Positions 1 through 48,667 of a stretch of 48,667 nucleotides of DNA are shown piece after piece. Made by a program: the position numbers and the translations under genes. The DNA is from Nitrospirota bacterium (GTDB taxonomy: Bacteria > Nitrospirota > Thermodesulfovibrionia > UBA6902). The notes under the pieces are model-generated. The model did no database searches, had not been told where the DNA came from, and was given only the letters and a program-made list of their open reading frames with translations. The stretch covers positions 1 through 48,667 of the forward strand of contig JACRLN010000050.1 of NCBI GenBank assembly GCA_016215115.1. The letters run 5' to 3'. The stretch's first letter is position 1, and every line of letters starts with the position of its first letter.

Positions 1-321
1 AAGTCAAGATAAAAAACACGATAAATGAAAACAACTAATTGATTCGGAAGATTAAATGGAATTTAAGCAGAGATAAGCAAACTTTGCGGCTATTTATTTA
101 ATGGAATGGTTACAATTACCCCCCGTCACTGAATGGTTACCTTTTCAAGCAAATTGAAAAATAATTTTACATAAATAGTCAGCCAAGTAAATAGTGATAG
201 AATCCTAATGAAACGTTTCATTTCAAACAGTTCAGACAGTACAAACAGTTTTATTGGTTCTATTCGTTTTATTGGTTTTATTTGTTAACCAATTAAACCA
301 ATATAACGTTTTAGGTGTTTG
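1..321. other. left-edge noncoding stretch
   Basis: I see no gene in this AT-rich segment. It has two copies of a 10-mer, GAATGGTTAC, near 104-113 and 131-140, separated by a C-rich tract. Subterminal repeats of this sort occur at the ends of some insertion sequences such as the IS21 family, so this may be a decayed element end, but no transposase is present. The part from about 245 on is rich in ATTGG/CCAAT words and forms the dyad listed separately. Confidence 0.4.
271..302 (-). terminator. dyad just downstream of the first gene, possible terminator
   Basis: ATTGGTTT at 271-278 is repeated inverted as AAACCAAT at 295-302, with further partial pairing between. It lies about 20 bp beyond the stop of the minus-strand gene at 322. 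No clean uridine run follows, so a terminator role is only possible. Related AACCAATnAAACCAATT words recur near 2961-2984. Confidence 0.3.
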
Positions 322-1737
322 TTAAAAATGAAAATAAACCATACGAGTCGTAATGTCCCCGGGATGGGCCACATATAAAGGGCCCCATGACGGATTAGCA
401 TCGTGCATTGTCTTCAATATCCCAAGCATCCGTTTAAAAATCACTGGTATGTCAGCGTCTTTGGAAAGACCCGCTGTAACAGCAGCGGCAACCACATGCG
501 CCGCATAGATTCCTGAGGCATAGCGTGAAGGTAACCGACTTGCTGCGGTTAGAAGAGAAAGCAGTTTGTTAACAACCATTTCATCACGGTTGCGCCAATC
601 CTGGATCTCACCTAATGCATGATTTTCCAGGCTCTCCATTTTTGTACGCACCAGCGTGGATGCAACAATTTTTGCAGAGCGACGCGCCATTTCAGCGCTT
701 ACAACAGTTCCTTCCAGGCGGATCTTCGAAAGGTCTTCATCTGTTTCGGATTCAATAACTTTAGACCAATTATCTGCTCCGCTGAAACTCAGCAAGCTTA
801 CTGTATATCCAGCTAAATAACCCCTCAGGATATCAGCAGGATGGGGATCGTTTTCAGGACCATCGTTTCGCAGTTTTGGTTTTCCGGTATAAGCTGCATT
901 TAATCCACGAAAATATCCGATTATTCCTATAGCGGCTGCCGGGCCCATGTTCAGTATCCCGAGAACATCTGATGCTGTTTCATCTATTCTGGAGGACCAA
1001 TACTCCGGTAAACCCGATCCTATTTTCTGAGCTCTAAGAGTATTGCGGATAATCATTGCCAGTTCCTGCCTCAATCCAGTATCTGCCTGAAGGATGTCAT
1101 GACCTGCGGTTTCATGTCCCAGAGCAGCCCAGGCAAGAAGACCGCTCTTTGCATTAGCTGGAGGAAGGTTCACAATTCCAGCGCTTACTCCAAAGCTTAC
1201 AGTTGCGTCCACGGGCCAGGTATATGGGCCAAAATCGGGATGTCCCCATTTTACGAGCGGAGGGATGACGCCTTTATCCGGAGGCTTCACCCCTCTTCTG
1301 TCCTCTGCGCTCAAGAAACCATCATAGAGGTCACTGACAACTTCCTGGAATGAGTCTGTGGCCTTTACATTATATCCTTCTCCATTTTGAAGAATTGCAT
1401 GAGCAATATCGAGCATTAGTCCCCCCAAACCTGCTCTATCAGGGTCGTTCAAGAGAATTTTATTAAACCCTGACGGTCCCAGTCTTTCAAGCTTGCCGGA
1501 GAACGGTTTGAAAACTGTCTCACGATAAAGTGGAGGAAGTTTTTCCCGGGAAGCTTCGAGTCTGCCAAGCAGTTGGCTGTACTCAGTTGGGTCACTTGGT
1601 CCGGTATCACTATCCAATGCAGCTTTTTTCACATCTTCAACACAGTTCCGGAGATTGGCGATATCAGGTTTGCTTTTCAGCAGACTTTTTTCCTGAATTT
1701 GCTCTTTTACCAGGTGAAATATTTCTTTTCTTTTCAT
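322..1737 (-). CDS. hypothetical protein with HETAGHD motif, possible metalloprotein
   Basis: I do not recognise this 471-residue protein. The start is the ATG at 1737 because GGAGGGG sits just upstream; a TTG four codons earlier would overlap that ribosome site. No signal peptide or membrane segment is evident. HETAGHD at about residues 208-214 and DETASD at about 252-257 look like metal ligands in the style of gluzincin peptidases. However, the spacing is H-E-x-x-x-H, not the canonical HExxH, so a peptidase call is not justified. The C-terminal half is helical and alanine-rich, with a conserved-looking DPHPADILRGYL segment near 303-314. The gene stands alone: 36 bp separate its start from the stop of moaC, which lies upstream on the same strand, so it could be the last gene of that run. 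Confidence 0.6.
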   Translation of the reverse strand: MKRKEIFHLVKEQIQEKSLLKSKPDIANLRNCVEDVKKAALDSDTGPSDPTEYSQLLGRLEASREKLPPLYRETVFKPFSGKLERLGPSGFNKILLNDPDRAGLGGLMLDIAHAILQNGEGYNVKATDSFQEVVSDLYDGFLSAEDRRGVKPPDKGVIPPLVKWGHPDFGPYTWPVDATVSFGVSAGIVNLPPANAKSGLLAWAALGHETAGHDILQADTGLRQELAMIIRNTLRAQKIGSGLPEYWSSRIDETASDVLGILNMGPAAAIGIIGYFRGLNAAYTGKPKLRNDGPENDPHPADILRGYLAGYTVSLLSFSGADNWSKVIESETDEDLSKIRLEGTVVSAEMARRSAKIVASTLVRTKMESLENHALGEIQDWRNRDEMVVNKLLSLLTAASRLPSRYASGIYAAHVVAAAVTAGLSKDADIPVIFKRMLGILKTMHDANPSWGPLYVAHPGDITTRMVYFHF

Positions 1738-1773
1738 GGTCCCCTCCAATAAAGAATTAATTTAATAAGGTCG

Positions 1774-2268
1774 TTAACTTCTCTTCCACTCTCCGCTTTT
1801 ACCGCCGCGTTTTTCCATCAGCATAATGTCAGAAATAACCATTGCCTTGTCCACAGCTTTACACATATCGTAAATTGTAAGGGCTGCAACCGAGACAGCG
1901 GTCAAGGCTTCCATTTCAATACCTGTCTGTCCTGTGCATTTGGCCCTTGCCTTTATTTCGACTTTATTCATTTTTTTAACAACATTAAAATCTACGTAAA
2001 CAGAGGCAAGATTCAATTGGTGGCATAATGGTATAAGCTCGCAAGTTTTCTTTGCAGCCAAAATGCCTGCAAGCCGGGCTGTTTCAAAGACATTGCCTTT
2101 TACGATATTATTGTCTGAAATAAGCCGCAGCGTTTCTTTCTTCATGTAAACAGCGCCTGTAGCGATTGCCTCTCTCCGGGTTGCCTGTTTATTGCTTATG
2201 TCAACCATTGTTGCCTTGCCTTTAGTATCAATATGCGTGAGTTTTGGTTTGCCTTTAGATTTTTGAAT
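1774..2268 (-). CDS. moaC: cyclic pyranopterin monophosphate synthase MoaC, apparent ATT start
   Basis: MoaC converts the 8-oxo-GTP-derived cyclic intermediate made by MoaA into cyclic pyranopterin monophosphate in molybdenum cofactor synthesis, in the cytoplasm. Family landmarks are the N-terminal LTHID and MVDIS, the central IPLCHQL, the EMEALTAVSVAALTIYDMCKA stretch and the terminal GGKSGEW. The first ATG is at 2208, but it would cut off LTHIDTKGKAT, which belongs to the family core. The frame stays open up to ATT at 2266-2268, and TGGAGG lies six bases upstream of that ATT. I therefore place the start there, giving about 164 residues, the usual MoaC length. ATT starts are rare but known, for example in infC. 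The stop of the preceding selenoprotein gene is one base upstream, so the two are translationally close. Confidence 0.9.
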   Translation of the reverse strand: MQKSKGKPKLTHIDTKGKATMVDISNKQATRREAIATGAVYMKKETLRLISDNNIVKGNVFETARLAGILAAKKTCELIPLCHQLNLASVYVDFNVVKKMNKVEIKARAKCTGQTGIEMEALTAVSVAALTIYDMCKAVDKAMVISDIMLMEKRGGKSGEWKRS

Positions 2269-2269
2269 G

Positions 2270-2707
2270 TTAAACCTCCAATATTTCCTCTAAGATTTCA
2301 GATGCGTCTTTAATATAATCAGGACAGCGTTCAATTACAATCATCCATGCATCAGGATTTAAATTTTTCTTTGAATCTATATCAAAACCTATAAGCTCTC
2401 TGCAAATGATGGAATCATTCCTCGTTTTAAATCTTTTTACAAATTTTTTAACAAGTTCGTAAGTCCTGGCCTTTGATGCTTTGTTTTTTGTATCTGTGGC
2501 TCCCTGCTTAAGGCCAATAATCATAAAAGCCCCGGTCACTGCACCACAGGTTTCACCCATAAGTCCTATTCCCCCGCCAAAAGGGCTTCCGACCTTCAGC
2601 GCTGTTTCATAATCCATTCCCAGCTTAACCCCGTAAGCTGCCAAAATCGCCTGTGCTCAGTTGAAACCTTTATTGAATAATGATATTGCATCCTCTATTT
2701 GAGTCAT
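2270..2707 (-). CDS. C-GCAxxG-C-C family selenoprotein, in-frame UGA read as Sec
   Basis: Small putative redox protein of the C-GCAxxG-C-C family. Without readthrough only a 124-residue frame is open from a TTG at 2644. Reading upstream through the TGA at 2657-2659 gives MTQIEDAISLFNKGFN-U-AQAILAAYG, then the rest of the domain: GETCGAVTGA, ICRELIGFD and ERCPDYIKDASEIL. In cysteine members the first conserved Cys sits in the GFNC-Q-A context, exactly where the TGA falls. The start is the ATG at 2705-2707, giving 145 residues; no strong Shine-Dalgarno is seen. A hairpin of bacterial SECIS type follows the UGA at the right distance. Some members of this family are known selenoproteins. Selenocysteine incorporation is inferred; SelA, SelB, SelC and SelD are not in the window. 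Confidence 0.85.
2621..2640 (-). promoter_or_regulatory. SECIS-like hairpin
   Basis: In the mRNA, CAGCUUA (2640-2634) pairs perfectly with UAAGCUG (2627-2621) around the six-base loop CGGGGU. The loop begins 23 bases after the UGA at 2657-2659 and has G as its second base. This matches the general rule for bacterial SECIS elements: a short stem, a guanine among the first two loop bases, and a loop roughly 16-37 bases after the UGA. Confidence 0.75.
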
Positions 2708-2853
2708 GTTTGTATAATACTTGCTGATAAAAAAAATTTCTATTTTTTTGTTATCTTCAATATCACTGCTGTCCAAAATATTTTGAAATACAAAGGGAGG
2801 CCCGCTTTATTAATACAAACGCATTAAATAAATTGACATTAACAATTAGTGTC

Positions 2854-2922
2854 GTCATTCCCGTGAAAACGGGAATCCAGTGTTTTTAAGGACTTCTGGA
2901 TACCCGCCTTCGCGGGTATGAC
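2854..2922. repeat. dispersed palindromic repeat, GTCATTCCCG family, copy 1
   Basis: The element starts GTCATTCCCG, has a first hairpin (CCCGTgaaaACGGG) and CGGGAATCCAG, and ends with CTGGATACCCG and a second hairpin CCCGCcttcGCGGG followed by TATGAC. The two ends are inverted copies of one another. Related elements occur at 20532-20599 and 42515-42598. It lies in the divergent gap between the selenoprotein gene and fabF. Confidence 0.75.
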
Positions 2923-3004
2923 AGCAAATGTAACATTATTAATTTCGTTTACAGTTTTTTATTAACCAATGAAACCAATTAAACTTGTGCTAATATAAAT
3001 TACT

Positions 3005-4294
3005 ATGAGAAGGGTTGTAATTACAGGCATAGGAGTTGTAACGCCTCTTGGCAATGATATCGAAACTACATTGAAAGGTTTAATTGGAAAACGCTCAGGC
3101 ATAGACCCCATTGAAAAATTTAATCCTTCAGGGATGACAAGCCGGATTGCAGGAGAATTAATAAATTTCTCTTCAGAAAATTATATATCCAAGAAAGATA
3201 TTCAGAGACTTGATCCGTTTATTCACTATGCAATTGCAGCCGCAGCAATGGCAGCAGAAGATGCAGGACTGATAAGTGCGGAAGTGCGGAAGTGCGGAGG
3301 TACAAAAGCCTCTGTAGGGGCAATTCATGAATTGCCCCTACAGCAAACTCTCCTAACCAATTCAGGCGTTATCATCGGCTCAAGCAGGGGAGGAATAACA
3401 AGCATGGGAAACGCCCTGCAAAAGCATCTTTTAAATGGCAAGCCCTTTTCTGCATATCTAATGCCTGCAACAACAATCAGCATGGCTCCATCTTATATCT
3501 CCATGAAATTCGGCATAAAAGGACCATCTATTGGTATATCAACAGCATGTGCCTCAGGGACTAATGCAATCGGTGAAGCTGCAAGGATGATTAGATATGG
3601 TGAAATCGCTCTTGCTTTTGCAGGAGGTTCTGAAGCGCCCATTTGCAGACTGGCTGTCGGAGGCTACGCAGCATCAGGCGCTCTTTCAAAAAGAAATCAG
3701 GAACCTCAAAAGGCAAGCAGACCTTTTGATAAAGACAGGGACGGTTTTGTAATTTCAGAGGGTGCAGGCATTCTTGTGCTTGAAGAGCTTGATCATGCGC
3801 TGAAAAGAAAAGCAAAGATTTATGCAGAACTTGCAGGATACGGAATATCTTCAGATGCTTTTCATCAGACAAAACCCGACAGCGAAGGCGAAGCTTTTGC
3901 AATTAATAATGCATTAAAAGATGCAAAAATTTCTGTTGAAGAAGTTGACTACATAAACGCTCATGCCACATCAACACCCCTTGGTGATCTTGCAGAGTCA
4001 AGAGCGATCAAAAAAGTATTTGGCAATAGAGTCAACGATATTTATGTAAGCTCATGCAAATCAATGTTAGGACATATGCTCGGCGCTGCCGGAGCTGTTG
4101 AAGCCGCGATAACTGCAATCTCAATAAATAAAGGTATAATCACTCCCACGATTAATCTTGAAGCCCCTGACCCGCGCTGCGACCTTAATCATGTAACCAC
4201 AACAATAAAAAAAGAGATAAACGCAGCCGTTACTAATTCCTTCGGCTTCGGCGGGATAAATGCAGTGCTGGTGATGAGAAAATTCATAGGCTAA
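3005..4294 (+). CDS. fabF: beta-ketoacyl-ACP synthase II FabF with an internal insertion
   Basis: Elongating condensing enzyme of fatty acid synthesis: it condenses malonyl-ACP with acyl-ACP in the cytoplasm. The thiolase-fold signatures are MRRVVITGIGVVTPLG at the N-terminus, the nucleophile Cys182 in STACASGTNA, the two catalytic histidines in NAHATSTPLGD (His320) and GHMLGAAGA (His357), and FGFGGIN near the end. At 429 residues it is slightly longer than usual. The excess is at about residues 94-119, between EDAGLISAE and NSGVIIGSS. There the DNA holds a triple 8-mer and a 30-bp perfect palindrome, inserted without breaking the frame. The start ATG at 3005 agrees with the family N-terminus, though the ribosome site is weak. 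No other fatty acid genes adjoin it. Confidence 0.93.
   Translation: MRRVVITGIGVVTPLGNDIETTLKGLIGKRSGIDPIEKFNPSGMTSRIAGELINFSSENYISKKDIQRLDPFIHYAIAAAAMAAEDAGLISAEVRKCGGTKASVGAIHELPLQQTLLTNSGVIIGSSRGGITSMGNALQKHLLNGKPFSAYLMPATTISMAPSYISMKFGIKGPSIGISTACASGTNAIGEAARMIRYGEIALAFAGGSEAPICRLAVGGYAASGALSKRNQEPQKASRPFDKDRDGFVISEGAGILVLEELDHALKRKAKIYAELAGYGISSDAFHQTKPDSEGEAFAINNALKDAKISVEEVDYINAHATSTPLGDLAESRAIKKVFGNRVNDIYVSSCKSMLGHMLGAAGAVEAAITAISINKGIITPTINLEAPDPRCDLNHVTTTIKKEINAAVTNSFGFGGINAVLVMRKFIG
3313..3342. repeat. 30-bp perfect palindrome inside fabF
   Basis: The left arm TGTAGGGGCAATTCA is followed directly by its exact reverse complement TGAATTGCCCCTACA. Just before it, at about 3275-3298, AGTGCGGA is repeated three times. 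A diverged relative with TGTA-GGGCG arms and a six-base loop lies at 45048-45077 between two tRNA genes, so this is a member of a dispersed family that landed inside a coding region. Confidence 0.8.
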
Positions 4295-4376
4295 GGGGAA
4301 AAGTGTCGGGCGATTGGCGCAGGGTTTCAATGGAATTCAAATTCTTAATTCTCTTGAATTATCTTATATTGTTCTG

Positions 4377-4634
4377 TCATGAAGCTTTAGAACGCAGATT
4401 TTTTTTCTTGATGAGTTCTTCTAAAACTATCGCTATTTGCTTTGATGTCATCCACCCTTGCTCAAGAAGAATCTCCCCGATAAGTTTATGGTGATTATTA
4501 GATAAGTCGTTAGCTATTTGCTCATCTAAGGCTTCTTCTAATTGCTGTGCAGTTATAAAGCCTTTCATTATCGCGATCTCCCCAAATCTAAAAGCGTATT
4601 CAATTGCAGAATCCAGCTCATTTTCATCCATCAT
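4377..4634 (-). CDS. small protein with two MshEN-like half-repeats
   Basis: This 85-residue protein carries the same pattern twice. FGEIAIMKGFITAQQLEEAL at about residues 17-36 and IGEILLEQGWMTSKQIAIVL at about 52-71 share G-E-I/L, G-F/W-I/M-T and Q-L/I spacing. That pattern resembles the N-terminal domain of type II secretion and pilus ATPases (GspE_N or MshEN), which in some members binds c-di-GMP. Here it stands alone without an ATPase. The start is supported by GGAGG eight bases upstream of the ATG at 4634. The link to c-di-GMP is inference from the family resemblance and from the GGDEF and HD-GYP genes further along. Confidence 0.65.
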   Translation of the reverse strand: MMDENELDSAIEYAFRFGEIAIMKGFITAQQLEEALDEQIANDLSNNHHKLIGEILLEQGWMTSKQIAIVLEELIKKKNLRSKAS

Positions 4635-4815
4635 TGTTAATACCTCCTAAACAAGTCAGCATCTTTATATCTTATCGGCTAAATCTATTGATTATATTAG
4701 TTAGAGGTATATATCTCTTACACACAATCTTATAAGGTAAATAAAATGAACTGCATATTTACTGAACAATCAGGCACAGTAATGTCAATGGAAGGCAAGC
4801 GCTTGAAAATTAACA

Positions 4816-4855
4816 GTGGAGCTGAACGGGATCGAACCGTCGACCTCTTGAATGC
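4816..4855 (-). other. 3' fragment of tRNA-Ala, candidate att site
   Basis: Forty bases match exactly the 3' part of the intact tRNA-Ala(GGC) gene at 34296-34371 (matching positions 34298-34337), in the same orientation. The match covers the T arm, the variable loop and the 3' side of the anticodon arm, ends in the anticodon loop, and stops before most of the CCA end. The sequence then diverges by an indel. A displaced 3' tRNA fragment in direct orientation, with the whole gene on the far side, is the usual scar of integration into a tRNA gene. Confidence 0.75.
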
Positions 4856-5037
4856 ATTCACTCAAGAGCAAATTATAAAATCGGCTACTGGTAACGTTTT
4901 GGGATTAAGTCTTTAATTTTCATAGTAGTATAAGTTTCTGATTTTTCTTGTCTTTTCCTGTATTTTCTGTCCCTTGCGCTACATTCGGCTACAATTCCGC
5001 TACACTAACCTTCAATATTAACCCAAATAATGCATTT

Positions 5038-5231
5038 AACCACAGAGGTCACAGAGAAATTTATTGAAATAAAAAAGAAAATACAAAATATTTCTTTTTA
5101 CTCTGTGAACTCTTTTATGCAATAGTAATGTTTAAAAACTCTTAAAGTTAAAAATAATGAGAACACGGAGAAGCCTTTTAAAATTAGAGTCTTTTAAAAA
5201 ATCAAAACTCATCTCTGTGTTCTCTGTGGTT
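5038..5231. repeat. inverted pair of CCACAGAG repeats
   Basis: The 20 bases at 5038-5057 (AACCACAGAGGTCACAGAGA) match the reverse complement of 5212-5231 at 18 of 20 positions. Related ACTCTGTGAACTC and GAACACGGAG words lie between. This kind of element is scattered in many bacterial genomes and can fold as a long imperfect hairpin. No gene lies between the arms. Confidence 0.6.
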
Positions 5232-5308
5232 TTTCAACTGCATTTTTCAGGTTAAATGGCGCGGGCACAAAATGGGCACAATTTTGCACAATTAAAAAAG
5301 GGGCGGAT

Positions 5309-6181
5309 TTAACAATTAAAGCAGCATGCCGGGTCTTTCTTATTAAATGTTTCCAGTAAAATATAAGTCCTGCCTCTGCAGCCGCCTTTACAATTATCAG
5401 CTATGGCGCATCCCCGGCATTCGTAAGGCGGAGCAATAATCTCTTTTCTTATTTGCCGTCTTTTAAATGAGGAGAAGATTTCTTTCAATGTTTCGGAGCA
5501 AAGATTGCCGAGCGTAACAGGCAGTAGCGGGCATGGTGTGACGTCCAGGTTATCAGCAATATAAATCATCGTGTAAGCCCCGTTGCAACCCATGCCTTCA
5601 AGATGCTCTCTTTTGAAAAAGACCTTCCATAAAAACGGGTCGTGAACCGTCAGCTTCAACAGTTCCAACGGTATCTCTTTTAAAGCATGTGCAAGCTGAT
5701 CGACTTCACTATGAGCAGGATAAAATATTTCTCCTTCTTCAGCCCTCTGAATCGGGAACTCAAGCTCCTTTATCCGGTTCTTAATACAAAATGCAATAAC
5801 TGCAGGGATTTCATGGAAGTTTTTTTGATTTAACAGGAAGGAAACATTAGCAATGATGTTATCCGAAACAGATAGAAGCTTCTCTATGGAATCCGTCTCA
5901 GTGAAAAGCGATATTCCGTGCTCTTGTAAATTCTTTATCATCGACCTTTCAATGGCGCCATGATTTATTGTTAACCTGATTTTAATATTCGATCTGGCCA
6001 ATTTATCGATAATATTGCTTACGGTCGTGCTTACAGGGTTTGAAAGGTCCCTGAGGTTAAGGACGAATATTTTGTTCTTTATCAACGCATCGCAGATAAT
6101 TGAAATGATAGCATCACTATACCCGGATGAATTTATGTCCCAGTAGACGATGAATGGGTCTATCAAATTATCAGGAGTCAT
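5309..6181 (-). CDS. GeoRSP-type SPASM-domain protein lacking the radical SAM cluster
   Basis: The 290-residue protein looks like a radical SAM/SPASM enzyme whose N-terminal part has no CxxxCxxC motif. The opening PFIVYWDINSSGYSD is followed by barrel-like segments with no cysteine triad. The C-terminal SPASM region is intact: Cys in GMGCNG, Cys in VTPCPLL, then C-x2-C-x5-C-x3-C in ECRGCAIADNCKGGC, and further Cys in DPACCFNC, enough for auxiliary Fe-S clusters. Its start lies inside the last codons of the radical SAM gene (11-bp overlap), so the two are co-translated and probably act as a pair. From memory, this three-part arrangement with PqqD is the GeoRSP system. Its role may be as a substrate-binding or electron-transfer partner. 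It is the last gene of the run. Confidence 0.8.
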   Translation of the reverse strand: MTPDNLIDPFIVYWDINSSGYSDAIISIICDALIKNKIFVLNLRDLSNPVSTTVSNIIDKLARSNIKIRLTINHGAIERSMIKNLQEHGISLFTETDSIEKLLSVSDNIIANVSFLLNQKNFHEIPAVIAFCIKNRIKELEFPIQRAEEGEIFYPAHSEVDQLAHALKEIPLELLKLTVHDPFLWKVFFKREHLEGMGCNGAYTMIYIADNLDVTPCPLLPVTLGNLCSETLKEIFSSFKRRQIRKEIIAPPYECRGCAIADNCKGGCRGRTYILLETFNKKDPACCFNC

Positions 6182-7184
6182 GACGCCAGCAGTGCGGATC
6201 AGGATTGTTCATATCACCCGTCAGGGCAAGTGTCCTTGCGGTGCAGCCACCCAGGCAGTCAGAATAATGGTCGCAACTTATACATTTCCCCTTAGCTGTT
6301 TTGCCCCTCATCATTTCAAGGACCGTGGAATTCTTCCACACATCAGCAAGGTCGTCAGTGCGCAGGTTTCCGATAACCATGGGAATAAACCCGCAGGGGG
6401 TGATGTCACCGTTTGATTTGATATTCAGGGACAGCTTTCCACACACGCTTCCCTTCACGAGGGTATCATTGCTTTTCTCTACAAGCTGAGAGATGATAGG
6501 GTCTTCAAGAGAAATACGGAGATTCTTTACCGACTTCTTCAACTCAATGGCCCGAATGTAGAAGTCCCGCCACTCCTCAGGAGTGAGGTCAAGTATGTCC
6601 TTGTTGGCTAAGCCGAGGCCCGAGCATTTGAAATTATGAAAGTTGATATTGGTCACCCCGGATGACAGCGCCATCTCAACCAGGCCGTCGACATCATCGA
6701 TATTTATTTTGCAGATGACCGAAGAAATAGAGGTTTCGATACCGGCCTCTTTCAGGTATGCCAACGCTGAGAGTGCCTTCTCATGGCTTCCTTTGATGCC
6801 CCTGAACTTGTCATGGACCCCCGGCTTGGGGCTGTCAATGCTGATGCCCACCTTTGAGAAACCGGCTACCTTGAGTTTCCGAGCGATGTCACGGTCAATC
6901 AGAAAGCCATTGCTGTTCATTGATACTGCAAAGCCCAGGTCCGCGCTGCGCCGGGCGATCTCCAGGAGGTCTTTTCTCAAAAGGGGTTCCCCTCCGCCGA
7001 AATTAACAGAAAACACTTTTGCCTTTGCAAGCTTATCAAGGACAACGCCAACAGTATCAATACTCAGCTCCTCTGTCGTATCGCTCCGGCTGTAACAATG
7101 GCTGCAGGCAAAATTACATATATTCGTGATCGCCCAGTTTACCGTCAGGGGCGAAGAGGGTATCAGATCATTCTTCATATACAA
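6171..7184 (-). CDS. radical SAM/SPASM peptide maturase, GeoRSP type
   Basis: Cytoplasmic radical S-adenosylmethionine enzyme. The [4Fe-4S] SAM cluster motif CNFACSHC is at residues 23-30. The SAM-binding GGGEPLLR is at about 63-70. The C-terminal SPASM domain has Cys in SVCGKLS and ITPCGFI, then CISCDHYSDCLGGC and DPHC. Such enzymes modify ribosomal peptides, for example PqqE and AnSME. The start is the TTG at 7184, six bases after AAGGAGG; the ATG at 7178 is a possible alternative. It overlaps the pqqD-like gene by 17 bp and the SPASM-only gene by 11 bp, so the cassette is one transcript. The substrate is not encoded next to it; two 20-residue genes elsewhere in the same block are candidates. 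Confidence 0.88.
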   Translation of the reverse strand: MYMKNDLIPSSPLTVNWAITNICNFACSHCYSRSDTTEELSIDTVGVVLDKLAKAKVFSVNFGGGEPLLRKDLLEIARRSADLGFAVSMNSNGFLIDRDIARKLKVAGFSKVGISIDSPKPGVHDKFRGIKGSHEKALSALAYLKEAGIETSISSVICKINIDDVDGLVEMALSSGVTNINFHNFKCSGLGLANKDILDLTPEEWRDFYIRAIELKKSVKNLRISLEDPIISQLVEKSNDTLVKGSVCGKLSLNIKSNGDITPCGFIPMVIGNLRTDDLADVWKNSTVLEMMRGKTAKGKCISCDHYSDCLGGCTARTLALTGDMNNPDPHCWRHDS

Positions 7185-7476
7185 GCCCTTCCTCCTTCAT
7201 ATTCTGCAGGAATTCGCCGGCATCTTTTCTCAGGACTTCCTCGTCAACATCAAACATTTCCCGCAGGGTGGAAACGATTTCCTGCGGTGTTTTTCCGTCA
7301 CACAATTTCCATATTTCGGTGCCGAGTACATTGAGAGAATGCATCTTGCCGGAATGAAGCAGGATCGAGGTGCCTATTTCAGCAACATCCTCTCCTGTGT
7401 CGAGCCCTTTATATGCCTGCTCTCTGAACTCGTCCTCTTCTCTCCACATTACGTCCGGGTTTCTGAATATCTTCAT
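7168..7476 (-). CDS. PqqD-family peptide chaperone (RRE), GeoRSP type
   Basis: This 102-residue protein has the PqqD fold: GTSILLHSGKMHSLNVLGTEIWKLCDG (beta strands followed by the first helix), then a helical tail with EIVSTLREMFDV and FLQNMKEEGLV. PqqD proteins bind the leader of a precursor peptide and deliver it to a radical SAM/SPASM enzyme. The start ATG at 7476 shares one base with the TGA of the cupin gene upstream, and its stop lies within the start of the radical SAM gene, so translation is coupled on both sides. Its presence shows that the neighbouring enzyme most likely acts on a ribosomal peptide. Confidence 0.85.
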   Translation of the reverse strand: MKIFRNPDVMWREEDEFREQAYKGLDTGEDVAEIGTSILLHSGKMHSLNVLGTEIWKLCDGKTPQEIVSTLREMFDVDEEVLRKDAGEFLQNMKEEGLVYEE

Positions 7477-7802
7477 CAGTCACCCACTGCCGTAAAGGAC
7501 GCAATGACCAGGTCTTCCTTTGATGCATTGCGTATCGCGTGATCAACAAGGGGCTGAACGATAACGATCTTACCGTTGCCGATCACCTGCATCTCGCCTG
7601 CTATCATGAATTCTCCCTGTCCCTCCATAACTATCCAGACATGGTTATCGTGATGGGTATGGGTGGTTATCTCCTGGCCGGGCTTCATGCAGATAAGGTT
7701 TATCTTTGTGTGCTTGTCAGACCATATTGTTTCTGTGTGCCGCTTTGTTTCATCAAATTTTTTAAGCTGGTTAATATCAAGTATCAAGGTCTTGTTCGAC
7801 AT
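7476..7802 (-). CDS. cupin-domain protein
   Basis: A single small cupin of 108 residues. The first cupin motif is recognisable as GQEITTHTHHDNHVWIVMEG, with His ligands spaced H-x-H and a His where many cupins have Glu. The second motif is near PLVDHAIRNAS. Cupins with this motif usually bind a divalent metal and act as a sensor, isomerase or dioxygenase; the substrate is unknown. The ATG at 7802 has TTGGAGGAC upstream and is preferred over the TTG four codons before it. The stop touches the pqqD start, so it belongs to the radical SAM cassette. A role in modifying or stabilising the peptide product is possible but unsupported. Confidence 0.75.
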   Translation of the reverse strand: MSNKTLILDINQLKKFDETKRHTETIWSDKHTKINLICMKPGQEITTHTHHDNHVWIVMEGQGEFMIAGEMQVIGNGKIVIVQPLVDHAIRNASKEDLVIASFTAVGD

Positions 7803-7873
7803 GATGTCCTCCAAATTTATTATTTATTCAAATCGTAAGCGATAGTACTTTTAGCATAGCTCATGTCAGGGAA

Positions 7874-9787
7874 TTATTTCATCGCCCTGAAAAATCTTTC
7901 GAGAATATCTGACGTCCCGCTAAAGACATGAAATGCCCCGGATACCTGGAGCTTGTCTGCATTTCTGACAAACCCATCGAATGTAACACCGTATCTGGAA
8001 GCCAGGCTGTTGGCAGCGGTCAGATCATTCATCCCATCCTGATGCTTTCCCGCCACGATCAATATGCTCTTCCCATTATTTAAAAATCTCGTAATTGTCT
8101 TCAGTTCAGAATCAGAAAAACCGTTTTCCGGACCTGGGCCTCCAAAAAGTACCCAGACCTGACTGTATCCCTCAAGCAGTGACTCAGTGACCTCGGGTTT
8201 TTCTTTCCTGTCTCTGAATGTGACGGTAAAGCCGTCTTTATTCTCAAGACTCTCCCCGGTGCTTTGACTGAAAACATTTCCTTCTGGTCCCTGTTCGCCG
8301 GATGCATTGTATATTAAAATGTTTTTCCTGCTCTTCGACACATTGTTCTCTTCCAGCCATGCAGCGACATTTCTTATATACCTGTTATTATCATATTTGT
8401 CTGCTGAACTGTTCAGAAATTTCACTGCTCCGGAATCAAAGAGAATGCCGCCTTGTCCCTCGACAGGATTAGTATAAGTAGCAATAATTCCTTTTCCCCC
8501 GGGGTCCATAACAATCCTTACGTGCCTGTCATTATGAGCTTTGGTAATAACGGCTGAATTACCTCCGGATATTGACGTGACACCCTGTAAAACAGGATTG
8601 CCCATATCTACATATGGGGTGAACACGAAGTGCTGAAACGCATAGGCGAGCATGATCGTGCCGGCAATACAGACGAACATGTACAAAAAAAATACCCTCT
8701 TCCTGAAAATCGACCAGAACATTAACATGGTAGGCAGGGCTGTTACCGGACCGCCGATAAGAAAAGCCAGTCCTGCCCCGCTGTTCATGGTGCCGTCAAG
8801 CGTGCTTTTGATATGGTAGAGAATACTTGAAGCGCTGATCTGGTGCAGGAATATTGGAACGGAGCCGAGTGTGACCCAAATGATGTTGAGGCTATTTTCC
8901 TGCCCGAATAATTTATATATCCACTCGTACGGCATGTATCTCTGGACGATACTTCCTGTCGCGACTCCGATGAGGACATATTTCCCCACAAGCCAGAGCA
9001 TCTCTGATGACTTTGCCAGAAACACGATGAACATGTTGCTGGTTTTGGCTGCTATCCTGTTGCCGAACTTCTCCTTGCAGCCGCACCTGAGACGTTCGTC
9101 AGGGTAATGCTCGTCATGAAAATCACCTCGCGGGAGAGCGCCTTCAATGAAAATGCTCTCTGTCTCGAACCCTTTCTTCCTTATAAGATGAGTAAGTACT
9201 CCGGCAAAAACACCTAATAAGAATGCTGCGACCGTCCTTATCACAGTCCATTCCGTACCCAGGTCATTAAGGGACAGCAGATAAGTTGACGGGCTCATCA
9301 GCGGGGAAGTGACAAGAAGCGCCATGACAGGCGCTAACGGCAGACCCGCAAACAGCAGGCTGATAGCTGTTGTCAACGTACCGCAAGCGCACAATGGAGT
9401 AAAGATACCTATGAACGATGCCAGAAAGATACTATAAAGACCATACCTGTTGAGGGTCCTCTGAAGTTTGATCGCGAGCTTGTAGGTACGGATAAATCCG
9501 GCCAGAAGCACACCTATAAGAAAATACGGGAACACATCCTTTAACTCTTGGAGCATTCCATGTCCGCTGAATACCATGTCCCAGATTTCACTTCCAAGGA
9601 TCACGGGGAATGGTTTTGTCAGAAGTTCCGGCCTTACTGCCTGACCAGTCGGGCCGTAAACCCGGACATGCCAGACTATCAGCGCAAAAGATGCAAAAAC
9701 CATGAACAGCAGCGGCTTGTTGGCTGCCCTTGAGGAGGCGCCATGTAACTGGCATTCATTGTTTTTCTTATCGCTTTTCATGTTCAC
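7874..9787 (-). CDS. SO_0444/ArsP-like permease fused to a C-terminal GATase-like domain
   Basis: Inner-membrane permease of the DUF318 or SO_0444 type. The first 390 residues or so hold about eight membrane helices, with the family motif PLCACGT in the first repeat and a CGC pair in the cytoplasmic loop. Relatives export heavy metals or organoarsenicals. After the last helix (VFFLYMFVCIAGTIMLAYAF) comes a soluble region of about 230 residues, including YSQVWVLFGGPGPENGFS and SILIVAGKH. That resembles the GldG/DUF4350 or class I glutamine amidotransferase-like fold without an obvious catalytic Cys. This fusion is unusual. The start is GTG at 9787 with GGA six bases upstream. It lies between a YedE-like transporter and the radical SAM cassette; substrate unknown. 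Confidence 0.75.
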   Translation of the reverse strand: MNMKSDKKNNECQLHGASSRAANKPLLFMVFASFALIVWHVRVYGPTGQAVRPELLTKPFPVILGSEIWDMVFSGHGMLQELKDVFPYFLIGVLLAGFIRTYKLAIKLQRTLNRYGLYSIFLASFIGIFTPLCACGTLTTAISLLFAGLPLAPVMALLVTSPLMSPSTYLLSLNDLGTEWTVIRTVAAFLLGVFAGVLTHLIRKKGFETESIFIEGALPRGDFHDEHYPDERLRCGCKEKFGNRIAAKTSNMFIVFLAKSSEMLWLVGKYVLIGVATGSIVQRYMPYEWIYKLFGQENSLNIIWVTLGSVPIFLHQISASSILYHIKSTLDGTMNSGAGLAFLIGGPVTALPTMLMFWSIFRKRVFFLYMFVCIAGTIMLAYAFQHFVFTPYVDMGNPVLQGVTSISGGNSAVITKAHNDRHVRIVMDPGGKGIIATYTNPVEGQGGILFDSGAVKFLNSSADKYDNNRYIRNVAAWLEENNVSKSRKNILIYNASGEQGPEGNVFSQSTGESLENKDGFTVTFRDRKEKPEVTESLLEGYSQVWVLFGGPGPENGFSDSELKTITRFLNNGKSILIVAGKHQDGMNDLTAANSLASRYGVTFDGFVRNADKLQVSGAFHVFSGTSDILERFFRAMK

Positions 9788-9830
9788 TAAAATCCATCAT
9801 GTTACTTTATATGATTTTCAGGCACAGATA

Positions 9831-11057
9831 TTAATCAAGTCCTGACTGGAATTCAGGGGCAAAGGTCTCACCTCTTTTGCGGTAGAGAAGCCCGACCGCA
9901 AACAACGCGCAAAGACCCAGGAGTATCGCAATTTTCCCCTCGTACGGCGTCCCGGCAGCATTTCCTCCAAGCCCCCAGTTTTGCACGAGTGCTGCGCCGG
10001 TCAGCATTCCGAGCACAGACGCGCCTGCATCAGTATCGCCCTGACCTGCGGCTATCAACTGCCGGAACGGGCAGCCTTTTATAAGCACGGAGCCAAAGCC
10101 AACTAAGAGCATGCCAAAGAAATTCCAGAGATGGCTGTCATTTGAACTGGGCTGACCGTACCAGCCGAGGGAGAACTGTCCGGTAAGAATACTCGCGACA
10201 AATGCGAACAGGAAAAAAGAAACCATACCGAGTGCAAGGCCTGTAGTTTTGGGGCAGAAAGTGAATTCCTTTGACCCCCAAAGGAACAATCTTGATATGC
10301 CTCCGGTTATACAAAAACCTGTGCTCTGTCCTAAAGCACCGATGCCGAGGCCTGCGATGAGAGAAAGGTAGAGAGGAGCATGCTGCGCTCCAGCCCCTTT
10401 GCTGCTCAGCGATATGAAATCGGGTTTCAACAGAAGGACTCCAAGCAGGGATGCCATTAATAGAGGAATTAAAAGGGCATTTGCCGCAGGAAGCTTATTC
10501 GGTCTGCCAAGGCTGAAACCTCTTTCGAGAAACTTCAGACCGATATATACGCCTGCTACGAGTCCTCCCATACCGATCCATGCCGTGAGGTCTCCCGCCG
10601 CGATTTTGAAGACCATCTTAATTGGACATCCCATGAATACAGCGCATCCGATTATCATGAGGATCCCTACAAAATATCTGAGAAGGGGCGAACTTCCGCC
10701 GGTGGCCCTGAACTCTTTTTTATAAAGCGACATAAAGAACGAGCCTATGACAAATCCGATGATCTCCGGCCTCAGGTACTGCATTCTCGTATTTCCATGA
10801 AGTCCGATCGAGCCTGCAATGTTCTCCATAAAACATGAGACACAAAAACCGGTGTTAGCCGGATTGCCCAGGAAACTGAGAATGACTCCGGTAATGCCGA
10901 TAATCGCCCCTGTCAGGATAAAAAGACCCTTCGGATAACATTCTGTTTCCGAAGAAATTGTCAAACTGCTGGTCCAGTTCCGTATCCTTCCCAAGACCCA
11001 GTTTACGGGTCTGATCTTGCAGACATCTTTTGCAGTTATTTCAGATAAATTTCCCAT
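9831..11057 (-). CDS. YeeE/YedE-family transporter, selenium-associated YedE type
   Basis: Polytopic membrane protein of 408 residues with about ten hydrophobic helices and the duplicated YeeE/YedE architecture. Cysteine landmarks are TGFCVSCF, GCPIKMV, TGFCITGG and KGCPFRQL, pairs typical of thiosulfate and sulfur-compound channels. The N-terminal GNPANTGFCVSCF...IAGSIGLH and RPEIIGF resemble the subgroup annotated as the YedE-related selenium metabolism membrane protein. Transport of a selenium or sulfur species across the inner membrane is therefore plausible, and the window does encode a selenoprotein. The usual partner, a TusA-like protein, is not adjacent. The upstream neighbour is a TPR protein whose stop is 23 bp away. 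Confidence 0.78.
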   Translation of the reverse strand: MGNLSEITAKDVCKIRPVNWVLGRIRNWTSSLTISSETECYPKGLFILTGAIIGITGVILSFLGNPANTGFCVSCFMENIAGSIGLHGNTRMQYLRPEIIGFVIGSFFMSLYKKEFRATGGSSPLLRYFVGILMIIGCAVFMGCPIKMVFKIAAGDLTAWIGMGGLVAGVYIGLKFLERGFSLGRPNKLPAANALLIPLLMASLLGVLLLKPDFISLSSKGAGAQHAPLYLSLIAGLGIGALGQSTGFCITGGISRLFLWGSKEFTFCPKTTGLALGMVSFFLFAFVASILTGQFSLGWYGQPSSNDSHLWNFFGMLLVGFGSVLIKGCPFRQLIAAGQGDTDAGASVLGMLTGAALVQNWGLGGNAAGTPYEGKIAILLGLCALFAVGLLYRKRGETFAPEFQSGLD

Positions 11058-11080
11058 ACTAATAAATAATCTCAGCTCCT

Positions 11081-11608
11081 TCAGGAGCAGCTTCCGGCAA
11101 TCTTTCTCTGTAAATAATAGACATTCTTTCTGCCGCTGTTCATGGAAGCATCATCCGGATTCAGGCGAATTGCCTTTTCAATCTCGGTCAATGCCTCTTT
11201 GACAGCCACCTTTAATTTTTTCCCCTGAAAAAGTGTTGTCTTCTTATCAAGGTAGTCAGGATTCAGATCAACAGCCTGCCTGTACTCGGGCATCGCCTTA
11301 AGCGGCTCCTGTCTCCTCATGGAAATATCTCCCATCATCATATGGGGTTCTCCCTCATGAGGATATTTCTGCATGAGTTCCCGGGTCAGGGCTTCGGCCC
11401 TGTCAAGAGTATTGGCCTCAATAAGGGTCCTTATCAATTTAAGTTCTTCGGCCATCTCGCCATTTACCGCAGGACGCTCCGCCAGGGCCTTTCGTTCGTG
11501 CACTATACTGTCCGGTCCGGCCTCACCCATATGACTGCTGATAAGCACAACTGCAGTGATGATGAGAAGGACGATAGCCAGTCCGGATATTTTGTCAAGC
11601 CGGTCCAT
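11081..11608 (-). CDS. membrane-anchored TPR protein
   Basis: The protein begins MDRLDKISGLAIVLLIITAV, a single N-terminal membrane anchor or uncleaved signal. About 120 residues follow with tetratricopeptide-like helices: ANTLDRAEALTRELMQKYPHEGEPHMMMGDI, PLKAMPEYRQAVDLNPDY and ALTEIEKAIRLNPDDAS. I place the start at the ATG 11608, just after the stop of the PhnD-like gene, whose last codons supply AGAGGT as ribosome site. A longer frame extends upstream into that gene but lacks sense as protein. TPR proteins of this sort scaffold periplasmic or cytochrome-maturation complexes, as in CcmI/NrfG. The nearby ResB homolog fits that, but a specific partner is not shown. Confidence 0.72.
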   Translation of the reverse strand: MDRLDKISGLAIVLLIITAVVLISSHMGEAGPDSIVHERKALAERPAVNGEMAEELKLIRTLIEANTLDRAEALTRELMQKYPHEGEPHMMMGDISMRRQEPLKAMPEYRQAVDLNPDYLDKKTTLFQGKKLKVAVKEALTEIEKAIRLNPDDASMNSGRKNVYYLQRKIAGSCS

Positions 11609-11612
11609 AATA

Positions 11613-12518
11613 TTAATACCTCTGATACGGCGGCATGTTCGTCCTCTTTGCCATGTCGCGAATGCCGTCGAAGTCCCTGTCTGTGACATCTTCGTATCCG
11701 TCGATATGTGCCCGTTCAAGGGCCTTTATTACCTCACCGTTAAACTCGACAGTATCATCTTTCTTAATATTCAGCAGCACATCTTTGAACCTCTTTGCGA
11801 AATCCTCCGGTATCTTCTGGGTAACCGCAAAGTTGCAGTACGGGACCGGTTCTCCTTCTGCAAGGACTGTAAAGTCTCCCGGGTCGATCCTGCCGTCAGC
11901 GATCATCCGTTCATAATCAAGAAGCGGTGCAGCGCCCGCATCATATTTTCCGAAGAGCACGCCGTAGATGACCTTTTCATGTTTGAACGATCCTGCAGGG
12001 ATAGAATAATACGCGAGGTCGCTCTCAGGGTCGATCCCGTTCTTCATAAGTATATCCAGTTGGGCCATATATGAAGTAGGTCCGAGTGCGGGGCCGAATA
12101 TCATGGACTTGCCCCTAAGTTCCTGGACGCTCTTTATCCCGCTCTTTTTTGAAGCGATGATCAGGCCTTTTACCCTGGCGCCAAGGGATCCTGATTTCTC
12201 TGCTGCAAGGACCTCGACCCCGTTGTTTCTGTTCATGATTACATACAGCAATGAATTTGTATGTGTAAAATCCAGTTCGTCCACGTGTTTTGTAAAATCC
12301 GAGGTGTCAAGCGCGACTGCCTCAAACCGAACCCCCATCTTTTTGCTCAGGTATGCTGTGAAGGGTTTGAAGCGCTGAAGCGTCTCCTGTTCACTGTTGC
12401 AGATCATGTATCCGATCTTATATGTTTTCCTGTTGTCTGTGGTAGGCGCCTGAGTACAGGACATGACTAATAAAAGAACAGCAATGGACATATATATTGT
12501 AAATTTACCTGTATCCAT
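11613..12518 (-). CDS. PhnD/SsuA-type periplasmic binding lipoprotein
   Basis: A 301-residue lipoprotein. The signal peptide ends in the lipobox LLLVMSC, giving a lipidated Cys near residue 21. The mature part starts YKIGYMICNSEQETLQRFKPFTAYLSKKMGV and has the phosphate/phosphonate-binding pattern GKSMIFGPALGPTSYMAQLDILMKNGIDPESD and GKYDAGAAPLLDYERM. No ABC permease or ATPase lies nearby. As with other orphan PhnD-like proteins beside cytochrome genes, it may sense or bind an oxyanion rather than import it. The start overlaps the end of resB by 14 bp with AGAGG upstream, so expression is coupled. Confidence 0.82.
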   Translation of the reverse strand: MDTGKFTIYMSIAVLLLVMSCTQAPTTDNRKTYKIGYMICNSEQETLQRFKPFTAYLSKKMGVRFEAVALDTSDFTKHVDELDFTHTNSLLYVIMNRNNGVEVLAAEKSGSLGARVKGLIIASKKSGIKSVQELRGKSMIFGPALGPTSYMAQLDILMKNGIDPESDLAYYSIPAGSFKHEKVIYGVLFGKYDAGAAPLLDYERMIADGRIDPGDFTVLAEGEPVPYCNFAVTQKIPEDFAKRFKDVLLNIKKDDTVEFNGEVIKALERAHIDGYEDVTDRDFDGIRDMAKRTNMPPYQRY

Positions 12519-13428
12519 AAAGCCTCTTGAATAAAAATATGATAGATCCTATTCCGGCAACCGCAAACCCTACATACACATACGGGACGCCGGGGTCGTT
12601 CGTTATCTGAATTCCTGCAAAAGGAAAGCCGTATTCATCAGTATCCACTTTGGTATTATAAAAACTGAATTTTCCCCACGTCAACGGATGGTTTACCTCA
12701 GATGTTCCCTCTGTTACCACTTCTGAATCTTTCGACAGGCTGAGGTCCACCCACAGTCTTTTCAGTGAAGGATTTTGATAGGCCACGAGCTTGAACTCAT
12801 AAGGGAAATCTGCAGGGAGGGTGTTATCTCCGAGCGTGTCTGCAGTGCCGACAAGATTATCTCCGTCATAAATACTGAGGTTGAGCTTCTGCGCCTGCAT
12901 CAATTCCAGGTTATCTGCCTTGACAGTGAACTGCTCCAGATGAAAGCTTTCACCGGTCTTAAGCATGAAGAGCCCGACCTTTTCCTTTCCTCTGAGGACG
13001 CCTACTTTTACAGCTACCGGATAATATTGTACATTTATTTTTTTCACCATTATATCAACTCCAAGCGGCATGTCCTTCTTTAAGTCCCACCGGTAAACTT
13101 TGTCAGCCTTTTTTCCCTCGTAGATGTTCACTGTTGCAATGTAACCAAAGGAACTGATCACTGCACCGGCAAAGCTCATAAGGACCCCAACATGTATTAC
13201 AATGACCGCTTTTGCGATCGTCTTTATCCGTTGCAGCGTGCACAGCGCTAAGTTCAGACCTACGAGCCCGAAGATCATGCTGCCCCACGTGCCTAACTGA
13301 ATGTCCTCTGTCTTTATGAAAGTCCTTGGGATTAAAAAAAGGCAGAGGACCAGGAAGATCCCCAGGGTAAACTTCTTTGATCCAAAAAAAAGATACAGCC
13401 ATTCAAACCTCTTCAATGACCACCGCAT
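12505..13428 (-). CDS. resB: ResB-like cytochrome c biogenesis protein
   Basis: Membrane protein of 307 residues resembling ResB/Ccs1 of system II cytochrome c maturation. It has N-terminal helices (FTLGIFLVLCLFLIP, MIFGLVGLNLALCTL and a third helix VIVIHVGVLMSFAGAVISSFG). A large extracytoplasmic beta-rich domain follows (YEGKKADKVYRWDL to FYNTKVDTDEYGFPFAGIQI), then a last helix YVYVGFAVAGIGSIIFLFK. ResB helps deliver heme to apocytochrome c outside the membrane. Its partner ResA or ResC/CcsA is not in the window. It fits a block whose first gene encodes a cytochrome with more than thirty heme sites. It is shorter than many ResB proteins, so it may be a specialised paralog. Confidence 0.8.
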   Translation of the reverse strand: MRWSLKRFEWLYLFFGSKKFTLGIFLVLCLFLIPRTFIKTEDIQLGTWGSMIFGLVGLNLALCTLQRIKTIAKAVIVIHVGVLMSFAGAVISSFGYIATVNIYEGKKADKVYRWDLKKDMPLGVDIMVKKINVQYYPVAVKVGVLRGKEKVGLFMLKTGESFHLEQFTVKADNLELMQAQKLNLSIYDGDNLVGTADTLGDNTLPADFPYEFKLVAYQNPSLKRLWVDLSLSKDSEVVTEGTSEVNHPLTWGKFSFYNTKVDTDEYGFPFAGIQITNDPGVPYVYVGFAVAGIGSIIFLFKRLYGYR

Positions 13429-13440
13429 TGGCCTTTCTTG

Positions 13441-14022
13441 TTATATAAGTTTTATTGATTTTAGAAAATCCCGCGCGACGGTCCTGGGCTTCCCGCCGGA
13501 TTCCACGGAATTGATCAGTTTTGTATACATATCATCATTAATACTGCCGCCGAGTTTGTTAATCAGCCTCGGAAGCGCAGGGAAATTAATCAACACATCA
13601 TCGGTAATCACAGGGACGTAATAATACTGTCCTATACCATCTTCACGGTTAAGCATTCCAAAGGGTTTCAGCCATATGAGGTTTAATCTGTTCCTGAACT
13701 CTTCCTTTAAAACATCATATGCCTTTGCATTATCCTCATTTTTAGAGATATTCAGGATCTTTGATGCGCGCTCGGTATTTTCAATTATTATGCTGACTTC
13801 GACGTTCTTCACTGCATCGTAAATATCTTTTGAATCGCTGTAAACCTTGATGTTAACAATCGTGCCTGTTCTCTCATTTACCAGCACCGAGACCAATTCG
13901 GCAAGAAAGTTTTCATTAACCGAATTCAGAATGCCTATATTCAGGATTTTGCCGACACAGGCGTGTGAATGGCTGGCAGAAAGAAGCAATATTGCCAACA
14001 GGCCTGAAATTATCTTTTTCAT
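13441..14022 (-). CDS. OpuAC-like substrate-binding domain protein
   Basis: Secreted protein of about 193 residues. The signal peptide is MKKIISGLLAILLLSASHSHA, with an immediate Cys. The mature sequence CVGKILNIGILNSVNENFLAELVSVLVNERTGTIVNIKVYSDS follows the start of glycine betaine-type binding proteins (OpuAC): a thiol-containing opening, then a domain that recognises the substrate. Later LIWLKPFGMLNREDG also fits. At under 200 residues it is only about two thirds of the usual length, so one lobe may be reduced. The start is the ATG at 14022; a GTG at 14031 overlaps the stop of the upstream gene. No transporter partner is seen. Confidence 0.62.
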   Translation of the reverse strand: MKKIISGLLAILLLSASHSHACVGKILNIGILNSVNENFLAELVSVLVNERTGTIVNIKVYSDSKDIYDAVKNVEVSIIIENTERASKILNISKNEDNAKAYDVLKEEFRNRLNLIWLKPFGMLNREDGIGQYYYVPVITDDVLINFPALPRLINKLGGSINDDMYTKLINSVESGGKPRTVARDFLKSIKLI

Positions 14023-14027
14023 CTCTG

Positions 14028-14825
14028 TCACTTCACCTCAACAACAATATCAAAATTATCCTTACCGGATTCAATAATCAATTCTTTGTAAATGCTGTAA
14101 CTGCGCGGCGGAAATTTATCGGTGTACCCTATTATGTATTTCCCCTTTGGCAAATAAAGAGCATAATGTCCTGCTTCGTCAGACCATGAAGATATAAAGT
14201 CAGACATTTCATTTAAATGTGAATCTCCTCCCTCTGTCAATAGTGGATTAAGTGATGTATCCCTTCCTTTTCTGTCAGCAATGACATAATACATCTGTAT
14301 AGGCATGCCATTCTTGTCAACTACACGCCCTGACATCCTTAAATAATCCTCCCTTGTCTTTCTTGTCAGACTCGCAGCATCCCTGATATCCGCCACTTTA
14401 AAATTCATCTCAAGCTCTCTATCAGCTTTAACCCAGATATCAACCGGTTCTCCTGAATGTTTGTCTCCAACCATAAGAGGCCCATATTTGTCGCCCCTTC
14501 TCAATCTCGCTACCGCCCAATACTTTCCGGACGGCAACGTCATAGTGAAATGTCCATCATCATCCGTGCGACCTGATATGAAATCAGCAGGCCTCCTGGT
14601 ATCAGGAGAATTATAAATAAATATCTCTGCCACTTTAACTGCATTGCCTTCTACGTCAAAGACCTGCCCCCTGAAAGCAGCCGTATCGACAGCGATCACT
14701 TTCTGGACGCCGAATGACTGCATTAAAGCAATTAAAATAAGGGCGATTCTAAAGATATTGTCAAGCAGGCGCAAATATTTGTTTATCTCCCATAATAGCA
14801 AAGAGGCCTGATTTAATTTCTCCAT
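14028..14825 (-). CDS. carboxypeptidase-regulatory-like (CarboxypepD_reg) surface protein
   Basis: A 265-residue protein with a hydrophobic N-terminal segment (IFRIALILIALMQSFG) and two beta-sandwich units of the carboxypeptidase regulatory type. The first is FRGQVFDVEGNAVKVAEIFIYN...FTMTLPSGKYWAVARL, the second MSGRVVDKNGMPIQMYYVIAD...YALYLPKGKYIIGYTD. Such domains act as stalks or adhesive modules outside the cell; there is no enzymatic site. The start overlaps the end of the beta-helix gene by 13 bp, which shows operon structure. The same module occurs in the products at 17584 and 18446, so the block carries a family of related surface proteins. Confidence 0.75.
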   Translation of the reverse strand: MEKLNQASLLLWEINKYLRLLDNIFRIALILIALMQSFGVQKVIAVDTAAFRGQVFDVEGNAVKVAEIFIYNSPDTRRPADFISGRTDDDGHFTMTLPSGKYWAVARLRRGDKYGPLMVGDKHSGEPVDIWVKADRELEMNFKVADIRDAASLTRKTREDYLRMSGRVVDKNGMPIQMYYVIADRKGRDTSLNPLLTEGGDSHLNEMSDFISSWSDEAGHYALYLPKGKYIIGYTDKFPPRSYSIYKELIIESGKDNFDIVVEVK

Positions 14826-17359
14826 CTCAATTCCAACTGCTCCTTAAAAAACGGCTTATAAATAACTTCCCCTATCCCGGGCTCACGTCTTGCGTCAAAT
14901 ATCGTCGCAGCAGGGTCATCTACTCCCCACCAGTTTTCCCGCGCATCAACGTCTTCAGTATTAAAATCCCCTACTCTGAGATTGTAAGCCTTGTTTGAAT
15001 AAATATTGTTATTCTTAATGGTTATTCCGCCTCCTTTTTCTCTCACAAATATACCGACCTCATTATTTAATATAACATTTCCCTCTACCAATGCATTCCC
15101 GAAGTATGACCTGATCCCGACGTTATTTTCTTTAAATAATGAATATCTGACCTCAACAGGGCCGCTCCTGAATCGTAGGCCCCCATAGTTGTGCAAGAAA
15201 CGGCTGTTTGAGATTTTCAGATTGGTGAAATGGCTGTGAATCGCCCATGTCGCATATTCAAAATCGCAGAAGGAGAATTCACTCCCATCAGCATGCTCAA
15301 GAAGTATTTCGTCCCACAGATCATCTTTGTTTTTATCCTCAGAAGTAAAAACAATCCTCCCGTCCTCTTTTCCTGTCGCAAGGATTTTCCCGGATAAAAT
15401 CTTTATTCCTGTTCCTTTTAAGAATGAAATCTTCGTGGCAGGAGAAAGTTCGAGCGTTACTCCGGAAACATTAACACTATTTTTCAATATAATATCTCCG
15501 AGCCATGTTATATCAGCAAAAATATCTTTGACCGGCCATGTAAATGGCAACTGATTTTCCTTAATCGGCGCATATAATATTCTTCCTCTTCCAGGATCAT
15601 CTTCTTTATCGTAAATTACACTGCCTGCATCCTTTCCTCCCCACCAGTTTGAAGGAGCAAAGATATCCACGGCGCTTTCATTCTCAATAGCACAAAGGCC
15701 GTTTGAGGCAATACTGTTTTCGGTTATTATTCCTGTAAATGATTGAACACCAATACCTCTTTCACCGTTTCCTAGAATAAAATTATCTTTAATTAATGCC
15801 CTGCTATCCTGCAGGTTTATACCGTTAAATCCGTTGCCCTGAATGAAATTTTCGCTAACCTCAATATTGTCAGACCCTTTAAGCGACAGACCCGATTCAT
15901 AATTATTCACAATAACATTACCGCTGAACTTTCCATGAAAGGCATCGTTCACCATCATGCCGTATCTGCCGCACCCTATGAAATTTTCATCAGCGTTTGT
16001 GACGCCTTCCCTGATCTTAAATCCCTCGTTCATATTACCGAGGATTTTATTGTTTGAAGCAGACAAACTTGAGCGGAAAAAATTGACGCCGTTGATATTG
16101 TTATAGACATAGTTATCGGTAAAGACGATTTCCGAGTCCCTGCCCTTGACCCCGCTCTTATTATTAAAGATATAGTTGCCTTTCATCTCCACTGCCGATT
16201 CCTGAAACTGAATGGCCCGGTAATTATTGCTCAGGACAGACCCCTGCACCATCACATTGGAAAAATGGAAATGGAGCCCCCGGTAGGCATCCTCTATGCG
16301 GCAGTATTCCACCAGGTTCTGCGCGCCGTCGCTGTTCATAATATTTATGCCGTCCCAGTCACCCATTGAACGCGCTGTTCCCGCAGACCGGAATATGATC
16401 GGATTATCTCTTGTGCCCTTTGCGATGAGTACCCCCTGCATAAGCAGCCCGTTCTCCCCTATGCCGTCGCCGTTTGTGTCCTTTTTTGTGAACTCGATAA
16501 CGGTACCTGGAACAATGACAAGCCTGACCTTTTCAGGCACCCTTATCAGACCGTTGACCACAATCCTGCCACGCCAGACCGTATCTCCAGGCAAAACCTC
16601 GTCGTTGTATACTTTTGTCACTTCTTTCTCCAGCGCTTTATATTCTTTCATAAATCCGGTCGCAGGTTTATTGCAGGAAACGTAACGCCCTGCAATCAAG
16701 TCTTTTATCTCCGGTTTGACCATGTCGGGTTTCAGAACAACTACCTTATCTGCTTCGATCAGATATAAGTCTCTCTTCCTGTTATCTGCAATAATGTTTT
16801 TTTTGTAATTAACCTTTGCGCCTGCAAATGCAAATACTCCGTAATCATTATTTGCAACCTGTGTTTTCTTCATGCTCACAAAAGCCTGCGGCCCCTGCGC
16901 AATAAGGCCATACCGGTTATTTTCAATAATAGAATCGGTTAATTCAAGAGACCCGTTCATTATAAGAAGGCCTGTTTCCGCATCCTCAATCCTGCACGCT
17001 TTTATATATGCATTTCCTCTGTCAATAATTATTCCTGCCCAACGGTCAGGTTTATCATTTTTCACTTGAAATACGACTGGCGCTTCCCTGGTTCCATCAA
17101 TCACAAGCCTGCCCCTGATTGTCATCTCGGTCATGAATGAAAGGTATTCCGCCCCGTTCTTTGTCCTATCGGAAGGAATGATGTTTACCATTGTGCCGGA
17201 TAGAATAGTGAGTGTAACGCCTTCAGGCACAACGATGTCTTCTGTAAGAGTTATTTCGCCTTTCCAAACGGTATCTCTTATAATGGTTTTTCCTGAGGCG
17301 CAATAAGGTAATAAAACAAAAAAGATAAGAAACAGGAGTGTTGTTCTCAAAAATTCCAT
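14813..17359 (-). CDS. secreted right-handed parallel beta-helix protein
   Basis: An 848-residue secreted protein. The signal peptide is LLFLIFFVLLPYCASG, ending near residue 23. The rest is made of three units, each opening with a threshold such as IIRDTVWKGEITLTEDIVVPEGVTLTILSGT and followed by parallel beta-helix turns (PbH1/NosD style) rich in N-N, for example NNYGVFAFAG, NNKSGVKG and GNGFNGINLQDS. Each unit ends in ENWWG or NWWGG plus DDP(A/G). The same WWG-plus-YDEN/KPF ending appears in the product of 18446. Beta-helices of this type bind or process polysaccharides or serve as surface scaffolds. The gene follows a terminator-like hairpin, so it may begin a new transcript. Confidence 0.8.
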   Translation of the reverse strand: MEFLRTTLLFLIFFVLLPYCASGKTIIRDTVWKGEITLTEDIVVPEGVTLTILSGTMVNIIPSDRTKNGAEYLSFMTEMTIRGRLVIDGTREAPVVFQVKNDKPDRWAGIIIDRGNAYIKACRIEDAETGLLIMNGSLELTDSIIENNRYGLIAQGPQAFVSMKKTQVANNDYGVFAFAGAKVNYKKNIIADNRKRDLYLIEADKVVVLKPDMVKPEIKDLIAGRYVSCNKPATGFMKEYKALEKEVTKVYNDEVLPGDTVWRGRIVVNGLIRVPEKVRLVIVPGTVIEFTKKDTNGDGIGENGLLMQGVLIAKGTRDNPIIFRSAGTARSMGDWDGINIMNSDGAQNLVEYCRIEDAYRGLHFHFSNVMVQGSVLSNNYRAIQFQESAVEMKGNYIFNNKSGVKGRDSEIVFTDNYVYNNINGVNFFRSSLSASNNKILGNMNEGFKIREGVTNADENFIGCGRYGMMVNDAFHGKFSGNVIVNNYESGLSLKGSDNIEVSENFIQGNGFNGINLQDSRALIKDNFILGNGERGIGVQSFTGIITENSIASNGLCAIENESAVDIFAPSNWWGGKDAGSVIYDKEDDPGRGRILYAPIKENQLPFTWPVKDIFADITWLGDIILKNSVNVSGVTLELSPATKISFLKGTGIKILSGKILATGKEDGRIVFTSEDKNKDDLWDEILLEHADGSEFSFCDFEYATWAIHSHFTNLKISNSRFLHNYGGLRFRSGPVEVRYSLFKENNVGIRSYFGNALVEGNVILNNEVGIFVREKGGGITIKNNNIYSNKAYNLRVGDFNTEDVDARENWWGVDDPAATIFDARREPGIGEVIYKPFFKEQLELRWRN

Positions 17360-17401
17360 AAACTATATTGTAAGGCAATAATTGCACATAAGGAAAGAAA
17401 A

Positions 17402-17446
17402 CAGCAGGGCGGTGGAATCTTAAAATTAACTTTCACCGCCCTGCTG
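17402..17446 (-). terminator. rho-independent terminator after the second 20-codon gene
   Basis: CAGCAGGGCGGTG (17402-17414) is repeated inverted as CACCGCCCTGCTG (17434-17446), a 13-bp perfect stem around a 19-base loop. On the minus strand it is followed by TTTTCTTTCC. It sits 21 bp after the stop of the small gene at 17467 and before the beta-helix gene, so it probably ends the transcript that starts at the giant cytochrome. Confidence 0.75.
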
Positions 17447-17466
17447 CAAGCTCCGATCCTTCATAA

Positions 17467-17529
17467 TCAACAGGGGTGAATAGCGGCGCTCCCGACTATT
17501 CTGGGAGGAACATATTTTATCTTCTTCAA
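17467..17529 (-). CDS. 20-residue conserved peptide, copy A
   Basis: Start TTG at 17529 with GGAGG six bases upstream; product MKKIKYVPPRIVGSAAIHPC, stop TGA. It is nearly the same peptide as copy B at 20655-20717: 16 of 20 residues match, and the four differences are K/R, R/K, V/I and A/V. At the DNA level nine further codons differ only synonymously, the pattern expected of a translated and selected gene. The peptide has a basic start, a YVPP turn and a C-terminal HPC. It follows the 17584 gene and precedes a terminator. Its size is that of a PqqA-type precursor, and a PqqD/radical SAM cassette lies in the same block. A role as substrate is inference; I do not recognise the family. Confidence 0.8.
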   Translation of the reverse strand: MKKIKYVPPRIVGSAAIHPC

Positions 17530-17583
17530 ACCGCACCTCCTTCCGCTACCTACCACAGGATTAATGGCAGGCGTGATGATTTG

Positions 17584-18453
17584 TTATTTCTTATTTTCAA
17601 TCTTCTTCTCCATCTCCTGTTGCATCTTTTTTATTTGATTTTCCCGGAAATTCTCGTCAGCTCCAGCTCCCGGCTGATGCTTGGGACCCATCTCGAGATG
17701 CCTTATCACCTTTATGTCTATGCCCTTTGTCATCTCGCCTGTCTTCGCGGTTGCGGCAGTAGGCTTTTCTTCTCCATAGCCGCCCATGATCGACCCGGGA
17801 ATGGGCGGGCCTCCTCCGTATACGTCTCTTACTCTGAGGAAATATTGTCCCCCCTTATCTACGGTGATGATATATTTGCCGTCCTTTCCGGTTTTATATG
17901 AAGTAAAGGTCGGAATCCCGGTCATTGTCTCCGTATAATATGCAAACAATATCGCCCCCTCAACAGGCTTTCCTGCCATATCAAGGATGGTGCCCGATAT
18001 ACCGGTGACTCCTTCAGGGAGTGACCTTTTATACGGGACGGCCCCTGCAAGGGCTCCGAGCTTTAATTCTTTGCCGTACTCGATAACGTGCTGTATAGGA
18101 TTGCCTTCTTTGTCCCCGCTGATAAAGAAATAATCTCCGTCAAGCGGCGGGCCTGCTTTTTCAGTGGATGCTCTTTTAATCGCTCCGATGTAGTACTTGC
18201 CGGCAGGAAGCGAGATGCGAAACCTGCCTTCAGCATTTATTTCGTCTATCCCGTTCGGAACCCTGAAGTATTTATCAAGAGACGGCGGCGGTCCGGATTG
18301 GGTATCAAAGAAAACTATCATGGCATCGGCTAACGGCCCGTCGTCCTTGATCATTATTTGACCTGAGATCCAGCCAGTCTCAATTTCCGCATGGATCGCA
18401 GTTGCTGATAACACTGCAATCAGAAATGACAGAAATATGATTTTTTTAATCAT
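17584..18453 (-). CDS. secreted carboxypeptidase-regulatory-like protein
   Basis: A 289-residue secreted protein with signal peptide MIKKIIFLSFLIAVLSATAIHA. It contains two beta-sandwich units: ISGQIMIKDDGPLADAMIVFFD...FRISLPAGKYYIGAIKR and ISGTILDMAGKPVEGAILFAYY...YIITVDKGGQYFLRVRD. The charged tail NQIKKMQQEMEKKIENKK is probably helical. Proline- and glycine-rich stretches (GGGPPIPGSIMGGYG) look like flexible linkers. It starts 8 bp inside the end of the upstream carboxypeptidase-regulatory/beta-helix gene, so the two are co-translated, and it is followed by the 20-codon gene copy A. The probable location is the periplasm or cell surface. Confidence 0.75.
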   Translation of the reverse strand: MIKKIIFLSFLIAVLSATAIHAEIETGWISGQIMIKDDGPLADAMIVFFDTQSGPPPSLDKYFRVPNGIDEINAEGRFRISLPAGKYYIGAIKRASTEKAGPPLDGDYFFISGDKEGNPIQHVIEYGKELKLGALAGAVPYKRSLPEGVTGISGTILDMAGKPVEGAILFAYYTETMTGIPTFTSYKTGKDGKYIITVDKGGQYFLRVRDVYGGGPPIPGSIMGGYGEEKPTAATAKTGEMTKGIDIKVIRHLEMGPKHQPGAGADENFRENQIKKMQQEMEKKIENKK

Positions 18454-20506
18454 GATGCCTCCCTTTTCCGGCTCCTGCGTTTTTTACCGGGGCGTTATAA
18501 AATGGTTTGTAGATTACACCGCCTAAAGAAACGTCTCTGTTTTCATCGTATATGGCATTCTTGATATCCTCTTCTCTGTCGCTTCCCCACCAGTTGTCAC
18601 TTAGCAATATATCATATCCCTGTCTTTCACCCAGTCTGAAATTATATTCAGTATTATACGAAATATTGTTGTAAGTGACAATAAATTGTTTGCGTGGAAG
18701 GGCATCTTTTTTGTCGAATGTGTTTGAAAAACCCACTATATTCTGGTTCGACGGCACAAGGAAAATGCCGACACCGTTATTTCTGATGTTGTTGTATGTG
18801 ATTTCGACAGGCTCTTCAACCCTTGTATGTCTGATGCCGTAAGTATTATCGAAGATGTCATTATGCTCAATGCGAAGATCGGCCCTGCCGAACCTTATGC
18901 CTTCATAATTATTTCTAAAGACAGAGTCTTCAATTACCGCTTTTGAAAAATGTACCTGAACGCCGGTAAAGGCATATTCAAATATGCAGTATCTTAAAAT
19001 GCTCTCATCGCCTGACACAAAAAACAGGAGATATGACCAGTCCGCTTTATCCGGCGTTGTCTCAGCGGAAGTAAATCTGATGGGCCTTTTTGCAGAGCCC
19101 TGCGCCTTAAGCCTGCCGCTAACCTTTATCATGGCGTCTCCAACCCCGTCTCCTGTCCGGTCAATCTTCTTAAATCTGACTGTTGTCCCAGGAGCAATGG
19201 TTAGTGTTACTCCTCGGGCTACGTGGACGATCCCGGAAATTAATATGTCTCGTTCCCACACGGTATTATTACAGATAACCACATCCCCTTTGTATTCATG
19301 ATTGCCAACCTTTTCTTCTGACTTCCGGCTTCTGACTTCTGACTTCTTTTTGCTCGCCTCCATCACCCTGTTTACAAAAATATTTACGCCATCATGCGAT
19401 TTGCCATTCATTATAAACAAGTGATTTGCGTTCGCTTCATAAAGCCCATAGTATTCGCCTTTGACAGGGGCCTCCCCGGCGAACTGCCGGGCCACCAGGT
19501 AATATGCACCCTCTGCTGCGTCTATTGAGTAGTACCCTTTCACATCAGTTCTGGCCATATAATCAGGCATGGTCCTTACGTAATGCATCTGAAACATATC
19601 CGAGGTCTTTCCCTTGTAAGCCATGACATAGAGGTCTTTCACAGGATTGCCCTCCAAGTCGGTTGCCCTTCCTTTTATCATGAAGACATCCTGTGCCGCA
19701 TTGAGTTTATTTTCCCTGAACCTCAAGCTGTCAGCATCTGATTTTTTTACCAGAATCGCAGGATAGGCGTCCTCATTAAGAAAGGCCTTGAGGTCGTCTT
19801 TTGGATAACATGGGATCTCCGCCTGTGTTTCTGTTGAATCCGTGAGCGTCACGGGATTGTCGGGAAGATAACAGAAGAGGTCTCCTTTTTCGAGAGGAGT
19901 CATGCTGCTGTTGCTCAACCTCTTGCGCGCAATAACAACATATTCTCCCAGCTCAATGCTCATGCTGAACCCCCCGTTGTTATCGGTTGTGTTTGTAAGA
20001 AAACCCATACCCCTGAAAACAGAGTTTGGAGCCAGGAGTTCGGAGTTAAGAGTTAAAGCTGGCACGGGATAGATTGAAACCTGCGCGCCTTTGACAGGAG
20101 CACCCTTGAAGAGGACTTTGCCTGAAAGCTTCGCAGAAGCTGATTCCTTTACATTCACTGCTGTTTCAGGAACAGCCATAAATGGAACCCAGAGATTTTG
20201 GTCTTCAACCTTGACCGGATTGGCTCCGTGATAGGAAAAATATTTTTTATCGCCGGACTGTCCTGACGCGGTTAAATAATATATTCCGGACGGCAACTCT
20301 ATTTTGAAGAATCCTTCTTTTTTGCCCGGGGCGGAAACATAAGCCGGAATTCCTTTTTTAATATCCTGAAACCTGATATAAGCTTGCACCTTTGAGTCAT
20401 TAAGCGCACCGTCTTCCGAAAGCACAACCCCTTCAATAACAGCGGAATATGAAGATGTGGCAGAAAAAAAAATTACAAGTAAAAAAGCGATTACGTGAAT
20501 CTGCAA
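18446..20506 (-). CDS. secreted CarboxypepD_reg plus beta-helix protein
   Basis: I place the start at the TTG 20506, which gives the signal peptide MQIHVIAFLLVIFFSATSSYSA; an ATG at 20536 lies inside a dispersed repeat, and reading further upstream runs through the repeat and the 20-codon gene. The mature protein has three carboxypeptidase-regulatory units (VIEGVVLSEDGALNDSKV, LSGKVLFKGAPVKGAQV, IKGRATDLEGNPVKDLYV). A right-handed beta-helix follows from GDVVICNNTVWERDI onward, ending in DNWWGSDREEDI and YKPFYN. It thus fuses the two domain types found separately in its neighbours. Two 8-base-period repeats are inserted in frame: one gives LTLNSELLAPNS, the other KKKSEVRSRKSEEK, just before the beta-helix. 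Confidence 0.72.
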   Translation of the reverse strand: MQIHVIAFLLVIFFSATSSYSAVIEGVVLSEDGALNDSKVQAYIRFQDIKKGIPAYVSAPGKKEGFFKIELPSGIYYLTASGQSGDKKYFSYHGANPVKVEDQNLWVPFMAVPETAVNVKESASAKLSGKVLFKGAPVKGAQVSIYPVPALTLNSELLAPNSVFRGMGFLTNTTDNNGGFSMSIELGEYVVIARKRLSNSSMTPLEKGDLFCYLPDNPVTLTDSTETQAEIPCYPKDDLKAFLNEDAYPAILVKKSDADSLRFRENKLNAAQDVFMIKGRATDLEGNPVKDLYVMAYKGKTSDMFQMHYVRTMPDYMARTDVKGYYSIDAAEGAYYLVARQFAGEAPVKGEYYGLYEANANHLFIMNGKSHDGVNIFVNRVMEASKKKSEVRSRKSEEKVGNHEYKGDVVICNNTVWERDILISGIVHVARGVTLTIAPGTTVRFKKIDRTGDGVGDAMIKVSGRLKAQGSAKRPIRFTSAETTPDKADWSYLLFFVSGDESILRYCIFEYAFTGVQVHFSKAVIEDSVFRNNYEGIRFGRADLRIEHNDIFDNTYGIRHTRVEEPVEITYNNIRNNGVGIFLVPSNQNIVGFSNTFDKKDALPRKQFIVTYNNISYNTEYNFRLGERQGYDILLSDNWWGSDREEDIKNAIYDENRDVSLGGVIYKPFYNAPVKNAGAGKGRHHD

Positions 20507-20531
20507 TTTAATTACAGCCTCTTGAAAAGTC

Positions 20532-20599
20532 GTCATTCCCGTGCTTAAGCACCTACTGTTGGTGAAAACCTGCCTGCCAGCAGGCAGGCGGGAATCCAG
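20532..20599. repeat. dispersed palindromic repeat, GTCATTCCCG family, copy 2
   Basis: It begins GTCATTCCCG and ends GCGGGAATCCAG, with an inner palindrome CTGCCTGCCAGCAGGCAG. It lies between the 20-codon gene copy B and the following gene, and it supplies an ATG (in the complement of GTCATTCC) that makes that gene seem longer than its signal peptide suggests. Confidence 0.7.
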
Positions 20600-20654
20600 A
20601 GTGTTGTGTAACCCATTGAAAATACTGCATCCCAGAGTTTCCCCAAGTTTATAC

Positions 20655-20717
20655 TCAGCACGGATGTATAACTGCGCTGCCGATGATCTTTGGCGGAACA
20701 TATTTTATCCTCTTCAT
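20655..20717 (-). CDS. 20-residue conserved peptide, copy B
   Basis: ATG at 20717 with AAGGGGG seven bases upstream; product MKRIKYVPPKIIGSAVIHPC, stop TGA. It is the paralog of copy A at 17467-17529. Compared codon by codon, nine codons differ synonymously and four give conservative replacements, with none lost or gained, so the peptide itself is conserved. It starts 80 bp after the stop of the giant fibronectin gene and lies 148 bp before the next gene, with a dispersed repeat between. There is no signal peptide or Gly-Gly site. It may be a precursor peptide for the radical SAM/PqqD cassette, or an unmodified micropeptide. I do not recognise the family. Confidence 0.82.
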   Translation of the reverse strand: MKRIKYVPPKIIGSAVIHPC

Positions 20718-20796
20718 CTCAATACCCCCTTCCATGTTGTAAAATTCATGTCCTAAAAAACGTCATTGACCTGAAGACGCAATTTCTTTATTCAAT

Positions 20797-23700
20797 TTAC
20801 TGGCACGTCCCGTCGCCTGTCTGATACGCCGGCGTTGCGACTGACGCCTCGTTGCTGTAAGGCGACTTGTCCGCGCCTCTAAACGCCCTGATCCTGTATG
20901 TGTATGATTTCTCGGGTTCGATGCTCCTGTTGTCCGTATACGTAATTACATTGGGAGCAAGCGTTGCTATCTTTACAAACGTGCCGTTCCATATCTTAAC
21001 TTCCACTTCAAAGCCGTCTTCATCGGCTGAGTTGTCAACCCAGTCAAGTTTTATCTTCATGGAATTAAGTGCCGTGGCTGTCAGGCTTGTCGGCTTAGCC
21101 GAGAAGGTCATATCACACGATGCACTGCTGTAATCGGTAGTCCACCCGCATGTCGCTGTCTTGTACGCCCTCACACGATAGCAATAGTTCACAGACGGCG
21201 TCAGGCCTGTATCGATGTAGGAGGTTGCGTTTGCGGCTGCTGTGGCGGTTTCAGTAAAGTTGTTGCACCCCGTGCCCTCGCACCTCTCGATCCTGAAACC
21301 AGTCTCGTCGGTCGTGTTATCCGTCCATGACAAGGTTGCACTTGTATCAGTGGCTGCTGTTGCCGCAAAGCTGCTTGGCGCGGCGATGGCTGATGTTGTC
21401 GCAGATGAAGTGCTGCTGTAACCTGAATTCCAGGCTGGCGATGTCTTGTAAGCCCTCACCCTGTAGCTGTAGCTTGTTGAGTTGCATACAGATGTGTCCT
21501 GATACGTTACTACGTTTGCCCCGACAGTATTTATCTGCGCAAAGTCGCTGCATTCCGTGCCTGCACACCTCTCTATCTTGAATCCCGTCTCGGTTGCCGT
21601 ATTGTCTGTCCATGCAAGATTTATCTGCGTGGTACTAACCGTTGTAGCCGTAAACCCCGAGGGCTCTGTAATGCTTGTTGTTACAGAAGGAGTATTACTT
21701 GCATTACTTGCATCATCCCACCCGCATGTCGCAGTCTTGTACGCCCTCACACGATATGTGTAAATCGTTTCCGGTGTAAGGCCGGTATTGTTGTATGTCG
21801 TTGCATTAGCCGCTGCAGTTGTTAACAGCGTAAAGTTACTGCACCCTGAACCTGTGCACCTCTCGATCCTGAATCCGGTCTCATCAGATGTTGTGTCTGT
21901 CCATGAAAGGTTTATCTGAACTTCAGAAATTCTCGTTGCAGTAAGCACAGACGCAACCGGAGTAGGTGTCACTGCCGTTGCTGTGCCGCTGTAATTTGAA
22001 TCCCATTCACCGGTCTTGTAAGCCCTCACCCTGTAGCTGTAGCTTGTTGAGTTGCATACAGATGTGTCCTGATACGTTACTACGTTTGCCCCGACAGTAT
22101 TTATCTGTGCAAATTCGCTGCATCCCGCGCCCGTACACCTCTCTATCTTGAATCCGGTCTCAGAGCCGCTATTGTCCGTCCATGAGAGGTTTATCTGTGT
22201 AGTGTTCGCTGCTGTTGCTGTAAACCCTGACGGAGGCACAACAAGGGTCGTCTCTGTCCTTACGTTACTGTATCCCGTTTCCCAACTGCATGTCGTTGTC
22301 TTGAACTCCTTTATGCGGTAGCTGTAGGTCTCTCCCAGTGTAAGTCCCGTATTACTGTATGTTGTCACTCCGGCGCCCGGCGATATCAGCGTTGTAAAGT
22401 CGCTGCAGCCGACGCCTATGCATCTTTCAATTACAAAGCCTGTCTCATCCGTTGCCGTGTCTGTCCATGAGAGGTTTACAAATGTATCTCCCACGGATGC
22501 CGTTGAAAGCACAGGGGCCGTTATCCCGGGAGTCGTAACAGGAGCTTCATTGCTCGGCTGTGTCTCCCATGTAATGTCGTATGTGAAGCAGGCTGATGTT
22601 TCTTCAGCTCCTGCGGATGCCGATGGCTCTGTGGCAGCGTATTTCTGAACGGTGATTAATTGTACGGTCGCCTGATGTGAGTTCTGTGTAAATGCCACTC
22701 GCATGGTTGCATCATTATAGGTTGACGTATCTTTTACCAGCGTCCAGCCTCCGTATGCCCCGCCCTTGATATAGTACTTTGCTCCTGTGGCCTTAAGCTC
22801 TATCTTCATCTCATAAGTCGTGCTTGCTGCATATGCCCCAGTTCCACTGGTATTATTCCCCTTTTCATAGGCAGTCAGGGCGTAATTGTTCCAGTAGAAT
22901 CCATGCACAAGCTGTGTATAGCTTGCACTTGCGGTCTGGTTCAGTTCCCATCCCATCATAAGGAGATTGTTCCCCGGGGTGTCGGCCGCAATGGTGATCT
23001 TTGAATATATCATCTTATCAGCTGCCCTTGTGATCGTCTGGTTTGAAATAAGCGCCTTGTCCCAGGTATCGCTCACGTCATTTAGTATAAGACTGTTATT
23101 CTGGGCTATGGAATTATTCGGGTCTATCTCCGTCCATTTGGTTGTGCTGATTGTAGTTCCTGCGAAGTTATCAAAGAATTCAAATACAAGCGTTCCGTCG
23201 CTTGTGCCCGTAGCGTTCGCGTTGCCGTAATACATGTAAATTGTATTGTTGCCCCCTGTCTTGACCCAGATTGTTGCCGAGATACCGTCGGTCTTGCTCT
23301 CTATCCAGTGCGGAAGCTCTGAGAACGCCGTAGTGTCGTAAAACCGGATGTCGTCAAAGTCAGCCTGCATGTCCGCATCATATGTAACCGTCACCTTTGT
23401 CTGAAAGTCAGACTGAAAGTTCATTATCGTAAGCGGCACACGCCTTGTCCAGCAGCCGCCGCCCCCGCCTGAAAGCCCTTCATTTATCGCCTTGACGCGG
23501 TATCTGTAATCCATTGTGTTGCACACGGATGTATCGGAATATGAGGTAGTGTTGCGTGAAAGCTTTGTAAGCTCCGCAAAATTACTGCACCCGGCACCTG
23601 TACACCTCTCTATCTTAAACCCTGTCTCAGACCCTGTGTTGTCTGTCCATCCAAGATTGACCTGGGTTGTATTTGCAGCCGTTGCGGTCAGTCCGCTCGG

Positions 23701-26700
23701 AGAAGGCACCGTTGTTGTAGTGCCTGAAGCAGTGGCGCTGTAGGCTGTATTCCAGCCGCCGTTGCACGTTGCGTCTTTGTATGCTCTCACACGATAATTG
23801 TATGTGGTCGAAGGAGTAAGTCCCGTGTTGTTATATGTAATTATGCCTGCGCCTACTGTCGTTATCTCCGCAAAATCGCTGCATCCTGCACCAGCGCACC
23901 TCTCTATCTTAAAACCGGTCTCATCCGATGTGTTGTCTGTCCAAGTTAAAGTCAGTTTCACTTCCGTTGCGCCGGAAGTCGCAAGGCTGCCGGGCGCTGA
24001 AGGCGTGCCTGTTGTTCTCGATACTGTGCCGCTGTAGCCTGAATCCCATTCACCCGTCTTGTAAGCCCTTATCCGGTAACTGTAGCTTGTAGCACTACAC
24101 ACTGATGTGTCTTGATAAGTTGTCGTGTTTGCCCCTACAGTTGTAATCTCCACAAAATTGCTGCATCCAGATCCCGAACACCTTTCGATCTTAAACCCTG
24201 TCTCGCTTGCAGTGTTGTCCGCCCACGATAGATTGATCTGCGTAGAGTTTGGAGAGCTCGATGTCAGGCCTGAAGGCGCTGAAATGCTTGTCGTTGCCGC
24301 AGATGTCCCACTCGTGGTCTCCCATGAACAGGTTGCGGTCTTGTACGCCCTCACACGATATGTGTAAGTCGTTGCTGATGTAAGACCGGTGTTGTTGTAT
24401 GTTGTTGTGCTTGCAGCAACTGATGCTATTTCCGCAAAGTCGCTGCATCCGGCCCCTGTACACCTGTCCACCGCGAAGCCCGTCTCATCCGACGTTGTGT
24501 CCGTCCATGAGAGGTTGATCTGCACCTCTGAACTCCTTGTTGCCGTAAAACTTCCGGGCGCTGACGGATTTGCAGTTGTTGCTGATGCTGTCCCGCTGTA
24601 CGCGCTCTCCCACTGTCCTGTTTTGTATGCTACTACCCGATAACTGTATGCGGTTGCTTTACATACCGAGATGTCCTGATATGTAATGGTATTTGCCGCC
24701 ACCGTTGTCAGTTCTGTAAAATTGCTGCACCCTGCGCCGCTGCACCTCTCTATCCTGAAGCCTTCCTCTGCACTGGTGTTATCAGTCCATGACAGATTGA
24801 CCTGCGTCGTGTTTGCCGTTGTTGCGGAAAGCCCGCCTGGCGCTAAAGGGGTTAGGGTGGTCGTGACCTTCTCCGTCCACACCGATGACTCCCCGTTGTT
24901 CCTGAACGCCTGCACCCTGTAACAGTACTGGCTCCCTATATTAAGAAGCGTATCGGAATATGACGTGGAGTTTGCAGCTGCCGTGTTTATCAGCACCCAC
25001 GGATTCCCTGAATTACAGGCCCCGACCTTTCTCTCTACATAATAGCCGTCTTCAACCCCTGAGTTGTCAGACCATGCAAGCCCCACTGTCGTGTACGACG
25101 GCGCTGCGTTAAGCGGCACCGGCGGCTGTAGCTGATATCCGCTCACTTTAAGCACTATATAATCTGCGTTACCGTTTGCATTGGTTGTATGACCTCCTAT
25201 GAATGCCTCCCCCATGTAATTGACTGTAATCGAGGATGCCTCATCATTACCGTTTGCCACTCCGTTATAGGTCATCCCTCCGCTGAAGTCCCCTTCTGCG
25301 TTATACCATACTGAAAGTACATCTGCATTGCTACCGCCGTCTGTATACCCCGCAACATGTATATTGCCTGAACGGTCCATTGCCGCTGCTGCCGCAAAGT
25401 CATCACTTGAGGGCCTGTCTAATGTCCTTTGCCATAATACATTCCCGTTAGTGTCGTACCTGATGACGTGAAAATCATGATTGCCATATGAGGTAAGTAC
25501 TGTGCCTGCAACAACCACTTCACCTGTCACTGAGTCAACTTTGACGCTCATCGCCTCATCATTCCCGTTTACAACTCCGTTATAACTGCGCTCCCATAAC
25601 CTCGCTCCTGTTGCACCGTTGTACTTGATAGTGTAGAAGTCTTCATTGCCGCTTGCAGTAACCGAGATGCCTGTAACATAAACATTTCCGGATGAATCTA
25701 CCGCAAGTGAACGCGTAAAGTCATCGCCCGCACCTTCCCCATTAAACACGTCCGTCCAAATAACCGCGCCTGTGCTTCCGTTATACTTCCTTGTGAAATA
25801 GTTATAGTACAGACCGACCTTTGTATATCCCGTCACAAATATATTTCCCGATGAATCAAAGGCCACTGCTGAAGGATAATCATTGCTGCCTCCGTCATAC
25901 GGCGTTGCGGCCCAGGAGCGTGTACCGTTATTCAGATACTTTACTACATATATGTCATCATTCCAGCTCGCGTTCTTCCCGTATCCAACTACAACGTAGT
26001 TATTATTGCCGTCACTCGATACGTCCACTACGCTTGACCGGTCGTCATCTCCGGCCGGCCCATTGTACTGATCTGCCCAGTCTTCAGGAGCTCCTGTGGA
26101 AGGATACCTGAGCGTATAGATATCATTGGTGTTTTCGGCGCCTCCTCCAAACATGTAAGAATACCCTGACACCAAAATGCCATTATTGCCGTCTGCCACT
26201 ATGGTCTCTGCAACATCCATATCGTTTTGGTCGCTGTCATACCTGGCGCCCCATATCGCCGCTCCGGTCTGCCTGTTTATCTTTACCGTGTAATAATCAA
26301 ACTGGCCTGCTGTTGAATAGCTGAAGCCTGTGGCTACAGGATTGTTGTCCGGTCCTGCTGCGATGGCTGTAACATAATCATCTCCGTTATCGCTCCCGTT
26401 ATATATGAAGGTCCATGCCGGTGATGTGTAGGTAACCACGGTTGTCACCGCATAATCTTCATTGCTGTAATGCGAGTCGCCCTGCGACGCGTTGTATGCC
26501 CTCACCCTGTAAAAGTATTTTGTGTCGGAAGTGAGTCCTGTATCGTTGTACGCTGTAACGTTAGCGCCAACAGTAGTAATTTGTGCATACACGCCGAGGT
26601 CTCCTATCTTCCGCTCGATCCTGAACCCGTCTTCCGTGGAAGAGTTGTCCGCCCACAAGAGATTTATCTGTGTTGCCGACGCTGTTTCCGCATTAAGCGC

Positions 26701-28113
26701 CGTCGGCGGATTCAAAAGTCCGGAGTCATATTTAATTGCATGGTAGTCATGATCCAATGAGCCGGACGTCCACATGTCTGTCCATCCTGCAACTATCACT
26801 TCGCCTGACGATGTTATGCCGATACCTGCCGGCCTGTCGTCTTTGTCAGCGCTGCCGTTATAAGTTTTCTGCCAGAGAAGGGCCCCGCCCGCCTTTGTGT
26901 ATTTGATGGTCATATAGTCGTAGTTGTTTCCTGCTTCATTATATGTGTCGCCGGTTACGAACACGTCTCCGGAATTATCCACCGCGATGCCCACAGCCCT
27001 GTCGCTGTTGCTGCCTGAAGAATTGTGTGTATGGCTCCATTGATTTGCGCCCGTGCTTCCGTTATACCTTGCGGTAAAAAAATCATTCGTTCCGTCCGCA
27101 GTGAATGTATAGCCCGTGAAGTACACGTCTCCTGCGGAGTCAATGAGCATGTCCGCCGGTTCGTCCGCATATCCGCCGTTGTAGGTCTGCTCCCAGAGTA
27201 TTGCGCCTGCCGCGCTGCCGTATTTTACAAGGTAGATGTCTTTGTTTACGCCGTTGAATGTAACTCCCGCAACTACGACATTGCCTGATGAATCCATGCG
27301 CACTGTCTTGCCCTTGTCGTCGCCTGAGACGGACTTTCTCTTTTCCCAGAGCAAATCGCCGCTGAAATTATATTTAACTGTGAGTATGTCAAAATCAGAC
27401 GTGCCGTTCTGGGATTCACCTGTTACTGCGATTCCATCAACTCCCGCTGTGATTGATGCGGCCCTGTCATGGCCGTCTGCGCTGCCATTGTATGTCTTCT
27501 GCCATATAGGCGTCCCGTCAGGGTTGGGGCCGTCGGGCCCGTATTTAAGTATGATGTAGTCGTCTTTTGCGTTAGCGGCCTGAACGCTGCCGCCAATGTA
27601 AATGTTGTTAAGGCTGTCTACCGCGACAGAGACCCCGTAATCATTGCCGTTGACTGTTGAGTTATAGGTATGCTGCCATAAAACTGCACCGGTAGATGAT
27701 TCGTACTTGATTGTGTGAATATCGTAATTTGTGCCATTCCAGGCATACCCTGTAACGATCACATTATTGCCTGAGTCCAGGGTTAGGGCAATGGCAACTG
27801 CATGATCGTCTCCTCCTGTCTTGTCATATGTCCTGCTCCATAAGATCCCTGTGCCGTCTGACTTGTATTTGGCCGTGTAGTAATCATCCGAGCCGGATTC
27901 ATCTGATGCGCCTGTTATTATCACGCAGCCGGATGAATCAATGACCATTGCTGACGCCTCCTGCTTGCCGGTCTTCGCATCGCCGTACTGCCAGATGACA
28001 TCGCCGCCGGTGGCATACGCCGAATGAGTGAACGATAAAGCAAAAGTGAATAAGAACAGCAATAATATCTTGAATTTTAATTTTTCAATCTTAAACATGT
28101 TTTTGTCTTTCAT
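20797..28113 (-). CDS. giant secreted beta-propeller/fibronectin III/DUF2341 protein
   Basis: A protein of 2,438 residues, with the start chosen at the ATG 28113 (MKDKNMFKIEKLKF) because the cytochrome gene stops at 28131. The signal peptide is LLLFLFTFALSFTHSAYA. Two sets of SBBP-type propeller repeats (D-GN-V-VTGY, YDYYTIKY) cover roughly residues 45-470 and 580-1000, with one fibronectin III domain between. Twelve more fibronectin III domains follow, most with a Cys pair as IERC-GAGCSNF. A DUF2341 domain (WTRRVPLTIMN to MYYGNANATGTSDG) interrupts them near residues 1500-1700. The last domain lacks the Cys pair. The likely role is an extracellular fibre or adhesin. It directly follows the multiheme cytochrome gene, suggesting joint export. 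Confidence 0.85.
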   Translation of the reverse strand: MKDKNMFKIEKLKFKILLLFLFTFALSFTHSAYATGGDVIWQYGDAKTGKQEASAMVIDSSGCVIITGASDESGSDDYYTAKYKSDGTGILWSRTYDKTGGDDHAVAIALTLDSGNNVIVTGYAWNGTNYDIHTIKYESSTGAVLWQHTYNSTVNGNDYGVSVAVDSLNNIYIGGSVQAANAKDDYIILKYGPDGPNPDGTPIWQKTYNGSADGHDRAASITAGVDGIAVTGESQNGTSDFDILTVKYNFSGDLLWEKRKSVSGDDKGKTVRMDSSGNVVVAGVTFNGVNKDIYLVKYGSAAGAILWEQTYNGGYADEPADMLIDSAGDVYFTGYTFTADGTNDFFTARYNGSTGANQWSHTHNSSGSNSDRAVGIAVDNSGDVFVTGDTYNEAGNNYDYMTIKYTKAGGALLWQKTYNGSADKDDRPAGIGITSSGEVIVAGWTDMWTSGSLDHDYHAIKYDSGLLNPPTALNAETASATQINLLWADNSSTEDGFRIERKIGDLGVYAQITTVGANVTAYNDTGLTSDTKYFYRVRAYNASQGDSHYSNEDYAVTTVVTYTSPAWTFIYNGSDNGDDYVTAIAAGPDNNPVATGFSYSTAGQFDYYTVKINRQTGAAIWGARYDSDQNDMDVAETIVADGNNGILVSGYSYMFGGGAENTNDIYTLRYPSTGAPEDWADQYNGPAGDDDRSSVVDVSSDGNNNYVVVGYGKNASWNDDIYVVKYLNNGTRSWAATPYDGGSNDYPSAVAFDSSGNIFVTGYTKVGLYYNYFTRKYNGSTGAVIWTDVFNGEGAGDDFTRSLAVDSSGNVYVTGISVTASGNEDFYTIKYNGATGARLWERSYNGVVNGNDEAMSVKVDSVTGEVVVAGTVLTSYGNHDFHVIRYDTNGNVLWQRTLDRPSSDDFAAAAAMDRSGNIHVAGYTDGGSNADVLSVWYNAEGDFSGGMTYNGVANGNDEASSITVNYMGEAFIGGHTTNANGNADYIVLKVSGYQLQPPVPLNAAPSYTTVGLAWSDNSGVEDGYYVERKVGACNSGNPWVLINTAAANSTSYSDTLLNIGSQYCYRVQAFRNNGESSVWTEKVTTTLTPLAPGGLSATTANTTQVNLSWTDNTSAEEGFRIERCSGAGCSNFTELTTVAANTITYQDISVCKATAYSYRVVAYKTGQWESAYSGTASATTANPSAPGSFTATRSSEVQINLSWTDTTSDETGFAVDRCTGAGCSDFAEIASVAASTTTYNNTGLTSATTYTYRVRAYKTATCSWETTSGTSAATTSISAPSGLTSSSPNSTQINLSWADNTASETGFKIERCSGSGCSNFVEITTVGANTTTYQDTSVCSATSYSYRIRAYKTGEWDSGYSGTVSRTTGTPSAPGSLATSGATEVKLTLTWTDNTSDETGFKIERCAGAGCSDFAEITTVGAGIITYNNTGLTPSTTYNYRVRAYKDATCNGGWNTAYSATASGTTTTVPSPSGLTATAANTTQVNLGWTDNTGSETGFKIERCTGAGCSNFAELTKLSRNTTSYSDTSVCNTMDYRYRVKAINEGLSGGGGGCWTRRVPLTIMNFQSDFQTKVTVTYDADMQADFDDIRFYDTTAFSELPHWIESKTDGISATIWVKTGGNNTIYMYYGNANATGTSDGTLVFEFFDNFAGTTISTTKWTEIDPNNSIAQNNSLILNDVSDTWDKALISNQTITRAADKMIYSKITIAADTPGNNLLMMGWELNQTASASYTQLVHGFYWNNYALTAYEKGNNTSGTGAYAASTTYEMKIELKATGAKYYIKGGAYGGWTLVKDTSTYNDATMRVAFTQNSHQATVQLITVQKYAATEPSASAGAEETSACFTYDITWETQPSNEAPVTTPGITAPVLSTASVGDTFVNLSWTDTATDETGFVIERCIGVGCSDFTTLISPGAGVTTYSNTGLTLGETYSYRIKEFKTTTCSWETGYSNVRTETTLVVPPSGFTATAANTTQINLSWTDNSGSETGFKIERCTGAGCSEFAQINTVGANVVTYQDTSVCNSTSYSYRVRAYKTGEWDSNYSGTATAVTPTPVASVLTATRISEVQINLSWTDTTSDETGFRIERCTGSGCSNFTLLTTAAANATTYNNTGLTPETIYTYRVRAYKTATCGWDDASNASNTPSVTTSITEPSGFTATTVSTTQINLAWTDNTATETGFKIERCAGTECSDFAQINTVGANVVTYQDTSVCNSTSYSYRVRAYKTSPAWNSGYSSTSSATTSAIAAPSSFAATAATDTSATLSWTDNTTDETGFRIERCEGTGCNNFTETATAAANATSYIDTGLTPSVNYCYRVRAYKTATCGWTTDYSSASCDMTFSAKPTSLTATALNSMKIKLDWVDNSADEDGFEVEVKIWNGTFVKIATLAPNVITYTDNRSIEPEKSYTYRIRAFRGADKSPYSNEASVATPAYQTGDGTCQ
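21443..22107. repeat. 95-bp identical segments in two fibronectin III repeats
   Basis: Positions 21443-21537 and 22013-22107 are identical over 95 bases, 570 bp apart in the giant gene. They encode the same TVGANVVTYQDTSVCNSTSYSYRVRAYKT region of two different domains. Flanking codons differ at many third positions, so the identity reflects recent gene conversion or duplication rather than protein constraint. Confidence 0.75.
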
Positions 28114-28130
28114 TTCACTGATCCCTGTTT

Positions 28131-31100
28131 TTACCACTGCGTCACGTTGTTCCATTTCTGGTTATCAGGCCAGTTGCTGGATCCGTTGGCGGTAGCTGCG
28201 CCGTGACATATTGCAGTACTGTATTGACTGAAACCATTATTCCACCAGCCGTACGGGAACCTGCCGTATCTGTTCTCATAAGTCCAACTAACATCATACG
28301 CAAATGGCTGTCCTCCGGATGCCACCCTTCCTCTGTGCTTATAGTCCAGACAGTTCGTCTGCATCAGACGCGGAAGTCCTGAATTGTGCGGTTGGTGGCA
28401 TTTTGAGCATGGATATGTATGCTCCCCGTTGGTACCCCACCCTTTGACTGTCTCGTGTATTCTGTCCATCGTCTTGAATGCCGTGTTCTTGTTCGCGCCG
28501 TCAGTCAACCTGTTCTTCGGATGGCATATCATGCAAAGACCGGCAAACTTGCTGTCATCTTCAGTTATCCTGCCGTATGTGCTGTCGGGGACATTTGCCT
28601 GGCTGCTTAAGTCAACCGTGTTAAAAGTATTTCTGTCGGTCTTCCATGCGCCTGTGGGCTGTGGGTTTGCCTTCTGGCCGTAGGGTCTCACGTAAGAACC
28701 ACTCCATGAGTTGTAGTAATTATAAAAACCGCTCTTGCCGCTATAGCCGTCCTTGTCCATTGGCGTAGCATCTTCCTTGTAAGGCGATGTCAGCCATGTG
28801 CCTTTAAGCATTGGCAAAGCATACTGCTGGTTATCTCCAAGGGTCGGACTTACTCCGTGAGGGTCATGGCAAGGGGTACATAATCCATTGATCGTGCCCA
28901 TCGCTTCGTCACCTGTGCCGGGTGTCCCGTCAAGTCCTTTCAGACTGGAAGACGCCTTAAAGTGTCCGCCTACTATTGTCGCTTTGCTTGCCCTGTAGGA
29001 ATATCTTGCAGTGGAACCCTTTGTCCCCTGCCCGAAACGCGGTGTATCTTTATATCCAATAATAGGCGCGGTCGCCCCGAAGGTTGATCCGTAGCCCCAG
29101 GGCTTTGTACCTGACGTCTGCGTCTCATGACAGTCAAAGCATTGTCCTGCTCCGGCATTATATGGATTCACACCTGAGGTATTTTCCTGAGCTTTATATG
29201 TCATGCTATAGCCGCCCTTGCCTGCCTGGGTCTCTTTCATATTAGCCCCGTTATAAGTGCCGTTGAATGACTTGTAACTTGATGTAACTCCCGCGACTTT
29301 TGAGCCGTGAGAACTGTGACAGTCAAAACACTGAATGTTCTGGCCTCCGTTTCTGGTGTTGGGAATGGTTCCGTCCAGACCTGTTGCCGCATCCCACCCG
29401 CCCTGGTTGGCTGTTGCGTTTCCATGCGCTGAGAATGCCTTTGTTATATCTTTCTTTGCCGCATTTGTTATGGAAGTATATTTGCCCCACGTAGCCGTGC
29501 CTGTCTGTGAATAACGGGCTCCAATGCTCGTCCTGTCCCACGCATACTGCGCCGGGGTCTTGCAGTCGCCATTGTCAGGGTCTGCGATGTTGAACGGCTG
29601 CGTCTCTTTGTTCTGGTCGCTGTGACAACCGAGGCAATGCTGGGTCGCTTTCGATACCTCAGTCCTCTCGTCGGCAGTGCCGATCTTATTGGCGGTGAAC
29701 GTCACTGCCGTTACGCCCGATTCGTAAGTGGAAGGTCTTGTCTCTGGTCCCCAGATTACAAGATCAACTGCGGCATTTTTTACAGATGTGTGAGTCTTGT
29801 AATTGTATCCCGAATGGTGATCCGTATTGATGAGTCCTATGTCGGTAGCCTCCCAATGGCAGGCGTAGCAGTGTTTGTTGGTAACTTTATCACCCTGCAC
29901 ATGATGCGAATTCGCCCTGAACTGACCCATAATGTCCATTCTGCCGTTAATCGTCCCGTTATGGCATTTTGTACAATCTCTCGGTAATCCAAAGCCCGTG
30001 TGTCTTGGAATCGGCTTATTTTGATGACAGGTATTGCATTCCTTGCCTGAGGCGTGGCTGTCAGTGAACCTGTGTTCATGGCACGTCGTGCAGATTCTGC
30101 CTGAATTGTGCCCGTCTCCGTAATCAAAGCGGTAATGCTGCCCTGTCTCTGTATGGCATACATTGCAGATGCCGTTGTACGGAGCGGATGTCTTTGCATA
30201 ATCAAGACCGCTCTGCTTTCTCGTGAAAGCAACGTCACGCCGCGTTACCGGAATACCATAAGATCCGTCAGTTTCGGTAGCAACCTTGTTCTGAATCATG
30301 TATATGTTCCCGTCGCCGTGCGGGTCATGACAGTCCCAGCAGAATTTTCCGCCTTTCCATACGCCGTTATTCTGGTATGCCGCATAATGCTTGTAACCGA
30401 AATGTACTGACGTTGCCTTTGAAACAGTTGCCTTGATAAAACCTGTGCCGGGGTTATAACCAAGCTTGTATTGCTCTCCCGCATGGCACTGGTTGCATTT
30501 TCCATTGCTGTCGTCATCATGGCATTTAAGACATACACCCATCATCAGGTACTGGTTTTTTATGTCAGCCTTTTGTCCTGGCGTCCACAAGCCGGCTCCG
30601 GTCTTGTGCCTCTGTGCATCTGTTGAGTGACAGGAAGCTACGCAGGATGTTTGACCGTTTGTAAATCCTGTATGATCCTGTGAAAAAGGAGGATTTGCTA
30701 TGGCTGCAAGCTGAGGGGCAAGGGACTCGGTTGTATTGTGACAGCCAAGGCACTCACTGTCCAGTCCCTGCATATGACAGTAGACGCATTCCTTTTCAAA
30801 GCGGCCGGCGAATTGCTGGTGCTGTTTTAACCGGAACGGGTTTGATGAATCATTATGGAGAATAGTGTTGTCATGGCAGTACCAGCAGGGATTTCCAGGG
30901 AAGTTTGCCGGAGGATTACCTGAAGTGTAATTGCCCGCAGATGTCGGACGTCCATGACCGGTGGTTTCCCACTCGGTCAAATTTATCTTTGCTCGTGTGC
31001 CGTTGAATTTTGTGAAATCATCCACGTCTGCTCCTGATGTGCCGTGACAACTCAGACAGATGACCAGATTATTGACCGAGTCGCCCCACTGTGGATCAGA

Positions 31101-33200
31101 CCCGGTGTGGCAGGCCGTGTTGGAACATGTCTTGCTTACCTGATTATATGTGCCACCATTTTTGAAGGCGACATCTTTGACCTTGTTTACGTGATAGACC
31201 GGATTGATGTGATTGACCTCATCCATGCTGCCGGAAGGCACGCCGTTTCCATGACACTCGGTACATGAGCCGTTGACGATTGTATTGTCATGGCATTTCT
31301 CACAGGGGAAGTCCGTTAGCAAATGCCTGACGTGGGAATTTGCCTGCTGTGTCCCAGGGCCTGTATTAGCATACATCGGCATCGCCGCCTTCCATTCATC
31401 ACCGGCAGGCCATGCGGTCCTGCCGTCCGTATGACAGTTGGAACATTCGCCTTTTTCATGTCCGTGACAACTGTTGCACTTAGTATGTCCCTCGTCCCAT
31501 GCAAAGGGCCTGACTTGCGGGTTGACCGTTGTTCCGTCGCTGTGGCAGTAGACATTGCTGCATACTTTGGTCCCGGAGTTGAAAGTCGGCGAAGGATTGC
31601 CGGGGATATTCCACTTTGAGGCCATCGCCACATCTTTGGTTTCATTTAAATGTTTACTGTAATCTTTCAGATTGCTCGATGTATCGACCGTAGCGTCATG
31701 GCAGTAATAGCACGGGAACTTCCTCACCCACTGACTGCTGACAAGGCGATCGTGCCCGTTGGAACGCATCTCCAGCGTCTCAATGCCCGTCCTTCCATTG
31801 TGGCATGAATCGCACTGCATTGAATTTGCTGAAGTCCACTGAGGCAGGACATTCGGCGCTCCGCCTCTCGCGTCGCTGTGGCAGTATGTGCTTGTGCACG
31901 ATTTGGTCCCGCTGTCGAATGAACCGCCTTTTGAAAAGATGAGGTCTTTTGTATTGTTGGCGTGGTAAGTATCATTCTTGATTGATGAACTGCCCGATGC
32001 GGTCTCGTAATGACATTTTTCACATGCAAACCCGTACGTGGATTCATTGGTGTGCTTACGGTGCTTGCCGCTCAGATCGCTGAGGGAGCCGCCAGTGTCA
32101 TGGCATGAGGTGCATGTCACCGATCCGTCCCACTGCGGGCTGGTGTTTTTCCCTCCTCCCCATACAGTGCCGTCCGGGAGCTTGCCGTGACAGTAAATGT
32201 TGCTGCAGGTCCTGCTGCCTGAGTTTGTGACGATGGTGTTAGGTTCGCTGCTGTTGTAAGTTGCCGTTGATTGGCCGTTATATGCTCCTCCCTGATAAGC
32301 GCCGCCGAAGAGATAAAACCCTATATCTATACGATGGCTGACGCTATCAGGCATGCTGTAAGCGGTATGACAATAATTACATGGATAACCTTTACCTACG
32401 ACATGCTTCTGATGTCTACCGGCTGTTGTTGAGCCCGTGGCGCCTGCACCCTGAACAAGATCGGATGTAATTAAAGGCGCGCCGGTTGATCCTGACATTC
32501 CGTGGCATCCATTGCATGCGCCGCCGAATGGTATGAAACCGTCCTTATGATTATGACAGGTAACGCAATTTGCGGCATTATTATGACTCTTGCTGGACTG
32601 GGCGCTTGTATTGTATCTGTGATAAGAAGTCACTGTATGGCAAACCTCGCAGATCCTCGTTGACGACGTATGATTTTCGGAATCATCACCCATTACATAA
32701 GGGGCGCTGCCCGAAGTTCCGCCGAGATACCTGAAATCAACGGTATCCCCAGGCAGGCTTCCGCTTGGCGCTGAAATATTAGGCCTTATAAGGTATATAT
32801 TTTTTGTATCGTGTGGCGTATGACAAATAGCACATGTAAACTCGCCGTATTGGCCTCCGGCAACGCCCCATCCGCTACCACCCCATTTTCCAGACGTCCA
32901 TACACCTGAGTTGGCCTCACATGATGTTTTAGTCTTATATGTGTCATCAGAGCATCTGCCAGCGATTTCAGAGCTGTGTATCTTCAGCGCTTTGTCCCAA
33001 TTGGTCTGGTTATATCCTGTCTCGCCGGGAGATGGCGTATTACTGTTCGTTCTGTGACAGCCTTCGCAGATATCGCCGGGAGAACGGCGAAGAAGATTGC
33101 CGTTTCCGGATGAAGAAGCATATGCTACTGTGGACGCCAATAACAGAATGAATCCAGCAACCAATGATATCCTCATTATTCTTGTCTGATGATCTTTCAT
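28131..33200 (-). CDS. giant multiheme c-type cytochrome with CxxCH and CX4CH sites
   Basis: A 1,689-residue secreted cytochrome. The signal peptide is near MRISLVAGFILLLASTVAYA. By my count it has 32 CxxCH motifs, four CX4CH motifs (CSNIYCH, CTSTYCH, CSNVYCH, CSNTACH) and one CX3CH (CVASCH), about 37 possible heme sites. The pairing of CX4CH with CxxCH is the pattern of the Geobacter-type CxxxxCH/CxxCH repeat. The last 110 residues carry no CxxCH after CSKCHQPH. Such proteins pass electrons across the outer surface to minerals or partner cells. It is the first gene of the long minus-strand run, ahead of the giant fibronectin protein. The ribosome site is weak, and a short upstream frame precedes it. 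Confidence 0.92.
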   Translation of the reverse strand: MKDHQTRIMRISLVAGFILLLASTVAYASSSGNGNLLRRSPGDICEGCHRTNSNTPSPGETGYNQTNWDKALKIHSSEIAGRCSDDTYKTKTSCEANSGVWTSGKWGGSGWGVAGGQYGEFTCAICHTPHDTKNIYLIRPNISAPSGSLPGDTVDFRYLGGTSGSAPYVMGDDSENHTSSTRICEVCHTVTSYHRYNTSAQSSKSHNNAANCVTCHNHKDGFIPFGGACNGCHGMSGSTGAPLITSDLVQGAGATGSTTAGRHQKHVVGKGYPCNYCHTAYSMPDSVSHRIDIGFYLFGGAYQGGAYNGQSTATYNSSEPNTIVTNSGSRTCSNIYCHGKLPDGTVWGGGKNTSPQWDGSVTCTSCHDTGGSLSDLSGKHRKHTNESTYGFACEKCHYETASGSSSIKNDTYHANNTKDLIFSKGGSFDSGTKSCTSTYCHSDARGGAPNVLPQWTSANSMQCDSCHNGRTGIETLEMRSNGHDRLVSSQWVRKFPCYYCHDATVDTSSNLKDYSKHLNETKDVAMASKWNIPGNPSPTFNSGTKVCSNVYCHSDGTTVNPQVRPFAWDEGHTKCNSCHGHEKGECSNCHTDGRTAWPAGDEWKAAMPMYANTGPGTQQANSHVRHLLTDFPCEKCHDNTIVNGSCTECHGNGVPSGSMDEVNHINPVYHVNKVKDVAFKNGGTYNQVSKTCSNTACHTGSDPQWGDSVNNLVICLSCHGTSGADVDDFTKFNGTRAKINLTEWETTGHGRPTSAGNYTSGNPPANFPGNPCWYCHDNTILHNDSSNPFRLKQHQQFAGRFEKECVYCHMQGLDSECLGCHNTTESLAPQLAAIANPPFSQDHTGFTNGQTSCVASCHSTDAQRHKTGAGLWTPGQKADIKNQYLMMGVCLKCHDDDSNGKCNQCHAGEQYKLGYNPGTGFIKATVSKATSVHFGYKHYAAYQNNGVWKGGKFCWDCHDPHGDGNIYMIQNKVATETDGSYGIPVTRRDVAFTRKQSGLDYAKTSAPYNGICNVCHTETGQHYRFDYGDGHNSGRICTTCHEHRFTDSHASGKECNTCHQNKPIPRHTGFGLPRDCTKCHNGTINGRMDIMGQFRANSHHVQGDKVTNKHCYACHWEATDIGLINTDHHSGYNYKTHTSVKNAAVDLVIWGPETRPSTYESGVTAVTFTANKIGTADERTEVSKATQHCLGCHSDQNKETQPFNIADPDNGDCKTPAQYAWDRTSIGARYSQTGTATWGKYTSITNAAKKDITKAFSAHGNATANQGGWDAATGLDGTIPNTRNGGQNIQCFDCHSSHGSKVAGVTSSYKSFNGTYNGANMKETQAGKGGYSMTYKAQENTSGVNPYNAGAGQCFDCHETQTSGTKPWGYGSTFGATAPIIGYKDTPRFGQGTKGSTARYSYRASKATIVGGHFKASSSLKGLDGTPGTGDEAMGTINGLCTPCHDPHGVSPTLGDNQQYALPMLKGTWLTSPYKEDATPMDKDGYSGKSGFYNYYNSWSGSYVRPYGQKANPQPTGAWKTDRNTFNTVDLSSQANVPDSTYGRITEDDSKFAGLCMICHPKNRLTDGANKNTAFKTMDRIHETVKGWGTNGEHTYPCSKCHQPHNSGLPRLMQTNCLDYKHRGRVASGGQPFAYDVSWTYENRYGRFPYGWWNNGFSQYSTAICHGAATANGSSNWPDNQKWNNVTQW

Positions 33201-33211
33201 ACGTTTTTCTT

Positions 33212-33247
33212 CTATTTATGGTTTGTCCTCAGTTTATTTAGTTTCAT
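33212..33247 (-). promoter_or_regulatory. possible 11-codon leader frame before the cytochrome gene
   Basis: ATG at 33247, product MKLNKLRTNHK, stop TAG 11 bp before the cytochrome start. AAGGGAAAGAG lies upstream as a possible ribosome site, stronger than the one of the cytochrome gene. It could couple ribosomes to the weak cytochrome start. It may equally be chance. Confidence 0.3.
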
Positions 33248-33291
33248 GGCTCTTTCCCTTTTCTTAAAATGATAGAGCAAGCAAGTTATTG

Positions 33292-33307
33292 TTAACTAAT
33301 TAGTTAA
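33292..33307. promoter_or_regulatory. 16-bp palindrome upstream of the cytochrome run, possible operator
   Basis: TTAACTAATTAGTTAA is a perfect palindrome about 92 bp upstream of the cytochrome start codon and in the AT-rich presumed promoter region. Its size suits a dimeric regulator, but no regulator gene is adjacent. Confidence 0.35.
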
Positions 33308-33549
33308 AAGATTGTATATTTAACACTTAGCACGTCACAATATCAAGATATTTGTTTAATATATGTTTAATATATTAATTTTTTGTAGCTTAAATATTTT
33401 CATTGTACTTCCAAGCAAAATACCTCTCTGAGAAATTCGCAATTAACATGCCAGATAATAAAAGGTCTCATGATAAAATTAGCGCAATACATAAGAATGC
33501 TCTAAGCCCACAGAGAATGAAAATATTCCCCCCCTTTAAATTTCCCCTA

Positions 33550-33572
33550 ACCCCTCTTTTTCAAAGAGGGGT
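33550..33572. repeat. hairpin repeat ACCCCTCTTT-TTC-AAAGAGGGGT
   Basis: A 10-bp perfect stem with a three-base loop, embedded in CCCCTAACCCC-type sequence, is followed by a second short hairpin CCCGTA...TACGGG at about 33587-33607. Elements of this wording are scattered in many genomes. It could also act as a terminator on either strand. Confidence 0.5.
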
Positions 33573-33913
33573 GTTATTCAATCCACCCGTAAGGGGTTAC
33601 TACGGGTCAATGATGACAGGAAAGTGGTGTTAATAGGTGATTTATCGCCACTGCTTTGATTTAAATTTGGTGAATTGACCAAGGAAGCCTGTCCGACACA
33701 TTGCTTTAAATATTGTAACCCTCTGATAAATAAATATAAATATCGACTTTACATACTGTGTTAGAATAAACGCAGAGCAAATAGGGTTTTGGCCAGTCTC
33801 GAAAAAAAACGAGCATATATCATGGTCGTTATAATTGTTTGCAAAAGTCTTTTTCGATTAAGTTTTTTACTATAATCGTGAATGAAATGGAATAATATCA
33901 ACGAGGGGGTTAT

Positions 33914-34139
33914 ACGAAAAAAATAATATTTATTGTTTTATTTTCCTTAATCAGTATCTCAGTTTATGCAAATGATAATCGTTGCTCAAACAAAGCAATA
34001 AACACTAAAGTTCAAGTACAAGATAATGGATGGTTAAAAAATAGTTGACCAATATGTTGAAACATTAACTTCTGAAGAATTCTATGGAGAGCATATAACA
34101 GAATACAATAAAGGAAAAAAATACGTAAACTTAAAGTAA
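33914..34139 (+). pseudogene. remnant of a small secreted protein gene, frameshifted
   Basis: From ACG at 33914, preceded by GAGGGGG, the frame reads TKKIIFIVLFSLISISVYA, a clear signal peptide if the ACG was once ATG. It continues NDNRCSNKAINTKVQVQDNGWLK and then meets a stop in a run of six A's near 34036. A one-base shift there continues IVDQYVETLTSEEFYGEHITEYNKGKKYVNLK to a TAA at 34137. The missing start and the frameshift suggest a decayed gene, or an error in the A run. It is the only plus-strand gene-like feature inside the island and lies beside the intact tRNA. The protein family is unknown. Confidence 0.5.
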
Positions 34140-34295
34140 AGAACCCACGCCCCAAGGGGCGGGGCATTAAGGCATAGCCTTTGGCTGTGCAGGCCATGGC
34201 TACGCCACTGACCTCCAAGGATTAGGGTGACTTCCAGTCCCCCTGATAACCCCCTTGGCAAGGATGACATTCATCCTTGCGGTCCTTGAAACAAA
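34140..34295. other. noncoding segment with two hairpins next to tRNA-Ala
   Basis: It contains CGCCCC-AA-GGGGCG at 34148-34161 and a stronger hairpin GCAAGGATGA-CAT-TCATCCTTGC at 34258-34280, which lies 16 bp beyond the 3' end of the minus-strand tRNA gene. Subterminal hairpins like these occur at ends of IS200/IS605-type elements, but no transposase remains and I cannot assign it. Confidence 0.35.
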
Positions 34296-34371
<76 letters not shown>

Positions 34372-34436
34372 GTTAATTATTTTTTAATATTTTAAAATTA
34401 TTTTTTCTATATAGTTACGACTTTTTTTATTTTCAC

Positions 34437-35453
34437 TTAATAAAGTGCAACACCCCATGGCGAGCCGGAATATGTACTGTCAGTAGCAGGTGAGAGCTTC
34501 ACGCTGTCTATAACTTTATTGGTTGTTGTATCTATTATTGCAAGCGAAACATCGCCATGATTTGCTACATAAGCCCTATTATTTTCCGGGTCGACTGCCA
34601 CACCGATCGGTTCTTTGCCGACATTAATTCTTTCAATAACTTTATCACTGTTGGTGTCAATGACTACTAACGTATTTTCTTCTCTTATCGTGACATATGC
34701 CCTGTTTTTTACAGGATCTGTCGCTATATACCACGCCGTTTTGCCGACATCTATTGTGGTAATTTCCTTATTGCTCTTAGCGTCAATAACCGACACTTTT
34801 CCTTTACCATGAATGGCCACATAAACTTTTTTCTTGCTCTGGTCCACTGCAACGCCCAATGGTGTGTCAACAACTTTTATTGTATCCATTAATTTGTTAT
34901 CAGTCGCATTAACCACTGAAACGGTCCAGTCACCGGAATTAGCAACAAAGAGTTTATTATCAATAATCTTCATATCAAAAGGCCCAACACCTACTTCAAT
35001 CTTGCCTTTGACTGTATTAGTTTTGAGATCAATAACAGAGAGGGTTTTATTTACGTTCTTCCCGTTCACAATATGCTCTGTATCAGCGGCATATCCGATA
35101 CCTGCGCCTGGATTAAGCGCCATGCTCATTGGACCAATTCCAACTTTTATTGAAGCAATTATGGAATTGCTATCAATATCAATGACTGAAACCGTGCTGT
35201 CGCCCTCGTTTGAGTTAACAATATATGCCTTTTTGGCTGCAGGATCAATTGTTATTCCAGAAGGCCATACACCAACCCTTATTGTATTGACAACTTTATT
35301 CGTTGAGGTATCAATAATAGAAACCGTTCCATTGCCGGCATTTGTAACATATACACGTTTGGATGCGGCATATGCATTAAATTCCGAAAGTGTGAAAAGC
35401 GCAAGAACGCTTACTACGATCACAATTATTATAAGATTTGTTGATTTAATCAT
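34437..35453 (-). CDS. secreted YVTN-family beta-propeller protein
   Basis: A 338-residue secreted protein with signal peptide LIIIVIVVSVLALFTLSEFNAYA. Seven or so blade repeats of about 42 residues follow the YVTN pattern: RVYVTNAGNGTVSIIDTSTNKVVNTIRVG, KAYIVNSNEGDSTVSVIDID, RAYVTIREENTLVVIDTNSDKVIERINVG, and a last one ending VALY. YVTN propellers mediate protein contacts at the cell surface; no catalytic site is expected. AGGAGAGAC precedes the start. It lies just outside the putative island boundary, 65 bp from the tRNA gene, and has no close operon partner. Confidence 0.88.
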   Translation of the reverse strand: MIKSTNLIIIVIVVSVLALFTLSEFNAYAASKRVYVTNAGNGTVSIIDTSTNKVVNTIRVGVWPSGITIDPAAKKAYIVNSNEGDSTVSVIDIDSNSIIASIKVGIGPMSMALNPGAGIGYAADTEHIVNGKNVNKTLSVIDLKTNTVKGKIEVGVGPFDMKIIDNKLFVANSGDWTVSVVNATDNKLMDTIKVVDTPLGVAVDQSKKKVYVAIHGKGKVSVIDAKSNKEITTIDVGKTAWYIATDPVKNRAYVTIREENTLVVIDTNSDKVIERINVGKEPIGVAVDPENNRAYVANHGDVSLAIIDTTTNKVIDSVKLSPATDSTYSGSPWGVALY

Positions 35454-35642
35454 ATGTCTCTCCTTGTATGTTAATAGGGTTTATCCCGTAACTTTCCCGA
35501 ATACTACTGTGAAAGATACGGGATTTATTTATAAAACTTTCATTCATAAAATGTCAAACCCGAACTACGCAGGCTGGAGTTTGTCCTTGCAAATAATCGC
35601 AGAGACATGGGAGCATGGCAGCATGAAGATCGAAAGCGAGGA

Positions 35643-35696
35643 AGTGCAAAAGCGAGGAAGCCGTTAACTTCTGTACTTCCGCACTTCTGCACTTAT
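35643..35696. repeat. 8-base-period repeat near the GGDEF gene
   Basis: On the minus strand it contains AGTGCAGAAGTGCGGAAGTA, the same wording as the triple AGTGCGGA inside fabF at 3275-3298. It lies downstream of the diguanylate cyclase gene and may be one of a dispersed family. Confidence 0.5.
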
Positions 35697-35717
35697 TATC
35701 TTCTTTAGAGCTGTCAG

Positions 35718-36632
35718 TTATATCTTCTTGCGTTTCTTGTTCTCGTACATTTTTGATTCTGCATTTGAAAGCATTTCTTCAATGGCGATAGAATGTCCGG
35801 GGTTGTTGAACGAGGTGCCGAAACTCAGTGACAACTTCAGAGAACCGGTCTTATTTGCATTATACATATCAAGATTCCCTTTTAAACGTGTCATAATCAT
35901 TTCCTCTGTATTTTTAGAAGTTACCAGGGTAGAGATTACGAATTCGTCTCCGCCGGTCCTCGCAAGAATGTCAGCCTCCCGAAAGGTCTTTCTGAGTATA
36001 TTTGCAATATCAATTAATATCTGATTGCCTGTATCGTGACCGTGTTCATCATTTATGGCCTGCATGTTATCCACGCCGGTATATATAATCAGCATTTCTT
36101 TCTTTTCCCGGTGAGATGTCTTTATCTGTTGCTCGGTCATATTCTGGAATGTATGAAGGTTATAGAGACCTGTGAGTTCGTCTTTTGCACTTATATATTG
36201 CAGAAATTCATCAGCATGTTTGCTTTCTGTAATATCGTAGGCAACGCCCTGCGTGCCGATGATGATACTTTTGTTATCATAAAGCGGGATCATGTTGATA
36301 ACGAGATGTATCTCTTTCCCGTTCTTTGAGAAGAAAGTTATCTCGTGACCTATAACTGACTCGCCGATAAGACAGTTTCTGAATTCGTTAATATAATACT
36401 CTGCAGCTTCGGGTATCTGGAAATCTGAGAAAGGCTTGCCGAGCATATCTTCTCTTTTGTAACCGTAGCTCTTTTCCCATGCCGGATTGATAAAAGTAAA
36501 TCGTCCTCCGGTATCAGTACGCCATATGAGAATATTGGCTGCATTAACAATGTCACGGTAAAGGGCCATAGTCTCCAGGGAATCTTTTTCCTGACTTTCA
36601 GTGGACAATCTTTTATCCTTTGTTCTTTTCAT
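35718..36632 (-). CDS. PAS-GGDEF diguanylate cyclase
   Basis: A 304-residue cytoplasmic signalling protein. A PAS domain spans about residues 25-145 (NAANILIWRTDTGGRFTFINPAWEKSYGYKREDMLGKPFSDF). The GGDEF domain covers about 150-300, with DELTGLYN at its start and the signature ARTGGDEFVIS. READ five residues before GGDEF is an RxxD product-inhibition site. It should make c-di-GMP from two GTP. No membrane segment is seen, so the PAS domain probably senses an internal signal or redox cofactor. AGGAGGAGAG precedes the ATG. It is divergently arranged with the HEAT/HD-GYP pair, which includes a likely c-di-GMP phosphodiesterase. Confidence 0.92.
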   Translation of the reverse strand: MKRTKDKRLSTESQEKDSLETMALYRDIVNAANILIWRTDTGGRFTFINPAWEKSYGYKREDMLGKPFSDFQIPEAAEYYINEFRNCLIGESVIGHEITFFSKNGKEIHLVINMIPLYDNKSIIIGTQGVAYDITESKHADEFLQYISAKDELTGLYNLHTFQNMTEQQIKTSHREKKEMLIIYTGVDNMQAINDEHGHDTGNQILIDIANILRKTFREADILARTGGDEFVISTLVTSKNTEEMIMTRLKGNLDMYNANKTGSLKLSLSFGTSFNNPGHSIAIEEMLSNAESKMYENKKRKKI

Positions 36633-36944
36633 GATTTTCTCTCCTCCTAATCCCTATCTCTTAATCCCTGTTCTAAAAGATATCGTCATTGTATTTATTC
36701 TGCACCCTGCCTTCTTTATTTAAAGTTATCCTGACCAGCGGGGACTTCTATACTTATTTAATACGGCTTTTAATATTACTTCTTTAGTTTTAAAAATCAA
36801 GCAGGGATATCATTGTGTTCCCTACAGAACCAGAGAGACCGGACAGTATTGAGTACGAATTTACAATCAAATGGTTGAATTTAATTTTTTAGCTCATTAT
36901 GCCGATATACTTATATAGCCATTATTGTAACTGGGTGAATATTT
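36633..36944. other. 312-bp divergent promoter region
   Basis: This region separates the diguanylate cyclase gene (minus) from the HEAT-repeat gene (plus). It is AT-rich with no open frame of note and no clear hairpin terminator. It should carry promoters for both directions, but I cannot pick specific -35 and -10 boxes with confidence. Confidence 0.4.
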
Positions 36945-38585
36945 ATGGAAATCTGTGAACAGTTGACAACTGTAAGAAACATAATTCAGGCTATCCTGAA
37001 GGCTAAAAAAATCGTTAATCTATATCCGGAGAATAATCCGATATATATAAAAGCCCTCAAAGAGTTATCGGACAGGTTCAGCGAATTTTTCCAGGATAAC
37101 GAATCCTTAAAACTGAATATCGACAAAAATACCATTTTCTATGATTCTGAATCTGTATATCAGAATTCTGCAATGCTTGACAATCTCGCCCTATTATTTT
37201 TTAAAGACGGGGTGCGGGAGCTGACATTTAAAAATGGATTGACTGCTAAAGAAACAGAAGCTTTTATAAAGATCATTTCTCTCGATTTTGAAAAAGACAC
37301 AATTGATGAGGATGTCGTAACATTATTCTGGGAAAAAGATCTCGATAACATACAGTATATTGTTGAGGATCAATTCCTTTCGGATGATTATGAAAAAAAG
37401 GCAATGGATGAATTACAGCAAAAAACATCTACGCCTGAAAGTATCGAGGAAATTTATAGTGCGATATTTAGTGAAGAGGAAGGTTCAAAAAATGAAATTA
37501 TACTGCCTGTAACAGATGAGGATTTTCATTCGTTATTAGAAGAATTTGATAAACACAATCAGGATAAGACAGATAAATCCTTAAATATGCTGTTTGAATT
37601 ATTTTCAGAAGTGGAAAAAGAGCAGGAATATCTGGATATTGTTAATTACTTCAAGATGTTTATCGAATTTTTTATTAAAAAGGGAAATATTAATGCCGTT
37701 GTAGATGTTCAGTCAAGATTGAAGAAGTTGATCGATAACGAAAGAACAGACAGGGAAATCAGAAAATGCGCTGTAAAGCTTCTTTCTTTTACCGGGGGTT
37801 ATTCAATTATAGATCTTATCGGGAATATCCTTAATAGCAGCCAAAAGATCGAAGAAAATGTTTTCAAGAGTTTTGTCAGCTTCCTTGATACAAATGCAAT
37901 TTTACCATTTATGAAGTTGCTCGGGGAATTAAAAGCTATTCATACAAGAAAATTGGTTATCGACGCTCTTGTATATTTAGGTAAAAAAGATATTTCATCT
38001 TTATATAAGGGATTAAACGATCCAAGATGGTATGTTGTCAGAAATATGGCTTATATCCTGAGAAAAATCAACGATAAAAATGCGTTTACTTATCTTTTGA
38101 AGCCCTTGGAGCATGAGGATATTCGTGTCAGAAAAGAAGTTATAAGAACTCTCGGGGAGCTTGGTGGAGACAAAGCAATAACATCTCTTCAAAGGTGTCT
38201 CCATGATAATAATATCCATGTGAGAAAAACCGCTCTAAGCGCTTTGGGGAATACAGGGGCTGCAGCGGCAAAGCAGATCATCATGGAACAGATCTCAGAT
38301 AAGGCATTTAACGATAACTCTTTTGACGAGAAAAAGCAGTATTTTGAAGCGCTGGCAAACTGGAAAGACCGCGATGTTTATGATTTTCTTGTAAAAATGT
38401 TATCAAAGAGATCATTTTTCCCCGGTTCTAAAGATTATGATAACAAGGCTTGCGCTGTTTACTGCCTGGGGTTGATCGGCAGGAAAGATGCGATCCCGAT
38501 ACTGAATGAATACAAGAACAACTCTAATAAGCTATTACGTGAATATTCATTTTCTGCAGTCCAGAGGATAGAAAATGGCATATAG
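36945..38585 (+). CDS. HEAT-repeat protein with a novel N-terminal domain
   Basis: A 546-residue cytoplasmic protein. The N-terminal 230 residues are mixed alpha/beta and acidic, with no family I recognise (YPENNPIYIKALKELSDRF, DSESVYQNSAMLDNLALLFFKDGV). The C-terminal half from about 320 holds HEAT-like helical repeats such as LVIDALVYLGKKDISSLYKGL, RVRKEVIRTLGELGGDKAITSLQRCL and VRKTALSALGNTGAAAAKQII. Such proteins serve as scaffolds. The last 11 bp overlap the HD-GYP gene, so the two are co-translated. The N-terminal phrase FYDSESVYQN in this protein resembles YFNDYRIRYSPEY in the HD-GYP partner, so both may share a domain. It may regulate the partner phosphodiesterase. Confidence 0.75.
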   Translation: MEICEQLTTVRNIIQAILKAKKIVNLYPENNPIYIKALKELSDRFSEFFQDNESLKLNIDKNTIFYDSESVYQNSAMLDNLALLFFKDGVRELTFKNGLTAKETEAFIKIISLDFEKDTIDEDVVTLFWEKDLDNIQYIVEDQFLSDDYEKKAMDELQQKTSTPESIEEIYSAIFSEEEGSKNEIILPVTDEDFHSLLEEFDKHNQDKTDKSLNMLFELFSEVEKEQEYLDIVNYFKMFIEFFIKKGNINAVVDVQSRLKKLIDNERTDREIRKCAVKLLSFTGGYSIIDLIGNILNSSQKIEENVFKSFVSFLDTNAILPFMKLLGELKAIHTRKLVIDALVYLGKKDISSLYKGLNDPRWYVVRNMAYILRKINDKNAFTYLLKPLEHEDIRVRKEVIRTLGELGGDKAITSLQRCLHDNNIHVRKTALSALGNTGAAAAKQIIMEQISDKAFNDNSFDEKKQYFEALANWKDRDVYDFLVKMLSKRSFFPGSKDYDNKACAVYCLGLIGRKDAIPILNEYKNNSNKLLREYSFSAVQRIENGI

Positions 38586-39975
38586 CGTAAATTCGGAAAC
38601 CATTAACAACGCAACAGAGGTAATAAATCAGCTTGCAATATTTTTGCGAACAGCCAAAGTACATAATATAAACAATACCGCTGTTATTTCAGCTACTGAT
38701 AAATTTGTATCACTGGTAAACAATATCATCGGTCTTGAAAATACTATAGTTCTTGAGATAAGGGGAGAGTATTTTTATTTTAATGATTACCGGATACGTT
38801 ATTCCCCTGAATATATACTTAATCTTGATTCTCTAATCAGAGAATTCAAAAAAGTAGAACTTGGGACCATTCTTATCAAAAACAAAATAAGCCCGGAAGA
38901 TATCAAAGTTTTTATCGGCCTGTTTCTAAAATCACATTTATCAGAAAATCCTTTTGATTATCTAAAAGACGGGATGTCAGATATAGCAAGTATTCAACTG
39001 AAAAAAATTCAGACAATATCAGATGAAACTCTCGATAAAAGAAAAATCGTCAAAAGAATTTATTTCAATGCGGTCTCTTTTTACAAGGAAATATTTAATA
39101 AGGTAAGGAACGATGAAAAAATAAATCTGAAAAGGGCAAAAAGGGTAATTACATCGGTAATAAACCAGATTATTGAACAGGAACAGATTTTACTCGGGAT
39201 GACAGCGATAAAAGACTACGATGAATACACCTATCATCATTCAACTAATGTCAGCATTCTTTCGGTTGCTTTAGGCCGGAGAATGGACATGAATCACAAA
39301 ATGCTGATTGACCTTGGGATCGCCTCAATATTTCATGATATCGGTAAGATCGAAGTACCTAACGAAATCCTGAACAAACCGTCAAATTTGAATGACAGTG
39401 AATGGAGGATTATAAAAAAACACCCTAAATGGGGAGTAAATGCAATATTAAAGATGAGGAGCATTGATGATCTTACAATAAACTCTGCTATTGTTGCCTT
39501 TGAACATCATATGAATATTAATCATACAGGTTATCCTCAGGTTGAAAATCCGGCAGCACTTGACTTGTTCAGTAGAATTGTGAGCATTGTAGACCAGTAC
39601 GATGCCATGACTGCTAACAGGATATATAGAAGCAACCCAATGTCGCCGGATACAACCTTAAGAGAATTGCAGGAAAAGAGCTGGGAAAAACTGGATCCTC
39701 TTGTTTTTAAATTTTTTGTTAATATGATCGGCATTTATCCTATTGGAACACTTGTTATGCTTAATTCCAAAGAGCTTGGACTTGTTTTCGAAAATAATCA
39801 GGATTTTCTGCATAGACCCCGTATAATGATTATTTCCGACAATAAGGGTAATTGGATTAAAGGGCATCTTGTGGATCTCGCTGATAAAAATGGGAATGAT
39901 GAATATTTAAGGACGATAATAAAAACCATGAATCCAAAACATTATAATATTAACCTTGCTGAATACTTACTATAG
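38575..39975 (+). CDS. HD-GYP-type phosphodiesterase
   Basis: A 466-residue protein. The C-terminal HD-GYP domain runs from about residue 205 to 420: HHSTNVSILSVALGRRM, the metal-binding HDIGKIEVP, LNDSEWRIIKKHPKWG, and FEHHMNINHTGYPQ for the GYP motif (His and Thr where DGxGYP is usual, so the signature is slightly degenerate). Such domains break down c-di-GMP. The N-terminal 200 residues resemble the start of the HEAT-repeat partner upstream and may be a shared interaction or sensory module. The start ATG lies inside the end of the HEAT gene, with AGAGGAT upstream. Its 3' end overlaps the convergent aminotransferase gene by 26 bp. Confidence 0.88.
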   Translation: MAYSVNSETINNATEVINQLAIFLRTAKVHNINNTAVISATDKFVSLVNNIIGLENTIVLEIRGEYFYFNDYRIRYSPEYILNLDSLIREFKKVELGTILIKNKISPEDIKVFIGLFLKSHLSENPFDYLKDGMSDIASIQLKKIQTISDETLDKRKIVKRIYFNAVSFYKEIFNKVRNDEKINLKRAKRVITSVINQIIEQEQILLGMTAIKDYDEYTYHHSTNVSILSVALGRRMDMNHKMLIDLGIASIFHDIGKIEVPNEILNKPSNLNDSEWRIIKKHPKWGVNAILKMRSIDDLTINSAIVAFEHHMNINHTGYPQVENPAALDLFSRIVSIVDQYDAMTANRIYRSNPMSPDTTLRELQEKSWEKLDPLVFKFFVNMIGIYPIGTLVMLNSKELGLVFENNQDFLHRPRIMIISDNKGNWIKGHLVDLADKNGNDEYLRTIIKTMNPKHYNINLAEYLL

Positions 39976-40858
39976 CAGGGGCGGAGCGATTGTTTTGCTT
40001 ATGCTTCGTTATATACTCAGCAACTTTTATCTTGTATGCTTTATGAAGCATTCTTGTAACAGGGCCAGGTTCTGAGCCTATTTTTACATCGTCAACCTCT
40101 GCAACAGGCAGGACCTCCATGGTTGTATTTGATATAAAGGCTTCCTTAGCACGATAGATTTCTTCTCGGCGGAAACGTCCTTCCCTGACTTCAATCCCCA
40201 TCTGTTTTGCAGCGTCAATAATTATTCTTCTGGTTATCCCATCAAGAATTCCGACATCGATACAGGGGGTGCAAAGTGTTTGATCCTTTACAAAAAAGAG
40301 ATTTGTTATTGTTCCTTCTGCAATATATCCCCTGTAGTTAAGCATTATTGCTTCATAGGCATTCCTGTTTTTTGCCTCGATTTTTGCAAGGATGTTATTT
40401 AGAAAATTAAGGGATTTAATTTGAGGGTTAAGCGCCCCCTTAAAATTACGCCTTGTATTAACTATCGCTATTTTTACCCCTTTATTGTAATACTGCTTCG
40501 GATACTCTTTAAATTCATTTGAGATTATCACAAAAGTTGGTGTTGGACAAAGCCCGGGATCTAAACCTACCGGCCCGGCGCCTCTTGAAATTGTTATTCG
40601 AATCACCGCCTCGTTATGATTGTTTGCTATAATTGTTTCATAAACAGCTTTTCTTATCGTTTCAGGAGTCTTTTGAATGTCAAGATTAATCATATGAGCA
40701 GAGCGGAACAGCCGTTCTATATGCTCATCAACTTTAAAAACAATTCCTTTATACGCCCTTAAGGTTTCATATATCCCGTCACCATAAAGAAAACCATGGT
40801 CGAAAACAGAAATGAGGGCTTTACTTTCAGGGACAATCTCTTCATTAAGATAAATCAC
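39950..40858 (-). CDS. class IV aminotransferase, BCAT or D-amino-acid transaminase type
   Basis: A PLP-dependent enzyme of 302 residues with fold type IV. Signatures are FDHGFLYGDGIYETLRAYKG at the start, the Schiff-base lysine in IKSLNFLNN at about residue 158, GYIAEGTITNLFFVKD and ILDGITRRIIIDAA. It may act in branched-chain amino acid synthesis (IlvE), or as a D-alanine aminotransferase or aminodeoxychorismate lyase. The sequence alone does not settle which; IlvE-like is the most common outcome for this type. The gene is convergent with the HD-GYP gene and overlaps it by 26 bp. It has no operon partner. Confidence 0.85.
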   Translation of the reverse strand: MIYLNEEIVPESKALISVFDHGFLYGDGIYETLRAYKGIVFKVDEHIERLFRSAHMINLDIQKTPETIRKAVYETIIANNHNEAVIRITISRGAGPVGLDPGLCPTPTFVIISNEFKEYPKQYYNKGVKIAIVNTRRNFKGALNPQIKSLNFLNNILAKIEAKNRNAYEAIMLNYRGYIAEGTITNLFFVKDQTLCTPCIDVGILDGITRRIIIDAAKQMGIEVREGRFRREEIYRAKEAFISNTTMEVLPVAEVDDVKIGSEPGPVTRMLHKAYKIKVAEYITKHKQNNRSAPAIVSIQQG

Positions 40859-41013
40859 GAATCAGTTTATCACGGCAACAGGCTATTTTCCAATGATGAT
40901 ATCTGCGATAGCATTTATTGACGTATTGGCATTTAATCAATACAATAGTTGTATCATAAATGACACCTCTATTCACTTAATAATTAATTCATGAAATTTA
41001 GCCGGAACGCCAT

Positions 41014-42435
41014 ATGACCAAAAAAAGATTGGGGATATTTTTACTGTTTTGCATGGATATGATATCAATTATTATCCTCCTTCAGTGTGCGATGGTCATC
41101 AGAAAAAATATCCTGCCGTATTTTTCCCATTTCCCCTCGTTCCCTCCGATAAATTTCACTTTTTTCTGGTGGGTTTTCCCGGTATGGCTCTTTTTTTTCG
41201 TTTACGAGGGATTGTATACAAAAAGATTATCTTTTTGGGATGAGGTAAAGACCTTGTGGAAGGCTGCCTTTTTTTCAACGCTCGGGGTATTTACCATACT
41301 TTATCTTGGCAAGTTTGGCGAGCACGTATCAAGAACAGTACTGGTACTGATGGGTATTATTTCTTTTCCGCTTTTTCCAATTTTAAGGATCAATGTAAAA
41401 AAATTTCTGATATGGACAGGCTTGCTGAAAAGCAAGGTGCTTATCATCGGAGCCGGCAAGACAGGAGAACTTATCTTTAATGCATTTAAAAAAGACCCTA
41501 ACTTTGGGCTTAATGTTGTAGGGTTCCTTGATGATGACCCGGATAAAATCGGAAAGAAAATAAAAGGAATCAGGATACATGGCGGAGTGGAGAAGGCGCA
41601 AAAATACATTGGCAAGAGCGGGATAGAAGATGTTGTCATCGCAATGCCGGGTTGTGAAAAAAGTAAAGTTATTTCTCTTATCAACAAACTTCAATACAAA
41701 ACTCAGAATATATTGCTGATCCCCGACCTTTTTGGAATAACCGTGCTCGGGACCAACCTGCAGCATTTTTTTCAGGAACAGGCCATAGGGCTTGAAGTAA
41801 AAAACAATCTTGCAAGACCGGTTAATATCTTCGTAAAAAAGATTTTTGATATAATCGTCAGTTTTGCCATATTTATTGTTTTTGCTGTACCTATGTCTAT
41901 TATTGCTCTTCTCATAAGGATTAGTTCACAAGGTCCTGCAATATTTTCCCAGGAACGGATAGGGAAAAATGACAGACGTTTCAAATGCTATAAATTCAGA
42001 ACTATGTATACCGATGCAGAAGAAAGGTTTAATAAATTCCTGGGAAACAATCCGGATGCGCAGAATGAATGGAGAAATTACTGGAAACTCAGGAATGATC
42101 CGAGGACCACAAAAATCGGCAACTTTCTCAGGAGAACGTCCCTTGACGAATTACCGCAAATATTCAATGTACTGAAAGGAGATATGAGTCTTGTCGGCCC
42201 CAGACCCGTTACAAAAAGAGAGATAGATGAGTATTATAAAGACAATGCAAAACTCTGCTTCGGGGTGCCGCCCGGTATTACAGGTTTGTGGCAGGTGAGC
42301 GGCCGGAGCAATACGAGCTATGACTATAGAATTGCCCTTGATTCATGGTATGTAAGAAACTGGAATCTGTGGCTTGATATTGTAATTCTTCTGAAAACTG
42401 TCAAAACCGTGATTAACCAGGAAGGAGCAGTATAA
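41014..42435 (+). CDS. polyprenyl-phosphate sugar-1-phosphate transferase (WbaP/exopolysaccharide type)
   Basis: A 473-residue membrane enzyme that starts surface glycan synthesis by moving a sugar-1-phosphate from a UDP-sugar to undecaprenyl phosphate. Four N-terminal helices (IFLLFCMDMISIIILLQCAMV, FFWWVFPVWLFFFVYEG, AAFFSTLGVFTILYL, VLVLMGIISFPLFPIL) are followed by a CoA-binding-type domain (VLIIGAGKTGELIFNAF). Next come another helix (IIVSFAIFIVFAVPMSIIALLIR) and the catalytic region with YKFRTMY, RRTSLDELPQIFNVLKGDMSLVGPRP and PGITGLWQVSGRSN. It stands alone, with no other glycan genes alongside. Nearby c-di-GMP genes could regulate its product, but no direct link is shown. Confidence 0.92.
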   Translation: MTKKRLGIFLLFCMDMISIIILLQCAMVIRKNILPYFSHFPSFPPINFTFFWWVFPVWLFFFVYEGLYTKRLSFWDEVKTLWKAAFFSTLGVFTILYLGKFGEHVSRTVLVLMGIISFPLFPILRINVKKFLIWTGLLKSKVLIIGAGKTGELIFNAFKKDPNFGLNVVGFLDDDPDKIGKKIKGIRIHGGVEKAQKYIGKSGIEDVVIAMPGCEKSKVISLINKLQYKTQNILLIPDLFGITVLGTNLQHFFQEQAIGLEVKNNLARPVNIFVKKIFDIIVSFAIFIVFAVPMSIIALLIRISSQGPAIFSQERIGKNDRRFKCYKFRTMYTDAEERFNKFLGNNPDAQNEWRNYWKLRNDPRTTKIGNFLRRTSLDELPQIFNVLKGDMSLVGPRPVTKREIDEYYKDNAKLCFGVPPGITGLWQVSGRSNTSYDYRIALDSWYVRNWNLWLDIVILLKTVKTVINQEGAV

Positions 42436-42514
42436 AAGTAAGCTGTTAGCTATAAGCTAATGTAGTGCGTCTTAAATCCCTTTACATTGAAGCTCTTGAA
42501 AAAAGTCAATTATT

Positions 42515-42598
42515 GTCATTCCCGAGGTAGTAATCGGGAATCCAGTGTCTTTAAGAAACAAAGAACTCTGGATTCCCGCCTAAGGACTGCGGGAATGG
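42515..42598. repeat. dispersed palindromic repeat, GTCATTCCCG family, copy 3
   Basis: It begins GTCATTCCCG, continues CGGGAATCCAG, then CTGGATTCCCG and ends GCGGGAATGG. This is the best preserved copy of the inverted structure seen at 2854 and 20532. Its right end runs into the codons of the rubredoxin gene. Confidence 0.75.
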
Positions 42599-42745
42599 AA
42601 ATGCAGTATTTGTGGTTATGTTTACGACCCTGAAGCAGGAGACCCTGACGGTAATGTTCCACCGAACACCCCTTTTGAAAAATTGCCTGATGATTGGGTT
42701 TGTCCTGTCTGCGGAGCCACAAAAGATCAGTTTGAAAAGATGTAA
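42587..42745 (+). CDS. rubredoxin, natural start replaced by a repeat
   Basis: The reading frame gives [20 protein letters not shown], then [29 protein letters not shown]: a full rubredoxin of about 50 residues with both CxxCG iron-binding pairs. It carries a single FeS4 iron and passes electrons, for example to rubrerythrin or superoxide reductase; the superoxide dismutase gene is close by on the other strand. No ATG, GTG or TTG is available in frame: upstream are GGA CTG CGG then a TAA at 42581-42583. The CTG at 42587 is the only candidate start. The repeat at 42515-42598 ends inside the first codons, so the original start codon was probably lost. The gene may be silent or weakly translated. 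Confidence 0.75.
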
Positions 42746-42772
42746 CCGGCAGGGGTGAACGGCCGTACGTCC

Positions 42773-42952
42773 CTACTCTATATTGAATACCGCTACTTCC
42801 TTGATGCCGGGGAGATATTCGCCAACGGGTACCAGTTTCTTGTTTTCATTTACACAGCTAATAATTATTGTCCAAAGTTGATTAAGTTCTTTTTTTTCTC
42901 TTTCATTTTCAGGAATCATTTTTAAAAGTGTGCCTTCAAGTTCGATCTTCAT
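42773..42952 (-). CDS. small protein downstream of superoxide dismutase
   Basis: A 59-residue frame: MKIELEGTLLKMIPENEREK, then KELNQLWTIIISCVNENKKLVPVGEYLPGIKEVAVFNIE. GGAG lies six bases before the ATG. It starts 23 bp after the stop of the superoxide dismutase gene on the same strand, so the two are likely co-transcribed. The product is soluble. I do not recognise the family and assign no function. Confidence 0.6.
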   Translation of the reverse strand: MKIELEGTLLKMIPENEREKKELNQLWTIIISCVNENKKLVPVGEYLPGIKEVAVFNIE

Positions 42953-42974
42953 GAATATCTCCTTTTCTTAGACA

Positions 42975-43553
42975 TTACTTAAGTCGTGTCTCTGCTGTCT
43001 TCCAGTCAATATTTTTGAAAAACACCTCTATGTAATCAGCCCTTTTCAAACCATAATCGAGCATAAATGCATGTTCGAAAACATCCATTATGAGTATCAG
43101 ATTGCACCCTGCAGGGTGAGAGACATCATGTTCGTTTATCCAGAAATTTATCAGTCTGCCGCCGAGAGTATCCTGATAAAGGGCTATCCATCCAATTCCC
43201 CGCATGGCGCCTGTTGCTTTGAAATCCTTTTCCCATGCCTCATAACTTCCAAACCCCTGTTCAATCTTTTTTGCCAGATTCCCTCCCTTATTGACACCAC
43301 CCTTTCCCCCAAGGTTTTCAAAATAATATTCATGGAGTCTCATACCGTTGAATTCCCACCCGAGTCTCCTTTTAAGTTCAGCGAATTCAGGAGTCCCTGT
43401 CTTGCCGTCTTTCAATATTTGATCAAGGGTGTCAAGAACCTTATTTGTGTTTGTCACATAGCCTTGATAGAGGGTGAAGTGATTTTTCAGTAATGTCTCA
43501 CTGAAACCTTCCATACCGATGAGTTTTGAATAATCTTTTGCTGTATAAGCCAT
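42975..43553 (-). CDS. Fe/Mn superoxide dismutase
   Basis: A 192-residue enzyme that dismutates superoxide to oxygen and peroxide. The four metal ligands are visible: His in LLKNHFTLYQGYV (about 25), His in GMRLHEYYF (about 74), and Asp and His in MDVFEHAFMLDYG (about 157-161). GKGGVNKGGNLAKKIEQGFGSYEAWEKDF is typical of the iron type, but metal preference cannot be decided. No signal peptide, so it is cytoplasmic. GGAGGAGG precedes the ATG. It heads a small run with the 59-residue gene, and rubredoxin lies convergent to it, so this is an oxygen-defence spot in an otherwise anaerobic-looking genome. Confidence 0.92.
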   Translation of the reverse strand: MAYTAKDYSKLIGMEGFSETLLKNHFTLYQGYVTNTNKVLDTLDQILKDGKTGTPEFAELKRRLGWEFNGMRLHEYYFENLGGKGGVNKGGNLAKKIEQGFGSYEAWEKDFKATGAMRGIGWIALYQDTLGGRLINFWINEHDVSHPAGCNLILIMDVFEHAFMLDYGLKRADYIEVFFKNIDWKTAETRLK

Positions 43554-43679
43554 ATCAGCCTCCTCCTGTTTTCAAGTAGTTACTCTTTGCAGCTTAAATG
43601 TCTCGGAATGCACCATACGCCAGATTTATGATCAACAGTATCTCCATAATTTTTGATCTTTGAAGAAAAATAAATGGTA

Positions 43680-43853
43680 TTATTCATTATGAACATGTTT
43701 ACGCCAATTATCGAGATACTCTTTTGTAACTTTCTTTATTCCGTGGCGTGTTCTGGCATGTTCTGCTGCTTTCTTCAGGACTTCTTCAACTGTTTTCTCT
43801 TTTGCCACAAAGCTGCAGTTAACTCCTAAATCTTTACATCCAAGAACCTTCAT
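43680..43853 (-). CDS. DUF1059-like small protein
   Basis: A 57-residue frame, MKVLGCKDLGVNCSFVAKEK then TVEEVLKKAAEHARTRHGIKKVTKEYLDNWRKHVHNE. GGGAGG lies six bases before the ATG. The pattern of a start K-V-L-x-C-x-D-L-G-x-x-C, then E-E-V-L, then A-E-H-A followed by H-G is that of the small DUF1059 family, whose function is unknown. It stands between the superoxide dismutase gene and the divergent parvulin gene. The Cys pair could bind a metal. Confidence 0.75.
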   Translation of the reverse strand: MKVLGCKDLGVNCSFVAKEKTVEEVLKKAAEHARTRHGIKKVTKEYLDNWRKHVHNE

Positions 43854-43977
43854 CTTACACCTCCCTCTTTACTATTTAAAAACAGTATATCATAAAATCC
43901 GCTAATTTCAAGTTGTAAATTATTAAGTTATTATGGTATAAAACAAACTTAACAATCTAATTCTAAAGGAGAAAAAA

Positions 43978-44856
43978 ATGAAAAAGATTTTGCTTTTGGT
44001 TTTTTTATTATCACTCACAATATCAGTTCTTGCAGGATGTGAAAAAAAGGTAAAGTCAGCCAGCCCTGTGCTTGCAAAAGTTGGTAAGGCCGAGATTACA
44101 CAGGATGATTATATAAAAGAAGTCAGTCGTATGCCTGAATGGGCAAAGGGACAATTTATGGGTAAAGAAGGCAAGGAAAAGTTTCTTGAGGAGCTTATAA
44201 AAAGAGAGTTGGTTTATCAGGACGCAAAAAAGATGAAGCTTAGTAACGATCCTGAGTATACTGAAAAGGTTAAAGAGTTTGAAAAAATGACTCTCATATC
44301 GCTTGTATTAAAAAAGGAGGTTGAGGAAAAAGCCAAGGTTGACGATGCAGAGGTGAGAGAGTTCTTTAATAAAAACGCAGAGAAGTTCACAATTGGCACT
44401 AAAGTCAGGGCAAGTCATATACTTGTTGACACTGAGGATCAGGGGAAAAAAATCCGTGAGCGTATCAGGAAAGGTGAAAGCTTCGCAAAAATGGCAGAAA
44501 CTTTATCTAAAGACAAAGGTTCCGCAATAAAAGGTGGGGATCTCGGTTATTTCGGCAGCGGCCAAATGGTCCCTGAATTTGAACAGGCTGTAATGGGTCT
44601 TAAGATCGGAGAAATCAGTGAGCCTGTAAAAAGCCGCTTCGGCTATCATATCATACAATTAACTGATGTAAAAAAGGGTGAAATTGCATCATTTGAACAG
44701 ACAAAGGAAGCAATAAAAAGACAGCTCCTTGCAGAAAAACAGAAAGGTCTTATCGACTCATACATCGGAAATTTGATGAAAAAAACTGATATAAAAAAGA
44801 ATGAAAACGCCCTTGCATCAATCCCTCTGCCATGGGAAAAACCTCAGGGGAAATAA
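43978..44856 (+). CDS. peptidyl-prolyl isomerase lipoprotein (SurA/PrsA type)
   Basis: A 292-residue lipoprotein with signal peptide KKILLLVFLLSLTISVLAGC, the lipobox LAGC giving the lipidated Cys at about residue 20. The N-terminal SurA-like part runs to about 130, with MPEWAKGQFMGKEGKEKFLEEL. The parvulin domain spans about 140-235: VRASHILVDTEDQGKKI, FAKMAETLSKDKGSAIKGGDLGYFGSGQMVPEFEQAVMGLKIGEISEPVKSRFGYHIIQL. The C-terminal helix follows. It should help fold exported proteins in the periplasm. AAAGGAG precedes the ATG. Eleven bases separate its stop from tRNA-Ile, which is on the same strand. Confidence 0.9.
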   Translation: MKKILLLVFLLSLTISVLAGCEKKVKSASPVLAKVGKAEITQDDYIKEVSRMPEWAKGQFMGKEGKEKFLEELIKRELVYQDAKKMKLSNDPEYTEKVKEFEKMTLISLVLKKEVEEKAKVDDAEVREFFNKNAEKFTIGTKVRASHILVDTEDQGKKIRERIRKGESFAKMAETLSKDKGSAIKGGDLGYFGSGQMVPEFEQAVMGLKIGEISEPVKSRFGYHIIQLTDVKKGEIASFEQTKEAIKRQLLAEKQKGLIDSYIGNLMKKTDIKKNENALASIPLPWEKPQGK

Positions 44857-44866
44857 AATGAATGGA

Positions 44867-44943
<77 letters not shown>

Positions 44944-44945
44944 TG

Positions 44946-44970
44946 CAAATTTTGCCTTTGGCAAAATTTG
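44946..44970. terminator. hairpin just after tRNA-Ile
   Basis: CAAATTTTGCC (44946-44956) pairs perfectly with GGCAAAATTTG (44960-44970) around a three-base loop TTT. It begins two bases after the tRNA end. No uridine run follows, so it may serve as processing or termination structure. It runs straight into an 8-base-period repeat GAGTTCGGAG at 44970. Confidence 0.55.
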
Positions 44971-45077
44971 AGTTCGGAGTTTTGAGTTAAGAGTTATGAG
45001 TTTGGAATAAAAATATAGTATAATGAACTGGTATTGACTTGTGACCCTGTAAGGGCGTATTGCCATACGCCCCTACA
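44970..45077. repeat. 8-base-period repeat and TGTA-GGGC palindrome between two tRNA genes
   Basis: The part at 44970-45006 reads GAGTTCGGAGTTTTGAGTTA and continues in the same wording as 20029-20057 inside a surface-protein gene. The part at 45048-45077 is an inverted repeat TGTAAGGGCGTA-TTGCCA-TACGCCCCTACA, 11 of 12 bases paired, the same family as the 30-bp palindrome in fabF. Confidence 0.65.
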
Positions 45078-45119
45078 ACAAATTCTTGACTTTGAAATTT
45101 GTGAAACAAATTTTGGTTC

Positions 45120-45195
45120 GGGGGTGTAGCTCAGCTGGGAGAGCGCCTGCTTTGCAAGCAGGAGGTCATCGGTTCGATCCCGTTCACCTCCACCA
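45120..45195 (+). tRNA. tRNA-Ala (anticodon TGC)
   Basis: A 76-base gene with encoded CCA. The acceptor GGGGGTG pairs with CACCTCC and includes the G3:U70 wobble of alanine tRNAs. The anticodon stem CTGCT/AAGCAG encloses TTGCA, anticodon TGC. The T arm carries GGTTCGATCCC. Together with the upstream tRNA-Ile it forms the pair usually seen in rRNA spacers, here separated by 176 bp of repeats. Confidence 0.95.
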
Positions 45196-45254
45196 AAAAT
45201 TTCCTTCCTTACTACGGCTAAGGAAAATAGTTCGTTATTCTTAAGATACCGAAA

Positions 45255-46061
45255 TTATATTCCATTATTACAAATTAAATTCTGCAAGTTAGCGCCATAT
45301 TGCCAGCATCGAACGCGCAAGCCATCCCCCTCAACTGCCAAAGCCGCTAAATAGCCGAATCCGGGGTTGAGGTCAATCAATGACCAGTAATCATCCTCTC
45401 TTAAGGCATAGTCGGATCGTAACAAATAAGATGATCGTTCGTTCTTAAGGGTGACATTGATATCTTTTATCCCGGTTGATAAGCCTATCCCTTTTGCTTT
45501 AAGAAATGCCTCCTTCCTTGTCCAATAAGTAAAAAAGGCCCGGTGACGATCTTTTTCAGGCAAAGCCAAAAGTTCGGCCTTTTCCAGGGGAGAAAAAAAT
45601 CTTTCAACTATATCATTCCATTGAAATTCCTGTTGGGAATATTCTATGTCTATGCCAACTTTTCTTTTTAGAGTAACAGCGTACATGGCCAGATCTTTGG
45701 CATGAGAAAGATTAAACGATAGTTCTGTGTTGCTAAAATGATCACTCAAAAACGGCTTACCGTAAGGGCTATAGGAAAAGATAATTTTTTCTGGTTCTGT
45801 CCCAAGGTGGCCGGCCAGTATATTTCTAAGAATTCCACGCGCCGCAATATAATTTTGCCGGTCTCTCCTGAAATGATACTTTTCACTCCTTTCCCTTTCG
45901 TCCGGAGAAAGGGTTTTGATTAACTTCTCAATTTGCTCATCAGGTATGTCGAGAGAAGCGCGCCAGACGTGGACCTCATCCTGTGTTACCGTCAGCACAT
46001 CAGGCGGGGCAATCCATGAACAGGAAGGAGCCATTTTTGGAAGAAAGCATTTCATCTTCAC
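45255..46061 (-). CDS. 4'-phosphopantetheinyl transferase, Sfp type
   Basis: A 268-residue enzyme that transfers the phosphopantetheine arm from coenzyme A to carrier-protein serines, activating the adjacent synthetase. The Sfp signatures are ISYSPYGKP in the variant FSYSPYGKPFLSDH, VGIDIEYSQ with the Mg-binding Asp and Glu, and FTYWTRKEAFLKAKGIGLSTG with the basic loop. The frame begins with GTG at 46061 overlapping the stop of the synthetase gene; an ATG at 46055, preceded by GGGG, is the alternative start. The overlap makes it a dedicated partner of the NRPS gene. It is a cytoplasmic enzyme. Confidence 0.9.
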   Translation of the reverse strand: MKMKCFLPKMAPSCSWIAPPDVLTVTQDEVHVWRASLDIPDEQIEKLIKTLSPDERERSEKYHFRRDRQNYIAARGILRNILAGHLGTEPEKIIFSYSPYGKPFLSDHFSNTELSFNLSHAKDLAMYAVTLKRKVGIDIEYSQQEFQWNDIVERFFSPLEKAELLALPEKDRHRAFFTYWTRKEAFLKAKGIGLSTGIKDINVTLKNERSSYLLRSDYALREDDYWSLIDLNPGFGYLAALAVEGDGLRVRCWQYGANLQNLICNNGI

Positions 46062-48667
46062 CCCTTTCTGCTTTCCTTCGTTGCCTGGTCCTTTTTCAGG
46101 TAAGCGCTCAATTGTTTAGCCCATATCCCCACATAGGGTTCACGCAAGATGTCCAGGTGTCCTGACCCTGGCACTTTATGAATCTCAATTCCTCCGGTGA
46201 TAAGACTGTTCCATTCATCGTAAGCGCGGGACAATATTTTGTCAGAGAAAAATAATACCGCTGTTCCGGGATAGACTCTGGGGATATAGCTTTTCAAAGC
46301 CTTAGTTGCATTATAATCGTATAAATAAAATCTTCTGAAAGCATGTGGCAAGGGAAGTCCTAAACGAACATAACTTGAGCAAATGATTATTTTTATCATG
46401 TACGTCATGTATTTAAAGTTAGTTTTACCCTTAATCTTATGAAGCGTTTTCTGTCTCAGGTAGGTTAACTTTTCCTTATAGCTCAAGGGTTCGAGAGTTC
46501 TGCCGTGATTAATGACCCTCGATTTAAATGATGTATCCTGTGGCGGATGATTTGGCAGACCAATATAAGATGGCTCGACCAGAAAAAGCAAAGATACTTC
46601 ATCTCCCTGTTTTGTCAACTGATGTGCCATTTCAAGAGCTACTATCGCCCAGAAGCAGTAGCCTCCGATAATATAAGGGCCTTTTGGTTGAACAGTACGC
46701 ATTTCATGAAGGTTTTTAGCTGCCATTTTTTCCACTGTGCTGTAAGGAGCAAGATTTTCATCTTTACTCGGGTGAGTGAGTATATATAGCGGCTGGTCAG
46801 GTTCAAGAAAGCGTGCCATGTTTGTATCATGCACAGTAAACAGCGGCTTTTTTGATCCACCGGTGTGAATTGGTACCGCTGAAGACCAGTGCACTGACCA
46901 CCTCCTATCTGCAATTATTTCGGCTAATCGCTCAATTGTCTGGTTGTGGAACAGGGCCATAACGGGAAAATCTTTGCTTGTTATTTTTCTGATCTCAGAC
47001 GTCAATCGCACTGCAAGAAGTGAATGTCCGCCCAAATCAAAAAAATTATCTGTGATACCGATTGGATGGACCCCGAGGATCTTTTCCCAGATTTCAGTTA
47101 ACTGAATTTCCAACTTGTTTCGTGGCGCCATATAGGCTCTTCCAGTCTCGGTAATATTGTGATCCGGTGCCGGTAATGCTCTATGATCCACCTTGCCATT
47201 CACCGTCAATGGCAGGGTATCGAGATGGACAAAGACAGAGGGGATCATGTAGTCGGGTAGTTTCTTCTTCAGGAATCCCTGGAGCTCATTTGTTGTGACT
47301 ATCGACTTCTTATCGGGAACAACATATGCCGCCAGCCGTTTGTCGCCCGGTTGGTCCTCTCTGGCTATTACTACAGTCTCCCTAACGGCCGGATGCTGTC
47401 TAAGCACTGCCTCGATTTCACCGAGTTCGATACGGTATCCCCGGACCTTCACCTGATTGTCAATCCTTCCCAGAAACTCTATATTACCGTCAGGCAAATA
47501 CCGGGCGAGGTCCCCTGTCTTGTAAAGTCTTACGCCGGGTCTATCACTGAAGGGATCAGGAATGAATTTTTCGGCTGTCAGTTCGGGACGGTTCAGATAG
47601 CCACGGGCCAATCCGTCGCCTCCGATGTACAATTCGCCTGGAACAACTGCCGGTACAGGCTGAAGATGCCTGTCTAAAATATAGACTTGCGTGTTGGAAA
47701 TCGGGCGGCCGATGGAGACAGAGGCCCCTACTTGTCCTTCATCGGTCATAGCATAACAGCAGGTGAAGGTGGTGTTTTCCGTAGGTCCGTATCCATTGAT
47801 CAGCCTGCTCCGCCGATGTCGCCGGAGAAACTTCTTTACATGCGGGACTGATAAAACATCACCCCCCGCCAGCATTTGTTTAATTCCGGCGAAGCTCTCA
47901 AGAGATATGTCGACAATCTGATGGAAAAGTGCAGCGGTGAGCCAAAGGGTTGTGATATTGAAGCGATGAATCACCTGCCCTATCTCCTCCGGAGAAGGCA
48001 GATGGGGGGGGAAGATCACAAGTTTTCCGCCGTTTAATAGGCAACCCCAGATTTCGAACGTCGAGGCATCAAATGTGACAGGCGCCAATTGCAGAAATAC
48101 TTCACCGGAGTTAAATTCAGTATAGTTTGTCGATTTGACAAGGCGTACGACACCACGATGCGGAACGATTACTCCTTTTGGAAGTCCTGTAGAGCCTGAG
48201 GTATAGATTATATAGGCAAGGTTATCGGCGGTCATATTGCCGACCGGATTTTCCGTCCCCTCTTTTTCAATATCCCCCCAGTCCGCATCCAGACATATCA
48301 CACGGGAGTACGAGCCCGGCAGAGAGGGAACCAACTGTTGCAATGTGAGCATAACCGGAGCCTTGACTTCTTCTATCATAAATGCCAGGCGTTCTTTCGG
48401 ATACCGGTGGTCTAACGGCACATAAGCCCCTCCAGCCTTGAGAATGCCCAGAACCCCTATGATCATCTCCAAAGAGCGCTCAACACATATTCCCACCAGG
48501 ACCTCAGGACCGACTCCCTGCTTTCTCAGATAATGTGCCAGTTGATTTGCCTTTGCGTTGAGTTCTCGATAGGTTAATTGTTGATCCTCAAAGATCACAG
48601 CCGTTGCATCAGGGGTCCTCTCCACCTGTTCTTCAAATAATTCATGGATGCATTTGTCCCTCGGATA
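46058..48667 (-). CDS. nonribosomal peptide synthetase, C-terminal A-PCP-TE part, cut by the window edge
   Basis: The frame is open to the last base of the window, reading YPRDKCIHELFEEQVERTPD, which is the linker before an adenylation domain, so more modules lie beyond 48667. The adenylation domain holds YIIYTSGSTGLPKG, NGYGPTENT, YKTGDLARYLPDG and NGKVDHR. Aligned to GrsA, the pocket residues read D-A-F-W-L-G-G-T-F-K, close to the known valine code. The carrier domain has FFDLGGHSLLA with the phosphopantetheine Ser. The thioesterase follows, with GGYCFWA, a Cys in place of the usual nucleophile Ser and a Trp in place of the second Gly, and GSGHLDIL with the catalytic His. The product is a peptide ending in valine or a similar residue. 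A dedicated phosphopantetheinyl transferase overlaps it. Confidence 0.9.
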   Translation of the reverse strand, partial: YPRDKCIHELFEEQVERTPDATAVIFEDQQLTYRELNAKANQLAHYLRKQGVGPEVLVGICVERSLEMIIGVLGILKAGGAYVPLDHRYPKERLAFMIEEVKAPVMLTLQQLVPSLPGSYSRVICLDADWGDIEKEGTENPVGNMTADNLAYIIYTSGSTGLPKGVIVPHRGVVRLVKSTNYTEFNSGEVFLQLAPVTFDASTFEIWGCLLNGGKLVIFPPHLPSPEEIGQVIHRFNITTLWLTAALFHQIVDISLESFAGIKQMLAGGDVLSVPHVKKFLRRHRRSRLINGYGPTENTTFTCCYAMTDEGQVGASVSIGRPISNTQVYILDRHLQPVPAVVPGELYIGGDGLARGYLNRPELTAEKFIPDPFSDRPGVRLYKTGDLARYLPDGNIEFLGRIDNQVKVRGYRIELGEIEAVLRQHPAVRETVVIAREDQPGDKRLAAYVVPDKKSIVTTNELQGFLKKKLPDYMIPSVFVHLDTLPLTVNGKVDHRALPAPDHNITETGRAYMAPRNKLEIQLTEIWEKILGVHPIGITDNFFDLGGHSLLAVRLTSEIRKITSKDFPVMALFHNQTIERLAEIIADRRWSVHWSSAVPIHTGGSKKPLFTVHDTNMARFLEPDQPLYILTHPSKDENLAPYSTVEKMAAKNLHEMRTVQPKGPYIIGGYCFWAIVALEMAHQLTKQGDEVSLLFLVEPSYIGLPNHPPQDTSFKSRVINHGRTLEPLSYKEKLTYLRQKTLHKIKGKTNFKYMTYMIKIIICSSYVRLGLPLPHAFRRFYLYDYNATKALKSYIPRVYPGTAVLFFSDKILSRAYDEWNSLITGGIEIHKVPGSGHLDILREPYVGIWAKQLSAYLKKDQATKESRKG

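Follow-up and report, generated by a model that had tools for sequence, protein, structure and literature searches.

A predicted C-GCAxxG-C-C family selenoprotein with an in-frame UGA and a SECIS-type hairpin, encoded next to moaC in a Nitrospirota genome

The locus and its gene

The window analysed here, 48,667 nucleotides in length, is the whole of contig C31 of a 57-contig draft genome (2.82 Mb, 99.4% complete), whose closest named relatives are mostly MAGs of the Nitrospirota / Thermodesulfovibrionia, many of them of groundwater origin. The gene under study lies on the minus strand between an ATG at 2707 and a TAA at 2270-2272, and the TGA at 2657-2659 is the sole in-frame stop between the two, so that the frame is open on both sides of the TGA as the first-pass annotation of this DNA had described it. 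That annotation had also expected a gene caller to start at a TTG beyond the TGA; a table-11 ORF search of the window does so, beginning the frame at TTG 2644 and returning 124 aa. Gene calling of this style would drop the first 21 residues, selenocysteine (Sec) included, throughout a bacterial family.

Table 1. Features at the selenoprotein locus (window coordinates)
Feature	Position	Strand	Basis
Predicted C_GCAxxG_C_C family selenoprotein gene	2273..2707	minus	145 codons, Sec codon 17; PF09719, TIGR01909; frame kept in relatives
In-frame UGA, predicted to be read as selenocysteine	2657..2659	minus	TGA or Cys at the same codon in relatives; selA/B/C/D in genome
Candidate SECIS hairpin	2621..2640	minus	stem CAGCUUA/UAAGCUG, loop CGGGGU; bSECIS rules; pairing in Sec homologues
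Promoter-like TAGAAA-17-TATTAT	2714..2742	minus	similar sequence equally far from ATG in nearly all relatives
moaC, downstream neighbour	1774..2208	minus	PF01967, E 4e-57
fabF-like ketoacyl-ACP synthase gene, divergent neighbour	3005..4294	plus	TIGR03150, 504 bits

When the TGA is read through, the 145-residue product covers the full PF09719 profile (E 2e-35, 121.9 bits against a Pfam cut-off of 27) and scores 82.2 bits against TIGR01909, 'C-GCAxxG-C-C family (seleno)protein' (NCBIfam cut-off 47.4). The positions that give the family its name (C ... (G)CAxxG ... C ... C) are present as Sec17, C54-G-A-V-T-G, C102 and C128, and are invariant or almost so across the homologue alignment (A1). On comparative evidence, set out below, we are nearly certain that the window gene encodes a PF09719/TIGR01909 protein with Sec at the first conserved position. 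The product is probably a small bacterial protein of the cytosol with a likely redox activity.

The promoter-like element ends 6 nt ahead of the ATG, and nearly all relatives have a closely similar TAGAAAATTTT...TATTATA equally far from theirs, which suggests that the selenoprotein mRNA is leaderless. In 28 of the 29 loci fetched from relatives moaC adjoins the gene, and the divergent fabF lies upstream in most of them. The order fabF / C_GCAxxG_C_C / moaC (window 1774-4294) is thus kept in most relatives and links the gene by position to molybdopterin synthesis. The moaC adjacency may point to molybdopterin enzymes, as a correlation only, and the conserved neighbourhood provides a first handle on a family without known function.

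Two features of the flanking sequence were seen in passing. The start of moaC is probably upstream of the ATG at 2208 (window 2208-2269, minus strand), where an LTHIDTKGKAT frame resembles the N-terminus of the family; the NF006870 model matches moaC only from position 17 on, and no ATG was seen upstream in 2208-2269. Between the selenoprotein gene and fabF (window 2857-2930) lies an inverted-repeat element of the GGATTCCCGTTTTCACGGGAATGACG type, and a seemingly related element is found near position 3330 of locus L055 on contig C8 of the same genome.

Selenocysteine and cysteine in homologues

Of 150 relatives searched, 46 have the gene, and the site corresponding to codon 17 was readable in 28 loci from the same taxonomic order. 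At one and the same codon 22 of these 28 loci carry TGA and the other 6 carry TGT or TGC; the TGA loci come from distinct genomes, with protein identities down to 47%. The TGA thus stands, as had been proposed, at the first conserved Cys of the family, with Cys codons aligned to it in the cysteine homologues. In a second collection of 80 loci from named genomes, whose organisms are partly shared with the first set, about 21 have Sec (a count of 20, to which L192 was added by eye) and the remaining 59 or so have Cys, with nothing else occurring at this position. About three to five switches between Sec and Cys can be placed on the tree, the support of which is weak. Read in this way, the loci form a clean set of natural exchanges between Sec and Cys, and the candidate SECIS hairpin described below is kept or decays to match.

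Among 61 relatives searched for selB, 59 have a match, which exceeds the curated cut-off in 54. Under strict filters, tRNA-Sec was not picked up in a minority of the relatives with the TGA form, several of these genomes being fragmented or incomplete MAGs; each of the relatives concerned has a selB match, partial in some. TAG 'stops' in two relatives were considered as possible UAG recoding, a reading that was rejected on the one that was read, L051, where the TAG ends the gene.

Translation across the UGA

Codons 2-16 of the Sec loci evolve under protein-level constraint (median dN/dS 0.29, with 0.20 for codons 18-32 and 0.87 for the 48 nt preceding the ATG), which indicates that the region before the UGA is coding and that translation continues across the TGA in the same frame. 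Residues F11, G14 and Q19, which flank the Sec position, are invariant. Initiation past the UGA at TTG 2644, which would yield a shorter C_GCAxxG_C_C protein without the first of the conserved residues, is what a mechanical ORF search returns, but it is highly improbable: it would leave the constraint on codons 2-16 and the invariance of F11 and G14 without a cause, nearly all relatives share the position of the ATG, which the conserved promoter-like element precedes by 6 nt, and the Cys homologues continue through the codon-17 position.

The probable SECIS hairpin

Downstream of the UGA the RNA can form a hairpin (CAGCUUA-CGGGGU-UAAGCUG) with a stem of 7 bp, a 6-nt loop and an MFE of -8.7 kcal/mol. 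The stem begins 16 nt and the loop 23 nt past the UGA, so that the stem, the loop and the customary spacing are exactly those given in the first-pass annotation. Published rules for bacterial SECIS elements specify a loop of 3-9 nt, a stem of 4-16 bp, a G within the first two loop positions, a distance of 16-37 nt from the UGA and an MFE of -7.5 or lower (PMC13188914). The window hairpin satisfies these rules, its G being at loop position 2.

As a single sequence the fold is unremarkable (z = -0.46 for 45 nt and -0.06 for 76 nt), and it is comparison that raises the hairpin above chance, since 22 Sec homologues share both the stem and its location. In a scan of 7-bp stems with loops of 4-9 and offsets of 3-329 (1962 possible positions), this stem ranks 1 of 1962 in the set of 22 Sec homologues, with 96% of cells paired (mean 38%, sd 11%). 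Among the Cys loci the same stem is 67% paired and ranks 26, and paired cells fall to 14-56% when the pairing register is shifted. Covariation proper is weak and not significant, with one compensatory cell and values inside the shuffled range, because the bases of the stem are also constrained by protein coding, and several relatives have an MFE fold other than this hairpin. The codons in or beside the stem are fixed, with GCT for Ala24 in 22/22, GAG for Glu28 in 12/12 and AAC for Asn16 in 22/22; codon choice here is, judging from these alignments, more fixed than the protein requires. An Rfam search at the site gave no match; Rfam is not known to include a general model for bacterial SECIS elements. 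Overall, the identification of the hairpin as a SECIS element can be made with high, though not complete, confidence.

Selenocysteine machinery and the tRNASec-like gene

All four of the genes whose presence the first-pass annotation had asked about are found in the genome. A profile search located selA (627 bits) and selB (342 bits) as adjacent genes on contig C51, and selC, encoding a tRNA-Sec with anticodon UCA, is on contig C53. There are two copies of selD, with one in-frame TGA apiece, and two of the three high-scoring formate dehydrogenase alpha genes likewise have one in-frame TGA each; in the contig C52 gene, the one for which this was confirmed, the TGA is the catalytic VUH position. 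Because selA, selB, selC and selD are accompanied by TGA codons in selD and formate dehydrogenase genes, the genome very probably uses Sec.

The genome also holds a tRNASec-like gene with anticodon GCA and U73 (L055 on contig C8, 4547-4638), and downstream of it come a split-Soret-like gene, a formate dehydrogenase gene and a selD. A class of tRNA-Cys termed selC*, with an 8/4 acceptor/T arrangement, has been published from anaerobes including Nitrospirae. The sequence of the contig C8 gene fits a selC*-type tRNA-Cys, with a predicted acceptor/T fold of 8/5 as against the described 8/4. Similar tRNASec-like sequences occur in 53 of the 150 relatives, part of them being short matches or matches to canonical tRNA-Sec, and most of the best 30 loci of this search were called tRNA-Cys(GCA). 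The idea that this GCA tRNA inserts Sec at Cys codons was dropped, since U73 and GCA match the published selC* tRNA-Cys. In the formate dehydrogenase gene of contig C8 the catalytic codon is UGU (6667-6669), followed by a hairpin of -23.8 kcal/mol, and the contig C52 counterpart has UGA. The likeness of this hairpin to a SECIS element may come from protein coding, because it overlaps strongly conserved protein sequence.

That some selC* tRNAs have a UCA anticodon, that they are present in Nitrospirae and that this genome carries a tRNASec-like tRNA-Cys of its own could be taken to favour a rival to Sec at codon 17 that turns on a selC*-type tRNA-Cys. Such a reading is very unlikely here: the genome's selC*-like tRNA has the anticodon GCA rather than UCA, among the tRNAs found, UCA occurs only in a canonical tRNA-Sec, which has G73, and SelA, SelB and SelD are all encoded. 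A pseudogene or sequencing error, in which the TGA arose lately by nonsense mutation or is a TGC/TGT that was miscalled, takes only a single base change in a draft genome, and it retains next to no probability and may be regarded as already refuted, because the same TGA recurs in 22 loci of different genomes, with an intact frame under constraint to either side of it, and because the genome has the Sec machinery.

For selenocysteine insertion at codon 17, comparison of homologues supports the following course. Transcription probably starts at or beside the ATG at 2707, and a ribosome reaching the UGA would meet SelB with Sec-tRNA(UCA) bound to the hairpin 16 nt downstream, so that Sec would be inserted instead of termination and the 145-residue protein be completed. 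The Sec17/Cys54/Cys102/Cys128 site would then work in an anaerobic redox reaction, possibly one connected with the molybdopterin pathway, given moaC next door, and Sec would be expected to give the site a lower pKa and a lower redox potential.

Relation to known proteins and possible function

The selenoprotein status of the family is already on record: two reviews count both form 1 and form 2 of the 'C-GCAxxG-C-C family protein' (PF09719) among the selenoproteins (PMC9312934, PMC13188914), and the title of NCBIfam TIGR01909 itself includes (seleno)protein. The window protein shares the full-length domain of this family, with Sec for the first conserved Cys, and differs in its occurrence beside moaC within a Nitrospirota (Thermodesulfovibrionia-like) group; the gene adds a member from a little-studied lineage. 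The HUGP/GUXX-star fusion selenoprotein (NF045501) is a Sec-bearing relative that matches window residues 5-133, but the window protein scores 55.5 bits where membership takes 325, and with 145 aa against 236 model positions it lacks the fused second part.

A more distant relative is the split-Soret cytochrome c (PDB 1h21; NF047622), in which the Gly-rich stretch before CGAxxGA and, reading the alignments by eye, four Cys positions correspond, whereas the window protein has neither the haem-binding CxxCH motif nor a signal peptide. Over the GG...CGAxxGA stretch the A1 profile has a weak match to 1h21 (E 0.36), and two members of A1 match NF047622 weakly. The split-Soret homologue encoded on contig C8 (E 1e-34 to 1h21) also exceeds the PF09719 cut-off; its direct profile comparison with the window family is weak. 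The split-Soret protein has been reported to contain an Fe-S-type site of four Cys residues.

The AlphaFold model of the window protein is all helical (mean pLDDT 84.5, pTM 0.83). A Foldseek search with this model gave no match at E < 0.001, and the best VIA-align match, ambiguous for an all-helical model, is the L-cysteine desulfidase CyuA (Z 5.2, rmsd 3.8 A, 110 aligned), an enzyme in which a [4Fe-4S] cluster is bound via conserved Cys and which serves here as a lead only; the link to split-Soret cytochrome c is the better supported of the two. An SDH_alpha protein search for a comparison profile returned one locus only.

The conserved Cys positions and the distant link to split-Soret cytochrome c together make it likely that a single redox or Fe-S site is made up of Sec17, Cys54, Cys102 and Cys128. 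With that link, and the four-Cys site reported for the cytochrome, an Fe-S or metal role of these residues is as plausible as a dithiol-type role. A further reading, in which the Sec form marks a moaC-linked Nitrospirota branch and the four-residue Sec/Cys site serves molybdopterin or formate metabolism, is speculative and rather improbable; if the related split-Soret cytochrome is taken as a guide, the site would then possibly be an Fe-S cluster with a selenolate ligand.

Other features of the window

Three further regions of the window were noted. A 475-aa protein (322-1749) had no family match in profile searches. Adjacent ORFs at 20797-33200 encode a 2452-aa protein with fn3/beta-propeller repeats and a 1689-aa multihaem cytochrome-like protein (Cytochrome_C7, GSu_C4xC__C2xCH), a pair that possibly serves extracellular electron transfer. 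A cluster at 5309-7814, encoding a radical SAM/SPASM protein, a second SPASM protein, a PqqD-like protein and a cupin, resembles peptide-modification operons.

Follow-up and report, generated by a model that had tools for sequence, protein, structure and literature searches.

NCBIfam names a system, GeoRSP, by models for a PqqD-family protein (TIGR04302), a radical SAM/SPASM enzyme (TIGR04303) and a SPASM partner without a radical SAM cluster (TIGR04304). Several better described systems resemble the locus studied here. With the biosynthesis of PQQ (PqqA, PqqD, PqqE) it shares a short single-ORF precursor, a PqqD-family chaperone and a radical SAM/SPASM enzyme. Mycofactocin (MftA, MftB, MftC) is similar in that an RRE-type protein and a radical SAM/SPASM enzyme work at the C terminus of the precursor. 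Sactipeptides and ranthipeptides are likewise made by radical SAM/SPASM enzymes (SkfB, CteB, PapB) from Cys-containing peptides. GeoRSP itself has probably been a named orphan without a known substrate, for which we now propose a 20-residue candidate. No relevant paper on the GeoRSP name or on these peptides was found in the open-licence literature searched, where 'VHPC' also did not occur together with radical SAM; a prior description elsewhere is possible. In the same literature, RiPP mining papers mention Geobacter for lasso peptides only, and radical SAM genes from transcriptomes of Geobacter sulfurreducens could not be connected with the GeoRSP family.

The cassette and its operon

The window, the whole 48,667-nucleotide stretch of DNA analyzed, carries at 5309-7802 consecutive minus-strand genes for a cupin, a PqqD-family protein, a radical SAM/SPASM enzyme and a SPASM protein lacking the radical SAM cluster (Table 1). 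The original prediction that all four overlap or touch was borne out, with overlaps of 1 base between the cupin and PqqD genes and 11 nt at each of the next two junctions. The radical SAM gene starts at ATG 7178, with GAAGGAGG just 5' of it, and ends at 6171. The PqqD, radical SAM and SPASM genes are adjacent and on the same strand, as in the GeoRSP arrangement, and their order is identical to that of the NCBIfam system.

Profile searches upheld the predicted GeoRSP-type reading for two of the proteins and qualified it for the third. The radical SAM enzyme exceeds the TIGR04303 cut-off of 400 bits and the PqqD protein (131.6 bits) the TIGR04302 cut-off of 100, the latter also matching PqqD in Pfam, and by these matches both are identified as GeoRSP proteins. 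The next-best profiles for the radical SAM enzyme are AhbD (191 bits) and NirJ2 (188 bits). The SPASM protein has TIGR04304 as its best match, at 212 bits with the next profile at 47 bits. Because this score lies under the cut-off of 300, we regard the protein as an apparent divergent counterpart and not as a certified equivalog. HMM hits that assign the proteins to some other, already characterised RiPP family having a precursor of its own had been named as evidence against GeoRSP, and no such family fits. A scan of viral contigs for GeoRSP relatives in phages found none.

A neighbourhood survey, suggested earlier as a check, covered another 76 loci (Nitrospirota, Geobacter-type and other bacteria), and it places the cassette within an operon conserved in Nitrospirota and Geobacter-type bacteria. 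The conserved order runs from beta-helix and CarboxypepD_reg secreted proteins through a periplasmic-binding-protein-like (PBP-like) protein, ResB, a PhnD lipoprotein, a TPR protein, YedE and ArsP to the cassette, which ends the operon in the order cupin, PqqD, radical SAM, SPASM. In survey loci the ArsP position may instead hold a NicO/TPR/beta-helix or an MFS protein. Upstream, the operon of the window continues with a 2452-residue fn3 protein and then a 1689-residue cytochrome with 32 CxxCH motifs. These, together with the beta-helix and CarboxypepD_reg proteins, agree with the predicted block of cytochrome and surface proteins. Terminal or paired cysteines are kept in several operon proteins, such as the penultimate Cys of the TPR protein and the ACVG[KR] motif of the PBP-like protein.

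Table 1. Features of the GeoRSP operon in the window, by position
Feature	Position	Strand	Remarks
Cluster-less radical-SAM/SPASM protein, putative divergent TIGR04304 counterpart	5309..6181	-	barrel without CxxxCxxC; seven SPASM Cys
GeoRSP radical SAM/SPASM enzyme	6171..7178	-	TIGR04303, 530 bits; CNFACSHC
GeoRSP PqqD-family peptide-binding protein (predicted)	7168..7476	-	TIGR04302, 132 bits
Cupin_2 protein	7476..7802	-	conserved His residues
ArsP_1-type permease	7874..9787	-	weak GIFT-like C-terminal match; conserved C133xC135, C235xC237
YedE-family transporter	9831..11057	-	TIGR04112, 388 bits; six conserved Cys
Membrane-anchored TPR protein	11081..11608	-	invariant penultimate Cys, tail AGSCS
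PhnD-type substrate-binding lipoprotein	11613..12518	-	conserved C40, C228
ResB-like membrane protein	12505..13428	-	
Small periplasmic-binding-protein-like protein	13441..14031	-	weak OpuAC match; invariant ACVG[KR] after signal peptide
CarboxypepD_reg secreted protein	14028..14825	-	
Beta-helix (NosD-like) secreted protein	14813..17359	-	
Candidate precursor peptide copy 1, LKKIKYVPPRIVGSAAIHPC	17467..17529	-	TTG start, GGAGG upstream
CarboxypepD_reg secreted protein	17584..18453	-	
CarboxypepD_reg/beta-helix secreted protein	18446..20701	-	actual start probably downstream of 20701
Candidate precursor peptide copy 2, MKRIKYVPPKIIGSAVIHPC	20655..20717	-	ATG start
Giant fn3/beta-propeller surface protein, 2452 aa	20797..28155	-	
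Giant multiheme cytochrome c, 1689 aa	28131..33200	-	32 CxxCH

Some further features of these loci were noted. The placement of ACVG[KR] in the PBP-like protein predicts a mature N-terminal Cys. The tail of the TPR protein, whose gene adjoins YedE, varies as [AKY]G[GS]Cx, with GGCGG in one genome (G073). In the GeoRSP loci that diverge most (L116, L120, L121, L125 and L128), a cysteine desulfurase gene closely follows the cassette and was assigned to TIGR01977 at the two loci scanned, L116 and L121. Geobacter-type loci including L066, L069, L079 and L080 carry an FmdE-family protein with a zinc-ribbon-like end between SPASM and PhnD. Elsewhere in the window, a tRNA-like 3' fragment at 4815-4875 (GGATCGAACCGTCGACCTCTTGAATGC), uncalled by ARAGORN and close to repeats downstream of the cassette, is possibly an old attachment site, and ORF translations at 45255-48625 read as an NRPS module with an adjoining phosphopantetheinyl-transferase-like gene.

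The HPC peptide family

Peptides of 20 residues had been mentioned in passing in the original prediction, and a search for short conserved ORFs recovered a family of about that length, MKKxxYxxPRxVGSxxVHPC-stop (consensus MKKxxYVRPRVVGSAxVHPC-stop), with two copies in the window. Y6, P9, P19 and C20 are invariant. Run against 24,739 short ORF segments, the family profile recovers 30 copies at E<1e-7, with the next match at E 1.9, and in the 2.8-Mb genome of the window it matches these two copies only. Neither Pfam nor NCBIfam has a model that matches the family. A Shine-Dalgarno-like sequence precedes each of the 67 distinct DNA copies, and the VHPC codons of these copies are variable at position 3 and nearly fixed at positions 1 and 2, the exceptions being one His-to-Tyr copy and a few V-to-I/M changes. 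A genome may hold up to 16 copies.

The peptide follows GeoRSP closely across genomes. Among 395 Nitrospirota genomes it was detected in 24/25 with the GeoRSP radical SAM enzyme versus 5/370 without it (29 in total; Fisher p about 2e-32, a value that ignores shared ancestry); the remaining 366 genomes have no peptide match at E<=0.001. Within the genus of the window, three genomes have both peptide and GeoRSP and three have neither, and all five genomes reached from Geobacter-type and other bacterial loci have the peptide. One genome (G297) has a GeoRSP cassette over cut-off yet no detectable peptide and no PhnD/TPR module, and no divergent precursor was seen in the surroundings of its cassette (L070). 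The five genomes with the peptide and no GeoRSP radical SAM enzyme over cut-off (G022, G063, G084, G373 and G385) are all incomplete MAGs (74-94%), and in G063 a contig end falls inside the operon; GeoRSP could also be truly absent from these five.

This co-occurrence, together with the position of some copies, links an encoded short precursor to the enzymes, as in RiPPs modified by radical SAM enzymes, and the leader-binding domain of such systems is represented by the PqqD matches in Pfam and NCBIfam, which predict binding. In two loci (L120, L121) the peptide lies between the radical SAM and SPASM genes, and in L111 it is right behind the radical SAM gene. We consider it likely that GeoRSP is a RiPP-type maturation system acting on the approximately 20-residue HPC peptides. 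Many copies are distant from the cassette, which counts against their being the substrate.

CarboxypepD_reg or beta-helix genes occur within 3 kb of 49 of the 65 copies examined, and many copies lie 20-300 nt upstream of such a gene. One possibility is that the HPC ORFs act as regulatory leaders or arrest peptides preceding surface-protein genes, with a small molecule such as a porphyrin as the GeoRSP substrate; the AhbD and NirJ2 matches of the radical SAM enzyme would fit such a substrate. We regard this as very unlikely, since the peptide co-occurs with GeoRSP genome-wide, some copies sit between the radical SAM and SPASM genes, others end operons behind cytochromes with no surface-protein gene downstream, and the PqqD-family protein of the cassette indicates a peptide substrate. 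Cytochromes with at least 5 hemes lie within 3 kb of 16/65 copies and are the immediate upstream gene of 11, versus about 6% of ORFs at remote loci (17/268).

The substrate could instead be the tail (AG[GS]Cx-stop) at the C terminus of the TPR protein, modified in the cytoplasm before export, with the HPC peptides being something else. The TPR/PhnD module accompanies GeoRSP in 23/25 genomes, nearly as tightly as the peptide does, and every full-length copy, divergent ones included, keeps the penultimate Cys, the tail being the best-conserved part of the protein. However, it is the peptide and not the TPR gene that lies between the radical SAM and SPASM genes in L120 and L121, and G022 keeps the TPR tail with no GeoRSP radical SAM enzyme found over cut-off. 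We take the tail to be comparable to the carrier arms of SoxY or DsrC, and we know of no radical chemistry that those arms need, which also counts against this alternative. It appears quite unlikely, and the HPC peptides are the substrate that we favour.

The cluster-less SPASM partner

The radical SAM enzyme carries CNFACSHC; the SPASM protein had been predicted to keep a full SPASM cysteine set and to lack CxxxCxxC, and it has the seven cysteines and no such motif. C199, C217, C255, C258, C264, C268 and C286 are invariant in a 41-sequence alignment and are kept in 57-59 of 59 homologues in a wider set. Its structure model is confident (pLDDT 90), and the best PDB matches of the model are all radical SAM/SPASM enzymes (anSMEcpe, PqqE, SuiB, TigE, CteB and SkfB). 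Taken together, these observations argue that the protein has the radical SAM/SPASM fold and has lost the SAM cluster alone. In five genomes (G013, G023, G031, G039 and G046) a cluster-less SPASM protein is coded away from the cassette, and none was seen in the genome of G003.

Comparison of divergences, in which Mantel values ignore shared ancestry, shows that the peptide tracks the SPASM protein when the radical SAM enzyme is controlled for (partial r 0.43 in 18 Nitrospirota and 0.28 in 30 genomes, p about 0.0002), versus partial r of 0.08 and 0.12 for the radical SAM enzyme when SPASM is controlled for. Tracking by PqqD, ResB, ArsP and TPR is weak or absent. The comparison also looked for, and did not find, closer coupling of the peptide to the radical SAM enzyme or PqqD than to the rest of the operon. 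The PBP-like and beta-helix proteins, which are physically linked to the peptide, covary with it above SPASM (partial r 0.51 and 0.48).

The operon of the window is a mosaic across 5253-20717. PqqD-radical SAM and YedE-TPR-PhnD-ResB resemble one genome (G377), and SPASM, the surface-protein block and the peptides resemble another (G231; about 83-86% DNA identity). The SPASM protein is 85% identical to the G231 type versus 34% to the G377 type, and the operon is a natural recombinant. Since divergence tracks between peptide and SPASM, and since the recombinant pairs a G231-type SPASM protein with G231-type peptides, these data suggest direct contact between the SPASM partner and the peptide. 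The partner may also plausibly act in electron transfer, because PapB, a SPASM enzyme, requires intermolecular electron transfer for turnover (PMC10470005). We infer both roles from these comparisons.

Proposed mechanism and relation to known systems

Sequence comparisons support the peptide family as such, the signals for its translation, the link to GeoRSP and the neighbourhoods of the copies, and from these we infer the binding, reaction, export and surface steps as follows. The PqqD protein would bind the peptide at the basic N-terminal stretch MKKxxYxxPRxVG, and the radical SAM/SPASM enzyme would modify the C-terminal core SxxVHPC by radical chemistry. Cys20 or His18 may be the modified residue, an assignment that we offer tentatively. 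The cluster-less SPASM paralogue, presumably no SAM enzyme itself, would hold the peptide and/or pass electrons via two auxiliary clusters. After export, the modified product would work together with the surface proteins and giant multiheme cytochromes whose genes lie beside those of the peptides; that it functions in extracellular electron transfer is possible but doubtful. One speculative reading, which we consider unlikely as a whole, is that a new redox-active or metal-binding RiPP derives from the HPC peptide and acts with giant extracellular multiheme cytochromes, serving Nitrospirota and Geobacter-type bacteria as a cofactor or ligand for extracellular electron transfer, with the cluster-less SPASM protein being the obligate partner of the radical SAM enzyme that chooses the peptide.

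ArsP, YedE, PhnD, the PBP-like protein and the Cys-tailed TPR protein may transport or bind either the product or some metal or sulfur species that it requires, and the annotations of the transporters suggest chemistry of soft metals, sulfur or selenium. A far-reaching version, which we hold to be highly improbable, is that the whole operon including GeoRSP serves selenium uptake and use. YedE, a 'putative selenium transporter', is over the TIGR04112 cut-off, the TIGR01977 cysteine desulfurase follows the SPASM gene in divergent loci, and the genome of the window has two SelD copies over cut-off. The presence of SelD there is uninformative, since nearly all of the class of the window has it. 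No SelD match was obtained in five genomes that carry GeoRSP and belong to a single genus (G003, G013, G031, G039 and G046; completeness 96-97% in two), so a selenium requirement for GeoRSP was rejected as unsupported. Each of the two SelD copies (G000:C8:8365-9291 and G000:C42:1733-2647) contains an in-frame TGA.

With HPC peptides as the favoured substrate, a candidate of 20 residues makes the GeoRSP reaction directly testable. A multi-copy peptide beside giant cytochromes and surface proteins would connect the maturation of peptides with extracellular electron transfer in bacteria that reduce metals, a link for which nothing was found in the open-licence literature searched. The pair of an active and a cluster-less radical SAM protein may also be a suitable case for examining how a partner assists electron transfer in SPASM enzymes.

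Relative to the named GeoRSP system, with which the locus shares radical SAM and PqqD proteins over cut-off and a SPASM partner without the radical SAM cluster, the extended operon and the peptide are additions described here; the SPASM protein of the window differs in lying under its cut-off, and no NCBIfam model matches the precursor peptide. The radical SAM enzyme falls below the equivalog cut-offs of both PqqE (138.5 bits; cut-off 381) and MftC (163.7 bits; cut-off 265). The candidate core is HPC whereas that of PQQ is Glu/Tyr, and GeoRSP adds a second, cluster-less SPASM protein and several peptide copies; mycofactocin precursors end in VY and the GeoRSP peptide in VHPC. SkfB and CteB, whose structures are matched by the model of the SPASM partner, belong to sactipeptide and ranthipeptide systems, from which the peptide of the window differs in having 20 residues and a single C-terminal Cys, with no profile of those families over cut-off.

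Follow-up and report, generated by a model that had tools for sequence, protein, structure and literature searches.

Two short genes on the minus strand of a Nitrospirota contig very probably encode the precursor peptides from which the GeoRSP system (TIGR04302, TIGR04303, TIGR04304) makes an undescribed RiPP, as judged from sequence. The window analysed here, the whole stretch of 48,667 nucleotides, holds the GeoRSP cassette, to which a candidate precursor without an NCBIfam match is now added. The peptide family is almost confined to genomes carrying GeoRSP and is often encoded beside its radical SAM enzyme, and its members are therefore very probably the missing modified peptides of the system. 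A reading of the sequence alone (hereafter the sequence-only reading) had suggested such a substrate role for peptides with an HPC end, and the co-occurrence and linkage with the enzyme lend support to that inference.

The first frame (17467-17529) encodes LKKIKYVPPRIVGSAAIHPC followed by a stop, its TTG start being read as M, and the second (20655-20717) encodes MKRIKYVPPKIIGSAVIHPC followed by a stop. Both frames are real at the positions given by the sequence-only reading, and its placement of a Shine-Dalgarno before each frame and of a terminator after one of them was borne out; the hairpin just past the stop of peptide gene 1 folds at about -37 kcal/mol over an 80-base stretch and is followed by TTTTC. 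The two genes had also been placed in gaps between genes, which holds for peptide gene 1 (between 17584-18453 and 14813-17359) and for peptide gene 2, flanked by a FnIII gene (20797-28155) and an 18446-20701 frame. The latter overlaps the peptide gene only by its mechanical start (20701), its relative in genome G232 being 64 residues shorter and starting past the peptide. A tblastn search with one peptide as query matched just these two places in the genome itself and found relatives in other species at E-values down to 2e-7. The features of the window are listed in Table 1.

Table 1. Peptide genes, GeoRSP cassette and neighbouring genes in the window
Feature	Position	Strand	Remarks
GeoRSP SPASM-domain partner	5309..6181	-	best match TIGR04304, 212 bits, E 1e-62, under cut-off 300; adjoins enzyme
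GeoRSP radical SAM/SPASM enzyme	6171..7184	-	TIGR04303, 530.5 bits, cut-off 400
GeoRSP PqqD-family peptide chaperone (RiPP recognition element)	7168..7476	-	TIGR04302, 131.6 bits, cut-off 100
Cupin protein, conserved operon member	7476..7814	-	Cupin_2
SO_0444/SaoE-type permease, conserved operon member	7874..9787	-	
YedE-family transporter, conserved operon member	9831..11057	-	TIGR04112, 387.6 bits, cut-off 200
TPR protein, conserved operon member	11081..11719	-	
PhnD-like periplasmic binding protein, conserved operon member	11613..12518	-	
ResB-like protein, conserved operon member	12505..13428	-	PF05140
OpuAC-like binding protein, conserved operon member	13441..14031	-	PF04069
Secreted carboxypeptidase-regulatory-domain protein	14028..14825	-	PF13620
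NosD-like beta-helix protein	14813..17359	-	PF13229, PF05048
Terminator-like strong hairpin, then TTTTC, 3' of peptide gene 1	17400..17447	-	
Peptide gene 1, MKKIKYVPPRIVGSAAIHPC, TTG start	17467..17529	-	orthologues in G232 and G328 start TTG or GTG
Shine-Dalgarno AAGGAGGT of peptide gene 1	17535..17542	-	from sequence
Secreted carboxypeptidase-regulatory-domain protein, directly before peptide gene 1	17584..18453	-	PF13620
NosD-like/carboxypeptidase-regulatory protein after peptide gene 2	18446..20509	-	start estimated from shorter L033 relative
Peptide gene 2, MKRIKYVPPKIIGSAVIHPC, ATG start	20655..20717	-	
Shine-Dalgarno AAGGGGG of peptide gene 2	20725..20731	-	from sequence
Giant secreted SBBP/fibronectin-type protein, directly before peptide gene 2	20797..28155	-	same position in G328 and G196
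Giant CxxxxCH multihaem protein, end QKWNNVTQW = variant of C-terminal tag	28131..33200	-	TIGR01904

The peptide sequence is under purifying selection. The two genes differ by nine synonymous and four amino acid-changing, conservative codons, the same count as in the sequence-only reading (Sd/S = 10/12.8; Nd/N = 4/44.2), and the selection proposed there extends to the whole family (pS 0.77 vs pN 0.25). Variability amounts to 1.55 bits at the third codon position and 0.65 at the first and second, with flanks that are near random. Chance frames were ruled out by the codon pattern together with the recurrence across genomes.

The family comprises genes of 17-20 residues with the consensus MKK(xx)YxxPxVVGSxxVHPC-stop and a VHPC or IHPC end; its 155 loci encode 124 different peptides and come from Nitrospirota and from bacteria of the Desulfuromonadales type. 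A point against a RiPP reading is the length of 17-20 residues, very little for an entire precursor. A GGAGG-type Shine-Dalgarno lies upstream of 151 of the 155 members, the stop codon is TGA in 88, TAA in 46 and TAG in 21, and folding of the 70 bases past the stop is, averaged over 154 members, 11.4 kcal/mol more favourable than that of shuffled sequences. Members found by pattern (118 stretches, including three, L099, L165 and L120, that resemble chance or misbinning) necessarily carry Y, P, [GA], [VI] and HPC, which the pattern demands, and conservation was therefore judged on members found by BLAST and by context. Among the Shine-Dalgarno-led frames of 16-24 codons with [YFW]xxPx[VIL] at the loci examined, HPC is the end of 80 and only three have another end. 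None of the six full-length members scanned matched an NCBIfam model, the one member tried had no Pfam model, and nothing relevant on GeoRSP, TIGR04302-4304 or VHPC peptides was found in the body of literature searched. The family is unnamed before this work, and the GeoRSP substrate is without a model in the libraries searched.

Homologues were sought in other genomes, as the sequence-only reading had proposed, and many genomes carry them, seldom without the enzyme gene. In two samples that were not selected for the enzyme gene and together comprise 643 genomes, the peptide and TIGR04303 occur together in 40, the enzyme alone in two, the peptide alone in eight and neither in 593 (pooled Fisher p ~4e-53), so that 40 of 48 peptide-positive genomes have the enzyme. 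The corresponding numbers are 24, 1, 7 and 364 for the Nitrospirota sample and 16, 1, 1 and 229 for the Desulfobacterota-type sample. Among the eight peptide-only genomes, two have hits no better than chance and the rest are mostly fragmented drafts; a convincing peptide with no GeoRSP enzyme detected was seen in six (G374, G386, G022, G063, G084, G637), of which G022 consists of about 60 contigs with a completeness of 93%, and PqqD was not found in most of the peptide-only genomes either. The two enzyme-positive genomes G298 and G613 showed no recognisable peptide and no divergent peptide near the enzyme. TIGR04303 was present in 40 of 46 genomes chosen by the peptide pattern and not detected in four, besides two chance or misbinned cases.

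Other associations were also considered. A general tracking of radical SAM/SPASM enzymes was ruled out by the AhbD-type control, about 143 of 173 such genomes in the first sample (tallied by hand) being without the peptide, as against 1 of 25 genomes with the GeoRSP enzyme in the same sample. Tracking of CxxxxCH cytochromes instead of GeoRSP was likewise ruled out: these cytochromes occur in 10 of the 19 GeoRSP-negative Nitrospirota genomes tested, none of which has the peptide, and a search of two genomes that each hold 14 peptide copies did not find them. A selenoprotein or selenium-modified peptide was rejected as well, since the stop after the Cys varies and SelD, which was not found in two GeoRSP-positive genomes, does not separate positive from negative genomes.

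In the window, the GeoRSP genes share the strand of the peptide genes at a distance of about 10-13 kb. The sequence-only reading had placed PqqD, a radical SAM/SPASM enzyme and a SPASM-only protein in one block; the first two exceed their model cut-offs, and the third has TIGR04304 as its best match but remains under the threshold. As judged from the Cys columns, the enzyme carries CxxxCxxC at residues 23-30 and eight further conserved Cys, and the partner lacks CxxxCxxC and keeps seven SPASM Cys. The predicted structure of the partner is a radical SAM fold (pLDDT 85) closest to SuiB and PqqE. No SPASM partner is labelled next to the enzyme in several other lineages. The closest solved structures to the enzyme by sequence are PqqE and SkfB.

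Across 171 peptide contexts, the enzyme gene lies immediately upstream of the peptide in 26, and the order enzyme-peptide-SPASM occurs in 13; at L222 and L223 the enzyme stop and peptide start overlap by 4 bases, and in many Nitrospirota a conserved operon spans from the peptide to PqqD-radical SAM-SPASM. The majority of copies are remote from the enzyme gene and adjoin other genes, and gene order alone therefore also fits a surface-protein role. These neighbours include giant multihaem, FnIII, NosD and carboxypeptidase-regulatory genes, and many of the giant extracellular proteins encoded beside peptide copies carry a C-terminal WNxx[TS]PW tag, found in 23 of 41 GeoRSP-positive and 0 of 39 GeoRSP-negative genomes. 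Such neighbours, and the tracking of GeoRSP by the tag, would be expected if the peptide were a partner or cofactor of the surface proteins left untouched by the GeoRSP enzyme, a shared surface programme causing the co-occurrence. This explanation is considered highly unlikely, as in several lineages the peptide gene is flanked by the enzyme genes or follows them immediately, peptide and CxxxxCH cytochromes each occur without the other, and the cassette includes PqqD, a peptide chaperone. The true substrate might also be another protein, for example the tag itself, which often ends 44-274 bases ahead of a peptide gene, with the short peptide serving as activator or guide; this is scarcely credible, given that 18 of the 41 GeoRSP genomes lack the tag by this pattern and nearly all have the peptide.

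A strong hairpin 3' of most copies, and the position of many copies ahead of carboxypeptidase-regulatory or NosD genes, would agree with regulatory leader peptides whose translation steers transcription of the next gene via the hairpin and whose amino-acid sequence serves ribosome stalling. This is very improbable: for 58 of the 171 copies no same-strand gene was found within 700 bases downstream (partly owing to contig ends), many copies lie where a giant gene or the enzyme gene ends, and an attenuator leaves the radical SAM tracking and the leader motif for a recognition element unexplained.

In the reading as RiPP precursors, a short gene shows both linkage and co-occurrence with a maturase, and its peptide has a putative leader motif matched to a recognition element of the same cassette. 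The motif YxxPx[LVIFA] is recognised by lasso-type recognition elements (PMC13381572), and the YxxPx[VI] of BLAST-found family members, which matches it, is the putative leader motif for the PqqD-type recognition element of the cassette. The PqqD-type chaperone would bind the N-terminal half of the peptide through this motif, and the radical SAM/SPASM enzyme would then modify the C-terminal core GSxxVHPC, with help, in many lineages, from the SPASM partner, which has lost the catalytic cluster motif. The modification site would most likely lie within the invariant [V/I]-His-Pro-Cys end; examples of possible chemistries are a thioether or other Cys cross-link, or a C-terminal Cys that is oxidised or decarboxylated. 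Gene order suggests that the product may be trimmed or exported to act at the cell surface, possibly together with the proteins encoded beside the copies (giant multihaem proteins, beta-helix proteins and those with carboxypeptidase-regulatory domains).

The proposed system resembles PqqA/PqqD/PqqE in that the entire precursor is very short, the PqqD chaperone is a separate protein, and the radical SAM/SPASM enzymes belong to one superfamily. The comparison with PqqA-type precursors made in the sequence-only reading stands for size but not for the core: PqqA has a Glu and a Tyr joined by PqqE, whereas neither peptide has Glu and the Tyr sits in the leader half. In addition, no other PQQ genes are recognised in the GeoRSP cassette, and there are several peptide copies by surface-protein genes. 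In mycofactocin, the precursor MftA acts with MftB and MftC (Haft 2011, PMC3023750). A change at the extreme C-terminus is expected here too, and the GeoRSP enzyme scores well on the MftC model, with 163.7 bits, but misses its cut-off of 265; the C-terminal Tyr of MftA is the MftC target, whereas the peptides end in VHPC or IHPC, and no mycofactocin partner genes were recognised. Leaders of lasso peptides and LPP (PMC13381572) share the YxxPx[VI] motif and the use of a discrete PqqD-like protein for recognition, but GeoRSP has a radical SAM enzyme instead of a lasso cyclase and leader peptidase, neither of which was found among the window genes scanned, and its core is far shorter. Sactipeptides and ranthipeptides (SkfB, CteB, PapB) also involve a radical SAM/SPASM enzyme and a core Cys as possible thioether donor; they differ in that most GeoRSP peptides have one C-terminal Cys and the enzyme has no fused recognition domain, and it scores far under the cut-offs of the models for these enzymes.

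A tentative and rather doubtful extension is a new tiny RiPP class in which giant extracellular proteins of the multihaem and beta-helix types would have the modified VHPC end as their anchor or as a metal- or redox-active cofactor, the client genes carrying their own precursor copies and many clients being tagged WNxx[TS]PW.

The orphan GeoRSP maturase gains a candidate substrate that is testable at once, since the 20-residue peptide needs only a single chaperone and a single enzyme beside it. Genes so short are detectable by selection and co-occurrence, though missed by ordinary gene calling and family libraries. A RiPP family with precursors at the short end of the range, whose copies are spread beside surface-protein genes, would be added to bacteria known for extracellular electron transfer, and, if the VHPC end does act as a cofactor, it would represent a pairing of peptide cofactor and protein tag on the surface of metal-reducing bacteria.

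Two tiny genes in the window, which the sequence-only reading had picked out as paralogous peptide frames, were borne out on the minus strand, as were the strong Shine-Dalgarno sequence a few bases 5' of either gene and the codon pattern of the pair, with nine synonymous and four amino-acid-changing differences (10 of 12.8 synonymous sites changed, and 4 of 44.2 others). They are the only peptide matches in their own 2.8-Mb genome by tblastn. The same search, proposed in that reading for homologues elsewhere, placed the peptide in 31 of 396 genomes of the phylum, with up to 14 copies each. A degenerate DNA pattern scanned over about 85,000 species genomes returned at least 118 stretches; among the matches listed, nearly all have the start codon and Shine-Dalgarno expected of genuine family members, and almost all titles name Nitrospirae, Desulfuromonadales, Geobacteraceae or Deltaproteobacteria.

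Features of the window, its genome and a related locus
Feature	Coordinates	Strand	Remarks
Peptide gene 1	17467-17529	minus	encodes LKKIKYVPPRIVGSAAIHPC; TTG start, read as M
Peptide gene 2	20655-20717	minus	encodes MKRIKYVPPKIIGSAVIHPC
GeoRSP genes	about 10 kb downstream of peptides	same as peptides	profile matches: PqqD 131.6 bits (cut-off 100); radical SAM/SPASM enzyme 530.5 (cut-off 400); SPASM-only partner 212 (under cut-off 300)
Multihaem protein	28131-33200		C-terminus QKWNNVTQW, a tag variant
NRPS adenylation-domain protein adjoining 4'-phosphopantetheinyl transferase	46058-48625 / 45255-46061		window end
Two selD genes of the window's genome	G000:C8:8365-9291; G000:C42:1733-2647		one in-frame TGA each, probably selenocysteine
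TIGR01977 cysteine desulfurase-family gene	L230:8010-9155		over cut-off; 3' of SPASM partner

The family comprises at least 155 distinct loci encoding at least 124 different peptides 18-20 residues long, plus two of 17, with a median of two copies per genome in two samples. A Shine-Dalgarno is recognisable at 151 of the 155 loci listed, TGA, TAA and TAG are all used as stops, and synonymous differences are far in excess (pS 0.77 vs pN 0.25), the sequence outside the frame and ribosome site being near random. The 70 bases 3' of the stop fold on average 11.4 kcal/mol better than shuffles (154 genes), pointing to a hairpin behind most copies, which may hold the mRNA of the peptide at a higher level than that of the genes downstream. 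Family scans were restricted to full-length members, the 18-residue ones being too short; NCBIfam gave no match for six such members and Pfam none for the one scanned. About 14 copies per genome occur in G262, G322 and relatives (loci L039-L041, L110, L130, L135, L140), where they alternate with carboxypeptidase-regulatory-domain genes and their cores carry a second Cys (SVCVHPC). One genome labelled Phycisphaerae (bacterium CS2-K091) has a typical Desulfuromonas-type peptide without the GeoRSP enzyme, on a contig (L120) that is probably misbinned.

The GeoRSP system consists of a PqqD chaperone (TIGR04302), a radical SAM/SPASM enzyme (TIGR04303) and a SPASM partner (TIGR04304). The co-occurrence of peptide and cassette, suggested for checking by the earlier reading, was found: TIGR04303 is present in 25 of the 396 genomes, 24 of them with the peptide, and among 247 further genomes, sampled around Geobacter sp. 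AOG1, peptide and enzyme are each present in 17 and both in 16 (pooled Fisher p 4e-53, which overstates independence since the genomes are related). The two samples centre on different phyla and both show the association, which also persists inside individual genera: the congeneric genomes G174, G324 and G368 have neither peptide nor enzyme. Eight genomes carry the peptide only, two by chance-level matches and most others being drafts of 74-94% completeness; PqqD was not found in most of these either. Two other gene groups served as controls. Of the 396 genomes, 173 carry AhbD-type radical SAM/SPASM genes, and by a comparison made by hand about 143 of these have no peptide. CxxxxCH cytochromes are present in 10 of 19 GeoRSP-negative Nitrospirota tested; in G262 and G322 none was found at the threshold used.

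Between the peptides and the GeoRSP genes of the window lie transporters (an SO_0444/SaoE-type permease and a YedE-family protein), PhnD-like and OpuAC-like binding proteins, cupin, TPR and ResB-like proteins, and secreted carboxypeptidase-regulatory and NosD-like beta-helix proteins. The block is conserved across many other Nitrospirota in the order giant surface protein, peptide, carboxypeptidase-regulatory, NosD, carboxypeptidase-regulatory, OpuAC, ResB, PhnD, TPR, YedE, permease, cupin, PqqD, radical SAM, SPASM. Among 171 peptide contexts, the immediate upstream gene is multihaem or CxxxxCH in 46, carboxypeptidase-regulatory or NosD in 27, radical SAM in 26 and SBBP/FnIII in 10; thirteen show the order radical SAM, peptide, SPASM partner, and at L222 and L223 enzyme stop and peptide start overlap by four bases. 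That peptide and enzyme belong together is argued most strongly by these enzyme-adjoining arrangements, which are found in distant lineages. The TIGR01977 gene, seen at some Desulfuromonas-type GeoRSP loci, possibly serves in sulfur supply.

The N-terminal half of the peptide carries YxxPx[VI], matching the leader motif YxxPx[LVIFA] of lasso-type recognition elements (PMC13381572), and the C-terminal GSxxVHPC would form the core. In 21 aligned sequences the enzyme retains CxxxCxxC and the SPASM cysteines at all but one position. The partner has lost CxxxCxxC and retains seven SPASM cysteines; its structural model (pLDDT 85) shows a radical SAM/SPASM fold closest to SuiB and PqqE. It is thus probably a non-catalytic helper; several lineages have no partner labelled adjoining the enzyme. 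By analogy with related enzymes, a guess at the chemistry is that the C-terminal Cys might form a bond, or be oxidised or decarboxylated. The PqqA family has a Glu-Tyr core and MftA a C-terminal Tyr; the peptide would work like precursors of either type, yet is neither, since both features are absent. The literature searched, with subscription papers and preprints outside its reach, makes no mention of GeoRSP enzymes or such peptides, and priority is therefore uncertain.

Many peptide copies lie within about 150 bases 3' of a giant extracellular protein gene. W[NS]xx[TS]xW occurs within the last 60 residues of 30 of the 46 upstream multihaem/CxxxxCH proteins, exactly at the C-terminus in 23, compared with only 6 of 1085 non-haem frames. 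The tag WNxx[TS]PW stands at the stop in 23 of 41 GeoRSP-positive vs 0 of 39 GeoRSP-negative genomes (p 3e-9; 4 of 36 matches show TGG in place of the stop, all 23 genomes having at least one true stop), and 13 matches end 44-274 bases 5' of a peptide gene. A common C-terminal [Q/R/G]WNx[K/V][T/S]xW is seen in giant multihaem and choice-of-anchor-Z proteins adjoining peptides (the window, L214, L218, L221, L262 and others). The tag statistics and the closeness to peptide genes suggest that the system's product may have the giant surface proteins as its clients or partners. We rate the whole as a new RiPP family, in which the peptide is the candidate precursor and an orphan maturase is identified.
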